Assembly (NCBI GenBank): GCA_003024785.1
Contig: PUQB01000192.1
Location: forward strand, 190,962 to 254,961
Direction of reading: 5' to 3'
DNA from: Selaginella tamariscina
Taxonomy: Eukaryota; Streptophyta; Lycopodiopsida; Selaginellales; Selaginellaceae
Length of the DNA stretch: 64,000 nucleotides
Below, one piece after another: positions 1 to 64,000 of this stretch. Under the pieces are notes generated by a model that was given only the letters and a program-made list of their open reading frames with translations, did not search any database and had not been told where the DNA came from. Positions within the stretch are counted from its first letter, which is position 1, and each line of letters starts with the position of its first letter. The position numbers and the translations under genes are program-made.

Positions 1-1
1 G

Positions 2-360
2 GCGCCTAATGGCATCTTGAGGGCAATAGAGGTCGAGATCCAAACGGTCAAATTTTGAATCAACGTTGTGGTCCTGGATATGCACGCCAAGGGGGGATTC
101 GACCTACTCCTCGATCGACCCTGGCTCAGGGGTGCAAAGGTACAGCACAACTGGGAATACCAATAGATACGATTCCGCACCAGATGGGCGATAAGGTCCA
201 TACCCATAGGCAAAACCCAAGCCCCCGCGTGGAGATTCGGGGCGTTGGAGTATCAGGAGCCCAGCGGGCGTGGAGGATGGAGCGAGGGCATAACAGCGAC
301 CTCCGCATGCCGACCCCGGGGTTGGGTCACGCCAGGCAGGAGGCCTCGCATCAGATGTCA
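2..360 (+). pseudogene. Ty3/gypsy protease remnant
   Basis: The frame starting at base 2 reads like the retropepsin core of plant Ty3 elements. After an in-frame stop near 56 it gives a VVVLDMHAKGGFDLLLDRPWL-like stretch (about 65-135), matching the usual '(V)VLDM..GFDLLLGRPWL' block at the protease C-terminus, then RGAKVQHNWEY before another stop at about 179. The catalytic DTGA triad would lie before base 1. Downstream to about 355 the same frame is weakly protein-like. The remnant ends where the TGTCATAG repeat begins at 356. Being a decayed element fragment is fairly sure; the family is not. Confidence 0.6.
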
Positions 361-1640
361 TAGTTTTTTACTATGACTCCTCTTTACTTTGGACGTTGAC
401 TGTTGTTACCTACTGTACTATGTTGACAAGTCCTAGATGTAGTGAGAAACAGCCCCGCTTAGTGCACTTAGGTGTTTAGGGGTAGTCCGGCCGGCTGTCC
501 TTAGATATCGCGAGAAACTCTAAGCGAAGGTAGCACTTACCTTCTAGAAAACTCTTATCCTCTTTTCTGTGTCCCAGTTGGATTAATGGCTAGTTCCGGT
601 GAGTTCGGCATGTCGGATATGCTTAGAAATACCCTAGGTTTGACAAGTTAGGGTTTAGTGGTCGATGGATAACTCACCAAGTATATTTCCTCTGGGAATG
701 AGATTTCAGTGCTAGCCCACTTATGTAAACAGGAAAACAGGGGGGGGGGGCTTTGTCACATAAATAAGGTAGTATGTAGTAGGAGAGCTCCTGGGTTCAT
801 GACTGAGTTCGTTGCTCTTCTGCCGGTGCAAGCTTCAGCTTGTGTCGTTAAGGTACAACCCTCTGTTGTACCGCCCTAACTTCCAGATGCCAGGGGTACG
901 TCCCACCTTCGGGGTAGCTTACCCTTAACGTTGGCGAATCCATGCCTGGGAGGTCTTGTCGGAATGCATGTTCCAAGAGGCAGAGGTTGAGGCTTGTCTC
1001 CAGCCTCCCCTCACATCAAGCTAGGTGTAGCACTCACGGCCAAGCAAGGCACATTCGTGTCCTTGTCTAACTGTGAGCGTGGATCTTGTTTGACATGTTC
1101 ATGTTACTTGGTTCTTGAGGGTTCATTAAGGGGTTCTAGAGTTGGCATTTAGGAGCCACATTTGTGGCACTTGGTGCAACTCTTGAATCTAAGGGCTATG
1201 GCATGATAGCCCACATCGGGGAAGGCAGTGTCACATGGAGATGTGACACTGGGCTAAACATCACATGGTACAACGCCTGAGGCACGCCCTTTGGGGTTAT
1301 GTCATGGGCTTGTCGCCAAGGGGTTGGATACTTTAGCAAACAGACATGCTTGTGCTTGCACTAGGGTGCTAAGCCTTGGGCATCCGCTCAAGGGAGGTTA
1401 GGTCTCATAACTAGGTGTGCTTTGGCACACTTGGCTAGGGGAGTGTTTTCCTTAGAATTCAAGGGTTGAACAACCTAAACATGTTAGCAAGAGCCCTTTC
1501 GTGAGGCACTCGCAAGGTCATGTGCTTAGGGTTATTCCAAACCTAGCCTTAAGGAGTTTACTAAGCAGAACACTCGTGTCCGCCTACGGCGCACACTCGT
1601 GTCCTCACTAAGTACTAGCCCTAGGTCTAGGGTATAACTT
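356..1640 (+). repeat. LTR-like repeat family C, copy 1
   Basis: The segment starts with TGTCATAG. It is repeated in the same orientation at about 12,131-13,350, with the same order of landmarks throughout, including the 11-G run at 740-750, the following TCACATAAATAAGG and the GGGGTACGTCCCACC block. Its first 550 bases are also similar to the reverse complement of the R2 LTR (51,848-52,805), so it is a longer relative of that LTR family. It has no ORF of its own. Absence of a polypurine tract or PBS on either side suggests a solo or orphan LTR inserted in older element DNA. The right edge is approximate. Confidence 0.6.
740..772 (+). promoter_or_regulatory. G-run plus TATA-like box in LTR C
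   Basis: A run of 11 G is followed about 15 bases later by CATAAATAAGG, the best TATA-like element in the repeat. The same pair occurs in the second C copy (about 12,485-12,520) and, inverted, in the R1 and R2 LTRs. Conservation among copies suggests the core promoter of this LTR family; transcription start is not shown. Confidence 0.4.
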
Positions 1641-1832
1641 GGCCACTCAAACCCTTAAGGGTTAGTCGTGGTTCAGGGTACCCCTTGTCACCCTAAAGGG
1701 GTTGCACTCCCGGATGAGGGTGATTCCTCAAGGGGTAAGTGACGATGCCTTAGCTCTGTCTAGGGGTATGTGTGGAACACATGTCTCCTTGATGGGGGTT
1801 AGGGCATGAGCCTGTCTAGGTCTTCTAGGGCA

Positions 1833-1980
1833 AAACCCTAAGTCAACTAGGGTTATCCCTCAAGGGTTTTGGGGGTAGACACTCTAGGGAGACTTAGGCT
1901 AAACCCTAAGTCAACTAGGGTTATCCCTCAAGGGTTTTGGGGGCAAACATTCTAGGGAGACTTAGGCTAAACCCTAAGTC
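1833..1980 (+). repeat. 68-bp tandem repeat
   Basis: The landmark AAACCCTAAGTC occurs at 1,833, 1,901 and 1,969, giving two full 68-bp units and the start of a third. Units contain CTAGGGTTATCCCTCAAGGG and differ by only a few bases. The flanks (1,640-2,040) hold no gene and are rich in CCCTAA/TTAGGG-like words without being a true telomeric array. Confidence 0.8.
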
Positions 1981-2929
1981 TCCTGTCCACTTGGGCATTA
2001 GAGTCTAACCCTAGGGGTCGTTGGGGTTGTTTGGGAAACTTAGCATTGCTCACACAGGGTGATGACGCCGAATGGCCACCTGGCATCCACGTGTTGCCAC
2101 GTGTTGGCCCTTTGGGTTAAAACTTTGACATCAGAGGCAGCCCAACGTGAACAAACTAAGGATCGCAGGAGCAACCGAAGCCCGAAACTATCTGGCACCA
2201 GAATGTTGGTTCACCAACCACCAGGACAATTCCGGAGGGCTTATGTGGACATACCCAATTCGAACAGCCACTCCAATCAAGCGGAGCCACCCCAAAGCCG
2301 GTATCGACAGGGATCAGCAGCCCTCTACCGGTCCTGGCCCCAAGGGGAAATATCCACTACCTTGGCCGATCGGGGATTGGCCCGAGAAGTGGGGGAGAAG
2401 CTCCGGCATAGACCCTCCCAGGTGGAAGTAGGACACAAAACTTCAGATAGGGGACACACGGGCTAGGGTGGGGAAGAAGCGGCAGGAAGGGACCAACAGG
2501 TAAGACTGTGCAGTTAGAGCCAGGATGGGCCTCACCAAGCGGCATCAAAACCACCACAGTCTACGATAACGGACAAGTACCACGACGGACGGCCGATAGT
2601 AGCCGCGCTAGTCACCCAGATGGAGCACAGATTGAGGAATCCCGGGCAGAGCAGTTGAACCATGGGGCGAAGCAACATGGAAGACAGAGCGGTCGGAAGC
2701 AGGATCTCCACACACATGGGGCTAGCTCACAGGATCACATGGTCCATGAGGTTGGACCACAGGCGTGAGGCACGCACTATGAAGGCAATGATGGTCGGGC
2801 GGCGCCATCATTGCGTATCCAGGCACAGGGATAGACATGCCAGTCGCCTCGGAGGATGCCACAAGGACTGCCACGACACCTACACTCAGGAAGCAAAGAA
2901 ATTCGCGTGCTCATCAAGGGTCAAGAACG

Positions 2930-3485
2930 AGCAGCGGAGCTGGTATTGCCCAGGCACTCCAAGTTCAAGGAATTAATCGGGCAACCCGACGTCCAACGAG
3001 TCAGGAGGCAATTGCGATTGGACGAATTCTTCGACCTTGCCGTGGGGAGAAGTGGAGGACCCAGAATTCGCTGAGAAGGCCAAACAATTCCTCCAGTCAG
3101 CGGAACTAGTAGCTAGTCAAACCGGGCGTAGGGGAATACAATTTGCACGGATGGGAGCGCAGTCTTCCGCATTATGTTCGACGGACTAGCGATAGTCTTC
3201 TGACTACCAGTGGACGGCCTAGCCCTAGGGGGAATGCTCGACGTGGAGGTTCAACGACCCGCCACCACAGGAACTCATGGACTACGAGGCATACAAGCAA
3301 AGGAGGAAGCAGCCAAGTTCGTAACGCTAGTGGCCTTCATGCTCACGGGAAGAACAAGGAGTCGGATCACTAGGCGATTGGCGAACGGTCTTTACAGGGT
3401 GTGGGAAGGAGTCACAATAAATTGGGCTGACTACCTTAAGCAGTACCTGGTTCTAGCTCTAACTAGTGGGATTCACGGAGTTTGA
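2930..3485 (+). pseudogene. gag capsid-like remnant (B1)
   Basis: Pieces of one protein appear in alternating frames. One piece is KFKELIGQPDVQR..LRLDEFFDLA (about 2,960-3,045). Next comes EFAEKAKQFLQSAELVASQ (about 3,062-3,120), then AYKQRRKQ/KEEAAKFVTLVAFMLTGR (about 3,285-3,355), and finally GLYRVWEGVTINWADYLKQYL (about 3,390-3,455). The B2 copy has the equivalents FFERARQFIQSTKLVASQ and MNWADCHKQYLVF, so the protein was once shared by both. I infer a capsid from its position in the element and the helical, 'WADY.KQYL' character; no zinc knuckle is visible. Frameshifts and stops make both copies non-coding now. Confidence 0.45.
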
Positions 3486-4089
3486 GCCGGCACTGAGCAA
3501 AGGCTACCCACGGTTGGCCACATTGCTATTATGACCACAGGCTCGTTCAGCCGAACGGTAATAAGAGCACCACCACCACTCCAAATGTGGGAACAGCCAG
3601 AACCCTCGAAGTCAATAGAAGAACAGGATTCAATGGAGGGACCGGCGTCTATAGAAGAACAGGACTCAACAGAAGAAAAGGCGTCAACAGAGGAACAGGC
3701 GGAGGGTATCCCCTTTCCGGACCAGGAATCACCATGTATGGAACACAGGAACCCATACACGCGAATCCCCTAGCTATAGGATCCCCACTACCAGAATCCT
3801 CGTTAGACGCAATCGAGCAATCTACCAGACCCAGCCAGGGAGGATAGAAGGACAAGCCCGAGGACGAGTACGAGAGTAACTACCAACATTTCCAGGCTGG
3901 ACCTCCACGGTCTATATCGGGCTTGCAGGGGTCTTCAATCGGCTAGACGAAGCCATGGTGATATATGACGGCCTTGACTCCCAGCGGTGGCGAAAGAACA
4001 CGACAACATAGTGACTGGAGCGGTGGCAGAGAGCCCGGGAAGTTGCCCAAAGGGCTAAGGAGCTACTGAGTAAAGGGGGCCGACTGTGT

Positions 4090-4743
4090 ATGTTGACAAT
4101 GAAGAGAACGAAGGACGCCTGGGAAAGCTGGAGTGAGAGGAGAGCGGAATTCCAGTGGATATACAGTGAGTGCAAAACTCTCCTAGGGCTACTCAATGAT
4201 GACCAGCACGCCCGCAGCCAGGTCATAGCCGAAAGGGAACAACAGATACAGGAATGCAAATCTCGGTTAGAACGAAGGTGTGGGAGCTCGCTGAGGCACA
4301 AGCAGAACTGACGGCAATCAAAAGGGAGTTATTGACAAAGACTCAACTCTCCAAAACCATTACCACACCTACAGCCAGCCAATCGAGACCCCTACTCAGG
4401 AAGCCAGAGGCGAGCGATACCAGGCCATCAGGCCCGGGACAAGAGCATGGCCAGCCAGGGAACCAGGCACACCGCAAATCACCGTTCCCGAACAAAGGGG
4501 GCACAGCTACCAACTAGCCCAGCTCCTTGCGAAAAGTGAAGAAGAGTTACAATACTCCTGGAAACGGATGCAGGACCTAGAGGATCAGCTCAAGCAGGCT
4601 CGGGAGCAACAGGCGGGGTCCGAGGCAAAGCTCCAAAGGGTGATCGTGCTACAGGAGGCGACAATCACCACATTAAAGACCACGCTAGCTACAACAGAGA
4701 ACGAAATCGTCATGTACCGGGAGCTCCAAGGGGCAGATACCTA
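4090..4743 (+). pseudogene. Coiled-coil protein remnant (B1)
   Basis: Two open stretches give long charged helices. One is KDAWESWSERRAEFQWIY...AEREQQIQECKSRLE (4,090-4,270). The other is AKSEEELQYSWKRM...EDQLKQAREQQAGSEAKLQ, running to a stop at 4,741-4,743. Heptad-like spacing of L, I and V among E, K, Q and R supports a coiled coil. B2 carries the counterpart (LRERVQELEAQVKHAQE, about 49,600-49,690 on the minus strand). In both copies it is the last protein before the 3' LTR, where pol would normally sit. Function unknown; it may be the C-terminal part of a long gag-like protein. Confidence 0.45.
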
Positions 4744-4879
4744 GGGCACATGGCCCGAGGATGTGCCAACGAATAAGTCCGGGCATCTGTTGACAGTGGC
4801 CGACACCATCACATGGCCAACTAGCGGGACGTCCACCAGCACGGACGAGCGACAGAGCAAAGCGTTGAATAAGGGAGGT

Positions 4880-5472
4880 ACTTCAAGTACGAACTGATGG
4901 CGACCGATGTCAGGCGGCGGCATAACCAGGCGTAGATCCAATCGTTCAGATCAACTACTCAGGGTACGAAGGACAGCACGCATGGGAGGCGCATAAATGT
5001 GGCAAGCAGGACTCTATCACCAGGTAGCAGACCAGTGGGAAGGCGCCACCTGTACCTAGGGTCTAGCGGTAGATAACCCACTATATAAGCCGGAAGGCGG
5101 GTAGTGGTCGGGTCTTTGGAGTTAGGTCTGCATCTTATATCTTGCTCTACTGTCGGAGATAGTTTGTACTCAGACAAGCAATATATATATATACCCATTT
5201 TCCTTCTATTCACCTTACAAGCGGGCGTTCCCCGCTTGCCCGACTTTTGGGCCCCACAACACTCTCTGCCCAGTCATCTCAGTAGAACTCCTCCTTACCT
5301 TACACGGGCCCTCGTGGCGTCCGGATAGAGGCCATCCAATACCTTCCATTACTCCTGCGATAAGGCCCGGCTTGCCGGCCGAATCCTCAGGGTTGGACGC
5401 TCTCAACAGCGTCCTGGCAACCACTGTAGCTTCCTAAGAAGCACCACATCTGGCCTGCGGAGTCCCCGATGA
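4880..5472 (+). repeat. LTR of B family (B1, 3' end)
   Basis: This matches the reverse complement of 48,726-49,330 at the right side of R1. Shared features are AGGCGCATAAATG, CTGTACCTAGGGTCTAG, a TATA box (CTATATAAGC, 5,081-5,090), a second ATATATATAT run near 5,182-5,192, and GGCCTCTA/CCGGACGCC near 5,310. It is preceded by a purine run (AATAAGGGAGG, 4,867-4,877), a plausible polypurine tract. The right edge is set by the junction with the pol fragment at 5,473, whose uninterrupted version is at 45,745. Left edge approximate. Confidence 0.55.
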
Positions 5473-5960
5473 CCACCAATCAATTCTGTCAGCTATCTCT
5501 TCAATTCTATTAACTCTTTAGGATTCAACCGATATGGGGCTCTTGCCGATGGAGACGAACCTGGCAGAATCTCTATCCTGTGGTCCACACCTCGACGTGG
5601 AGGTAACTCGAGCGGCAAGTCTTTCGGCAACACGTCCTTAAACATGTTCAAAACTTCCAAAATAGGTTCGGGAACATATTCTTGACCATCTCCTATCTTG
5701 ACTTCACCAGTATCCAAAATCATTGCAAGAATACACGTTCCGATGAGTTAAGGTAAGAAACATAGGATTTCAATCCTTATCAGTTAGTGTTTCCATCTTG
5801 AGTGTTGTTTTCTAATGTCCTCTTCATTTACTGCAAGCGTGATTCGATTATCTCCGGAACCCCTCATTTTCGATTACATGTTTATCAAACCATTCCATAC
5901 CCAAAACAAAGTCAAACCCCATCATATTCAAGACAACTAAGTCTTTGAGTGGTACTACAT
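5473..5960 (-). pseudogene. R-family protease/RT linker fragment
   Basis: The minus strand is nearly identical to R1 at 45,745-46,230. It includes the open stretch at 5,723-5,493 with MILDTGEVKIGDGQEYVPEP and PPRRGVDHRIEILPGS, the classic linker leading into Ty3 reverse transcriptase. The RT itself is absent: the sequence breaks exactly at the B1 LTR end, so B1 was probably inserted here. Several one-base indels against the R1 copy break the frame upstream of 5,723. The fragment shows another copy of the R1/R2 family once lay here. Confidence 0.75.
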
Positions 5961-6158
5961 GTGTTTAGTTGTGGTTGTCGTCTTTTCTCTCCCTAAATAC
6001 TTGTTAGTGTTGTTCTTGTGAGGCGGTAACTCAAAAATGACATCTCCATTTAGGGAAACAAGAGCTAGCCTGAACCACAACTAACCTTTAAGGGTTTGAG
6101 TGGCTAAGTCATACCGTAAACCTAGGGCTAGTACTTAGTGAGGACACGATTAAGTAAA
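5961..6158 (-). repeat. Inverted family C fragment
   Basis: From about 6,060 to 6,158 the sequence is the reverse complement of 1,565-1,690 (CTAGGGCTAGTACTTAGTGAGGACACGA and neighbours, with small gaps). The run continues across element E at 11,764 (GTAAACTCCTTAAGG, the reverse complement of 1,546-1,560). It is therefore the target into which E inserted. Bases 5,961-6,060 show no recognisable feature. Confidence 0.6.
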
Positions 6159-6681
6159 TGTCAAGCCACGATCCAGGAACTAGGAAGAGAGCAGGATTCC
6201 AAGAACAGGAAGGTTTGACTCAGGAACAAAACTGAGAGCAAGACCAGGCGCAGGACAGGATCAGGAGCTAAACAGGAACAGGATAGGATCCAGGAGCAAG
6301 ACAGGAAGGCGCAGGACCGAATCCAGGAACAAGACAAGAACAAGACAGGATCCGGGAGCAAGACAAGAGCAGGAGGCAAAGAGTAAGACAAGAACAAGGA
6401 ACAAGAATAATTGTAGAATGACTGGTGTTGATAGTAACTGATTGTACAACAATTAGGTCAGAGCTTTTATGCTCACAACTCCAAGCTAATCTGGTCATGA
6501 GCCTAATCTAGTCACTAGCCAAAAATGGTCATCCTTATCCTATAGGAATATCCTGTAGGAATATCCTGCGGGAATATCCTGTGAGAATATCTGCGGGAAT
6601 ATCCTGTGGCATATCCTGTGGGAATATCCTGCAGGCTGAATCCTGTATGTCGTATCCTGTATCCTATATCGGGTCGTGACA
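6159..6681 (-). repeat. Element E 3' LTR
   Basis: A 523-bp LTR, TG...CA on both strands (minus strand TGTCACGACCC... to ...GGCTTGACA). It holds a CAGGA-rich stretch (6,178-6,400) and tandem TCCTGTAGGAATA-like units (6,538-6,660). It is closely similar to the right LTR, with small indels. A purine run read on the minus strand (TTAGGGAGGAGGTGC, 6,682-6,697) abuts it as polypurine tract. Confidence 0.85.
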
Positions 6682-6692
6682 GCACCTCCTCC

Positions 6693-7070
6693 CTAAGAAC
6701 GAGTTCTATGAGTCTTGGGACCTGGTTTAGCAGGATAACGCCGATGGAAAGCAGCAACTTTGGAAGAAGCATGGAGTAAGTTGGATGCATGTTCCCAAGT
6801 GCGATCGGTAGGCAAATAACCTTTCCAATCCACCAAGTATTGAAGTTGGCAGCGATGAAGACGAGAATCAAGGATGGCTGCAACTTCGTACTCAGGTTCA
6901 CCGTCAATGACCACAGGAGGGGGAGGAGAAGAAGCATGACTAGGAAGAGAAGAAGGATGATACGGCTCCAACAAAGAAGTGTGAAATACAGGATGAAGTT
7001 TCACCGTAGATGGTAACTCGAGTCGGAAAGCTACAAGATTGACTTCCGCCACAATCCTATAAGGGCCCAA
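6693..7070 (-). CDS. Integrase C-terminus and chromodomain (E)
   Basis: The open stretch of 125 codons begins with the GPY/F-type MGPYRIVAEVNLVAFRLELP and continues through HPVFHTSLLEPYH, the standard integrase C-terminal motif of Ty3 chromoviruses. A chromodomain follows (about 6,890-6,750; YEVAAILDSR...QYLVDWKGY...TWEHASNL). The WKGY and TWE aromatic residues are those typical of histone-tail binding chromodomains. In the family this domain directs integration towards particular chromatin. It ends about ten bases before the polypurine tract. It is continuous with pol upstream only if the frames were fused; as read now it is an isolated piece of the polyprotein. Confidence 0.8.
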   Translation of the reverse strand: MGPYRIVAEVNLVAFRLELPSTVKLHPVFHTSLLEPYHPSSLPSHASSPPPPVVIDGEPEYEVAAILDSRLHRCQLQYLVDWKGYLPTDRTWEHASNLLHASSKVAAFHRRYPAKPGPKTHRTRS

Positions 7071-7389
7071 TCATTGAAAATCCAACTTAGAAGAAGGCCT
7101 GTTAGTGCGAATATGTCGACGAAGAAGCCACACGAGATCACCAATCTTGTATGCAGGTGTTGGCGATGATGGGCATCAGCATGATGCTTGTACCGTTCCT
7201 GTGCCTGCTGAAGATGAACCCGGAGATCATCCTGTACCTGACGAAGGTGCTGGAGACGATCCTATACTGCAGGAGCGGAAGAAGGAGAAGCAGGAGGAGC
7301 AAAGTCAAAACGTGGATGGTAGCCTGTAAGAGCGAAGAAAGGTGTCTGGCCTGAAGATGCGTGAACGGAGTTGTTGTAGGCAAACTCCA

Positions 7390-7660
7390 GGCCACCAATA
7401 GTTGCGAGTCACCAACTCAACTGTCTTGGCCACACCAAAATGTCCTGTAGCCGGGGTATCATGACAATCCTGTACCACACGAGTCCTGCAAACACCAATA
7501 GGAACGTACAGGAGACCTTCCCGTACAGGAGTCCATCCTGTATGGCAAACAGCGTGTAGTCTGAACGGGAACTGGAGGAAGAGGAGCTTGCAATGTCAGG
7601 ACTAATGTGTGAGAACACATTCCTTGCCAATCGTCTATAGCCAACTGCGAACGGATGTCT
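7390..7660 (-). pseudogene. Integrase zinc-binding remnant (E)
   Basis: Across two frames the minus strand gives LFAIQDGLLYG, then CHDTPATGHFGVAKTVELV and NYWWPGV. This is the first half (the two histidines) of the HHCC domain that starts Ty3 integrase. The expected CXXC and the entire DDE catalytic core do not follow. Instead the strand runs through a serine/leucine-coding low-complexity stretch (7,330-7,230) and, within about 300 bases, into the integrase C-terminus. An internal deletion has removed the core; a similar loss is seen in element F. Confidence 0.65.
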
Positions 7661-7786
7661 GTAGAAGTGTTGAATCTGCTGGAGCCTGATGAACTGTAGT
7701 GCTGCAAGCCAAATCGATCAGGACCCAACAACACTTGCTTTTGACAGTCATATGCAGGATGCCCGGGCGGTGCAAGGTAAGAGCGC

Positions 7787-8381
7787 CTAGACAATGCTGC
7801 CTTGCCATTCCGAAAACCGGGCCTGTAGAAATGACGAAATCAAAACGTGATAGGAACTCCGCCCACCTAGCCTGTCGCCGACTGAGAACTCGAGCCGTTT
7901 GAAATACTCCAGGTTCTTGTGATCCGTAAGAACTTGTACAGGATGCGCAGCACCTTCCAGGAAATGCCGCCACTCCTCGAACGAATCCACAATGGCCTTG
8001 AGTTCCTTGTCATGAATCTCGTAATTGATCTCGCCGAAAGGAACTTACGAGAGTGAAAAGCTACAGGATGAAGCAACTTGTCTTCTCCAACTTGTGATAG
8101 GACGGATCCTACTGCAAAATCCGAGGCATCTGCTTCAACGAAGAAAGGACGAGAAGGATCAGGATGTGCTAAAATCGGAGCTGTCGTGAAGGTCCTTGAG
8201 TGTTGTGAATGCATGTTCCGCCTTGTCGGACCAAGAGAAAACCCTGTGCGCTTGGTGAGTTCCGTGAGTGGAAGTACACGCTTGGAGAAGTCCTGTATGA
8301 ACCGCCTGTAGAAGTTTGCAAAGCCAAGGAAACATTGTACATCTCGTACAGACTTGGGCCTCTCCCACTCCACGATGGTCT
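7787..8381 (-). pseudogene. RT thumb/RNase H segment (E)
   Basis: The minus strand encodes the connection region ([12 protein letters not shown]..., FLGFANFYRRFIQDFS, about 8,450-8,290). RNase H follows, with the first catalytic block FFVEADASDFAVGSVLSQ (about 8,165-8,110) and a later TDHKNLEYF (about 7,945-7,920). Residues D of DASD and D of TDH are in the positions expected for RNase H acidic residues. Frameshifts near 8,350, 8,045 and 7,880 separate the pieces. It would remove the RNA strand during reverse transcription. Confidence 0.7.
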
Positions 8382-9005
8382 TCACCTTGTGCATGTCCAT
8401 GGAAACGCCAGCAGGAGAGACGATGTAGCCCAAGAACTCCACAGAATCCCTATCGAAAAAACACTTCTCCAACTTCGCATACAGGCCATGCTCGCGAAGC
8501 CGCTGTAGAACAATCGTACATGCTTGTCATGTGCCGCCTGGTCCTTGGAGAAAATCAAAATGTCGTCGAGGTAGATCACCACAAACTGGTCCAAGAAGTC
8601 ACGAAAGATGTCGTTCACCATGTGTTGGAACACGGCTGGGGCATTGGTAAGGCCGAAAGGCATCACCGTGTACTCGAAGTGTCCATACCTTGTACGAAAG
8701 GCAGTCTTCCACTCATCGCCTGGACGAATCCGTACAAGGTTGTAGGCCCCTCGTAAGTCGATCTTCGTGAACACCTTTGCTCCTCGCAGCCGATCGAGAA
8801 GTTCCGGGATCAATGGCAACGGGTACCGATTCCGAATGGTGACTTGATTCAAACCCCTGTAGTCCACAACCAAACGTAAACTCCCATCCTTCTTCTTGAC
8901 AAAGAAGATAGGCGCTCCTGCAGGGGACTTTGAGTGACGAATGAAGCCGGATGCCAAGTTGTCCTCGATGTACTGACGAAGAACCTCCAACTCTGTGGGT
9001 GACAA
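8382..9005 (-). CDS. Reverse transcriptase core (E)
   Basis: An open stretch of 207 codons with the Ty3 RT fingers and palm. The blocks in order are [79 protein letters not shown] and the catalytic [13 protein letters not shown] (YLDD at about 8,562-8,582). All are intact. The first M of the stretch corresponds to the middle of the polyprotein, so it is not a true start. After about 8,470 the frame shifts into the connection/RNase H piece. Sequence is closest in style to chromoviruses. Very likely functional RT before the indels. Confidence 0.85.
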
Positions 9006-9565
9006 TGCATAAATCGGTCCGAACGGTGGAGTCTTTCCTTCGCAAGATCAATAGGACAGTCGTAGGACCTGTGAACAGGAAGAACTGCAGCCTTGTGCTT
9101 GTCAAAAACGTCCTTAAAGGAGTGATACTTGGATGGTAGGAAGAAGGAGGAGAAGGAAAGGAGTAGGAGAAGGAGATTGAAAAACAGGAGAGTCAGACAC
9201 AGGAAAGGTAGAAGAGGACGTAGGAGTTACTTGAAAGGCAAAAAGGTGGAAAGGAGCAGGATCAGTGGCAAGTTCATGCATGGTAGTGGTAAGAACTCGG
9301 AGAGGAGAAGGAGGGAGCTGTGACTGAAAAAGAGGAAGGATCTTGGGGGTGGAACAGAAGCAGAGTAACAAAAGGCAGGATTGGGAGAAAAGATGTGGAT
9401 GTTGACAAGTGTACAGGATTGGAAGAATCCTGTACAGAAGTCCGTGGTTGCACAGGAGTGAGGGAGCCTGTGAGTGTGCTGACGAACCAACAGGAGGTGG
9501 ATCCTTGAGGAGGAACCTTCGACACTGATACAGGATTGGAAGAACCCTGTACAGGAACCGCAAAC

Positions 9566-10060
9566 TTACAGGAGTGGAGAAGCCTGCGGATGTGCTGAGG
9601 AACTGACATGAGGTGAATCCTGTCGAGGAGGAGTCTTCAACACTGGTACAGGAACAGGCACGGTCAATCCTGTAGCTTGTACTGCCTCAGACACCAAGGA
9701 TGTATCCTGCACGCAGGAAGGTACAGGATTGATCCTGGCTGCTGGAGAGGAAAACGTGAGCGTCCTAGACCTCCAGTCGATCTGCGGATTTGCAACAACG
9801 AACCATGGCATGCCAAAAATGATGGGAGTCGACCGAGTCTTGATCAAGTTGAAAAATCGAACAGTTGAATGCACCATGACTGCAAGAGAGAGGTGTGGTA
9901 GCGTGGGTAACTGCGCCAGAAGCAATCAAACGACCATCGGCCACCTCTACAGGAACTGCACGCTTCAACTTCACCACCGGAATGCCATGCTGAGCTGCAA
10001 AAGTGTCATCCATGAAACATGCATTTGCACCAGTGTCTAACAGGGCAAACTCCTTGAGCT
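9566..10060 (-). pseudogene. Aspartic protease (E)
   Basis: The minus strand reads FALLDTGANACFMDD around 10,050-10,010, an intact DTGA retropepsin active-site motif. VADGRLIASGAVTHAT (about 9,945-9,900) follows in the same frame. After a one-base shift comes STPIIFGMPWFVVANPQIDW (about 9,845-9,785), equivalent to the 'ILGMPWL...P.IDW' C-terminal block. Downstream (9,560-9,060) lies a proline/serine/threonine-coding linker unusually rich in TACAGGA words before RT. The protease cuts the gag-pol polyprotein; here it is interrupted by a single indel. Confidence 0.75.
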
Positions 10061-10099
10061 CTCGTTATTGAGGCGAATGTGTACAGGAAACTTGAGTGA

Positions 10100-11121
10100 T
10101 GGAATGGTATGAGCAGCACCAATGGAGCCTGCACCTACGTCCAACTTCGCGGCTCCTAGACGAAGTGGACATTGAAGTTTTCCGACTGAACTTCAGCTTC
10201 GGCTTCACGCGTCTTGAACTTTCTGGCTTTATTAGGACATTCCGCCACCTTGTGTCCTGCTCACCACAATACAAGCATAGGTTCTCACCCGACGACGTTG
10301 CTTCTCAGCAGTTGAAAGTGGGCCACGCTTGGATTTGTTAACCTCCATAGGAACTGCTCCAGAAGGTGTCGTAGGAACATGTGCTACGGCTACAGGATTG
10401 GCTGGCAGGAACTGCTGACGGATTTTTCCTGACGGCGCTCGAACAAACGGTTGTCGCAACGAACGGCTGTTGCATGATCTCCGCTAACGTTTGAGCATCC
10501 GGTAACGTAAGGAGAAGGTCCTTCACGTCATCCCTCAGCCCAAAACGGAAGTGTTCGATCAATGCAGTCTCGTCCCATGGAATGTTCGTGCACAATTGCT
10601 GAATTCGGATGCATAAACGGAAGCTGGTCTGGATCCTTGTGTGAGCTTCCGTAACTTGTGCATGCAGAACGGTACTTATCAGGATCTCCAAAGCAGGCTT
10701 CAAAGGCAGCCACGAAACCTTCAAAGTCTTCCATCAATGGGTCGTCACGCTCCAGCAAGGGGCAACCCAAGCCCGTGGAGATCCACTTAGTAAGGATGCC
10801 AAAAGGCCAACCTTTTGTGCATCAGTCGAGTAGCGGCGTGGTTGCATGCGGATCAAGAGCCGGATCTGATTCAGGAAACCTTGGAAATCGTGCGATTGCC
10901 ACTGAACTTTTCTGGCATGCTGATCTTCGGCTCCGAAGAAAAGTTCGATGAAGAGGAACCACCGATGCTGAGAGAGAGCCTGCGCAGCAGCCTTGGAGGA
11001 TGCATCAGCAGCTGCATGTGCCGCTTGGTGGAACCTTGCAGATCGGTGACCACTTGGCGCAAAGTGGCCAGCTGTGAAGCAACATTTGGTGCTCGCGTTG
11101 AAAGTGCTCAAAATCAGCCAT
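10100..11121 (-). pseudogene. gag: capsid and zinc knuckle (E)
   Basis: The likely start is the ATG at 11,121 (MADFEHFQREHQML), about 95 bases inside the 5' LTR boundary. Pieces in successive frames give KISMPEKFSG (about 10,900), FQGFLNQIRLLIRMQPRRY, DPLMEDFEGFVAAFEACFGD (about 10,750-10,680) and LIEHFRFGLRDDVKDLLLTLP (about 10,565-10,500), the usual Ty3 capsid blocks. A single CCHC zinc knuckle (CLYCGE..GHKVAECP, 10,282-10,235) lacks one base after CGE, which shifts its second half out of frame. Gag packages the element RNA. Broken by about four small indels. Confidence 0.75.
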
Positions 11122-11214
11122 GATCTATGAAAGAAAAAAGGAGGAAAACGAAGGAAGAAATCAAGGAAAAAAAAGTACTAGGAACGAGAGCTATGAAAGC
11201 AGTTACTATCAAAC

Positions 11215-11763
11215 TGTCAAGCCACGATCCAGGAACCAGGAAAGAGCAGGATTCCAAGAACAGGAAGGCTTGACTCAGGAACAGGAGAGAGCAGACAGGC
11301 AGGACAGGATCCAGGAGCTAACAGGAACAGGATAGGATCCGGGAGCAAGACAGGAAGGCGCAGGACAGGATCCAGGAACAAACAGGAACAGACAGGATCC
11401 GGGAGCAAGACAGGACAGGAGGCAAAGAGTAAGACAAGAACAAGGAACAAGAATAATCGTAGAATGACTGGTGTTGATAGTAACTGATTGTACAACAATT
11501 AGGTCGGAGCTTTTATGCTCACAACTCCAAGCTAATCTAGTCTGAGCCTAATTAGTCACTAGCCTAAAATGGTCATCCTTATCCTATAGGAATATCCTGT
11601 AGGAATATCCTACGGGAATATCCTATAAGCATATCCTGTGAGATATCCTACGGGAATATCCTGTGGCATATCCTGTGGGAATATTCTGGGCCGAATCCTG
11701 TATTGCATATCCTGTAGGCTGAATCCTATTGTCGTATCCTGTATCCTATATCGGGTCGTGACA
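11215..11763 (-). repeat. Element E 5' LTR
   Basis: A 549-bp LTR homologous to 6,159-6,681 with the same CAGGA-rich and TCCTGTAGGAATA-rich tandem tracts, slightly longer in the second tract. Ends TG...CA. The bases just inside it (11,180-11,214) do not show the initiator-Met type PBS seen in F and R1, so priming may use another tRNA. Confidence 0.85.
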
Positions 11764-11768
11764 GTAAA

Positions 11769-12130
11769 CTCCTTAAGGCATGGAGTTAAGTCTTGTAATT
11801 GGGTGTGCTATTGGCACAATTATCTAGAAGGTGTTCTCCTTAAGATCCAAGGATTGAACAACCTAAGCTTGTTAACAAAAGCCCTTTTGTGAGGCACTCA
11901 CGAGGTCATGTACTTAGGGTATTTTAAACTTATGAGTTAATGTCCAAGGCTTAACACCATAATGCAAGCATAAACATGCCTGTTTGCTAAAGTATCCAAC
12001 CCCTCAACATTAAGCCCATGAAATAACCCCAAAGGGCGTGCGTTGGGCGTTGTACCATGTGCCATCTAGCCTAGTGTTACATTTTCATATGACATTGTTT
12101 CCCAAGATTTTGGCCCTTAGATTTAAGAGT
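11769..12130. repeat. Fold-back of family C sequence
   Basis: Bases 11,786-11,940 match the C repeat in direct orientation (compare 1,395-1,535; GGTTGAACAACCTAA and GAGGCACTC). Bases 11,943-12,130 match C in reverse orientation (compare 1,170-1,385; CCCAAAGGGCGTG, TTGTACCATGTG). The two halves meet head to head, a rearranged junction rather than a clean insertion. No gene is seen. Confidence 0.6.
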
Positions 12131-13350
12131 TACCTACTGTACTATGTTGATAAGCTCTAATGTAATAGGAAACAGGCCTGCTTAGTGCACTTGGGTATCT
12201 AGTGATGGTCCGGCCGGGTGTCATTAGGTATTTGCAGGAAACTCTAGACAAAGCTAGCACTTTCATTTAAAATTCTTACCCTGGTTTTCCGGTCCAATTA
12301 GGTTTTTGGGTGGTTTGCAAGTTTGGCATGTCGGATATGGGTAGAAAAACCCCTAGGGTTGACCTAACCCTAGGGTTGCCCTAAACCCCTCATGTTAGGG
12401 TTTAGGGTCAATGAGTCATTAACCAAGTATATTCTCTCTGGGAATGAGATTCTGTGCTAGCCCACTTATGTAAACAAGAAAACAGGGGGAGGGGGGGGCT
12501 CTGTCACATATATTAAGTAGTACATGTAGAAGAGCAACTGGGTTCATGATTGAGTTCGTTACTCTTCTGTCGATGTAAGCTTTAGCTTGTGTCGTTAAAG
12601 TACAACCCTCTGTTGTGCTGCTATAACTTCCAAATGACAGGGGTACGTCCCACCTTCAGGGTAGCTCACCCTTAACATTGGCAAATCCATGCTTGGAAGG
12701 TCTTGTCAGAATACACGTTCCAAGAAACAGAGGTTGAGGCTTGTCTCCAACCTCCTCCTCCACTTAAGCTAAGTGTAGAGTAGAGGTTAAGGCTTGTCTC
12801 CAGCTTCCTCTTCCATGTTAAGCTAGGTGTAAAGCAAGGCACATTCGTGTCCTTGTCCAATTATAGGCGTGGGATCTTATTTAACATGTTCACGTTACCC
12901 AGTTCCTAAAGGTTCACTAAGGAGTTCTAGAGTTGGCATAGGAGCCACATTTGTGGCACTTGGTGCAACTCTTGAATCTAAGGGGTTATGGCATGATAAC
13001 CCACATTGTGAAAGGTAGTGTCACATGAAGATGTGACACTGGGCTAAACGTCACACGATACAATGCCCGGGGCACACCCTTTGGGGTTGTGTCATGGGTT
13101 TGTCGCAAAGGGGTTGGATACTCTAGCAAATATGTATGCTTATGCTCGCACTAGGGTGTTAAGCTTTGGACATCCGCTCAAGGGAGGTTAGGTCTTGTAA
13201 CTAGGTGTGCTTTGGCACACTTGGCTAGGGGAGTGTTCTCTTTGGAATCCAGGGGTTGAACAACCTAAGCTTATTAGCAGGAGCCCTTTCGCGAGATGTA
13301 CTTAGGGTTATCCAAACCTAGCCTTAGGGAGTTTGCTTAACAAAACACTC
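12131..13350 (+). repeat. LTR-like repeat family C, copy 2
   Basis: It is collinear with 410-1,600, including the G run (about 12,485-12,499), TGTGGCACTTGGTGCAACTC (about 12,952) and GTGCTTTGGCACACTTGGC (about 13,207). Two duplicated stretches (TTGAGGCTTGTCTCCA twice near 12,735 and 12,790) make it slightly different in length. It abuts R1's LTR tail-to-tail at about 13,360. No coding capacity. Confidence 0.65.
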
Positions 13351-13971
13351 GTGTTCCTATAGCTCTATTAGAGTTTTACCTGGTGCCAGAAAGGCAGCTT
13401 GCAAGATGCCAACCCTGAAATTTTTTCTTTAGAAACCCCACGAAATCTGGTAAAGTAACCCATATTAGGAACTCAATTCTTAGGAACTTAAATCCCCAGA
13501 TGACCAAGTTCATGAATGAGGCTCACCTTGTGAATCAAGATACGCGGACTAGTCGAGCTACAGGTATCGTTCCTAGCTTGGCGTGGTTGAGGCGGCCAGA
13601 GCAAGGCCTCAAACACTAGTTCTGCAAACATGTACTCAGTCACAAAGACGAGATCCTGCCAACGATAAAGATAGTCTAACCCAAAGGTGGGACATTTTGT
13701 TGTCGTGTGGAAGATAGGGCGGCACAACAGAGGGTTGCGCCTTGATGACACAAGCTTAACTTGCACCAGTAGGAGGTTAAGGAACTCTCTTTTGAACCTA
13801 GGAAGCCTCACTACACATACTTTACCTTATTTATGTAACGGAGCCCCCCTCTATGTTTTCCTAAATGAGTAAGTGGGATGGCATGGAAATGCCAGCCCTT
13901 AATGAAAATGCGTTGCCTAACCTAACCCTAAACTTAACCCCTAGGGGGAGGGTATTAGGGCGGGGGTTAGG

Positions 13972-14179
13972 TGTTACGACCCGTATAACGAATCAAAGAA
14001 TATTCCCAGAAAGGTATAAGCTAAAATATTCCTAAAGAGCTATACCTAGATCTAAGAGAATTAAGGGCACCCTAAGATTGGAAGCCTTTTGGAAGAGCAA
14101 TGTGTGGAGACTAGAGACAGCTCGGGGAGGTCGGGTGGTTTTGTGAGGGTCTCTAGTTTGTACGTAGTGGTGCCTAACA
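13972..14179 (+). repeat. Element F 5' LTR
   Basis: 208 bp, TGTTACGACC to GCCTAACA, preceded by TTAGG. Two bases separate it from the PBS. No classical TATA box stands out; GTATAACG near 13,982 and GTATAAGC near 14,011 are the nearest candidates. Confidence 0.9.
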
Positions 14180-14181
14180 AT

Positions 14182-14193
14182 TGGTATCAGAGC
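14182..14193 (+). other. Primer-binding site of F
   Basis: TGGTATCAGAGC is the exact 12-base complement to the 3' end of plant initiator methionine tRNA and sits two bases inside the 5' LTR, the standard position for minus-strand priming. Confidence 0.9.
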
Positions 14194-14344
14194 AAGGTTC
14201 GAGATGAGTGCCTGGTGGGAAGGGATAATACCACCTGTGTGGAGACGTTGGACACTGAAAGGTAAATTGTCCAAGGAGAAGCAAGCCCAAGGGCAAAAGT
14301 TTCAATGGCAGCAAGGACAAGTAGACGCCTAAGAAGCTTTAGAG

Positions 14345-14620
14345 ATGGAGTGTGGAAAGGAGCACAAAGGAGACTTTTCTAAACCACAAGGTAAATTTCT
14401 ATTTGTTCTTGCTCAACAGGTAAACTACATGGCATGGGAGGAGCCACACACACGTGCTATTGTGGTGGAGGGACGACTTGGTGAGTGTCCAGTGCGAGTC
14501 TTTGTGGATAGCAGGAGTAGCAATAACTTTGTGTCAACAAAGTTAGTGGAGGAGTGCAGCTTGTCCACGAAGACTGTGCCTCAATACGAGATTGAAGGCT
14601 CAGTTATCACAAGAGCTACA
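14345..14620 (+). pseudogene. Aspartic protease (F)
   Basis: The open frame from 14,345 contains VEGRLGECPVRVFVDSRSSNNFVSTKLVEE. The retropepsin active site reads DSR where the family has DSG or DTG, so the flap-supporting glycine of the catalytic triad is lost. A region of about 100 codons upstream shows no gag motif and is short for a gag. Downstream the gene runs into a tandem duplication (14,572-15,000) that destroys the C-terminal half. Non-functional as read. Confidence 0.7.
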
Positions 14621-15000
14621 GTGCTTGTGTGGAGGAGTTACAGCTGTAGGTTGGCAAAACCCCAGCTGGTGGAGATGCACGAAGATTGTGCCTCAATACG
14701 AGATTGAAGGCTCAGCTATCACACAGAGCTACAATGCTTGTGTGGAGGAGTTACAGCTGTAGGTTGGCAAAACCCCAGCTGGTGGAGATGCGCAAAAGAC
14801 TGTGCCTCAATACGAGATTGAAGGCTCAGTTATCACACAGAGCTACAATGCTTGTGTGGAGGAGTTACAGCTGTAGGTTGGCAAAACCTAGCTGGTGGAG
14901 CTGCACAAAGACTGTGCCTCAATACGAGATTGAGGGCTCAGATGTCACACAGAGCTAAATTGCTTGTGTGAAGGAGTTACAGCTAGAGGTTGGCAAAACC
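14572..15000 (+). repeat. 112-114 bp tandem repeat in F protease
   Basis: The landmark GTGCCTCAATACGAGATTGA recurs at about 14,575, 14,687, 14,801 and 14,914, giving four units of 112-114 bp, the last one diverged. Each unit also carries TGTGGAGGAGTTACAGCTGTAGG. The period is not a multiple of three in all units, so the frame is lost. It is an internal amplification of protease coding sequence. Confidence 0.9.
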
Positions 15001-15121
15001 CAACTAGTGGAAACTTTCTTTCTTGCGAAGCTGGAGTGTGTGGATCCTAAGATCCAGTGGAGCACCAAGCGCATGAAACTTGAGTACGGTGAAGTGAAAG
15101 ACACTTGGTTTAGAACAAAAC

Positions 15122-16112
15122 TTGAGTCTCCAAACAAGTTCTTCTATTGTCACCACGAGCGAAGCTGTTGTGCGAGGAGTTGTTGACATCTTGCCTCATG
15201 AGCTACCTCATGGCTTACCACCTGCAAGAGGTGCGGAGCATGAGATTGTGTTGGAACAGGGTACGAAAGCCATTTACCATAAGCTGTTCCGATTGAGCCA
15301 TGCTAAGGAGCAAGAGGTTAAGAGACAAGTGATGGAGCTATTGGAATATGGCTTCATACAACCGAGCAAGTCTCCATTTGGTGCATCAGTATTGCTTGTC
15401 AGGAAGAAAGATGGCACCATGAGGATGTGCATAGACTACAGAGCTCTCAACAAACAAACAATGAAGGACAGGATGCCCATGCCACGTGAATCATCTCGGT
15501 GGAGCCAGAGTGTTGACCAAGATAGATTTGCACAGTGGGTATCATCAGATTGTTGTGAAGAAGGCATATATCTACAAAACTGCTTTCAACACTAGCTTCG
15601 GGCATTTCGAGTTCACTGTTATGCCATTTGGCTTAACAAATGCCCCAGCCACATTCACTCGGTTGATGACTGAGGTGTTTAGTGACTACTTGCAAGACTT
15701 TGTGGAGATCTTTCTCGACGATATTCTTATTTACAGTAAGAATATGAAGGAGCATGTGGAGCACTTGCAAAGAGTCCTTCAGTTGCTGAAGGAGAACAAG
15801 CTCTATGCAAAGAAGAGCAAATGTGCATTTGCTCAGTGCGAAGTGGAGTATTTGGGTCACATTGTGACGCCAAGTGGAGTAAAGACTGATCCACAGAAGG
15901 TGGCAGTGGTGGAGCAATGGCCAGTTCCTAGCAATGCACAAGAGTTACGGAGTTTCTTGGGCATGGCTGGTTATTACCGGCGGTATGTCAAGGATTATGC
16001 CAAGAAAGCTTCTCCGTTAACTAGGTTGCTGAGGAAGGACGTTCCCTTTGCATGTAGTGCTTCAAAGGAAAGCAATTTCCAAGCTTTGAAACAAGCTTGG
16101 TACGGGCACTAG
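15122..16112 (+). pseudogene. Reverse transcriptase (F)
   Basis: Two overlapping frames (15,122-15,595 and 15,486-16,112) cover the whole Ty3 RT. The blocks are [101 protein letters not shown], then the catalytic EIFLDDILIYSK (about 15,707-15,740) and FLGMAGYYRRYVKDYA. The active site reads FLDD, an accepted variant of YxDD. One deletion near 15,490 (in the PMPR.DD..L.GARV region) breaks the frame. Otherwise very well kept, which fits the young LTRs. Confidence 0.85.
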
Positions 16113-16119
16113 TTTTATG

Positions 16120-16540
16120 TATTGCAGATCCTCTAAGCCTTATAAGGTATGTGTGATGCAAGTGGAGTGGCCATTGGAGCTATACTTATGCAAGAGGGAA
16201 GGCTTATTGTTTATGAGAGTTGTATTTTGAATCCTGCAAAGCAACGGTACTCAACGTATGAGCAAGAACTACTGGCTATTGTTAATGCATTATGAGTTTG
16301 GAGGCACTATCTTTATGGTGCAAGTTTCAAGGTGTTTACAGATCACAACCTTTAGTGTATCTGTTCACACAGAAAGAGTTAAACTCTCGACAAGCTCGCT
16401 GGATGGTTAAGCTCATGGAGTTTGGCAAATTTCCTATTGAGCATTGCATGGGAAAGGCTAACGTGGTGACAGATGCTTTATCACGCGTTAGGAGAGCCAC
16501 AGTGGTGGAGAATTCCAAATACGCTTATGTAATGCATTAA
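16120..16540 (+). pseudogene. RNase H (F)
   Basis: CDASGVAIGAILMQEG (about 16,155-16,200), KQRYSTYEQELLAIVNAL (about 16,240-16,293), HYLYGASFKVFTDH (about 16,303-16,345) and GKANVVTDALSR (about 16,450-16,485) are the standard Ty3 RNase H blocks, with the acidic residues D, E and D visible. An in-frame stop at about 16,294 and frameshifts near 16,340 and 16,375 separate them. Confidence 0.75.
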
Positions 16541-16619
16541 CAAGGACGGTCAATAAGTTTTAGCCAGGTAGTTCAACATGCTCAAGCACAAGACGCTGAG
16601 GTGCAGGAGCTTAGAGGAC

Positions 16620-17400
16620 AGCTAGAGCCACCATGGAGTTTTATACTATAATGGCCGTGTGTATCTTCCTCGTGTGACCATTTGATTAACCAGGTACTAT
16701 ATTTCCATCATGATCGCCCAGAGGCTAGTCATTTTGGAGGGAGGAAAAACGTATGAGTTGATCAAGAGGAGGTTCTATTGGAGGAATATGAAAGCTGATA
16801 TCATAGAGTACTGTGGACTTGTGACAAGTGTCAGCAAGTAAAGGTGTCCAGGGAGAACCAGGTGGGCTATTAGTACCATTGCCTATTCCAGACAGCGATG
16901 GGGCAGTATCTCTATGGACTTTGTCACCCATTTGCCAAGGACACAGTGGCATTGGAATGAGTCCATACTATCTATGTTTGGACGGCATTCCAAGATAAGC
17001 TTTGAGCTGGTTTAGCAAGTAAGAAAGCTCAAGGCAACATGGATGAGGAAGCTAAAGATCTGAGTGTTGAGCTTAGAAAACATTTAAAGTTGTGCAAGAA
17101 GAACTTACAAGCAGCTCAAAGCTGAGCTATTAAGTTGCTAATGAGCACAGAAGCTTCCAAGAGTTCCAGTGGGAGATTATGTATATCTCCGAGTGGTATT
17201 TGTCACAGTGTAAGCAGAACACTATTGTGGCCTTACGGAAGGGACACAATGATAAGTTGTCTCCCAGGTACTCAGGTCCTTAGATTCTGGAGCTTATCGA
17301 TAATGTGGCATATCGACTACGGCTGCCAAAAGAGTGAAGGTACACCCAGTGTTTCATGTTAGCCAGTTAAAGAGAGTACTCACAGGAACGAGTCCCGGGT
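16620..17400 (+). pseudogene. Integrase remnant lacking catalytic core (F)
   Basis: The N-terminal zinc domain is recognisable as RPEASHFGGRKTYELIKRRFYWRNM and TCDKCQQVKVSREN (about 16,715-16,860). SISMDFVTHLPRTQ follows (about 16,908-16,950), the stretch that normally precedes the first catalytic D. The next recognisable block is the C-terminal KLSPRYSGP.ILELIDNVAYRLRLP...VHPVFHVSQLKR (about 17,255-17,375). The DDE core between them is replaced by about 300 bases of frame-broken helical sequence. Integration must have used enzyme supplied by another element. Confidence 0.65.
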
Positions 17401-17999
17401 AAGATTCTTTGTGGATGTACAAGGCTAACAATACAGGACTAGTTGAGTAAGTTATACTGCCCTTAAGGACAAGGACTTGCCTAATGGGGAGGATTGTTAC
17501 GACTCGTATAACGAATCAAAGAATATTCCCCAGAAAGGTATAAGCTAGAATATTCCTAAAGAGCTATACCTATATCTAAGAGAATTAAGGGCACCCTAAG
17601 ATTGGAAGCCTTTTGGAAGAGCAACGTGTGGAACTAGAGACAGCTCGGGGAGGTCGGGTGGTTTTTGTGAGGGTCTCTAGTTTGTACGTAGTGGTGCTAA
17701 CATTAGGGCAACCCTAGGGGTGTCCCTAACCCTTTTGACAAGCTATACTTTGCAGAAAACCTACCTTGGAACGTCAAACCGGAGGAGAGTTTTCTAGAAG
17801 GTAAGTACTACCTTCGCCTAAAGTTTCTTGAGGTATCTAGTGATAGCCGGCCGGACTACCCCTAAACATGGTTGTTTCTTACTACAATCAGGGTTTGCCA
17901 CACAACTCGGTAGGTAACAACAGTCAACCCCAAAATAAAGGCGAGTCATAGTAAAACTATGACACACTCCCTACCTTTAAAATGTCAACGTCCTCGTTG

Positions 18000-18350
18000 A
18001 TGTCTAACTCCAAGACTAGACTAGGTTAGAAAAAATTAACTGAAAACTAATTCTAATCACTCTATGCAGAGTTAGAAAAAAGTTCACAAGTTTTATTACC
18101 CCCTTGTATTATGCGAAGCTAAGTACTTCAGAATCGTCATTCACTAAGCGGCTAGCTTAGCTGCCAGAGGCACCACCTTCGACAAGAAGTCACTTGGAAA
18201 CCTTTTGCATGTCTACAAAGTCTGTCACCCAACACACATAACAAGTTAGTTAATTTTTTAAGTTAATTAGAATTTATATTGGAGGCCTTTAGTTAATGTT
18301 GTCTGTTGGTTCCTAGGTTAATAAAAATAAAGTTCACTTTATTTCTCATC
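18000..18350 (-). other. R1 3' non-coding region
   Basis: The region between the R1 polypurine tract and the pol C-terminus. It is collinear with 52,820-53,180 in R2 (for example TTACCCCCTTG, TAGTTAATGTTGTCTGT). No ORF or other feature is seen. Confidence 0.5.
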
Positions 18351-18720
18351 ACATCATTACCAATAGTTTAAGACCTTGCCTCACACTCATTCACTAACTC
18401 CATCGCGTTCTGTAGATTTCCAATGGTTCCATGTCAACTCGCATGCCGGTAACCTTTCCACTTAACAAGATATACCCGTTATGTTTCTACAACCCTCGGT
18501 GTTTAATATCCTTTGCATCCAAAATCGACTCAACTTTGAACTCTTTCATATCATCGACTAGCTCAAGAAGCGGACATAAGTTTTCATATCTCTACGGATG
18601 TTTCTCATCTTTGTGGAATGGCCCGAGCAAATTGACATGAAACACATTGTGTATCGCTCCCAACTCTGTAGGAAGATCTAACCCATAAGCCACCTTCCCT
18701 ACTCGCTTTACCACCTTGTA
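18350..18720 (-). pseudogene. R1 integrase C-terminus/chromo-like tail
   Basis: The minus strand matches the R2 tail at 53,178-53,636. A SYKVVK..GKVAYGLDLPTELG-like GPY/F block lies at about 18,720-18,655, followed by NVFHVNLLGPFHKDE. A region equivalent to EFEVESILDAKDIK (about 18,555-18,515) is the first strand of a degenerate chromodomain. Frame breaks at several one-base indels. This is the 3' end of R1 pol, just before its LTR. Confidence 0.65.
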
Positions 18721-18959
18721 TGAACTATGTAGTGTGATAGAAACTTCCTCGAAAGAGTCGTTGGAACCTTCAGGTTTATGGTATTCAACAATACCATATC
18801 CCCAACCTAATATTCTACATCCCGTCGATGCTTATTGTATTGCTGACGATACCTTTCATGTGCTGCAACCATTACTTGATTAGCAGCTTCCCATGTCCAA
18901 TACAATTGTCTAGTGAACTCTGCTACAGAGGGAACTCGATTGACATCGTCTTTCGATAA

Positions 18960-19625
18960 CACCATACTTTGAGGAATACCACCCTTTTCCCAACACCTCT
19001 ATCGGGCTACACCCAATCGCAGTGTGTGTCGAGTTATTGTAACATATCTAGCCATATCTGAGTGTTGAGCCAAACAAGTTGATCACCTTGAACATAGTAT
19101 CTGAAATAGTCCTCGACTTGTCGGTTCACCCTCTCTGTTTGACCATCGGTTTGCAGATGGTAAGCCGTACTGAACTTCAGCATTGTGCCAAACTGCTTAA
19201 ACAATGTTCCCCAAAACTTGCTCATAAATTGAGAATCCCGATTTAAAATCATTATTTCCGGTAGCTCGTGCACTCTTATGACCTAGTACAAGAACAACTT
19301 TGCTGCTTGTTTTGCATTCACTATCTCTACAGTTGGAATGAAGAGCAACCTTTGAAAACCGATCGATCACCACCATGAAGGCATTGAAACCACAAGATTT
19401 TGGCAATCCTCTGACAAAGTCTAAAATAACACTTTGAAATGGCCGCTCTGGAATCGGTATACATTGTAACTTCCCAGCTCGTTTTTGCGATCAACTCTTC
19501 ACTTGTTGACATGTGGGGCATGTCTTAACATACTTGGCAACATCGTCTATCATACCCGGTCAATAAAATCCCTGTTTCAACAAAGCCAACGTTTTATGCC
19601 TTCCACCATGTCCTGCCAAAGGAAC
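18960..19625 (-). pseudogene. R1 integrase core
   Basis: Reading right to left the minus strand gives part of the zinc domain (NVHVPLAGHGGRHKTLALLK, up to the T1 junction at 19,625), TCQQVKS, and FNAFMVVIDRFSKVA (first D, about 19,390-19,350). MILNRDSQFMSKFWG (second D, about 19,265-19,220) and TDGQTERVNRQVEDYFRYY (glutamate, about 19,160-19,105) follow. The DDE residues are thus all present, though frameshifted. The gene is cut at 19,625 by the left end of T1; its upstream part (RNase H, most of RT) is missing on the far side. Confidence 0.75.
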
Positions 19626-19919
19626 ATGCACGTTGTAACTAAATGGGCATGATACGTGAAAATGGGAATATAAAATAAATTACTAATTAATAGTTTTAAT
19701 TATTATTAATTAATATTGTAATTAAGCCTTAAATATTAATTAATTAATTAATTAATCCTTCAATAACCTTACTTAGTAAGGAATATTCCTAAAATATCTT
19801 AGAATATTCATATTATTCTAAAAATAGTTTACAATAATGAAGAAATACTATCAAACATAATTACAAATGAAATCATTTTCTTATCAACATGTTAATTTTT
19901 TATAAATACTTTCTTCCTA

Positions 19920-21124
19920 TCATACAAGAAATCTTTCATTTTGTCTAAATCATCACTCTCCGGATTAATCAAATCATTTTGGTCAATATCTTGATGTTGT
20001 TGCCACCACTTAACACTCTCACGAATGCAATTGGGAGTTGCCATCCTTGTTAATACATAAGATGTGATAAGAGAAGGTCTGCATAAAGGCTCATCTAAAA
20101 ATGACGTTCCTTAAGAATAATATTATAAAGCGCCCGGTTCTATCCTTCATTTTATAAAATTCAAATCACGAGAAAGAAAAGCTTCAGGAAATGTATGATA
20201 CGGTGGATACTGCTCACAAAAATTTTCGAGATTCTTCTTTCTGAGGCACGTATCCAAGTAGTTCACTAGCTCATCCATGATATCGGTATCAGAATATGGA
20301 TCGAAAGTGATTGGATGAATACAAGCAATGTTTTGGTTGAGCATAGCCTTCTGAGGAGAGTCGTCTACTACTAACATATGTGTGTTCTTCATTATCCTTA
20401 AGCGACTGATCTCCCCATGAGTCCCAATTATTCTTTCATTCTTGAAGAAGTATGGCTTGCTTTTTTTTATATTGTGAAATTCGAGAGGTTTATAACATTC
20501 GCTGGTCAAAAATCCAATCTTTACGAATCACCTCTTCTGCAACACTACAATGTTTCTTAAGTAAATTCAACAGCGGTGTTAAGTTATGAATCTGCATGCA
20601 TGACCAAATCCCCACAAGCGCACCCATCTCCTTAAGCTTTTGAAAAGAGACGGACGAAAAAATAATATCATATCGAAATTTACCATGACAAGGAATGAAA
20701 TCTCCTTGTTTGATTTCTTTTTTCCTATCCTCGGGCCTTTGTCGATGAAGCAGAACACCATTGACATCCAACAACACAATATGGCCATGAGTAACATGAG
20801 ATAGCGTTGCCTCTTGAATACTTTGCAAATCACTTGTTTGCTCCCTTTCACATTTATCCGTTGCCACTATCTCGTTGCCTATCCCTTCATCATTTAATTG
20901 TACATCATCCTTACAAGATTCAGATATTGCATGCGCTGAAGAAATTGATTTCGGAACTGAAGCCAATAAAAATGATGATGAAAAAACTGAAGTGGCCCCC
21001 ATGGTAACGATGTTTTGAGCTGCATTATTATCCATTTCCTGCATGAACTCTGTCATTCTGACATGTGGCACAAGAAATTGTCGCCAAACCCCTCTCTTAC
21101 CTCATGGCAATGCTGAAAATCCAT
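19920..21124 (-). pseudogene. FCP1/NIF-like HAD phosphatase (T1 copy)
   Basis: Two long minus-strand frames cover most of the gene. 21,071-20,490 holds VTHGHIVLLDVNGVLLHRQR, i.e. HAD motif I in the DxN form used by some plant NIF-like proteins, then DIIFSSVSFQKLKEMGALVGIWS (equivalent to 'FLRP..EFL......VGVWSS') and VAEEVIRKDWIFDQ. 20,509-20,147 holds ISRLRIMKNTHMLVVDDSPQKAMLNQ, the motif III/IV block (DDSP.KA). The C-terminal NKDGNSNCIRESVKWWQQHQDI runs to a stop at about 19,920. In FCP1-type enzymes the first D is the phospho-acceptor. The next frame step is an indel near 20,510, so it is likely broken here. The start ATG at 21,124 is a proposal. Confidence 0.65.
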
Positions 21125-21330
21125 GTTCTCAATTTTCATTACATCTGCAAAATGATAATTAGCTGACCTTAAAATTATCAAGGTATATTATTTACCTTGT
21201 TAATGTGTGACCCATGTTTGAACTAAAAGCTTCATTAATCCTTGAGAATTTATTTTCTGTACAAATATAAAAAATATACAAAAATGCCTTATGTTACACT
21301 CATTTACAACTATTCGTCACTCTAAATTCA

Positions 21331-24300
21331 TTAAAATTCTTCTTCGCTATTACCTTCTGAGTGAGGCGAAGAAGGTCTAAGCCGCTTGTGAGATGGTTCA
21401 AGATCTTCTGCGTCTTCTATTGATGTTTCCATGGGTCCTGGAGTGTGCGAATGTTCTGTACTCCTCGAGATAACTTCCGGTCTAATATCTGATTGAAGTT
21501 CGTCTCAGACTCCGACATTGAACCAGATTCACTTCAGAGCTATCGCACTTATCTGGAGGGAACTTTCTCAAATACGCCTTTATGGATTCGTTGGGGTACT
21601 CAGTTGAGAACCCTCTATCCACTTGTTCAGGTCCTCAACCATGGTCTTATCCTTTCAACGGCAAAACACATGTATGCCGAAGGTAACACTCCTTCAAGAC
21701 GGACCCCCTAGTGCAGTAGTCAAAAACCCACGCATCACTGTGAGGACCCCTGATCAAGTTGACGATGCTCCGTGCCGCTTGACTTGTAATGTTTGGATAA
21801 CGTACATTGCCGAATACGTCACTCTCACTATCGGTGTATCGGATGGAGGTTCAGGGCCGTTGGAGTGCAAACAGATGCCTGGCCAGTCATTTGGAAGCTT
21901 GAAATTGTTTGGCGCATTCCTAACAACCAAGTGAACAACGTATCAATGCACTTGGATTAGCATCGTTCATATAAAATCCTGTCCAACGATGTTTTATTCT
22001 TCTTGGCAAGGCGAAGGCAAAAGTATCGGTGACATGAGCAAGAATCAAGAAATAAATACCTGAAAAAGTAGATCAGTGAAGAGCGCAAGCATGAATTCAA
22101 TAATAAATACCTTCTGTATATGCTTGCACGGCTAAGTTTCTCCACCAATCCTCTAGTGCCTATCTGTCGAAGATTTTTTGACACCCGCCGATCCATCACG
22201 AACAATTGAAACGGTTTCCTACAAGCAGTGATGTCCCCATAAAGTCTCCGAATCTAACAACAAACATCTGTAGGGCTTGTCGTGATTCGTAGCATCCTCC
22301 TTTATAAGGTTCAATTCGGTTCTCCTGCTGAAGGACTGCCATAAGAGAAGGCGTCATCCCAATGTTCTCCTTTTTGGCGTTGGCGTGCAATAGATTCTTG
22401 CCCAGATCTTCCGATTGGTTCACCCATTCGACAAGCATATCATCGTTTGTCACATGCAAATATTTGCTGACCTCTTCATATGTTGAAGTCGAGGTCCAAC
22501 CCAGTTTGTGGCAGTGTATTCCCAACCACTCCTTGAAATGCCTGACCGTCTTCAACTCCATTGCCTTGAGATGAAAAGGAGAGGTGGGCTGCTGTTTTTT
22601 AATGTAGTTTGCCATCAATCACCAAATCAGCCAAGACTTCCATCTCCTCCATCGTTGTTCCATTTAAAGGCTTCAACCATGTGAGCTTGAAATCGTTGTC
22701 TACATCCTTTGTAGATTGAACAGACTTAGCCTTCGGCGTCTTACTGGGTTTCTTTGCAGACTTCTGAGGGCTCCCTTCACTTGTCTGCTTCTTCTTCAGT
22801 GTTCCTTTTGAAAAGGATTCCATAATCCCCAACCATTTGGCAAAGATCCTATCTTCGGGGCAAGAAATCAACATCATCAAAAAGGATGTTTCCTTCCCGC
22901 CCACCTGGGCAAAATCAACTGCTACAATTTCTTCAACTCTCTGAGGAAAAAGACAGATTAATATACCGGCGAGATAAATCCCGCCCAAACAATTTGCTTA
23001 CCCGGTATTCCGCAGATTGTGTATTCCCTGCGGTAGCTCTTTGTGGTCGCTGAAGAGATTCCCACACGGCTCGCGTGTGTTTAACTTCTCCCATATTTTG
23101 CTGTTGTAGTGGTTGGTGTCAGCGTCCCATTCCGCCGATAACTTATGGTACTGCTCGATTGTGAGATTCGGCTTAGCTAAAAACGCCGATCTTTTGTCAG
23201 CTTCTCACGGGTATGCTCGGAAAGTTTTGTTGCCATCGTTCCTTTGTTGTGTTCATCGAGAAGTCGTTGGGCTGCCGTTATTGTGTGCTGGCCACTAATG
23301 ATGTAGTACTTGATTGATTTTCTATTCTCCGTCTGAATCTTCATGATTGTTCTGGTGTTGTGATCCACTTTGTCAGCGCCTTTTTTCTCTCATAGTATGG
23401 ACACAAAACAGCATTATGTGGAACGGTATAAGAATTGTCGTCCTTCATCTTCTCCATGAGCTCAGCTACACGTTCCTGGTTGAGTGGCCTGTAATTGAAG
23501 TTTGGGTTGACGCTGCAATATTAACCCTACACTCGTAAATCCTATCATCCAACATCATTTCCTTGTGGCTTATTGCAGCATGGGATGCCACAGGTGCAGC
23601 TGACAAAACGACGATGATTTTCTTTTCGATCCGAATCAACATGTGTGATCCCCGATTGATGCTGTTCTAATGTTCTCGGCACACTCTTCCAGCTCCCGAA
23701 GTTTCTAAGCAAATTGAACGTGATCTGTAAGAACCTGAGACCGAGCCACCTCTCAATCTCCTTAATGTCGCTGTGTTCTTCTTCAATGTGAAGAGGGACG
23801 ATTGCTCCACTTGTGATTTTCTGTATTGTGAAGCAATATCTCCTGCAAATACACCTACTCGATGAGTCTGAAGATCTTCGAAGTAGACATCCAGATGGAT
23901 CCCCTCCATAGATGGGCTTTCGTTGAGTTGAAGAAGAACTCCAAGGTCAACATCATTAGTGAACACGTGAACGTCATTATCCACAAGTCGACAAAACCAC
24001 CCGAAATTAATGTTGTAACTACGACCTCTGGATCCGAGAACGTGACATTGGATGGAACAAGGCATATGTGAGCATCGTTCAATCTGGGTTCGCAGCATGC
24101 TTTCGGATGCTTGACTAGCGAATTACTTTCCATTGTTTTTGCTGCATGTGACAGAGGTTAGTTTGACAGCAACCATGGTTGTCCAATGCGCTTCCCATTT
24201 TAGTTTGAAAATATGGCCAAGTTGATTCCAGAATCCCCCTGCCCATCTCTTCTCCTGCTCTCTTTAATGTCACCTCAATTCCACATCTGAATACAAAAAT

Positions 24301-24376
24301 GATTAGTTCTCAAGCACATATCCGAGTATAACAGATTTTATTTTAATTCTTACCCAGAATTTGACGACGACTCCAT
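21331..24376 (-). pseudogene. ParB-like/methyltransferase-like gene (T1 copy)
   Basis: Same gene as 31,352-34,422 in T2, described there. Frames are broken at different places than in T2. Kept stretches include the LTWLKPLNGTTMEEME region, TVRHFKEWLGIHCHKLGW and VNQSEDLGKNLLHANAKKEN (22,618-22,196). Also kept are VHVFTNDVDLGVLLQLNE (about 23,975-23,920), KYYIISGQHTITAAQRLLDE (about 23,310-23,250) and the acidic tail ending EEEF at 21,331. T1 preserves about 60 bases near 22,583-22,640 that in T2 are replaced by telomere-like sequence. The intron at about 22,945-23,005 also contains a GGCGAGATAAATCCCGCC palindrome variant. Confidence 0.6.
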
Positions 24377-24708
24377 ACTAATGACTCGATCTCCTTGTTT
24401 ATTAAATCGTCCTTCTGCAAAATAATACACTATGAATACAAATCATATAAAAACGCACACACACTTGTATAAACCCGAATATACAAAAATAATACACAGA
24501 GAGAAGTAGACGAATTAACTGTCCAAACTCACATTTGTGCTAGTGCAAAAGAAAGATAACATTTCGTTTTAGAACCACCACAAATGTGAGCTCTGGACAG
24601 TTTTACATAGACTGCTTTTACTCGAAATATTATGATAAGATGATAAAAGTAAATAAAATGAAATGCAACTTATATATACTAATACACATATATATTCACA
24701 TGGAAGGT

Positions 24709-25705
24709 GCGGCGGGATTAATCTCGCCACCCCTTCAGCCTCTGAAAGGTGGCGGGATTAATCCGCACCCTTCTCGATTTCACGAGAGAACTGGGCAGGA
24801 TTTATTTCACACCCCTTCAGTGACTCCAGAAAGGGCGGGATTAATCTCGCCCACCATGTAATGGATGATGAAATGAATCCTCCACCCTTCTCGTCCCCTT
24901 GGTATGTTGTAAACCTTCTACGTCTTAGACAGAAAGTTTGGGATTGGTCCGACTCACCAATGGAGGAAAAAAAAGGGTGGCGGGATTCATTCCTCCACAG
25001 GCATTGAAGGCTCGGCGGGATTAATCCCACCGCCCAGGCCCTTCATGCGGTGGGATTAATCCTGTCGGATTCCGTGCAGGGATGGGCGTGCGGCGGGATT
25101 AATCTCGCCGCCCATGGCCTGCGTGCTGGGCCTAGACAGTGGGATTAATCCCACCGTCTACGCATGCCCTGCATGGAATCCGGCGGAATTAATCCCATTG
25201 CACGCCCATGCCCTGTGCGGAATCTGGCGGGATTAATCCCGCTGCCTAGGCCCTTCAGACAGGCCATTGGCGGCGGGATAAATCCCGCCGGATTCTGCAT
25301 AGGGCATTCATACGCGGCGGGATTAATCCCACCATCTAGGCCCAACACGCAGGTCATGGACGACGGAATTAATCCCGCCGCATGCCCATGCCCTGCACGA
25401 AATTCGGCGGGATTAATCCTGCCGCCTAGGCCCTTCAGACAGGCCATTGGCGGCGGGATAAATCTCGCCGGATTTTGCATAGGGCATGCGTACGCAGCGG
25501 GATTAATCCCGCCGCCTAGGCCAGCACACAGGTCATGGGCGGCAGGATTAATCCCGCCTCATGAGGATAACCGAATAGCCTGCCTGAAGGCGGCGGGATT
25601 AACCATATAGCAGCGGGATTAATCCTGTCGCCCACGTGTCTAACCATATAGCAGCGGGATTAATCATGTTGCCTGCGGGTCTAACCATATAGCAGCGGGA
25701 TTAAT
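24709..25705. repeat. Palindrome array 1 (T1)
   Basis: More than 20 copies of GGCGGGATTAATCCCGCC or near variants (CGGGATTAATCTCGCC, CGGGATAAATCCCGCC, CAGCGGGATTAATCCTG). They are spaced about 40-65 bp with spacers such as CCTAGGCCCTTCAGACAGGCCATTGG and ATGCCCTGCACGGAATCCGG. It starts about 330 bp upstream of the start of the minus-strand ParB/methyltransferase gene. Spacers of neighbouring units are themselves partly inverted repeats. No protein is likely, although the repeat yields spurious ORFs rich in GGINPA and GLIPP. Confidence 0.9.
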
Positions 25706-25847
25706 CCCGCCGCTACACACATATATATATCTATATGTATATGTGTGTGTAGGAGAGTGCGTGTGTGTGCAAGAGATAAAATTAATAAATTAATAAAATT
25801 ATACAGATACACAAACACACACACATAGATATATGTATATATATATC

Positions 25848-25890
<43 letters not shown>

Positions 25891-28018
25891 TATGTATGTA
25901 TGTATGTATGTATAGGAGTGCGTGTGTGTGCGAGAGATAGATAAATAAATTATATTATTAAGATACACACACATATAAATGTATATGTGAATCAAAATAA
26001 ATAAATAAACTCAGGAGTGTGCATGTGTGTGAGAGAGAGGAGAGAGATCTCACCTGTGTGTGAAGAGAGAGGGAGATTTCACAGCCGCCGCCTCCGCCGC
26101 CTTGCTTCTTGAACCCTAAGAATATACCAAACCTTAAAAGGAATAGAAATATATATTAACCCTAATCAAATATTCCTTCTAAGAATAACTTAAACCCTAA
26201 AAAAGAATAAAAAAGATAGATTCGCCCTAAATGAATATTCTTTCATTTATATTATCAGCGTGTGCGTGTGCGTGGGTCAACATACACCCCAAGGATAAAA
26301 ATCGCAGGGGTTTAACATGTGTGTGTCCATGAGAGTGTTAAAGTTTCACATGCAGCAATACATATATACACACATAGTATTATATACATAGACATACATA
26401 CATATTAGTACATATTAATATTAGAGAGACATTATGGATCATGCATGGTGTGTATAGAGAAGAGAGAAAGTGTTAACAAATTAAATTCATACACATTGCA
26501 TATATTAGTACACATATATACATACACACGTGTATACACACAGACATACATATATTACATGTGTAAATTCAATGTGTTACATACACACAGACTGAGTACA
26601 TATATATCATACATGCGTTGAACATGATGTTTTTCAATAAAGAAGCAACATATAATTTCAAGTTTGGTTTAGGGCAATGTGCATATGTGCATATGTGTCT
26701 TGTAAGTTCTTCTAATGCGTGTGCATGTGTATATATAAATTTATGATTGTGTTTATATATGTGCAAAACAAACATCGAATAATTAAGAAAAATAATATTA
26801 ATAAACACACTATGAACATATTTTAAATTATACATAATAATATATGATTTATTTAATATATAGCCATATATAGTTTTAATAAATAATATTAATTTAATAT
26901 GATAATAAGGTTTAACACTAGAATATTCTTGAAATAATAAGAATTTAATTGAGAAAATCCCATTAATATACAAATGTAGATCAAGTACTGAAATAATTAA
27001 CTAAATTAATTATGATAATCATGTTTAATATTGGAATATTCTTGGAATAATAAGAAATAATAAGAATATCCCATTAATAAAGAAGATTAATTACTCAAGT
27101 AATTAAGAAAATAATATATACACACTAAACATATTTTAAATTATATATAATAATACATCATTTTATCTAATATATAGTCATATATAGTTTTAAATATATA
27201 TATTAATTAATATAGATAATAAGGTTTAAGAATTAAATAATTAAGAATAAGACTAATTTAATTTTGATAATCAGTTTAATATTGGAATATTCTTTCAATA
27301 TTAAGAAAATAATAAAGAATATCCCATTATAGTAGAAAATGTAAATTAATTACTTGAGTAATTAAGAAAAATAATAATAAACAAACTATGAAATATTTAA
27401 ATAATACATAATAATATATCAATTTATTATTTGTAAGTATATATATTTATAATATATTTAATAATATACTAGAATATTCAGAATATAGAAAATTACTAAA
27501 ATTTCGTAATATTAAAAGCTTGAATCACTTGAATGACATTAAATGCAATTTTAAAACATTCATTGAATTGGAGAGTAATATGTCAGAGTGTCGGTTATTT
27601 GTTTCAACTCATCTTAAATTTTCTTTTTTATTATTTTCAAAAATTTTGACTTTCTGACAAAGTATTGTCTGACATATAAATTTGAAAATGCATTTAATTT
27701 CCCACTTAAATTCAAATCTGGTTCTTTCTCCAGCAAGAGTTTCATTTTTTTATTTTTTACTCTTCAGATTTTCTTTTTCTTCTTAGTGATTAGCTCAGGA
27801 GCGACATTAAATTGGGTGCGTTATTGTTTATAGGAAAGCACGGCGCTTCAGTGCTGTTTACAAGTAAGTATATAAACAAATTTAGATATAGTTATAAATC
27901 ACTCTCTTACATTCTCTCTTAAATTTAGAATTTAGGGTTTAGGAATGCATTAGGATTAAAATATTCCATTAGGGATTTATCCCGTTTAAATATATTTCTA
28001 ACTTAATATTGTTGGTTA
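25706..28018. other. T1 AT-rich central spacer
   Basis: It opens with ATATAT/GTGTGT microsatellites (25,710-26,060). The short GC-rich CAGCCGCCGCCTCCGCCGCC follows (26,081-26,100), then AT-rich sequence with scattered CACACATATATACATACACA words and a few GGATCATGCATGGTGTGTAT units. It corresponds to 36,094-39,690 in T2. No gene is supported. Confidence 0.7.
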
Positions 28019-28019
28019 G

Positions 28020-28880
28020 CCGGGGCGGCGGGATTAATCCGACCAATTTTTTTTCGCTTCACGGGATTAATCCCGCCACCATTTCTTTGATAGTTATGGC
28101 AAATTAGTCCGGGCAATGCTTCTCCGTCTCTTAAAAGAGCGGTGGGATTAATCCGCCGATAACTCTCTTAACTGATAAAGAGTTACTTGAATTTATTAGA
28201 AAGAGTTATCTACGGGATTAATCTCGCCAACCATTTTAGGAGGCAGAAAAGGGGTGGCGGGATTAATCTCACCACCACTTCCCTGTTTAAATATTTGTGG
28301 GCAGATTTATCCTGAGATCTTTTGAAATCATAGCTTCGAAGAGAGTTGTGGGCGGGATTAATCCCGCCGCCTATTCCCTGTCATCAGAGTTGTGGGCGGG
28401 ATTAATCCCGCTCCTCTTCCTCGTCGAGGGATTTGCGGCGGGATTAATCTCGCCGCCTCTCTTCGACGAAGAAGATCCGGCGGTGGGATTAATCCCACCA
28501 GTACTTCCTTGTCGGAGGGAGTCCACGGCGGGATTAATCCCACTGCCTCCCGACGAGGAAGATTCGGGGGCGGATTAATCCCGTCGCTCTTCCTCGTCGA
28601 AGGAAGTCCGCGGCGGGATTAATCCCACCGCCTCTCTTCGACGAGGAAGATTCTTCCTCGCGGGAGGGAATTGGCGGCGGGATTAATCCCGCCGACTCTC
28701 TCCGATGGGTAGAGTCGATGACGGGATTAATCTCGCTGACTCTCTTTAAAGGGGTAGCTTCGTCGGCGGGATTAATCCCACCAAACTCACTCCGAAGGGG
28801 TAGAGTCGGCGCGGATTAATCCTGCCCATCGTTCCTCGTCGGAGGGAGTCGTGGGCGGATTAATCCCGCCCATCAGTTAT
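28020..28880. repeat. Palindrome array 2 (T1)
   Basis: About 16-18 copies of the same 18-bp palindrome core (many one-base variants). The spacers are different from array 1: CTCTTCGACGAAGAAGATCC, GACTCTCTCCGA and GGAGGGAGTCC types. It ends about 150 bp upstream of the start of the plus-strand DUF7869 gene. Units are more diverged than in the T2 equivalent (39,690-40,552). Confidence 0.9.
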
Positions 28881-29014
28881 ATAATAAAGCATGAGATATC
28901 ATCTAACATAATTAGTATTATTGCACATGCTATTATAAGCAACCGTAGTTATGATTTCTTAGAAATATTGCATAAACAAATATCATAAATAACACAATAT
29001 TTATGTGCAGACAA

Positions 29015-29659
29015 TATGTAAATACTGGAGATAAAGTATGTCTTTTTGGAACAACGAGATAGTCGGCACTGGAACTGTGGAAGTTCGAGATAATAATGCA
29101 TCATGTCACAATATTGCCCGGATCTTATGTGTACCTATGGATGAACACCATTACAAGCATGTTGAGGTTCCGGAATGGAATTTGAGGAGTCTCCTGTATT
29201 GTGAATTGGATGAAGCAAGGCTGACACAGAATATGCAAGTCACAAACAAACAATAGCAACGAATTTCAGATATGGCTTGCCTGCTGTGATGGATAGTGAT
29301 TCTCTTTCTTCATGAAATGAGGTTGGGAGAGGCATCACATAGCTATAAATCCAATGGAAGCAATGTCAGAAAGAAACTAGGGTCCGACTTCGTGGGTGTA
29401 GTTGGTGACAGAGGTTTCACCTAATGCACATTGCATCCTGGTCCCTCGTGAGGTGGCGAACATTTGAATTAAGACGGCAAGATGGTCAACATATTCTGGT
29501 TGATTTTAATAAAACAACCCGAAGAACAACCATATTTGAAGAGGTTCCTTGCATTGGTCCTATGTAAAAAAAAGGCAATTCATGGTTGCAATCTTCCTCT
29601 GCAAGTTTCAGCAAGAGGGTGAAGATGATCGTACATCTTCTGAAAGTGTTACGAGCATT
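29015..29659 (+). pseudogene. DUF7869-like gene, 5' part (T1 copy)
   Basis: It matches T2 40,690-41,378: GDKVC, NNEIVGTGTVEVRDNNASCHNI, YKHVEVPEWNL, then frameshifted counterparts of the second N-terminal repeat (VGRGI.TAINPMEA, about 29,318-29,360). Compared with T2 it has many 1-3 base gaps. The gene is cut after GTTACGAGC by T2, with target duplication ATT (29,657-29,659). The rest of the gene continues at 44,325. Confidence 0.75.
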
Positions 29660-29686
29660 ATGCACGTTGTAACTAAAGTGGGCATG
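29660..29686 (+). repeat. T2 left terminal inverted repeat
   Basis: Pairs with 44,295-44,321 over 27 bases with two mismatches. The T1 left end at 19,626 has the same sequence minus one G. Confidence 0.88.
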
Positions 29687-29943
29687 ATACGTGAAAATGG
29701 AATATAAAATAAATTACTAATTAATACTTAAGTTTAATTATTAATTAATCATTTAATTAATATGTAATTAAGCCTTAAATATTAATTAATTAATTAATTA
29801 ATCCTTAATAACCTTACTTAGTAAGGATATTCCTAAAATATCTTAGAATATTCATATTATTCTAAAAATAGTTTACAATAATGAAGAAATATCAAACATA
29901 ATTACAAATGAAATCATTTTCTTATCAACATGTTATCTTTCTA

Positions 29944-31148
29944 TCATACAAAAAATCTTTTCATTTTGTCTAAATCATCACTCTCCGGATTAATCAAATC
30001 ATCATTTTGGTCAATATCTTGATGTTGTTGCCACCACTTAACACTCTCACGAATGCAATTGGAGTTGCCATCCTTGTTAACATAAGATTGATAAGAGAAG
30101 CTGCATAAAGCTCATCTAAAAACTGACGTTCCTTAAAAAATATTATAAAGCGCCCGGTTGCTATCCTTCATTTATAAAATTCAAAATCACGAGAAAGAAA
30201 AGCTTCAGGAAATGTATGATACGGTGGATACTGCTCACAAAAATTTTCGAGATTCTTCTTTCTGAGGCACGTATCCAAGTAGTTCACTAGCTCATCCATG
30301 GATATCGATCAGAATATGGATCGAAAAGTGATTGGATGAATACAAGCAATGTTTTGGTTGAGCATAGCCTTCTGAGGAGAGTCGTCTACTACTAAGATAT
30401 GTGCATTCTTCGTCCTTAAGCGACTGATCTCCCCATGAGTCCCAATTATTCTTTCATTCTTGAAGAAGTATGGCTTGCTTTCCTTTCTTATATTGAAATT
30501 CGAGAGGTTTATGACACATTCGCTGGTCAAAAATCCAATCTTTACGAATCACCTCTTCTGCAACACTACAATGCTTAAGTAAACTCAACAGCGGTGTTAA
30601 GTTATGAATCTGCATGCATGACCAAATCCCCACAAGCGCACCCATCTCCTTAAGCTTTGAAAGAGACGATCCAACCCTGGACGAAAAATAATATCATATC
30701 GAAATTTACCATGACAAGGAATGAAATCTCCTTGTTTGATTTCTGTTTTTCTATCCCGGGCCTTTGTCGATGAAGCAGAACACCATTGACATCCAACAAC
30801 ACAATATGGCCATGAGTAACATGAGATAGCGTTGCCTCTTGAATACTTTGCAAATCACTTGTTTGCTCCCTTTCACATTTATCCGTTGCCACTATTTCGT
30901 TGCCTATCCCTTCATCATTTAATTGTACATCATCCTTACACAAGATTCAGATATTGCATGCGCTGAAGAAATTGATTTCGGAATGAAGCCAATAAAAATG
31001 ATGATGCAAAAACTGAAGTGGCCCCCATGGTAACGATGTTTGAGCTGCATTATTATCCATTTCCTGCATGAACTCTGTCATTCTGACATGTGGCACAAAA
31101 ATTGTCGCCAAACCCCTCTCTTACCTCATGGCAATGCTGAAAATCCAT
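29944..31148 (-). CDS. FCP1/NIF-like HAD phosphatase (T2 copy)
   Basis: A minus-strand gene with the architecture of the FCP1/NIF (TIM50-like) branch of HAD phosphatases. An acidic N-terminal region has EREQTSDLQSIQEATLS. Motif I is HIVLLDVNGVLLHRQR (about 30,810-30,765), followed by CHGKFRYDIIFF and GALVGIWSCMQIHNLTPLL (about 30,642-30,590). RKDWIFDQRMCHKPLEF follows, then YFFKNERIIGTHGEISRLR and MLVVDDSPQKAMLNQ (about 30,400-30,355). The C-terminal RESVKWWQQHQDIDQNDDL ends at TGA, 29,944-29,946. The conserved catalytic D (motif I) and DDSP (motif III/IV) are intact. Such enzymes usually dephosphorylate RNA polymerase II CTD or related substrates in the nucleus. The proposed start is the ATG at 31,148. 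Several small indels, placed differently from T1, interrupt the frame; a short intron near 31,120 is possible. Confidence 0.65.
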
Positions 31149-31351
31149 GTTCTCAATTATTTCATTACATCTGCAAAATGATAATTAGCTGACCTTAAAA
31201 TTATCAAGGTATATTATTTACCTTGTTAATGTGTGACCCATGTTTGAACTAAAAGCTTCATTAATCCTTGAGAATTTATTTTCTGTACAAATATAAAAAA
31301 ATATACAAAAATGCCTTATGTTACACTCATTTACAACTATTCATCACTCTA

Positions 31352-34300
31352 TCAATTCATTATCAATTCTTCTTCGCTATTACCTTCTGAATGAGGCGAA
31401 GAAGGTCTAAGCCGCTTGTGAGATGGTTCAAGATCTTCTGCATCTTCTATTGATGTTTCCATGGGTCCTGGAGTGTGCGAATGTTCTGTACTCCTCGAGA
31501 TAACTTCCGGTCTAATATCTGATTGATGTTCGTTCTCAGACTCCGAGATTGAACCAGATTCACCTTCAGAGGCAACTTTCTCAAATACGCCTTTATGGAT
31601 CGTTGGGGTACTCAGTTGAGACCCAATCTATCCACTTGTTCAGGTCCTCAACCATGGTCTTATCCTTCTCAACGGCAAACACACATGTATGCCGAAGGTA
31701 ACACTCCTTCAAGACGGACCCCCTAGTGCAGTAGTCAAAAACCCACGCATCACTGTGAGGACCCCTGATCAAGTTGACGATGCTCCGTGCCGCTTGACTT
31801 GTAATGTTTGGATAACGTACATTGCCGAATACGTCACTCATACCTATCGGTGTATCGGATGGAGGTTCAGGGCCGTTGGAGTGCAAACAGATGCCTGGCC
31901 AGTCATTTGGAAGCTTGAAATTGTTTGGCGCATTCCTAACAACCAAGTGAACAACAGTATCAATGCACTTGGGATTAGCATCGTTCATATAAAATCCTGT
32001 CCAACGATGTCTATTCTTCTTGGCGAAGGCGAAGGCAAAAGTATCGGTGACATGAGCAAGAATCAAGAAATAAATACCTGAAAAAGTAGGTATCAGTGAA
32101 GAGCGCAAGCATGAATTCAATAATAAATACCTTCTATGTATATGCTTGCACGGCTAAGTTTCTCCACCAGATCCTCTAGTGCCCTATCTGTCGAAAGATT
32201 TTTTGACACCCGCCGATCCATCACGAACAATTGAAACGGTTTCCTACAAGCAGTGATGTTACCCCATAAAGTCTCCGAATCTAACAACAAACATCTGTAG
32301 GGCTTGTCGTGATTCGTAGCATCCTCCTTTATAAGGTTCAATTCGGTTCTCCGCTGCTGAAGGACTGCCATAAGAGAAGGCGTCATCCCAATGTTCTCCT
32401 TTTTGGCGTTGGCGTGCAATAGATTCTTGCCTAGATCTTCCGATTGGTTCACCCATTCGACAAGCATATCATCGTTCGTCACATGCAAATATTTGCTAAC
32501 CTCTTCATATGTTGAAGTCGAGGTTCCAACCCAGTTTGTGGCAGTGTATTCCCAACCACTCCTTGAAATGCCTGACCGTCTTCAACTCCATTGCCTTGAG
32601 ATGAAAAGGAGAGGTTGGGTTTAGGTTTGAGGGTTTAGGTTTGGTTTTACCCAAACCCTAAACCCTTCCATCTCCTCCATCGTTGTTCCATTTAAAGGCT
32701 TCAACCATGTGAGCTTGAAATCGTTGTTTACATCCTTTGTAGATTGAACAGACTTAGCCTTCGGCGTCTTACTGGGTTTCTTTGCAGACTTTTCTGAGGG
32801 CTCCCCTTCACTTGTCTGCTTCTTCTTCAGTGTTCCTTTTGAAAAGGATTCCATAATCCCCAACCATTTGGCAAAGATCCTATCTTCGGGGCAAGAAATC
32901 AACATCATCGAAATGATGTTTCCTTCCCGCCCACCTGGGAAAATCAACTGCTGCAATTTCTTCAACTCTCTGAGGAAAAAGACAGATTAATAACCGGCGA
33001 GATAAATCCCGCCCAAACAATTTGCTTACCCGGTATTCCGCAGATTGTGTATTTCCTGCGGTAGCTCTTTGTGGTCGCTGAAGAGATTCCCACACGGCTC
33101 GCGTGTGTTTAAACTTCTCCCATATTTGTTGTTGTAGTGGTTGGTGTCGGCAGCGTCCCATTCCGCCGATAACTTATGGTACTGCTTGATTGTGAGATTC
33201 GGCTTAGCTAAAAACGCCGATCTTTTTGTCAGCTTCTCACGGGTATGCTCGGAAAGTTTTGTTGCCATCGTTCCTTTGTTGTGTTCATCGAGAAGTCGTT
33301 GGGCTGCCGTTATTGGTGCTGGCCACTAATGATGTAGTACTTGATAGATCTTTTATTCTCCGTCTGAATCTTCATGAGTTGTTCTGGTGTTGTGATCCAG
33401 ACTTTGTCAGCACCCTTCCTTCTTTCATAGTATGGACACAAAACAGCATTATGTGGAACGGTATAAGAATTGTCGTCCTTCATCTTCTCCATGAGCTCAG
33501 CTACACGTTCCTGGTTGAGTGGCCTGTAATTGAAGTTTGGGTTGACGCTGCAATATTTAACCCTACAAGGATAAATCTTATCATCCAACATCATTTCCTT
33601 GTGACTTATTGCAGCATGAGATGCCACAGGTGCAGCTGACAAAACGATTGATGATTTTCTTTTGCGATCCGAATCAACATGTGTGATCCCCGACTGCAGC
33701 TGTTCTAGTGTTCTCGGCACACTCCTCCAGCTCCCGAACTTCCTAAGCAAATTGAACGTGATCTGTAGAGAACCTGAGACCGAGCCACCTTCTCAATCTC
33801 CCTTATGATGTCGCTGTGTTCTTCTTCAATGTCAAGAGGGAGATTGCTCCACTTGCTGATTTTCTGTATTGTGAAACAATATCTTCTGACAATACACCTA
33901 CTCGATGAGTCTGAAGATCTTCGAAGTAGACATCCAGATGGATCCCCTCCATAGATGGGCTTTCGTTGAGTTGAAGAAGAACTCCAAGGTCAACATCATT
34001 AGTGAACACGTGAACATCATTATCCACAAGTCGACAAAACCACCCGAGATTAATGTGTAACTGACGACCTCTGGATCCGAGAACGTGACATTGGATGGAA
34101 CAAGGCATATCTGTCGAGCATCGTCCAATCTGGGTTCGCAGCCTGCTTTCGGGTGCTTGACTAGCGAATCTACTTTCCATTGTTTTGCTTGTCCATGAGA
34201 TGTGACAGAGGTTAATTTAAGCAACCATGGTTGCTCCAATGCGCTTCCCATTTATCTTAAAATATGGCCAAGTTGATCCAAAATCCCCTGCCCATCTCTT

Positions 34301-34422
34301 CTCCTGCTCTTGTCTTTAATGTCACTTCAATTCCACATCTGAATACAAAAATGATTAGTTCAAGTATCCGAGTATAACAGATTTTATTTTAATTCTTACC
34401 CAGAATTTGACGACGACTCCAT
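31352..34422 (-). CDS. ParB-like plus SAM-methyltransferase-like protein (T2 copy)
   Basis: Exon 1 starts at the ATG at 34,422 (MESSSNSG) and ends at a GT donor. Further introns are 33,029-32,970 and about 32,135-32,083 (GTATTTATT...TTTTTCAG). The central region has FNYRPLNQERVAELMEKMKD (about 33,535-33,480) and, after about 55 residues, KYYIISGQHTITAAQRLL. This is the layout of the ParB/Srx nuclease-like fold, with GQH in place of the usual G-H-R. A lysine-rich linker follows. The C-terminal third ends with DAWVFDYCTRGSVLKECYLRH and CVFAVEKDKTMVEDL, which resemble the closing motif I strand-loop-helix of beta-class N6-A/N4-C DNA methyltransferases. No clean DPPY motif is seen. An acidic tail ends at 31,352. 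ParB-methyltransferase fusions are known from phages and plasmids. Frames are broken by small indels and by the telomere-like patch at 32,615-32,668. Confidence 0.55.
32615..32668. repeat. Telomere-like inverted patch in T2 gene
   Basis: GGGTTTAGGTTTGAGGGTTT followed, after a short centre, by ACCCAAACCCTAAACCC forms an imperfect hairpin of plant telomere-type words. T1 has unrelated coding sequence here (about 22,583-22,640), so the patch replaced roughly 55-60 bases in T2. Confidence 0.75.
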
Positions 34423-34756
34423 ACTAATGACTCGATCTCCTTGTTTGATCAAATCGTCCTTCTGCAAAATAATACACTATAAATATAAATTATATAAAAA
34501 CGCACACACACTTGTATAAATCCGAATATACAAAAATAATACACAGAGAAGTAGACGTAATTAACTGTCCGAAGCTCACATTTGTGTTAGTGCAAAAGAA
34601 AGATAACATTTCGTTTTAGAACCACCACAAATGTGAGCTCTGGACAGTTTTACATAGATTCCTAGCTTTTACTCGAAATATATGATAAGATGATAAAAGT
34701 AAATAAAATGAGATATGCAACTTATATACTAATACACATATATATTCACATGGAAG

Positions 34757-36093
34757 GTGCGGCGGGATTAATCTCGCCACCCCTTCAATGCCTCCTGAAA
34801 GAGTGGGCGGGATTAATCTCGCCACCTTTCTGGAGGCCTTGAACGGGAGTGCGGAATTAATCTTGCCACCCTTCTCGGTCTCAGAGAGAACTGGGCAGGA
34901 TTTATTTCTCACACCCCTTCAGTGACTCCAGAAAGGAGGCGGGATTAATCTCGCCCACCATGTAAGGGATGGTTAAATGAATCTCCCACCTTCCCAGTCC
35001 CCTCATTGGTATGTTGTAAACTTCTACGTCTTAGACAGAAACGTTTGGGATTGGTCCAACTCACCAATGAAGGAAAAAAGGGAAGGGTGGCGAGATTCAT
35101 TTCTCCAACAGGCATTGAAGACTCGGCGGGTTAATCCGCCGCCCAGGGCCTTCACTCGATCCCTATGCGGCGGGATTAATCCCTCCGGACGCCAATTCCC
35201 TGCGCGGAATCGGGCGGGATTAATTCCGATGCCTAGGCACTTCAGGCAGGCCAATGGCGGCGGGATAAATCCCGCCCGATTCCGCGCAGGGCATGCGTAC
35301 ACGGCGGGATTAATCCCGCCCACCATGTAAGGGATGGTGAAATTAATCCCACCACCCTTCTCGGTTCCCTCCATTGGTATTTTGTAAACCTTCTCCGTCT
35401 CAGACAGAGTTACGCGGGATTGATTCAACATACCAATGGGATAATGAAGGTTCGGAGATTAATCTCGCCACCGGTAATGAAGGTTCGGCGGCTAATCCCG
35501 CCGCCCTCTCGTAAATCATGCGCTCACACATATATATTGGCTGCGGCATTTTTGAACAGGGATGGGTGGGGCGGGATTAATCCCGCCGCCCAGGGAATTC
35601 ACGCAGGACATGAACGGCGGGATTAATCCCCTGGGCGGCGGGATTAACCCATCGGCGAATTCCCTGGGCGGCGGGATTAATCCGCCGCCCATGGCCTGGT
35701 GAGGGGCCTCGGCGGCGGGATTAATCCCGCCGCCCATTCCCTCTAAATGCCCTGCGCGGAATCCGGCGGGATTAATCCCGCCCATTAGAACCTTCACACA
35801 GGCCATTGCCGGCGAGATAAATCCCGCCGCATTCCGCGCAGGGCATGGATGAGCGGCGGGATTAATCCCCGCCGAGGCCCCTCACGCAGGCCATGGGCGG
35901 CGGATTAATCCCGCCGCTCTTCGGTTTGTCGTAGAGCGGCGGGATTAATCCCGCCGCCCATAGCCTGCGTGAAGGGCCTCGGCGGCGGGATTAATCCGCC
36001 GCTCACCCATGCCTGAAGGGCCTCGGCGGCGGGATTAATCCCGCCGCCATGGCCCCAACTATAGCGGCGGGATTAATCCCGCCGCTCGAGGGG
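34757..36093. repeat. Palindrome array 1 (T2)
   Basis: Around 25-30 copies of GGCGGGATTAATCCCGCC and variants, with spacers such as CCATGGCCTGCGTGAAGGGCCT, CATTCCGCGCAGGGCATG and TCGGTTTCGTAG types. It starts about 335 bp upstream of the ATG of the minus-strand ParB/methyltransferase gene. The best-kept units (35,570-36,090) are flanked by mirrored spacer halves, so palindromy extends well beyond 18 bp. The array is longer than its T1 counterpart (about 1.34 versus 1.0 kb). Confidence 0.92.
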
Positions 36094-36774
36094 CTTAGCG
36101 AGATAAAAACACACACATATATATATGTGTGTGTGTATATATATGTATGTATGTATGTATGTATAGGAGTGTACGTGTGTGTGCAAGAGATAGATAAATA
36201 AATAAAATTATACAGTACTGGTACACCTAATATATGTGTGTACATAGGTATATATGTGTGTATATGTATATCGTGTGTATGCGTGTGAGCGAAACAAATA
36301 AAATCATACAGATAAACAAACACACACACACACATATATATATACACAGGAGTGTGCGTGTGTGTGCGAAAGATAAAACTAATAAATAAATAAAATTATA
36401 AGATAAACACACACATATATATGTGTGTATATAGATATATAATCTATAGAGAAAGAGAGAGAGTCTGTGAATATATAAGCATATATATAAACTAGTGTTG
36501 TATGTATGTATATATGTATATAGGTATATATATATGTGTATATGTATATTGTGTGTATGCGTGTGTGAGCGAAACAAATAAAATCATACAGATAAACAAA
36601 CACACACACACACACACATATACATACACAGGAGTGTGCGTGTGTGTGCGAGAGATAAAACTAATAAATAAATAAAATTATACAGAAAACACACACATAT
36701 ATATATGTGTGTATATAGATATATAACCCATATGAAATATAGCATATATATAAACTAGTGTTGTATATAATATA

Positions 36775-36807
<33 letters not shown>

Positions 36808-36871
36808 GCAGTGCGCGTGTGTGTGGAGAGATAGATCAATAAAAAAAAATTTACAGATACTGGTACACATA

Positions 36872-36932
<61 letters not shown>

Positions 36933-37220
36933 GCAAGATCAATAAAAAAAATTTACAGATACTGGTACACATAATATATGTATGTATATATGTATATAGG
37001 TATATATATATATATGTGTATATGTATATCGTGTGTATGCGTGTGTGAGCGAAACAAATAAAATCATACAGATAAACAAACACACACCCACACACACATA
37101 TACATACACAGGAGTGTGCGTGTGTGTGCGAGAGATAAAACTAATAAATAAAATTATACGCACACTCCTATACATATATACATACATACACACACACACA
37201 CACACAGATCTCACCTGTGT
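36094..37220. repeat. Higher-order microsatellite block (T2)
   Basis: CA/TG and TA runs are embedded in a larger unit: a GTGTGTATGCGTGTG..GCGAAACAAATAAAATCATACAG landmark recurs at about 36,270, 36,550 and 37,030, each followed by ACACAGGAGTGTGCGTGTGTG. Pure runs include (TG)n at 36,778-36,803 and 36,893-36,927. No gene. Confidence 0.85.
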
Positions 37221-37595
37221 GCACAGCCGCCGCCGCCGATTTCACAGCCGCCGCCTCTTGAAACCCTAAGAATATACCTAAACCCTAAAGGAATTAAATA
37301 TATATATCAACCCTAATAGAATATTCCTTCTGAGAATATACTTAAACCCTAAAAAGAATAAAATATAGATTCGCCCTAAACGAATATTCTTTCATTATAT
37401 TATTAGCGCGTGCGTGTGCGTGGGTGTATCACATACACCTCAAAAATATAAATCATGCAGGGATTTAACATGTGTGTGTCCATGAGAGTGTTAAAGTTTC
37501 ATGTGTATCAATACATACATACACATTGCATATATTAATACACATAATATATACATACACACGTGTATACACACAGACATACACACATATTACAT

Positions 37596-37620
37596 GGGTT
37601 TAGGGTTTAGGGTTTAGGGT
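37596..37620 (+). repeat. Interstitial telomeric repeat
   Basis: Three and a half TTTAGGG units, the Arabidopsis-type plant telomere motif, inside T2. Confidence 0.9.
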
Positions 37621-38060
37621 TTTGGATTTAGGATGGATCATGCATGGTGTGTATGTATGAGAGAAGAGAGAGTGTTGAAAAATTATTTTTGTACACATTG
37701 CATATATTAGTACACATATATACTTACACATATTATACACAGATATACATACATAGTATATGAGAGAAGAGAGACAGTACATATTATGGATCATGCATGG
37801 TGTGTATTATACACACAGACATACATACATATTAGTACATAATATTAGAGAGACCGAGTACATATTATAGATCATGCATGGTGTGTATGTTTGAGAGAAG
37901 AGAGACAGTACATATTAACATGGATCATGCATGGTGTGTATGTATGAGAGAAGACAGAAAGTACACATATATACATACAGAGTACACATATATACATGCA
38001 CACGTGTATACACACAGACATACATACATATTACATGAGTAAATTCATTGTGTTACATAT

Positions 38061-38089
38061 TAGGGTTTAGGGTTTAGGGTTTAGGGTTT
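38061..38089 (+). repeat. Interstitial telomeric repeat
   Basis: Four TTTAGGG units inside T2; the homologous region of T1 does not show them, so they were probably gained in T2 or lost in T1. Confidence 0.9.
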
Positions 38090-39689
38090 GCTCCCAACAA
38101 GCTTAATATAAATATTACACATGTAAATTCAATGTGTTACATACAGTCACACAGATTGAGTACATATATCATACATGCGTTGAACATGATGTTTTCAATA
38201 AAGAAGCAACCTATTTCTTCAGTTTGGTTTAGGGTTGTGCATGTGTGTGCATATGTGTTTTTGTAAGTTCTTGTAATGCGTGTGTAAATTTATGATTGTG
38301 TTTATATATGTGTGCAAAACAAACATCGAATAATTAAGAAAATAAAATTAATAAACACACTAGGAACATATTTTAAATTATACATAATAATATATGATTT
38401 TATCTAATATATAGCCATATATAGTTTTAATAATATATATTAATTTAATATTGATAAAAAGGTTTAACATTGAAATATTCTTGAAATAATAAGAAATTAA
38501 TTGAGAAAATCCCATTAATATATACAAATGTAAATTAAGTACTCAAATAATTAACTAAATTAATTATCATAATCATGTTTAATATTGGAATATTCTTGGA
38601 ATAATAAGAAAATAATAAAGAATATCCCATTAATATAAAGAAGATTAATTACTCAAGTAATTAAGGAAATGATATTAATATATTATTATTAAAACTATAT
38701 ATGACTATATATTAGATAAAATGATGTATTATTATGTATAATTTAAAATATGTTCATAGTGTGTATTAATTTAATATTGATAATAAGGTTTAACACATGA
38801 ATATTCTTGAAATAATAACAAATTAATTGAGAAAATCCCATTAATATATACAAATGTAGAATAATTACTGCAATAATTAAGAACAAGACTAATTTAATTA
38901 TGATAATCAGGTTTAATATTAGAATATTCTTCAAATATTAATAAAATATTAAAGAATATCCCATTGATACTAGGAAATGAAAACTAAATACTCGAGTAAT
39001 TAAGAAAATAATAATAATAAACAGACTATGAATATATTTTAAATGATACATAATAATATATCAATTTATTTATTGTATAAGTATATATTTATATATATAT
39101 ATATAATATAAATATACTTGAATACTAAGAATGTAGAATATAGTCTAAAATTTCGTAATATTAAACAGCTTGAATCACTTGAATAACATTAAATGCAATT
39201 TTAAAATACTCATTGGAACTGGAGAGTATATATGTCAGAGTGTCGGATATTTGTGTCAACTCATCTTAAATTTTATTTTCTGTTCTTTTTAAAAAATTTG
39301 AATTTCTGACATATGTATTGTCGGTCTGACATGTAAATTTGAAAATGCATTTAATTTCCCACTCAAATTCAGATCTGGTTCTTTCTCCGGCAAGGGTTTC
39401 TTCATTTCTGTATTTTTCACTCTTTAGATCTTCTTTTTTCTTCATAGTGATCATCTCAGGAGCGAGATTAAATTGGGTGCTATTCTTTATAGGAAAGCAC
39501 GGCGCCTTCAGTGCTGTTTACAAGTAAGTATTATAAACAAATTTAAAAATACTTATTAAGATTCACTCTCTTACATTCTCTCTTAAAATTACAATTTAGG
39601 GGTTTAGAAATGCATTAGGATTATAATATATTCCGTTAGGGATTTATCACGTTTAAATATCCTTTTAACTTAATATTCTAGGTTAACCG

Positions 39690-40552
39690 GGGCGGCGGGA
39701 TTAATCCGGCCATTTCTTTTTCGCCTCTTTGAAGAAGTGGCGGGATTAATCCCGCCACCATCTCCCGGGCAATGCTTCTCCGCCACTGAAAAAGAGTGGC
39801 GGGATTAATCCCGTCGATAACCTTCTCAACTGATGAAGAGTTACCAGAATTTATTAGAAAGAGTTGTCGGCGGGATTAATCCCGCCAACCATTTTAGGAG
39901 GCAGGGAAGGGGTGGCGGGATTAATCTCGCCACCACTTCCCTGTTTTAAAGATTTGGGGACAGGATTTATCCCGAGATCTCTTTGAAATCATAGTTTTGG
40001 AGAGAGTTATGTGCGGGTTTAATCCCGCCACCCATTCCCCGTCGTAAGAATTGTGGGCGGGATTAATCCCGCCTTGGACTCCCTCCGACAAGGAAGAGCC
40101 GGCGGGATTAATCCCGCCGCCTCTTCCTCCGACGAGGAAGGGAGTCCGGCGGGATTAATCCCGCCGACTCTCTCCGGCGAGGATGAGTCGGCGGGATTAA
40201 TCCCGCCGGACTCCCTTCCTCGTCGGAGAGAGTCGGCGGGATTAATCCCGCCGGACTCCCCGAGGAGGAAGAGGCGGGATTAATCCCGCCGGCTCTTCCG
40301 TCGGAGGGAGTCCGGCGGGATTAATCCCGCCGACTCTCTCCGAAGGGAGTCGGCGGCGGGATTAATCCCGCCGGACTCCCCCGAGGAGGAAGAGGCGGCG
40401 GGATTAATCCCGCCGGCTCTTCCTTGTCGGAGGGAGTCCAAGGCGGGATTAATCCCGCCGACTCTCTCCGAAGGGGTTGAGTCGGCGGCGGGATTAATCC
40501 CGCCGACCGTTCCTCGTCGGAGGGATTCGTGGGCGGGATTAATCCCGCCCAT
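39690..40552. repeat. Palindrome array 2 (T2)
   Basis: About 18 copies of GGCGGGATTAATCCCGCC, many perfect from 40,055 on. Spacers alternate GACTCCCTCCGACGAGGAAG-like and GACTCTCTCCGAAGG-like sequences. Because spacer halves are complementary (GGAGTC...GACTCC), single units extend to 30-50 bp near-perfect palindromes. It ends about 150 bp before the first in-frame ATG of the plus-strand DUF7869 gene and about 145 bp before the splice-acceptor-like TTATGTGCAG (40,688-40,697). Confidence 0.93.
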
Positions 40553-40703
40553 CAGTTGTATTAATCAAACATGAGATATTATCTCTAAACATAATTATGT
40601 ATTATTGCATATGCATATTATTAAGTAACCGTAATTCAGATTTCTTAAAAATATTGCATAAACAGATATCATAAATAATACAATTATTTATGTGCAGGAC
40701 AAT

Positions 40704-43541
40704 ATGTTTAATACTGGAGATAAAGTATGTCTTCTTCGGAACAACGAGATAGTTGGCACTGGAACTGTGGAAGTTCGAGATAATAATGCATCATGTCACA
40801 ATATTTCCCAAGGATCTTGTGTGTACGTATGGGTGAACACCATTTACAAGCATGTTGAGGTTCTGGGAATGGAATTTGAGGAGGGTTCTCCTGTATTGTG
40901 GAATTTGGATGAAGTCAAGGCTGACACAAAATATGCAGAGTCACAAACAAATAGTAGCACGAGTTTACCAGATGATGGCTTGCCTGCTGTAATGGATGAG
41001 GTGATTCTCTTTCTTCGTGAGATTGAAGTCGGAAGAGGCATCATCACAGCTATAAATCCAATGGAAGCAGTGTCAGAAGAGAAACTAGGGTCCGACTTCG
41101 TGGGTGTAGTTGTGACAGAGGTTTCACCTAATGGCACATTGTATCCTGGATCCCTCGTGAGGTGGCGAACATCTGAATTAAGACGGCAAGATGGTTCAAC
41201 ATATTCTGGGTTGGATTTCAATAATAACAACCCGGAAGAACAACTCATATTTGAAGAGGTTCCTTGCATTGGTCCTATTGTAAGAAAAAGGCGATTCATG
41301 GGTTGTAGATCTTCCCCTGCAAGTTTCAGCAAGAGGGTAAAGATGGATCCTACATCTTCCGAAAGTGTTACGAGCATTTCCACGATTGACTGTTGCAAGA
41401 AGAAGTGTTGTCAGATGGCAGACCGGAATGAAATTACCCAATGTAGACATGTCTTTCGTATGCTCACCCAAAAGCAAAGGCATGAGTTTGTATATGCTGC
41501 ACTAACTGGGTGTATTGATGGAATGGCCTCGGACACAGGTTATCAGAGTACATCCATGGTATTTAATAAGGTGGCCATCTGCTTCAAAGCTTGGTACAGT
41601 ATATACGGGATCCCAAAGACCACGTTCTACCGTCGGAGGGATGAGTGGCTAGATGGAGCGCGAACCTCAGTTCATGGGAACACTGGCTTGGTCAAAACCC
41701 GCTCTCACATCATGGCAGCCATAGAGATACTCAAGGCTTTTGTGGAAGCAAATGCAGACAGGATGCCTCACAAATGCCGAACCACAAATGCAGGGGTCAG
41801 GGAAAATCTCAAGGTTTTACCTTCAATCTACACTCAATTGAAACTGTGTGAACATGTGAACAAGTGCCTCAGTTTGATGGGGCTCCAAGCAATCTGCACT
41901 GGTACCTTCAACAACATATGGAATACTCATTTTAAGGATGTGGAGATTGCAAAACACTCTAGCTTTTCTAAGTGTGACACTTGTACATCATTGAAGGCTG
42001 CAGAGGCTTGTGCAAAAACCTTGGTGGAGATCACTACCATTCAAAGGAAGATGGAGGCCCACATGATTGCACAACAAACTTGTCGGTCTCAGTACTATGC
42101 ACACCGCATGCTTTCTGTGTCACGCCCATCAGAGTACCTGTGCTTGATCCATGACAAGATGGATCATTCAAAGACCAGCATTCCAAAGCTCTTTGCAACA
42201 CCAAAGTGCCTTGGAAATGTCATGAAACTTCCGATTTCTTTAACAGGTGTGCTAACACATGGACACGGTTGTGAGTCATATGGACACTTTTCACTTCCAC
42301 ATTGGTCTAGCGACTCCAATTTCACTATTGGGTCGTTAGCCATGTGTTTCAGAAACCTTGAAGCCCACTCACAGACAAGTCCTATCAGTGATCTCAAAGT
42401 GAAGAAACAACACCTTCAACCTTTACATAATGCTCTCATGAACACGTCTGCACTTGAGGCTACTTGGGAATATGAGAGGCATTGTCAGCAACCTGCACAA
42501 AAAACAGATGGCCCTGTTGAGAGTTCAGGTTCAGTGGAGGGATCTAGCTCAAATAGTGTACATGTGTCCTCAACATCAAATAAGCTTCCTCGTCATTTGC
42601 TTTTACAGATGGATAATTGTGCAGGCGAGAACAAAAATAGGTAAATCATTTTACTTAAGGGTTTCTCAAGCTCATACTTACTTTTATTTTCTAGATATGT
42701 GCTAGCATACTTGTCAATGCTTGTTGCCAAAGGTGTGTTTGAAACAATCACGCTCAGTTTCCTTATGGTTGGTCACACTCATGAAGATATTGATGCGTTC
42801 TTCAGCAAGGTCTCCAACTCTACAAAAAGGACAAGTGCACTTACCTTACCGCATATGATGAATCTTTTTGAAAATTGCATCTCCAAAAAAAGTTGTGCTT
42901 TGCTTGTGACTGAGGTGCCAGACTTCAAAAAATTTCTCAAGGAGTATATAAAAGAAGGGAGTGATTCTTTAGTTGGTCACCTTGTGCCGCTACAATTCTT
43001 TTTCTCCATACGAGATGGTATACCTATTATGCAGTACAAGTTACGGCCATCAGAGCAGGAGTGGTTACCGAAAGAGGGCTTAATGCTCTTCAAAAGTGGA
43101 GAGGATGGAAAGCCACTTCTCCCAGAAGGACAACCAGACCCTATTCCATTGAGTGCCCAGCTCAAGGAACAAGAGGTTATTATTGATGGCATCAAAAAAT
43201 ATGTGGCATGGGTTCAAAAATCGATGCCAAAGAATTCTGATAAGGCAACTGGTTACTCAGAACTATATAAGCATGTGGTCAACTATTGGGAGACTGTTGT
43301 TCGAGAGTTGGAAGGGCCTACTGTCACAAGTACAGAATTGCAACACCCTTTCTGGCCTAAAAACAAGTGGCGAGAGGAGATTGAAATGACATCACTGAGC
43401 ACAGACGACATAGAAGCCAGTAGTGATGTGGAAGTGCAAACCCCACACTTTGTTGAACAAAGGAACCAAAAACCTAAAGCATACTTTGAGGATCTTCAAA
43501 AAACTAATGATGGTTCTCATTACTCCAGATGCGTCATATAA
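40704..43541 (+). CDS. DUF7869-like protein, candidate transposase (T2)
   Basis: Two exons (40,704-42,640 and 42,695-43,541) join across a 54-bp GT-AG intron, giving about 927 codons. The start ATG at 40,704 (MFNTGDKV) follows a TTATGTGCAG acceptor, so an upstream leader exon is likely. The N-terminal 170 residues hold two related beta-rich repeats (KVCLLRNNEIVGTGTVEV; RGIITAINPMEA...GVVVTEV) like those in plant En/Spm-type proteins. A Cys/His-rich zone (DCCKKKCCQ, SKCDTCTS) follows. The DUF7869-type core has LIHDKMDHSKTSIP (about residue 480), LLQMDNCAGENKNRYVLAYL (about 635-655) and FLMVGHTHEDIDAFFSKV (about 670). The acidic residues in these three blocks are spaced as in RNase-H-fold nucleases. 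Past the stop, frameshifted coding continues (YNQPIWMGQIID, VKVAWF to about 43,725), so the true C-terminus is about 55 residues longer. Confidence 0.7.
42641..42694 (+). other. Intron in DUF7869 gene
   Basis: GTAAATCATTTTACTT to TTTTATTTTCTAG, 54 bp. Removing it joins AAT AG / A TAT, giving the conserved ENKNRYVLAYL across the junction. The equivalent region is deleted in T1. Confidence 0.85.
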
Positions 43542-43725
43542 TCAGCCTATTTGGATGGGTCAAATTATCGACACCCTGAAGTAATCACAAAAAATAGTAT
43601 TGTTAAGGTTGCATGGTTCAAAACCACAAAAAAGGCGACACGAGAAGGAGAGCGAAAGATATAATGGATGCCTAGAGAAAACATGGTCTCCCAATCAAAA
43701 AGACCCAGTATGTTTTATAAATGTT

Positions 43726-44294
43726 AAATCCATTCGATATGGGTGATGTCAAGAAGCGTTGATAAAGTCACGATTAACAAAACTGCAAGGGAATGTATGT
43801 TTTCTGAAGCTTAAAGCAATTACAAAATTATAAAATATCATATATTTAATATTCATAATTATTATAAACTCTTTAATAATAGTACCAAATTGTATACTTA
43901 ACTATATAAATTTAAAAAATGATATGGAAGATTAACTATATTATTATAGGATTTTATATATATATTATTACTACTACAAATTTTTAATTAATAATGTTAT
44001 ATTTAAATATTAATATTTTAATAACAACATCAATATTTATATAATGTACCTCTTATGCTCTTCCTTAATTGTTATATTAGGCAATATATTATATAATTTA
44101 ATACATTCTACTTTTATAATGTTATTAATTTTTGTTCAATGAATGCTATAATTTATTAAAGGGTAGATTACAAAATAGAATATTCTAAAGAATATTCTCT
44201 TTTCAAACATATATTCTAAAGAATATTCCTTTAATATTAGAAAATGCTAATTAAATAGCTAAAATTGCTAATTATTAAGAAATGGGACTATAGC
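43726..44294. other. T2 right subterminal region
   Basis: AT-rich, no ORF of note. It contains several AATATTCT/AGAATATT words (44,180-44,245) similar to those near T2's left end (29,830-29,880), which may be subterminal binding motifs. The TIR starts at 44,295. Confidence 0.5.
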
Positions 44295-44321
44295 CATGCC
44301 CATTTTAGTTACAACTTGCAT
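44295..44321 (-). repeat. T2 right terminal inverted repeat
   Basis: CATGCCCATTTTAGTTACAA then CTTGCAT. Reverse complement matches the left end with two mismatches over 27 bases. Confidence 0.88.
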
Positions 44322-44324
44322 ATT

Positions 44325-45535
44325 TCCACGATTGACTACTGCAAGAAGAAGTGTTGTCAGGTGGCAGATCGGAATGAAATTACCCAATGTAGACATGTCT
44401 TTCGTACGCTCACCCAAAAGCAAAGGCATGAGTTTGTATATGCTACACTAACTGGGTGTATTGATGGAATGGCCTCGGACACAGGTTATCAGAGTACATC
44501 TATGGTATTTAATAAGGTGGCCATCTGCTTCAAAGCTTGGTACAGTATGTACGGGATTCCAAAGACCACGTTCTATCATCGGAGGGATGAGTGGCTAGAT
44601 GGAGCGCGAACCTCAGTACATGGGAACACTCGCTTGGTCAAAACCCACTCTCACATTATGGCAGCCATAGAGATACTCAAGGCTTTTGTGGAAGCAAATG
44701 CAGACACAAATGCAGGGGTCAGGAAAAATCTCAAGGTTTTGCCTTCGATCTACACTCAATTGAAGCTGTGTGAACATGTGAACAAGTGCCTCAGCTTGAT
44801 GGGGCTGCAAGCAATCTGCACTGGTACCTTCAACAACATATGGAATACTCATTTTAAGGATGTGGAGATTGCAAAACACTCTAGCTTTTCTAAGTGTAAC
44901 ACTTGTACATCATTGAAAGCTGCAGAGGCTTGTGCAAAAACCTTGGTGGAGATCACTGCCATTCAAAAGAAGATGGAGGCCCACATGATTGCACAACAAA
45001 CTTACCGGTCTCAGTATTATGCACACCGCATGCTTTCTGTGTCACGCCCATCAGAGTACCTGTGCTTGATCCATCAGCATTCCAAGCTCGTTGCAACACC
45101 AAAGTGCCTTGGAAATGTCATGAAACTTCCGATTTCATTGATAGGTGTGCTAACACATGGACACGGTTGTGAGTCATATGAACACTTTTCACTTCCACAT
45201 TGGTCTAGCGACTCCAATTTCACTATTGGGTCATTGGCTATGTGTTTCAGAAACCTTGAAGCCCACGATATTAATGCTCTTCAAAAGTGGAGAGAATGGA
45301 AAGCCACTTCTCCCAGAAGGACAACCAGACCCTATTCCATTGAGTGCCTAGTTCAAGGAACAAGAGGTTATTATTGATGGCATCAAAAAATATGTGGCAT
45401 GGGTTCAAAAATCGATGCCAAAGAATTTTGATAAGGCAACTAATTACTCAGAACTATATAAGCATGTGGTTGACTATTGGGAGACTGTTGTTCGAGAGTT
45501 GGAAGGGCCTACTGTCACAAGTACAGAATTGCAAC
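44325..45535 (+). pseudogene. DUF7869-like gene, 3' part (T1 copy)
   Basis: It continues T1's gene after the T2 insertion and is very similar to T2 41,378-42,366. Differences are informative. One 24-bp in-frame deletion falls between two CACAAATGC repeats (at 44,705). A net 24-bp loss removes DKMDHSKTSIP (at 45,075). A deletion of about 710 bp at 45,266-45,270 removes the intron, MDNCAGENKN and GHTHEDID. A 370-codon frame (44,265-45,377), opening inside T2's terminus, stays open across the first two deletions. The gene and T1 stop at about 45,535, where R1 reverse transcriptase sequence begins after a CCCTAAACC stretch. Confidence 0.75.
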
Positions 45536-45539
45536 CCTA

Positions 45540-45760
45540 AACCAAATTTCAAGTCTATTCTTGAAAAATACTTTGCTGTCAATAGCCTATTAAATAAGTC
45601 GTCCACTCACGAAAGAAGATACTTATTTTTGATAGTTATCACGTTCAGCGCTCGATAGTCCACACACATTTGCATTGTACTATCCTTTTTTATTACAAAC
45701 AAGATCGGTGTACCATACGGTGATCGACTAGGTTGAATGTGTCCTCAACCAATCAATTCT
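45540..45760 (-). pseudogene. R1 reverse transcriptase, 5' part
   Basis: The minus strand gives [40 protein letters not shown], then after a shift NRLLTAKYFSRIDLKFG, the first third of a Ty3 RT. It stops at the T1 junction. The remaining palm (YxDD) and RNase H are missing on both sides of T1. They were therefore deleted together with T1's right end. Confidence 0.8.
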
Positions 45761-46510
45761 GTCAGCTGTCTCTTCCAATTCTATTAACTCTTTAGGATTC
45801 AACCGATATGGGGCTCTTGCCGGTGGAGACGAACCTGGCAGAATCTCTATCTTGTGGTTCACACCTCGACGTGGAGGTAACTCGAGCGGCAAGTCTTTTG
45901 GCAACACGTCCTTAAACATGTTCAAAACTTCCAAAATAGGTTCAGGAACATATTCTTGACCATCTCCTATCTTGACTTCACCAGTATCCAAAATCATTGC
46001 AAGAAATACACGTTCTCGATGTCTAACTGCCTTACACAACTGAGTTAAGGTAAGAAACATAGGATTCCAATCCTCATCAGTTAGCGTTTCCATCTTGAGC
46101 GTTGCTTTTCTAATGTCCTCTTCATCTACTGTAAGCGTGATTCGATTATCTCCGGAACCCCTCATTTCGATTACATGTTTATAAAACCATTCTATACCCA
46201 AAACAAAGTCAAACCCCATCATATTCAAGACAACTAAGTCTAGCTTAGCCTTTAACCTTTTGATTCGGATAGGAATGCCCTTGCTATATTATTAATATTT
46301 TAAGAACCTTTGCCAAAAATTGATCTTTATTTCACACATCTTTATTACATCCAAATTCAATTGACGAGCTAGACTAGTCAATATGAAGTTGTCGTTCTAA
46401 CCTAATGGGTTGGCTATCTGGGTAAAGATTGTGAAATATGTGGGATATGTGGGTAATTACTATGACTGAAATTGTATGTTGCTTCAGTATCGATCATTAT
46501 TCGGACTCGG
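45728..46510 (-). pseudogene. R1 protease and linker
   Basis: A 166-codon stretch (46,228-45,728) begins with NMMGFDFVLGIEWFYKHV, the C-terminal retropepsin block. It then passes LTQLCKAVRHRERVFLAMIL and DVLPKDLPLELPPRRGVNHK, the lead into RT. The active site upstream reads IDTEATYNF (about 46,505-46,478), with E replacing the G of DTG. Frame breaks lie between about 46,250 and 46,470. Confidence 0.75.
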
Positions 46511-46619
46511 TCCCCTCGTATCTTTCCTGTCAAATATAGCAAAGGGTTAGTTTTGTCTTGAATAACGAATAAGGCATGTTGTGTCTAGCACAACATTACC
46601 TCTTCTGACTCATTTGCTG

Positions 46620-46745
46620 AATCTTCATACATTTCTGGTTCAGCAACTTCCTCTTCTACCATTGCCTTGAAATGACCCGATTGTTGTGAGGGTGCCCAAC
46701 ATTCTCTAGCAAAATGTCCAGGCTTGTTACAATTATGACATTTTG
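46620..46745 (-). pseudogene. R1 gag zinc knuckle
   Basis: CHNCNKPGHFARECW (46,740-46,697) is a perfect CX2CX4HX4C nucleocapsid knuckle, followed by an acidic stretch (AMVEEEVAEPEMYEDS). It binds element RNA in the family. Both upstream and downstream frames are broken. Confidence 0.85.
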
Positions 46746-46869
46746 GAACTTCACTTGTGGACTGCAGGGGAGCAGACTTTGGAGTTGAGCCCTTGGCATG
46801 CTAGGTGGTGGTAATGCTAACAGTTTTTGAGATCCAATGGGTTTTGATGTATCCAAAACTTGGAACTGC

Positions 46870-48000
46870 CGACTTGATGATGACTGATTTGGTCATCTAT
46901 CAAACCTTTTGAACCCAGACTTTGGAGGAAAACTCCTTGGTTTAGTTTTGCTTCCTCCTCCCTTATTATACAAGTCTTCTAATGACATGCCATAAGCAAC
47001 TTTTTGAGCTGCCTCCTGACATTCCCAATAGCTTGTTGACTTGTACCTTAGGATCTCCTTTTCGCGTTTTCTCATTTAAACTGGCCATGAAACAACTTCG
47101 AGCTTCATCATCGCTCATGTTCGGGACCAAATGCCATACACTTTCAAACCGATAAACATGGTCCACCGGATTTCTCCGAACTCCTTATTTACAAGCTACC
47201 AAATTAGCACGAATTGCAACCCAAGGTTATCCAGCATATACTACTTTTTGATCTCCCTTTTCATGTGTTTCCAGCTGTTTCCATATTCACGTTCATCTTC
47301 AACTATCCACCACCAAGTCTTAACTTTTCTTTTGAGAAACTACTTGGCACACACAACCTTTTCTGTCTTTCTCATGAAAGTAGCCTCAAAATAACTTTCT
47401 ATATCAATATAACCAGTCATCCAAAATTTTGTAGTCTTTTGAACCCATAAATTTCGAAGGCTTGACTAGCTTGAATTTATTTGGACCACTACCACCTTCA
47501 TCTGCCAAATAATTCGATTCAAAAGAACCTGACTCTGAATCATGCTTCTTCTTCTTTCTTCGTGTGTCTAGTTGTGAAATATCTGGTAATGTGGTAACTG
47601 CTAAAATCCGATCAGCAACATTACCGATTCGATTGTTCAACCCTAAATATCCCTTTGAAGTTCATTTAGGGCATCTGTCATTATTTCCCGCCAACCAGAC
47701 CGTTGCTTAACTCTAGGGGGTCGATCTAAATCAGCTTCATCCATCTCCTCATTTCGAGCCTCTGCAATAGCCCTCTCTGCCTCAGCTCTGATTGCTTTCT
47801 CTTGCTCATCGTATTGAACCCTAGTTTCAACACTTGAAGAATATGCTTGGAATATTTCCAATATGAAGTTGGAAACACATTGCACAGGTTGTACACCCAC
47901 ATACATCAGCTTGAACCAGCATAAGATTTCAAACATACCTAGAATCTCATGCTGACTCACTGAGTAAGTGTTCTCCGAAGATTGATAACTCACATGATCA
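46870..48000 (-). pseudogene. R1 gag (capsid region)
   Basis: Pieces from 5' to 3' on the minus strand. First, EEMDEADLDRPPRVKQRSGW and EIMTDALNELQRD (47,760-47,645). Second, LDTRRKKKKHDSES and GGSGPNKFKLVKPSKFMGSKD (47,600-47,415), the entry to the capsid. Third, HVYRFESVWHLVPNMSDDEA and SCFMASLNEK (47,165-47,085), and a basic KPRSFPPKSGFKRFDR tail. Together they give a conventional Ty3 gag of expected size, broken by stops and frameshifts. Confidence 0.65.
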
Positions 48001-48102
48001 AACTATGTCAATCAAAAGCAATAGATTAGATTAAGAATTTAGAATTTCTAAACACTGAAACACCCTGTGACTTAAGGTAGTCCTATTGACCGTAAAGAAC
48101 TT

Positions 48103-48114
48103 GCTCTAATACCA
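48103..48114 (-). other. Primer-binding site of R1
   Basis: On the minus strand TGGTATTAGAGC, one mismatch from the initiator-Met PBS, two bases inside the 5' LTR end. It fixes R1's orientation and its LTR boundary. Confidence 0.85.
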
Positions 48115-48116
48115 AT

Positions 48117-48725
48117 TGTCAGATTTTTTACCTGGTGCCACAAAGGCGGCTTGCCAGATGCCAACTCTGGAATCCCCTCTCTAGAAACCCCATAAAATCT
48201 GGTAAAGTAACCCATATTAGGAACCCACCAAAACTTAAGCCCCAACTGACCAAGTCCATGAACGAGGCTCACCTTGTGAATCAGGATACATGGACCGGCC
48301 GAGCTACAGGTATCGTTCCTAGCTTGGCGTGGTTGAGGCGACCGGAGCAAGGCCTCAACCACTAGTTCTGCGAAACATGAACTCGGGCAATGCCTTTGAG
48401 CTTGCAAGCAGGTTTTCAAACCAAGGAATTTGATTAATTCCTTAGAAGTGACATACCCAGTCACAAAGGCTAGATCCTGCCAACGGTAAGGATAGTCTAA
48501 CCCAAAGGTGGGACATACCACTGTCGTGTGGAAGTTAGGGCGGCACAAACAAAGGGTTGCACCTTAACGACATAAGCTTAACTTGCACCGGTAGGAGGTT
48601 AATGAGCTCTCTTTTGAACCCAAGAAGCCTCACTACACATACTCTACCTTATTTATGTGACGGAGTCCCCCCCCCCCCTGTTTTCCTGAGTAAATGGGCT
48701 AGCACGGAAATGCCAGCCATTAATT
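48117..48725 (-). repeat. R1 5' LTR (truncated)
   Basis: It matches R2 LTR bases 51,848 to about 52,460 in the same orientation, starting TGTCAGA on the plus strand. The last third (U3 side) is missing; the sequence changes to the B2 LTR at about 48,725. The C run (48,668-48,678) and TTATTTATGTGACGG are kept. Confidence 0.75.
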
Positions 48726-51700
48726 GGTTGTCAGGGACTCTTCAAGCCAGATGTGGTGTTGCTATGAATTCTCGGTGGTCGCCAAAACAATGTGGGTAGC
48801 GTCTAATCCCGGGGGTCCCATCGATGAGTCGGACATACCTCAAGAGCACTGGAAGGTGCTGAGATGGCCTCTACTCGGACGCCGCGAGGGTCCATGTACA
48901 GGTGAGGAGGAGTTCTCCTAGTGTAGTGCTGCCGCTTCCTTCGTTAGTATGTCATTGGGCTAGGAGCGGGGTGAGAGGAGAGTAACAAAAGAGGTGGTGA
49001 ACAAAAGGAGAATGTATGTATATATATATTGCATGCACAAGTACAAAGCTGCCCCAGAAAGGTGGAGCAAGATACAAAGACGAAAACAGATTGGAAGGAC
49101 CCCGACCCACTACCAGCCTTCCTGCTTATATTGTGAGTCGGCTAGTGCTAGACCCTAGGTACAGGTGGCACTTTCTCATTGGTCTGCCACCCTATGATAG
49201 AGTTCTGCATGTAGCATTTATGCGCCTCCCTCACGTGTGCTGTCTCGAGTACCTTGGTAGTTGGTCCGAACGATCGGATCAATGCTTGGGTTAAGCGTCG
49301 CTGATAGCTATCGTCGTCAGTCCATACCTGCTGTACCTTCCCCGCTCGGCTGCTCCAACCCATTGATCGTTTGCATTGACTAGCGGTTTGACGTTGGTCA
49401 AACCACCATCAACCAAATGCCCGGACTTAATTGTTGGCTTGCCATGTGCTCCCTTAACCTAGGTCATGCCCGAGTGGTCATGGTAGGTAGTGACTTCGCT
49501 TTCCACTGCGGCTAGCTTTTGCTTTAGGGCAACGATAGTTGCATCCTGCAACTCGGTAGCCTTCTATAGCTCCCTCTGAACCCACCTCATGCTACTCCTG
49601 AGCGTGTTTTACTTGAGCCTCCAACTCCTGAACTCGCTCGCGCAAGCGCTATAGCTCTTGTTCCCTTGCTGCAAGTAATTGGGCTTGTCATTGGGTGTGC
49701 TCCACTAACTCTATGGTAGTGGTTCGAGGTGGGTCTTGCTTTCTAGGTGAGTTGTGCTCCCTTCCTGTGCTTGGCCGTAATGCAACTTCAAACTCCCTAC
49801 TCCTTTGTTTGATTTGAGTCCTGAGTTCGTGAGTTTGCCATTCTTTCTCTACTATGGCATGGTTGCGGGTGTGCTAGTGGTGGTCCATCCTTGGAGGGTA
49901 TCGTACTCACCCTGTAACCTACCAAGTTTTGTTGCTATCTTGCTCTAGAGTTCCACGGCATCCTTCCTCCTCTTCATTACTACCTTACATAGTAAGGCTC
50001 CTTGGCAGAGCAGTTCCTTAGCTTCTTTGGTGTCCTCCCATGCGGCCTATCGTCGTTCTGTAAGTTTAGCTACTATGGCATCATGTTCTTTTGTCACAGC
50101 TGAGAGTCGAAGTCGTTATACACTGCCATTGCTTCCTTTAGTTGGTCGAAGGCATCTGCGAGCTTGATGTAGGCTGTTGAGGCCCACCGACCGTTGACAT
50201 GGAATGTTGGTAGGTAACCTTTGACTCTTCCCCGACCTGCCTCCGTTTCCCCCTAGTCTAGCCAATTGATCGTTTGGGTATCTTTGACGGGAATTCTAGT
50301 GGTAATGGGGGCCCCACAGCCAAGGGGACCACTAGTATAAGTTCCATCATCTAGTGCCTGGTGGTTCTTGGTCCGGAGAGGGGTTGCCTCTCACCTGCTT
50401 CTTTGTCGACTTCAGGGGTCCTGGCTACTCCTTATGGTTGCCTTGACTTGTTCCAATCCGCTCTTCCTCCCCTGTCTAGAGCTGTGCCGGTATCGCAACT
50501 GTAATTTGACCAATCAAACTTGCGGTCATGATAGCGATATGGCCGGCCATGGAAAGTCTCCGCTCGGACCCAATTCAAACTCCGTGAATTCCGCTGGTTA
50601 GAGCCAAAAACCAAGTACTGCTTATGGCAGTCTGCCCAGTTCACCGTGACTCCTTCCTAGGCCCTGTAGAGGCCATTCGCCAACAGCCTGGTGATTTGTC
50701 TCCCCATTCTTCTTGTGAACATGAAGGCCACCAGTGCTATGAATTCGGCCGCTTCCTTCCTTTTTGGTATGCCCCGTAGTGCCTCGTTTTCTATGGTAGC
50801 AGGCTTCTGTGGTTCTGTCTTCGATAATTCTCCTAATGCAAGGCCATCCTTCGGTAGTTCGAAATACTGCCCTCCCTTCCAAGAAGAACTGGATCCCCCT
50901 CCATTCGATTTGGCTAGCTACCAATTTTGTGGACTGAATGAATTGCCTGGCTCTCTCAAAGAATCCCGAGGTCTCCACTTCTCCTTATGGAAGGTCGAAG
51001 AACTCGTCCAGGTGCAACTATCTCCTGACCCACCGAACGTCAGGCCAACCGATCAACTCTTTGAACCTGGAATACCTGGGTGACACGAGATCCACTATCC
51101 TCTCCTAGCCCTCAATGGACATGCAAATCTCTTGGATCACCACTGGCATGTTTCTCTTCGTCCAATCTGTTGTCATGGTGGTTGAAGTATTACACTGTAC
51201 ATCTCCTTTTAGGGTAACTGCCAATGTGGCGGTCCTCATGACGTCCTCTAAGGTGATTGGCGCGACTATCCTGTGCCCATATACGCAATGATGGCACCAC
51301 TCGACCATCATTGCCTTTGTAGTACGTGCCTCACACATGCAGTCCACCCAGACAGAGCTCAGTCCGAGGCACCCCGGGGCAAGGCAGCCATTGCGACAGG
51401 GAACCCCCAAGGAAGCACAGCAGGAAGGATGGCGCGGCTGAGAGGAAGACCTCCAAACACACATGTGGCCAGCTCACAGGGTCACATGGTCCACAAGGAT
51501 GGATGTTTAGCCAATGTAGCTACTGTCAGCTGTTTGTCGCAGTGCTTGTCCGTCATTGCCATTCCTTGTGACCCTAATGATGTCTGGTGGAGCCCACCCT
51601 AGTCCTAGTTGTAGGGCCTTTTCGGTTGGTCCCCAACAAGGCCTTCTGCCATCAGTCCCGCGCGTCCCACATTGGGACTTTGCACCCTACTTCTATCAGG

Positions 51701-51790
51701 GAATGTCCCTGTCGGGGCTCTTTTCTCCCCCACTTCTGTAGTTGATATCCGATCAGCTATGGCTGTGGGTATTCTCGGTTGAGGCCGGGG
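48726..51790 (-). mobile_element. B2: pol-less LTR element, inverted copy
   Basis: Its 3' LTR (48,726 to about 49,330) matches 4,880-5,472 inverted, with a TATA-like CAATATAAGC on the minus strand near 49,130. The internal region to 51,790 matches B1 2,385-4,880. It holds a gag-like open stretch (50,978-50,622, FFERARQFIQSTKLVAS) and a coiled-coil stretch (about 49,700-49,500). No pol motif is present. A 5' LTR is not found before R2's LTR at 51,848. Reading frames are interrupted by many stops. Confidence 0.55.
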
Positions 51791-51847
51791 CAAGTATGGG
51801 GCTGTCGATCCAGTCCACTAACAAATTTGGATCGGCCTTGCTTAGAT

Positions 51848-52805
51848 TGTCAGAGTTTTACCTAGTGCCACAAAGGCGGCTTGCCAGGTGCCAACCCTGG
51901 AATCCCCTCTTTGGAAACCCCACGGAATCTGGTAAAATAACCCGTATTAGGAACCCAAGCCTTAGGAACTCAAACCCCTAGCTGACTAAGTCCACGAGAC
52001 TCACCTTGTGAATCAGGATACACACGGACTAGCCGAGCTTTAGGTGTCGTTCCTAGCTTGGCGTGGTTGAGGCGGCCGGAGCAAGGCCTCAACCACTAGT
52101 TTTGCGGAACGTGAACTCGGGCAATGCCTTTGAGCTTGCGAGCAGGTTTTCGGACCAAGGAATCTGACTAACTCCTTGGAATCTCAAAGGCAAGATCCTG
52201 CCAACGATAAGGATAGTCTAACCCTAGGGTGGGTTGTACCCCTGTCGTGTGGAAGTTTGGGCGGCACAACGGAGGGTTGCACCTTGACGACACAAGCTTA
52301 GCTTGCACCGGTAGGAGGTTAACGAGCTCTCTTTTGAACCCAGGAAGCCTCACTACATATACTCTACCTTATTTATGTGACGGACCCCCCCCCCCTGTTT
52401 ACCTAAATGAGTAAGTGGGCTGGCACGGAAATGCCAGCCCTTAGAGAAAATGGTTGTCCTAACCTAACCCTAAACCTAACCCCTAGGGGGGGTATTAGGG
52501 CGTGGGGTTAGGGCAACCCTAGGGTTAGGTCAACCCTAGGGGTGTCCCTAACCCTTTTTGACAAGCTATATTTAACGGAAAACCTATCTTTTAACGTCAA
52601 ACTGGGGGAGAGTTTTCTAAGGGTAAGTACTACCTTCCCTAGAGTTTCTCGAGGTACCTAGTGACAGCCGGCCGGACTACCCCTAAACACTTAAGTGCAC
52701 TAAGCGGGGCTGTTTCTCACTACAACCAGGGTTCGCCACACAACTCGGTAGGTAACAACAGTCAAACCCCAAAGTAAAGGGTCAGTCATAATAAAAACTG
52801 TGACA
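51848..52805 (-). repeat. R2 3' LTR (complete)
   Basis: 958 bp, TGTCAGAG to CTGTGACA on the plus strand, i.e. TG...CA on the coding strand too. It contains the TTATTTATGTGACGG/C-run promoter-like block (52,367-52,395) and a CTAACCCTAA-rich stretch (52,450-52,560). The minus-strand polypurine tract AAAGGTGGGGAGTG (52,819-52,806) follows on its right. It is the reference for this LTR family in the window. Confidence 0.85.
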
Positions 52806-53177
52806 CACTCCCCACCTTTGGAAATGTCAACGTCTTCATTGACGTCTAACTCCAAGACTAGACTAGGTTAGGAAAAATTAACTGAAAGCTAACGCTAATC
52901 ACTCTATGTGGAGTCAGAAAAAAGTTCACAAGTTTTATTACCCCCCTTGCATTACGTGAAGCCAATTACTTCAGAACCGTCGTTCACTAAGCGACAACTC
53001 AGCTGCCGGAGGCACCACCTGGACAAGAAGTCACTTAGAGACCTTTTGCACATCTGCAAAGTCTATCACCCGACACAAACAAGTTAGTTAATTTCTTTAA
53101 GTTAACTAGAATTTATATTGGAGGCCTCTAGTTAAGGTTGTCTGTCGGCCCCTAGGTTAATAAGAAATAAGTTCACT

Positions 53178-53636
53178 TTATTTCTCATCATCATTATTAA
53201 CAATTTGAGACCTTGCCTCAAACTCCTTCACTATCTCCATCGCGTTCTGTAGATTATCAATGGTTCCCATGTCGACTCGCATGCGGGTAACCCTTCCACT
53301 TAACAAGATATTCTCGTTTACGTTTTCATGTCCCTCGGTTTTAATATCCTTTGCATCCAAAATCGACTCAACTTCGAACTCCTTCGTATCGCCGACCAGC
53401 TCAGGAAGCGGACGTAAGTTTTCGTATCTTTGCGGATGTTTCTCATCCTTGTGGAATGGCTCGAGTAAATTGACATGAAACACATTGTGTATTGTTCCCA
53501 ACTCCGGAGGAAGATCTAACTCATAAGCCACTTTCCCTACTTGCTTCACCACCTTGTATGGACCTATGTAGTGCGATAGAAACTTCCTCGAAAGAGTCGT
53601 TAGAACCTTCAGGGTTTTGGTACTCAACAATACCAT
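53178..53636 (-). CDS. R2 integrase C-terminus/chromo-like tail
   Basis: An open stretch of 152 codons. FLSHYIGPYKVVKQVGKVAYELDLP is the GPY/F integrase C-terminal motif, followed by IHNVFHVNLLEPFHKD. EFEVESILDAKDIK is the first strand of a chromodomain, but the aromatic WKGY/TWE residues are replaced by a charged tail (NILLSGRVTRMRVDMGTI). The protein ends at a stop at 53,178, in an expected position relative to the polypurine tract. The M taken as start is internal to pol. Confidence 0.75.
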   Translation of the reverse strand: MVLLSTKTLKVLTTLSRKFLSHYIGPYKVVKQVGKVAYELDLPPELGTIHNVFHVNLLEPFHKDEKHPQRYENLRPLPELVGDTKEFEVESILDAKDIKTEGHENVNENILLSGRVTRMRVDMGTIDNLQNAMEIVKEFEARSQIVNNDDEK

Positions 53637-53639
53637 ATC

Positions 53640-54600
53640 CCCAACCTGATACTCTACATCCCGCCGATGCTTATCGTACTGTTGACGTTGCTTGACGAGC
53701 AGCTTTCCATGTCCTATACAATTGTCCTGAACTTTGCTACAAATGGAACTCGATTGCTATCGTCTTTCGGTAACACCATGCTCTGAGGAATACCACCCTT
53801 ATTCCCAGTTAACACTACCATCATGCTACATCCGATTGCAATGTGTGTCGAGTTATTGTAACATATCTCAGCCATATCCAAGTGTTTAGCCCAATTAAGT
53901 TGATCACCTTGAACATAGCATCTAAGATAGTCCTCGACTTGTCGTTCACTCTCTCCGTTTGACCATTTGTTTACGGATGGTAAGCCGTACTGAACTTCAG
54001 TATCGTACCAAACTGCTTAAACAACGTCCCCCAAAACTTGCCCGTAAATCGAGGATCCCGATCTGAGATCATCATTTTTGGTAGCCCGCGCACTCTTATG
54101 ACTTTGGAAGAACAACTTCGCTGCTTGAATTGCATTCACTGTCTCTACAGTTGGAATGAAATGAGCAACCTTTGAAAACCAATCGATCACCACCATGAGG
54201 GCATTGAAACCACAAGATTTTGGCAATCTGACAAAGTCCAAAATAACACTTTGAAATGGCCGCTCTGGAATCGGTATACACTGTAACTTCCCAACTCATT
54301 TTTGCGATCAACTCTTCACTTGACATGTGGGGCATGTCTTGACATACATGGCAACATCATTTATCATACCCGGCCAATAGAATCCCTATTTCAACAAAGC
54401 TAATGTCTTATGCCTTCCACCATGTCCTGCCAAAGGAACATTGTGATGCTCTCTTAACAACCTCTCCCTCCATGTCCCTTCTAGAACATAGAGTCTCTTT
54501 TCTTTATAATAAAAACTCCATCTCGTACCACAAAATGCGCCTGTTTGAATGCATCCATTCGACTTTCTATTCCTGCTGAATATTACCATCTTTTCGTAAT
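53640..54600 (-). pseudogene. R2 integrase
   Basis: In successive frames: REHHNVPLAGHGGRHKTLALL (zinc domain, about 54,455-54,388), MVVIDWFSKVAHFIPT (first catalytic D, about 54,208-54,160), MMISDRDPRFTGKFWG (second D, about 54,078-54,032) and NGQTERVN (glutamate, about 53,975-53,950). All three catalytic acids are present. At least four small indels break the frame. It shows the uninterrupted T1 target site at 54,440. Confidence 0.75.
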
Positions 54601-55300
54601 TGATGAACTTGTTTCCTCTTTGCTACCAGGCTTAAAGCCTCCTTAGCAAACTTGTCTTGAGGATACGCCGTCACAAATTCATCCACCAAAGTTAACACGG
54701 GTGCTAACATAATCCGAAGATGGCCCTTCCTACTGAGTGCATCAACTACCACATTGTCCTTTCCCACTCTATGTTTGATTTCAGGCTGAAATCGTGCTAA
54801 CTTCTGTTGCCATCTAGCATACTTCGGTGATAACTTCGGCTGCGTTTCCAAAATACCTTAGAGTTACATATCTGTCCAAACCACAGTGCCATGACTTAGA
54901 AGATAATGACGCCAATACTCCAAGGAAGCAACAATAACATACATCTCCTTTTCATAAGTAGGACATCGAGTTTGCGTGACATCTAACTTCTTTGAGAAAA
55001 AGGACATTGGATGTCCTTTTTGTTGCAATACACCATCAATTGTAAAGTTGAAAACGTCACATTCTACTTCAAAGGGATCTTCAAAGATGGGCAATTGCAA
55101 AACTAGCTCATAAGAGATAGCCTCTTTAAGTTTGACGAATGCACATTGGTACTCTGGAGTCTAATGCCATGGAATGTTCTTCGTAAGATTTGTCAATGGG
55201 GCTATTTTTGAGTAACCCTTTATGAATCTTTGATAATATCCTATCAGACTAAGAAATGATCTAACTTATGCACGTCTTTTAAAGTCATCCACTCGGTAAT
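54567..55300 (-). pseudogene. R2 RNase H and RT thumb
   Basis: ALVLQLPIFEDPFEVECDV, GHPMSFFSKKLDVTQTRCP and YEKEMYVIVASLEYWRHYLL (55,120-54,890) are RNase H blocks. After a stop at 54,861, PKLSPKYARWQQKLARFQPE and DNVVVDALSRKGH follow (54,840-54,720). The thumb is weakly visible to about 55,300, where R2 homology ends; RT palm, protease and gag are missing. R2 is thus 5' truncated. Confidence 0.75.
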
Positions 55301-55417
55301 AGCTTTGCAACTGAGTTGAGGGTGGAGGTATTTGTCCCTGCTTATCTTGATACTTCAATGACTGGCAGAGACCTAAGCTGATTAATTATCCTTGTTCTCA
55401 ACTACGGGATCCCATTC

Positions 55418-55480
<63 letters not shown>

Positions 55481-55656
55481 AGTAGATGTTCACCATAAAT
55501 GTTATCTATGGAGAGTCTATTAAAGAGTAGACTAGACTAAGCTCAGCTATACTCCAAGTGTAAAAACTAATTAGAACAATACCATGTTAGCATCTATGTA
55601 TATATTCATATATTATATGAGCAACACAATAACTGTGCGTGCGTGCCTGCGTACTT

Positions 55657-55701
<45 letters not shown>

Positions 55702-55830
55702 GAGTGAGAGTGTACGTGTTCACCAGACTATTGGAGAGTAGACTAAGCTCAGCTAACTCCAATAGTTAAAACAATACCATATTAGCATCTCATACATATT
55801 ATATGAGCAACACAATGACTGTGTGTGAGA
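55301..55830. repeat. Compound microsatellite in about 235-bp tandem unit
   Basis: (TG)n(AG)n tracts lie at 55,420-55,479 and 55,656-55,701, with a shorter AG run at 55,827-55,843. The stretch between tracts (GTTCACC..., AGTAGACTAAGCTCAGCTA, AACAATACCAT.TTAGCATCT, ATATTATATGAGCAACACAAT) is duplicated, so the microsatellites sit in a larger tandem repeat. Confidence 0.8.
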
Positions 55831-56078
55831 GAGAGAGAGAGAGACACCATGTGCAGTATGTGCTATTAGACTGGAGCTTCTTCAGTGAGTTATTTTCTTC
55901 TTATGTTGTCAGGAGCTTTTTAGTTACATATCCTTGTGGGAGTGTATGTGTGTGTGTGATATATTGGCTGGAGTATTCTTCATGGGGTTGTTTCTATATA
56001 CTCTGAGATTCCGAGAGAGAGAGAGACAGACAGACAGACCCCATACACACACGTATATAACAAGAATGTGGCCTTGCA

Positions 56079-56398
56079 GATTACCGGGTAATTTAACGGG
56101 GGATGTGGAACTTACACTAGGAAGTGCTCCATTTACAACACATTCATTCTCACAAGGACAGAGGCAGCTTAAACTACAGGTTTCCAATGTTATTAAGTCT
56201 AATTCTTTGAATACATATAAGGTAAAGAGCTCAGCACCACCAAGTGCAGTCATTGCACCACCCTCATATTATATGCTTTTCCCATTGCATAATGGGATTC
56301 CTGGGGCTGCTTGTGATGGGATTTATGGATTTATGGGGCTGCTTGTGATGGGATTTATGGGATTTATGGGGCTGCTTGTGATGGGATTTCTTAACTAA
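56079..56398 (+). CDS. Galactose/glyoxal oxidase-like C-terminal exon
   Basis: Downstream of a CTTGCAG acceptor (56,072-56,078) the plus frame reads LPGNLTGDVELTLGSAPFTT HSF then SQGQRQLKLQ. KSSAPPSAVIAPPSYYMLF and PLHNGIPG follow. This is the C-terminal Ig-like (DUF1929) domain of plant galactose-oxidase-like/glyoxal oxidases. Its '..THS.....QR...L' and 'AP....APPGYYMLF..N.GVPS' blocks are characteristic, and the H of THSF is a copper ligand in the family. Such enzymes are secreted copper radical oxidases producing hydrogen peroxide. After GIPGA the frame runs into a short tandem repeat and a stop at 56,396. The beta-propeller exons are not found upstream, where R2 and microsatellites lie, so it is probably a gene remnant. 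Confidence 0.7.
56308..56395 (+). repeat. About 36-bp tandem repeat at exon end
   Basis: GGGGCTGCTTGTGATGGGAT occurs three times (about 56,310, 56,335, 56,370) with TTATGG linkers. It replaces the expected last residues (SVAKWV) of the oxidase domain, so it probably arose by slippage in the remnant. Confidence 0.8.
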
Positions 56399-56399
56399 A

Positions 56400-56930
56400 C
56401 TAGGAGAGAGGTCATTGGGATATATTGTGATATCCCTGTTACTAGGAAAGTTTAATGGTACTCTTGGGATTCCTACGGTACTAGGAGAGTTTATGGGATT
56501 CTTTAATAGGAGAGTTAAGATGGGACAGTTATATTTGTCGATTATACTTGTACAGATTTGTTACCGAAGTTTTGGTCTCTCACACACACACACACTGTAA
56601 AGATACATACGTGGTTGTGATTTATGTGATTTATGTGATTTAGGAGAGTTCACTGGTATTCATGTGAGGAAAGTTTGCCATGCTAGTAAAATATATTTCG
56701 AGGATCATAATTATACGTTATAATTATTTTGTCAATAAATAATAATACAATGATATATGGGTGTTTTTAGAAGTCCATGCTCCAGCCAGGCACTAGTGAC
56801 TGGACACCAAATAAAAGAAAAAGAATAGCTCCACAAAAGGACACCTAGATAAACCATATATAGTTGAAAAACATATATACAATATAATAGTAATTGATAA
56901 ACATAAATTAAGCTTAATACTAAATGTTTA
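56400..56930. other. Intergenic, no gene seen
   Basis: Scattered TAGGAGAGTT and GGGATT words continue to about 56,660, then AT-rich DNA. Nothing codes convincingly. Confidence 0.5.
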
Positions 56931-56949
56931 ATATACCGTTCTTTCAGAA

Positions 56950-57213
56950 ATGCTGGTTGCTAGATGCTTTCCTCCCACACTGCTTGCTGTCGTACAGCGT
57001 GGCCACTAAACAAATATTAAACAGCTTTGTTATCACTTGTTTAAGAGAATGACGTGTATCATATATACACAGAGATGGATATATGTTTGTAACGTACATA
57101 TATATATATATAAAACTTACAGGAAACCACCAAGTGCCACTCCTACAACATTTTCCTGTGCTGCTAATCCTATTGTGACTATCTGCAGGATAATAAACAA
57201 ATAAACTAAGTAA

Positions 57214-57249
<36 letters not shown>

Positions 57250-57638
57250 ACTTTTAATAACCACTCACCCAGGAAAGTTAAACAGAACACCTGAGAAAAG
57301 GCACAAAAAGCTCGCATGTGTCTGTGTATTATATATAGATAGATATATATTCAGATAGGCGACAAAAAGACGCTTGTTCTTTCAGCGTCACTCTTTCCCT
57401 ATAATATTATAAATGTATGTCTATAAAAGATGCTTATATATACAAGTACACAGACACACACACATCTTGTCTGTGCACACAGAAGAGAAACGCTTACCAA
57501 CTTCTGCCAGTTCATATTCCCTAATTGGAGAAATGAAGTTGATGAGTATGTGTGTGTGTGTGAGAGAGAGAGAGAAGCGTAAATTTTGTGCATGCTCTTG
57601 ATGGATGTGCGTTTAAAAATTTTGTTTCTTCTCTCTCT

Positions 57639-57669
<31 letters not shown>

Positions 57670-57760
57670 AGATGAGCTTGTTAGGCAGCCTACCCTTCTT
57701 CATTCTTGATTACATCCCACGTTGACCACAGGCCAAACAGACAAAAGAGAAAAGTCGCAC
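56950..57760 (-). other. Small-exon gene fragment, possible membrane protein
   Basis: On the minus strand several short stretches are bounded by splice-like signals. FGLWSTWDVIKNEEGRLPNKL (about 57,740-57,675) runs into GTGTGT. GTGTTCTGTTTAACTTTCCTG (about 57,292-57,272) lies between CTCAG and GTGAGT. IVTIGLAAQENVVGVALGGFL (57,183-57,122) lies between CTGCAG and GTAAGT. ATLYDSKQCGRKASSNQHF with a stop (57,004-56,948) follows TTTAG. The third stretch is hydrophobic enough for a membrane helix. Introns are full of microsatellites. I do not recognise the family; the reading is plausible rather than shown. Confidence 0.35.
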
Positions 57761-57882
57761 CATGGTTCCTAGATATCTAAAAAACCTTCATATTAATTAA
57801 TCATAAATATAACTAACGCAATTAACTACATAACAATATAATTAAAGAGGTTACTATATTCGGGAAAGGGTGGGACTCTTTT

Positions 57883-58300
57883 TTGTTTCTGATGAACCCG
57901 CGTTCGGTTCATGAGATACATTTCTTGCGTAGAGTTGACAAAGGTGACAAGTCTGCAATTGATGTGGAAGCCAAACAACTGGGATTCGAGTGTTCTATCT
58001 TAAGTAGGAAGGAAGGACAAGTACCTGTTACTTATGGCTCTGTCAGGAAGACGGAGAGATGTAAGTGAGAAGTTTCTGAGTGTACGTATACATTTGAACG
58101 TAAAGAGTAACTTGAGCACGGCAAGCATGGTAGTGCGACCGTGAGTGCCCAGTGGGCAGCTGCAGTTGAGCTTCGAGAGCAGAACCTGCTTATTCAGAAG
58201 CTTGGTAGAACTGAAACTGCACCAAGCCAGGAAGCTCTTCCATGAGATCCAGGCCCAATGTCTTCTTGTGGATAATGATTATGTCTGCATGCAATGATAA
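57883..58300 (+). other. Possible 5' coding remnant before PPR
   Basis: A 61-codon frame (57,883-58,068, RSVHEIHFLRRVDKGDKSAIDVE) and a following frame (WAAAVELREQNLLIQKLG, about 58,150-58,205) look protein-like but match nothing I recognise. They may be leader parts of the PPR remnant. Confidence 0.25.
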
Positions 58301-58344
58301 TGATGATTATGATGGATGCTTCAGGTTGGGATTAAGCCGGAGTT

Positions 58345-59560
58345 CCTGGCAGCGGTCCGAGAGCCTGTAATCTTACCAGAGGAATCACAACTCATGAACA
58401 AATCATAGAGTCTGGATTAGGAACTCGTGATTTTTTGGCCAGCAGCTTGATCAACGTGTATGGTAACTGCAGATTCTTACATTATGCTAAGGAGCTCTTT
58501 GATCGGACACCCAACGAGAATGTTGTACTGTGGAACGCCCTCCTCACAGCGTATGCCCAGTGTGGGCATCACAAGCTCGCATCAATAACTTTCTGGAAAA
58601 TGGATCTCGACGGTGTGAAGGCTGATGAAGTGACATATTTGCAGACAATGCACGATGCAGAGAGGATCCATAAGAAAATCTCTTTGCTGGGCTTCCAGAC
58701 AAAGCTGCTGAGATCTTTTATGGTACAAGCAACTTCAAGAGCCTTGTATCATGGATGACTCTGTTAACTGCGTATGCGCAGTGGGGGCGTGCAAGGGAGG
58801 CAAGTGCCTCTCTGGGATGGATTTAGAAGGCATCAAACCGAACCAGGTAAGGATTATTGCACTGTTAGCTGCTTGCAAATGTCCGAAAGACGTAAAGACA
58901 GTCTTTGAAAGGATCCTTGATGAGCATCACCACCTCGAGACGTATACAGAGCTTCGAAACTCATTCATAGCAACCGTGGTTGAGTTTTCTGAGTTTGAAC
59001 ACGCTGTGAAGCTGTTTAACGACACAAACAGGACCATAGTTACCTGGAACACCATGATATCTGGACACACCACGAGCTACTGCACATCATGGATCATGAA
59101 GGAGCTGCTGTTCCAAATTCAGTAACATTTCTAGCCGTCTTTGAGGCTTGCCAGACGCTGAAACTTGGTCAGGAGCTTTATCGGAGAGTGTTTTTAACTG
59201 GACATGGATCGGACACCATAGTTACGAATTCCGCTATCAAGTTGTTCTCTAGGTCTTTAACTGTATATTTGACAAAACTGTCGTCTCGTGGACATCAATG
59301 ATTGTTGCATATTGTTATTCTGGATATCCTGGTGAAGCTCTGGATCTCTACCGGAGCATGAAGCAACAAAAGATTTCCCCTGACGCAGTCACATTCACAC
59401 ATATTTTCAGTACTGCAGAGGAGATGAACAGTTCTCCGAGCTTGTGTCCGAGTTGGTGATGGACTACCGGATGGTTGTGTCCGAGGAAAAGAAACTCCTG
59501 TTTGTGGTGATGTATGGGAAGATTGAGAATCTTGCTGAAGGTCAGAAAGTCTTGTGTGTA
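58345..59560 (+). pseudogene. PLS-type pentatricopeptide repeat gene remnant
   Basis: Typical PPR units occur in shifting frames. The first is SSLINVYGNCRFLHYAKELF / DRTPNENVVLWNALLTAYAQ / KMDLDGVKADEVTYL (58,435-58,640). The second is GKCLSGMDLEGIKPNQVRII / LLAACKCPKDVKTVFERIL (58,800-58,930). Others are EHAVKLFNDTNRTIVTWNTM (about 58,995-59,060), NSVTFLAVFEACQTLKLGQEL (about 59,110-59,180), and SWTSMIVAYCYSGYPGEALD with MKQQKISPDAVTFTHIF (about 59,290-59,410). Alternating lengths fit the PLS class of organelle RNA-binding and editing factors. Frameshifts and stops near 58,640, 58,757, 59,125 and 59,300 and absence of an E/DYW end make it a pseudogene. Confidence 0.75.
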
Positions 59561-59830
59561 CGCGACGTATTCTCAATCACTGTATATTTATGTATATGTA
59601 TGTATATCTATATATTTATATCCTATATAACATACAATAGAAATAATCTTTTCCTTTTTTACTCCTGAGTGGCATGCAGTAAAATTACACACGCACACAA
59701 GTGTACACACACTCCCTCTTATATGTAAGTATGTGTGTAGGTGTCACTACGTGGGAATTGATTTTTCAAAGACAGCCCTTGAGGAGGCAGGGTTTTGGAA
59801 TGGAGTTGGTACAAGCGGATTATTTGGAAG
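59561..59830. other. Spacer, no gene seen
   Basis: AT-rich and microsatellite sequence (TATATTTATG and CACACAC) between the PPR remnant and the next minus-strand exon. Confidence 0.4.
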
Positions 59831-59832
59831 GT

Positions 59833-59970
59833 TTAATAAGGCTGGTTAGGAGGACCAACAATTTGAATAACGTCTTTGGCAAACTGGTTACATTCGGACA
59901 CGGACGGGTTTCCAATGTTACTTCCAAGCCATAAAATGCACATAACCTTGTCAGGGTACTTCTCTCTCAC
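59833..59970 (-). other. Candidate EgtD-like methyltransferase exon
   Basis: On the minus strand, after a CACACACA/GAGAG tract, KYPDKVMCILWLGSNIGNPS then VSECNQFAKDVIQIVGPPNQ is read before a stop. 'WLGSxIGN....E...F..D' resembles the strand-turn block of EgtD-type histidine N-alpha-methyltransferases (LGSSIGNF), enzymes of ergothioneine synthesis. Only this exon is visible and neighbouring exons were not found. It may be a fragment or a chance resemblance in a short stretch. Confidence 0.35.
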
Positions 59971-60174
59971 ACACACACACGGCGGCGCGCGCACACATAC
60001 CATGTATAATGACGAGTATGCATATGCAGTGGTCACATGCAAAGCGAGACTATTTATAAATGACGAGTCCACCTCCGATCTGGACCACACATTCTCAAGG
60101 GAATCGATCCAATCGCGTTAGATCCACCAGGGTCACTCTCACCCCGAACCTCCTCAACAATGGCCAGATAAAGA

Positions 60175-60470
60175 GTCCATGGAAATGTTGACATGCAGAG
60201 GCTTAACCTTGTTCCTGAACATGAGAGAATGCATCAGGAGACCTTAACGTGTTTGTCCTTTGAAAAAGACCCAATACCAGGTGATGTGTGTGTACTTTCT
60301 TTTAATGAAAACTATACAAATCTATATATGTAATATATGACGCATGTGTGTATTGCAGTAACCAAGAGTGAACTAAATGGATCGTGGAAACTGTACCCTA
60401 AGAAACCAGACGTACTCATTCCGGCTGGGACTGTGGTTTGGGGGTGGATCCAGCGCCAGGTGTGTTTCGT
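60175..60470 (+). other. Two candidate exons of an unknown gene
   Basis: HGNVDMQRLNLVPEHERMHQ and ETLTCLSFEKDPIP (about 60,180-60,281) end at a GT donor. After an 80-base interval ending TTGCAG (60,359), TKSELNGSWKLYPKKPDVLI and PAGTVVWGWIQRQ (60,361-60,459) end at GTGTGT. The two join in frame. The family is not recognised. Confidence 0.35.
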
Positions 60471-60533
60471 TTAGATAACGAAAAACCTTCCTATGGAGGT
60501 TATGTTAAACTAAGCTGAATATATACACAACTT

Positions 60534-60605
60534 GGGTAGGTAGCTCAATGGTAGAGCACCTGACACCGATGTGAGAGGTCCTGGGTTCAATCTCCGGCCT
60601 GTCCA
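60534..60605 (+). ncRNA. tRNA-like / SINE head with Pol III boxes
   Basis: A 72-base tRNA-shaped stretch. The 7-bp acceptor stem GGGTAGG/CCTGTCC pairs fully with wobbles. The D arm is GCTC..GAGC (box A TAGCTCAATGGT) and the T arm contains GGTTCAATCTC (box B). The anticodon arm does not pair and position 33 is A, so it is not a functional tRNA. Good A and B boxes with a bad anticodon arm fit the head of a tRNA-derived SINE or a tRNA pseudogene. Confidence 0.6.
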
Positions 60606-60621
60606 GATTCATTTTCCAATC

Positions 60622-61050
60622 TGGTATCAGAGCTATGGTTGGATGGCCTGTGGTGTCTAGGGTAGAGGGATGTGTGGTGTGTTCAGCTTAGGGGAAGGTA
60701 TGGTATCAGAGCTATGGTTGGATGGCCTGTGGTGTCTAGGGTAGAGGGATGTGTGGTGTGTTCAGCTTAGGGGGGAGGTATGGTATCAGAGCTATGGTTG
60801 GATGGCCTGTGGTGTCTAGGGTAGAGGGATGTGTGGTGTGTTCAGCTTAGGGGGAGGTATGGTTGGATAGCTTAGGGTTGTCAGTTTATGTCCTTTCTTA
60901 ATGAGGGTGGAGGTATGGTTGGATGGCTTAGGGGGAGGTATGGTTGGATAGCTTAGGGTTGTCAGTTTATGTCCTTTCTTAACGAGGGTGGAGGTATGGT
61001 TGGATGGCTTAGGGTTGTCAGTTTATGTCCTTTCTTAACGAGGGTGGTTA
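60622..61050 (+). repeat. 80-bp and about 54-bp tandem repeats with PBS-like words
   Basis: TGGTATCAGAGCTATGGTTGG recurs at 60,622, 60,701 and 60,781 (period 79-80), each unit ending GTGTGTTCAGCTTAGGGG. A second type, GGTATGGTTGGATAGCTTAGGG with GTCAGTTTATGTCCTTTCTTA, follows about three times to 61,050. Each 80-bp unit contains TGGTATCAGAGC, identical to the F PBS. Confidence 0.85.
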
Positions 61051-61193
61051 CGTTAGCCCAGAGTTTTGGAAACCCGGGGACTTCGAGGTTACAAGTAATA
61101 CCTCGAGGAGGATACCCGCCACGTGGTCACATGTAGGTGGGGAATATTTTGTTGAACCGACAGACACAGTACAATATATCATTTAGAGTTAAA

Positions 61194-61219
61194 ATAGGGT
61201 TTAGGGTTTAGGGTTTATA
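61194..61219 (+). repeat. Interstitial telomeric repeat
   Basis: About three TTTAGGG units. Surrounding 61,050-61,500 is AT-rich with a CT/CA microsatellite (61,451-61,488) and shows no gene. Confidence 0.8.
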
Positions 61220-61507
61220 TGTTGTTTAAAGTTAAAATATATAACATTGCATATGTGTACCGGGGCAAACAATTTAGGTATTATAAAACTAAAGGGGTCA
61301 ACTTTTACATTGTATATATAAACTCATACAAGGTTTTGTCATATACACGTGCAAGATTGTGATAACTAATATATAAATGTATATACTGACATACACACAA
61401 TCTTATAAAGCAGTATGAAACTTTTATTATTCCCAAGGTAGTACAATAATCTCTCTCTCTTTCACACACACACATACACACACACACCGTTGTTGTCAAC
61501 TTTAGAT

Positions 61508-61600
61508 AATGTCATAGTGAGCATCATCGAACAAAGGATTGTGAACCATCATGAACTTGAAGTCATCAATTCCAGTCATGAAGATCTCAGCGGGAACTCA
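61508..61600 (-). other. Candidate terminal exon
   Basis: The minus strand reads AEIFMTGIDDFKFMMVHNPL then FDDAHYDII before a stop at about 61,508. It looks like a real C-terminal coding exon and lies on the same strand as the fragments at 62,056-63,030, so it may end that gene. Bases 61,620-62,050 are AT-rich without features. Confidence 0.4.
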
Positions 61601-62055
61601 AAAATTTCCTCATAGCGACAAGTGTTGCAAGAAAATTTGATTGAAAAGGGTAAATAAAATTCTTGTTAACAAAATACATTTAAGTGTACATATAAAAAGC
61701 ATTTTAAAACATACTTAAATGTAAAAGTAGTTCACAACATACAAATTTTATAGTAAATACTATTCCTTGCCCTACATGTATTAAGATGTCTTTTGTCCAC
61801 GTCATCTTGACGTAGCAGTATTGACTATAATTAAAATATTAAAAATATTATTCCTTTATGCACTAATGTGGTTAATATTAAACATAATTTAATAGATTAG
61901 GGTTAAAATTAAAGGTGGAATCTCTTGAGGCGTTGATTTTTTTTTGTTATATAAATTACTACATATTTTTCTAAATGAACTAATAATTATATCTATTCAA
62001 GCTTTTAGGAATCAATTTATATTATATAGTTTGATACAGATTTTTGTTTAATAAA

Positions 62056-63030
62056 CTAATGGAAAAGACCAGACAAATAACGCTCCGGGTGGGTCATTTT
62101 GTCTTTGTACCATCTGCACAATCTCTCTAGGGTCCCGTCCTGCCACTCGCCGTAATCGAAACCGGCCGAGGTGGTAGACGGAGAGGGAGGAGGACGTGGA
62201 TAAGCCTTTGACATCTGATGGAGGAACTCGGGACCGCAGTACTTGTACGGGTTAGTGCGCTCAAATCCCACCAGATCATTTTTTCGCTAACCTTCCACAA
62301 CAGACTGGCGGGAATAACCTCATCCGACGAGGAGAAGCGAACAAAGTGCTGCCTCTCCTCATCAAACCTGAACTGGTAATTCTTCTCACGTTGCACCGTC
62401 TCCCTGTCGAGAGGCTGTGCATCGAAGCGGAGCTTCATATAAGACTCATAAACCAGCTCCAGCGGTATATATGGCATCCCTTTGTAAGTGTGCCCGTTTG
62501 GGCAAGGCACACATAGGGGATCCACGCATACCACATCCTCTGGAGAAGAAGAAGGGGCTGTCGCACAGCCAGACATTAACAGGACGCTCTCTATTGCTTC
62601 GGACGGAATTAATCACGTAAATCAGCGTGCAAGGTCCACCAGGAAGCGCTCGTAGAACTCCCTGTTGCCAGTCACAAATATGACATTCGGTTGGTCAAAT
62701 GATGCTGCTCTGTATGCACCGGCCCGAGAGCCAGAGATCGGGATTTTCTGTCTCCAGCCCCTTGTATGCAGTAAAAGCAAAGCTTGGAAAGTCATCGTAC
62801 ATGCCTTCCAGCCTCTCTTCCTCTTCCTGTGGAGCTCTACAGTGTACAATAGGCCCTTGGACTTCTGCCTCTTCACCCATGAACCCAATGCTGAACTCTC
62901 CTCTTTTGCGGCTGCTTCCATTACCTGGTATACTGCCCAATCGCATATGTACTTCATCTCTTCCTCCCTACCTTATCCCTTCCTTAAATCACTCATTAAA
63001 AAGGTGTTTCACACCATACCTTTAGCAAAC
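62056..63030 (-). pseudogene. Unknown host gene remnant
   Basis: Protein-like stretches in several minus-strand frames. They are MKYICDWAVYQVMEAAAKE (from 62,957), EEERLEGMYDDFPSFAFTAY with KGLETENPDLWLSGR (about 62,815-62,715), and NVIFVTGNREFYERFLVDLA (62,690-62,630). Next come VCVDPLCVPCPNGHTYKGMP with YIPLELVYESYMKLRFDAQPL (62,530-62,410), and NPYKYCGPEFLHQMSKAYP with FDYGEWQDGTLERLCRWYKD (62,255-62,095). Composition is unlike the transposons. Frame changes occur about every 200 bases; whether they are introns or indels is unclear. I do not recognise the family. Confidence 0.45.
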
Positions 63031-63049
63031 TATATTTAAAATAAAACTT

Positions 63050-63450
63050 TGTCACCCCAATTCAGGTGGCCATGGTGGGATAACGACGACCTCGCTTGCT
63101 CATGAGGTTATTTCCAATAACCCCTTGAGCAGATCGTTATCCTGTTCATAAAGGGGCGTGGTGTAGTCAAATTCATGATTGAACTAATATAACATATAAG
63201 AGCATAAGTATATAGGCATGCTATATATATCAATCATATTATAAATGATATGCAACTTAAACACATATGACAATTACATGCATGAAATGAATACACGAAG
63301 TTCAGTGTGATGCATATCAACGCGTGTGGCACGCACGCGCACACACACACATACCAATGATATCTGCAACATGACGACCATCTGTGAAGCCACCAGTAGC
63401 CTTGTAAAAGAAGGTTTATCCATAAGGGAAGATCACTTGCTGGCGACTAG
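63050..63450 (-). other. Candidate exons, one GDSL-esterase-like
   Basis: The minus strand at about 63,430-63,355 gives QQVIFPYG, a stop, then TFFYKATGGFTDGRHVADIIG ahead of a CACACA tract. This resembles the 'PYGETFF..PTGRFSDGR...DFI' block near the N-terminus of plant GDSL esterases/lipases. About 63,170-63,055 reads EFDYTTPLYEQDNDLLKGLL and, after a stop, EVVVIPPWPPELG, not assigned. Both contain stops, so a decayed gene is likely. Confidence 0.35.
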
Positions 63451-64000
63451 ATTGTAAATAATAGTGTTTATATATATATTATACATATATAATGCCTCCC
63501 CGTTATTTGTTATTACTAAATATTATAGTGTTTAAATATCCTACCTTGAAATTACATTATCATTAATATATTTTGTAATTATTATTTCTTACATAAAATT
63601 AAAACACATGCATATTAAATTTTCAAATGGTGAAGCATAACTTAATTTCATCTTAACACACACACACACAAATAAATTATTTCACAATTTAAATAAATTA
63701 AGACTTTAAATTGTCAGATAACTTTTGACATATAATTTAAATAAACACATGTATTGACTAAAACCTAATCCATCCATTATTAACATATTTTAATTTGTTT
63801 TATACTTATAATTTCTTTTAATAAAATTTAAACTATTCAATCCAAACATTTGCATTAGGATACTATTATGATATTCAAAACTTTTATTATTATTATTATT
63901 ATAAAAAATTAAAGCTGAAATTAAATTTAAGTTATTCAATTATGATATGTACATAAAATATATTGCATTATCATATTTTAAACCACAGTACGAATTCCCC
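63450..64000. other. AT-rich end region, no gene seen
   Basis: Very AT-rich sequence with a (CA)n tract at 63,655-63,669 and (TTA)n at 63,882-63,902. Nothing codes convincingly on either strand. Confidence 0.5.

Follow-up and report, generated by a model that had tools for sequence, protein, structure and literature searches.

A 14.7-kb terminal-inverted-repeat transposon family in Selaginella tamariscina with a DUF7869 candidate transposase, two companion genes and palindrome arrays

The window analysed here, a 64,000-nucleotide stretch of the Selaginella tamariscina genome, contains a 14.7-kb DNA element, T2, with terminal inverted repeats (TIRs) and both ends intact. With moderate confidence, we interpret T2 as a complete-ended member of a family of about 14-15 kb that makes 3-4-bp target duplications. 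Its DUF7869 protein would be the transposase, two accessory genes lie on the opposite strand, and its arrays would be bound by one of its own proteins, controlling expression or countering silencing. TIR transposons carrying accessory genes are already known; what is new here is the candidate DUF7869 transposase together with a NIF-like gene and arrays of a palindrome.

Limits of T2 and its nesting in an older copy

The left terminus of T2, ATGCACGTTGTAACTAAAGTGGGCATG, began at 29660, and the right terminus, ATGCAAGTTGTAACTAAAATGGGCATG when reverse-complemented, ended at 44321. The two inverted repeats were identical at 25 of 27 bp, and a 3-bp target duplication, ATT, was present on both sides. 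T2 is inserted in the DUF7869 gene of T1, an older copy of the element, and has an uninterrupted version of that gene itself, so that the empty site could be read within the window as gttacgagcATTtccacg, with ATT at 41376. The ends, the 3-bp duplication and the empty site given for T2 in an earlier note on this DNA were therefore borne out. From the left, the element carries the NIF-like gene (minus strand), gene 2 (minus), array 1, a spacer of microsatellites and A+T-rich DNA, array 2 and the DUF7869 gene (plus). The features are as follows.

19626..29659, plus strand: left part of T1, with its terminus, NIF-like gene, gene 2, two arrays and the start of its DUF7869 gene
29657..29659: ATT, left copy of the target duplication, read in the sequence
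29660..44321: T2, TIR DNA element of 14.7 kb, both ends intact
29660..29686, plus strand: left terminal inverted repeat, 27 bp, the same in 20/20 fetched copies (selected by this terminus)
29950..31081 (limits approximate), minus strand: NIF/FCP1-like HAD gene, by match to Pfam NIF
31352..34343, minus strand: gene 2, called ParB/methyltransferase-like in the earlier note, at least three coding exons, 5' limit approximate
34761..36083: array 1, 5' of gene 2, with seven exact units of the 18-bp palindrome GGCGGGATTAATCCCGCC
39694..40549: array 2, 14 exact units of the same palindrome, on the 5' side of the DUF7869 gene
40704..43541, plus strand: DUF7869 gene, candidate transposase, by Pfam DUF7869 matches
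41376..41378: ATT, uninterrupted target copy in T2's own DUF7869 gene, the empty-site sequence
44295..44321, minus strand: right terminal inverted repeat, from the sequence and genome-wide right-end matches
44322..44324: ATT, right copy of the target duplication, read in the sequence
44322..45535, plus strand: remainder of the T1 DUF7869 gene, about 710 bp missing inside, right end lost

The TIR core GTTGTAACTAAA was found three times in the window when up to one mismatch was allowed, and all three occurrences (T1 left, T2 left and T2 right) were exact. The expected number was 0.44, and three occurrences were reached in 1 of 100 shuffled sequences. A chance pairing of repeats as the origin of T2 was ruled out by the copies, the ends and the duplications.

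T1 began at 19626, was broken at 29659 by T2 and resumed at 44322, with the same gene order as T2. Approximately 977 bp were gone at its right end, in addition to the gap of about 710 bp within its DUF7869 gene. By eye, the flanks of T1 (18500-19625 and 45540-48300) resembled a Ty3/gypsy pol gene interrupted by T1, with an integrase-like stretch on the left and a reverse-transcriptase-like stretch on the right. The parts between these stretches seemed to be missing, so the event that removed the right end of T1 may have taken retrotransposon DNA too. When the T1 DUF7869 piece at 28900-29659 was aligned with T2, 28 gaps (27 of them short) were counted in 795 columns, and three in the next 993 columns; this gap noise may stem from assembly rather than decay.

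Copies across the genome

The 300.7-Mb assembly containing the window was searched with both ends of T2. The left-end search, in which 40 of 1,283 first-look candidates were scored and the element started at query base 61, gave 41 places; 33 of them started at query bases 54-61. Among the other places, the window itself and copy L009 matched the flank too, five started at bases 22-51 and one was a partial inverse match. In the right-end search (40 of 2,802 first-look candidates scored, element end at query base 161), 39 of 40 places stopped at bases 161-180, and the 40th was the window itself. The family with common termini anticipated in the earlier note was thus found in many copies, whose matches stop at or near the element ends.

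We fetched 20 left halves, 18 right-end stretches and the remaining part of five copies. The left terminus, by which the copies had been selected, was present in every left half. The right terminus was recognised by its pattern in 13 of the 18 right-end stretches; the pattern was absent from the other five, and in two of these, L034 and L035, the alignments reached to 6 bp or less from it. Three of the five copies read through measured 14.8-14.9 kb, L028 measured 14.2 kb and L027 about 15 kb.

Target duplications could be tested at 13 insertions (12 copies and T2); the right end of L027 was excluded since its adjoining bases were not readable. Duplications of 4 bp were found at seven insertions (L010, L011, L012, L013, L016, L024 and L028) and of 3 bp at two (L026 and T2), and matching flanks were absent at four (L009, L018, L020 and L022). 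At least seven four-base matches in 12 would arise by chance with a probability of about 4e-14. The 3-bp duplication described earlier therefore holds for T2, but among the testable insertions 4 bp was commoner.

Some places departed from this pattern. Copy L009 (G000:C726) had the left flank of T2, a T1-like DUF7869 gene cut at the same position, but its right flank differed; the nest may have been duplicated, the same site may have been hit twice, or the region may have been rearranged. At L044 (G000:C1259:43400-44900), where the right end of L019 was expected, the sequence instead matched T2 bases 692-2187, in the left part of the element, which suggests nested or adjoining copies. The first-look candidates, which are unverified, were about twice as numerous for the right end as for the left, and shorter relatives sharing the right end are possible.

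Palindrome arrays

The arrays, absent from the earlier note, are the most striking feature of the element. The window held 23 exact units of the palindrome, 21 in T2 and two in T1, with none elsewhere. Genome-wide, 27,128 exact copies were counted, and the reversed control sequence gave 0. Among the matches listed (100, in the first 2.08 Mb of contig C1), there were six cluster pairs, four lone clusters and one lone unit; the paired clusters in this list lay 3.0-3.8 kb apart, compared with approximately 3.6 kb in T2. All four lone clusters, when fetched, were inside other, mostly older copies of the family: three (L052, L053 and L054) at about 87-93% identity, and L055, an old copy with many stops, at about 77%. 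Each of the five copies read through contained 24-33 exact units. From these counts and the 21 of T2, the genome-wide total corresponds to an estimated 950-1,300 copy equivalents, or 14-19 Mb, about 5-6% of the assembly.

The spacing of the units peaked at 44-46 bp (574 units with up to four mismatches, in 20 copies, T1 and T2). Information content was 1.2-2.0 bits per base in the units and 0.01-0.54 in the linkers, with the linker maximum beside the palindrome; picking units with up to four mismatches exaggerates this difference in conservation. Ordinary tandem repeats were ruled out, as the linkers between units are near random. The observed/expected CpG ratio was 1.0-1.2 in the arrays versus 0.4-0.7 in the genes, but from CpG decay no clear difference in methylation could be read, such as lower methylation of the arrays.

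Most likely, a protein of the element itself binds to the arrays. The gene 2 product is the first candidate, because gene 2 adjoins array 1 and has no other evident role. Such a protein would bind the palindromes and, since the arrays stand on the 5' sides of two divergent genes, could control both. By analogy with VANC of VANDAL21, it might control expression or counter host silencing. VANDAL elements are Mutator-like transposons. In VANDAL21 of Arabidopsis, as far as the available portions of the two sources report, the dense motif arrays of the noncoding parts are bound by VANC, which causes methylation to be lost (PMC5735166; PMC10398659). Like T2, VANDAL21 carries several genes, and a single short motif is densely repeated in its noncoding sequence; however, its motif, YAGTATTAY, is non-palindromic and arrayed in one orientation, according to the portion available (PMC5735166). 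The parallel is a functional analogy, and the family described here may join VANDAL as a second example of several genes and densely arrayed motifs in one transposon.

The main alternative, which we consider doubtful, is that a host factor uses the arrays as enhancer or promoter repeats. Their position 5' of two divergent genes would suit such repeats, and the core GGATTAATCC, a palindromic TAATCC, can be read as a homeodomain-type site. However, arrays this dense would in our judgement be unusual for a host factor, and the four lone clusters all belong to the same transposon family, so that no host use was seen in this small sample. Our preferred reading, binding by a protein of the element, also has a bolder form that we regard as speculative and rather unlikely. 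In that form, the DUF7869 proteins would be an undescribed transposase superfamily, and the gene 2 product, a decayed ParB-methyltransferase turned binder, would coat about 20-30 palindromes per copy and approximately 27,000 genome-wide, keeping some thousand copies from silencing or acting on all of them together.

The candidate transposase and the companion genes

The DUF7869 gene comprised an open frame of 660 aa, a short GT-AG intron near 42641-42694 (by eye) and a second exon, open for 298 aa in T2 and 392 aa in L011, L024 and L028. Its two exons matched Pfam DUF7869 (PF25273) with E values of 2.6e-12 and 6e-27 (47.2 and 94.9 bits; cut-off 26 bits). Relatives found in a database search numbered 81; those with a named source come from Riccia, Physcomitrium, Ceratodon and Holothuria. 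Sixty of them were aligned: D353, D485 and D527 were conserved in 59, 60 and 59 sequences, respectively, and H523 in every one. The unfiltered all-pair pN/pS was 0.41. The earlier note had named this protein the best transposase candidate, and the Pfam matches and the three near-invariant aspartates support that choice. It is likely a transposase of the DDD type (RNase-H-like), a triad reading that rests on conserved residues D353, D485 and D527; the protein would act by binding to the TIRs and moving the element by cut-and-paste, with cuts staggered by 3-4 bp. When solved structures were searched by profile, only three chance-like matches to a potassium channel were obtained (E 0.76-0.87); in a scan of viral contigs with the DUF7869 profile, 159 stretches matched a pattern, none of which was confirmed. 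The term DUF7869 was not found in the literature searched, and the matches listed there for the letter string VGHTHED were unrelated.

Academ and CACTA/EnSpm transposons make 2-4-bp target duplications and can be long elements with accessory genes. The T2 family resembles them in its short duplications (3-4 bp) and accessory genes, but DUF7869 was the sole Pfam family above cut-off in the T2 transposase gene, and the T2 termini do not have the CACTA start. Zisupton elements, of the KDZ group, make 8-bp target duplications, and KDZ transposases are unlike DUF7869. KDZ elements are large transposons that, in fungi, often have accessory genes, according to the available part of PMC12477816. Compared with known transposase superfamilies through Pfam, the DUF7869 transposon may turn out to represent a new one. 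A domain of unknown function is now linked to a TIR element, and because the ends of this element are secured by many copies, transposase activity of DUF7869 becomes testable.

Gene 2 was read from stop-to-stop stretches of 478, 304 and 248 aa in L027 and of 304 and 273 aa in L018, separated by GT-AG introns (by eye); the joined reading was 969 aa. After filtering, which removes divergent stretches and so favours low values, pN/pS was 0.19-0.31 in all 20 pairs compared between subfamilies, and these pairs are not independent of one another; the unfiltered all-pair values were 0.54, 0.32 and 0.50 for the three exons. Gene 2 is under constraint at the protein level. No ParB or methyltransferase match was obtained in Pfam at E values up to 10, where the HMMER filters drop most weak matches, nor in PHROGs and NCBIfam at E up to 5. 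A sequence search of PDB gave nothing convincing, a search of 5.8 billion proteins gave no supporting match, and tblastn in phages gave matches at E 7 only. Two PDB entries (6xr1 and 6xr2; 2.3e-4 and 0.054) matched 39 residues of the second part of the protein; they are designed repeat proteins (dTor), and the matches were taken as chance. The ParB fold plus methyltransferase assigned earlier was thus unsupported by any profile or database search, and its basis is visual inspection of motifs: NPNFNYRPLNQERVAELMEKM and IISGQHTITAAQRL resemble ParB/Srx motifs, and VFDYCTRGSVLKECYLRHTCVFAVEKD resembles a SAM-binding motif. A DPPY-like catalytic motif was not seen by eye, and a DSET stretch stood where it might be. 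The failed searches may reflect strong divergence; if the protein is related to ParB and methyltransferases, its catalytic motifs look decayed. By eye, we read gene 2 as encoding an orphan protein resembling ParB and a decayed methyltransferase.

ParB-methyltransferase accessory genes have already been reported for Sola1-1_Ec32 of Ectocarpus and related algal transposons, and T2 may be a parallel to them. As described in the accessible part of that report (PMC12477816), Sola1-1_Ec32 is likewise a DNA transposon of large size that encodes a transposase and, on the opposite strand, a long accessory gene, there interpreted as combining a ParB-like domain and a DNA methyltransferase. It differs in that its transposase is Sola1 rather than DUF7869, and in that gene 2 lacks a ParB or methyltransferase profile match; the NIF-like gene and palindrome arrays found here are unmentioned for the algal elements in that part of the report (PMC12477816). 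The earlier note's statement that no described plant DNA transposon has this combination was uncontradicted in the literature searched, but the class of accessory gene is known from algae. It is unlikely, in our view, that gene 2 encodes a still active enzyme of the brown, green and red algal transposon class that modifies the element's own DNA. The motifs seen by eye would fit such an enzyme, as would the strand opposite to the transposase and the length of 969 aa, compared with 1104 aa in the Ectocarpus Sola1 element (PMC12477816, from the part available); the missing DPPY-like motif and the failure of all of the searches above argue against it.

The NIF-like gene has broken frames in T2 and longer open frames in L018 and L020. 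A merged T1/T2 reading matched Pfam NIF (PF03031) at 6.1e-12 (45.9 bits; cut-off 21.8 bits), and a reading joined from fetched copies matched at 1.6e-11 (44.6 bits). NIF/FCP1-type HAD phosphatases are expected to have a D-x-D catalytic motif. T2, L019, L020 and L027 read LLDVNGVLL, with D-x-N in place of D-x-D, which makes phosphatase activity doubtful; the protein is probably non-catalytic. The FCP1-like phosphatase proposed earlier thus stands as a NIF-type HAD domain but is doubtful as an enzyme. Of the 20 inter-subfamily pairs, 15 had enough codons, and their filtered pN/pS ranged from 0 to 0.74; the unfiltered all-pair value was 0.58.

All three genes occurred in the same order in the five copies read through (L011, L018, L024, L027 and L028), with frames broken in places; in L028, about 1.1 kb covering the last exon of gene 2 and the start of the NIF-like gene was lost. 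With more than 100 residues mapped, the NIF-like gene was found in 20 of 20 left halves and the first large exon of gene 2 in 18 of 20, missing in L023 (an insertion of about 7 kb) and L025 (rearranged). The linkage of the three genes that the earlier note drew from T1 is thus supported. The companion genes may help the element to control its own activity; escape from host silencing, as the earlier note proposed, is possible. As assembled, neither the NIF-like gene nor gene 2 is open in T2. Frame breaks in T1 and T2 as a sign of dead genes were rejected, given the longer open frames in other copies and short gaps that differ from copy to copy. That the two genes are passengers, captured from the host and without a role in the element, is very improbable: the NIF domain is a common host family and several copies, T1 and T2 among them, have broken frames, but the genes keep their order in every copy read through, both occur in both subfamilies, gene 2 is constrained, and many of the breaks, short gaps at different places in each copy, resemble assembly noise.

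The insertion in L023 was a stretch of about 7.2 kb (about 2007-9171) within the left part of the copy. Between subfamilies, pS in the NIF-like region was about 0.005-0.06 versus 0.085-0.13 in gene 2, as if left ends had been exchanged between the subfamilies.
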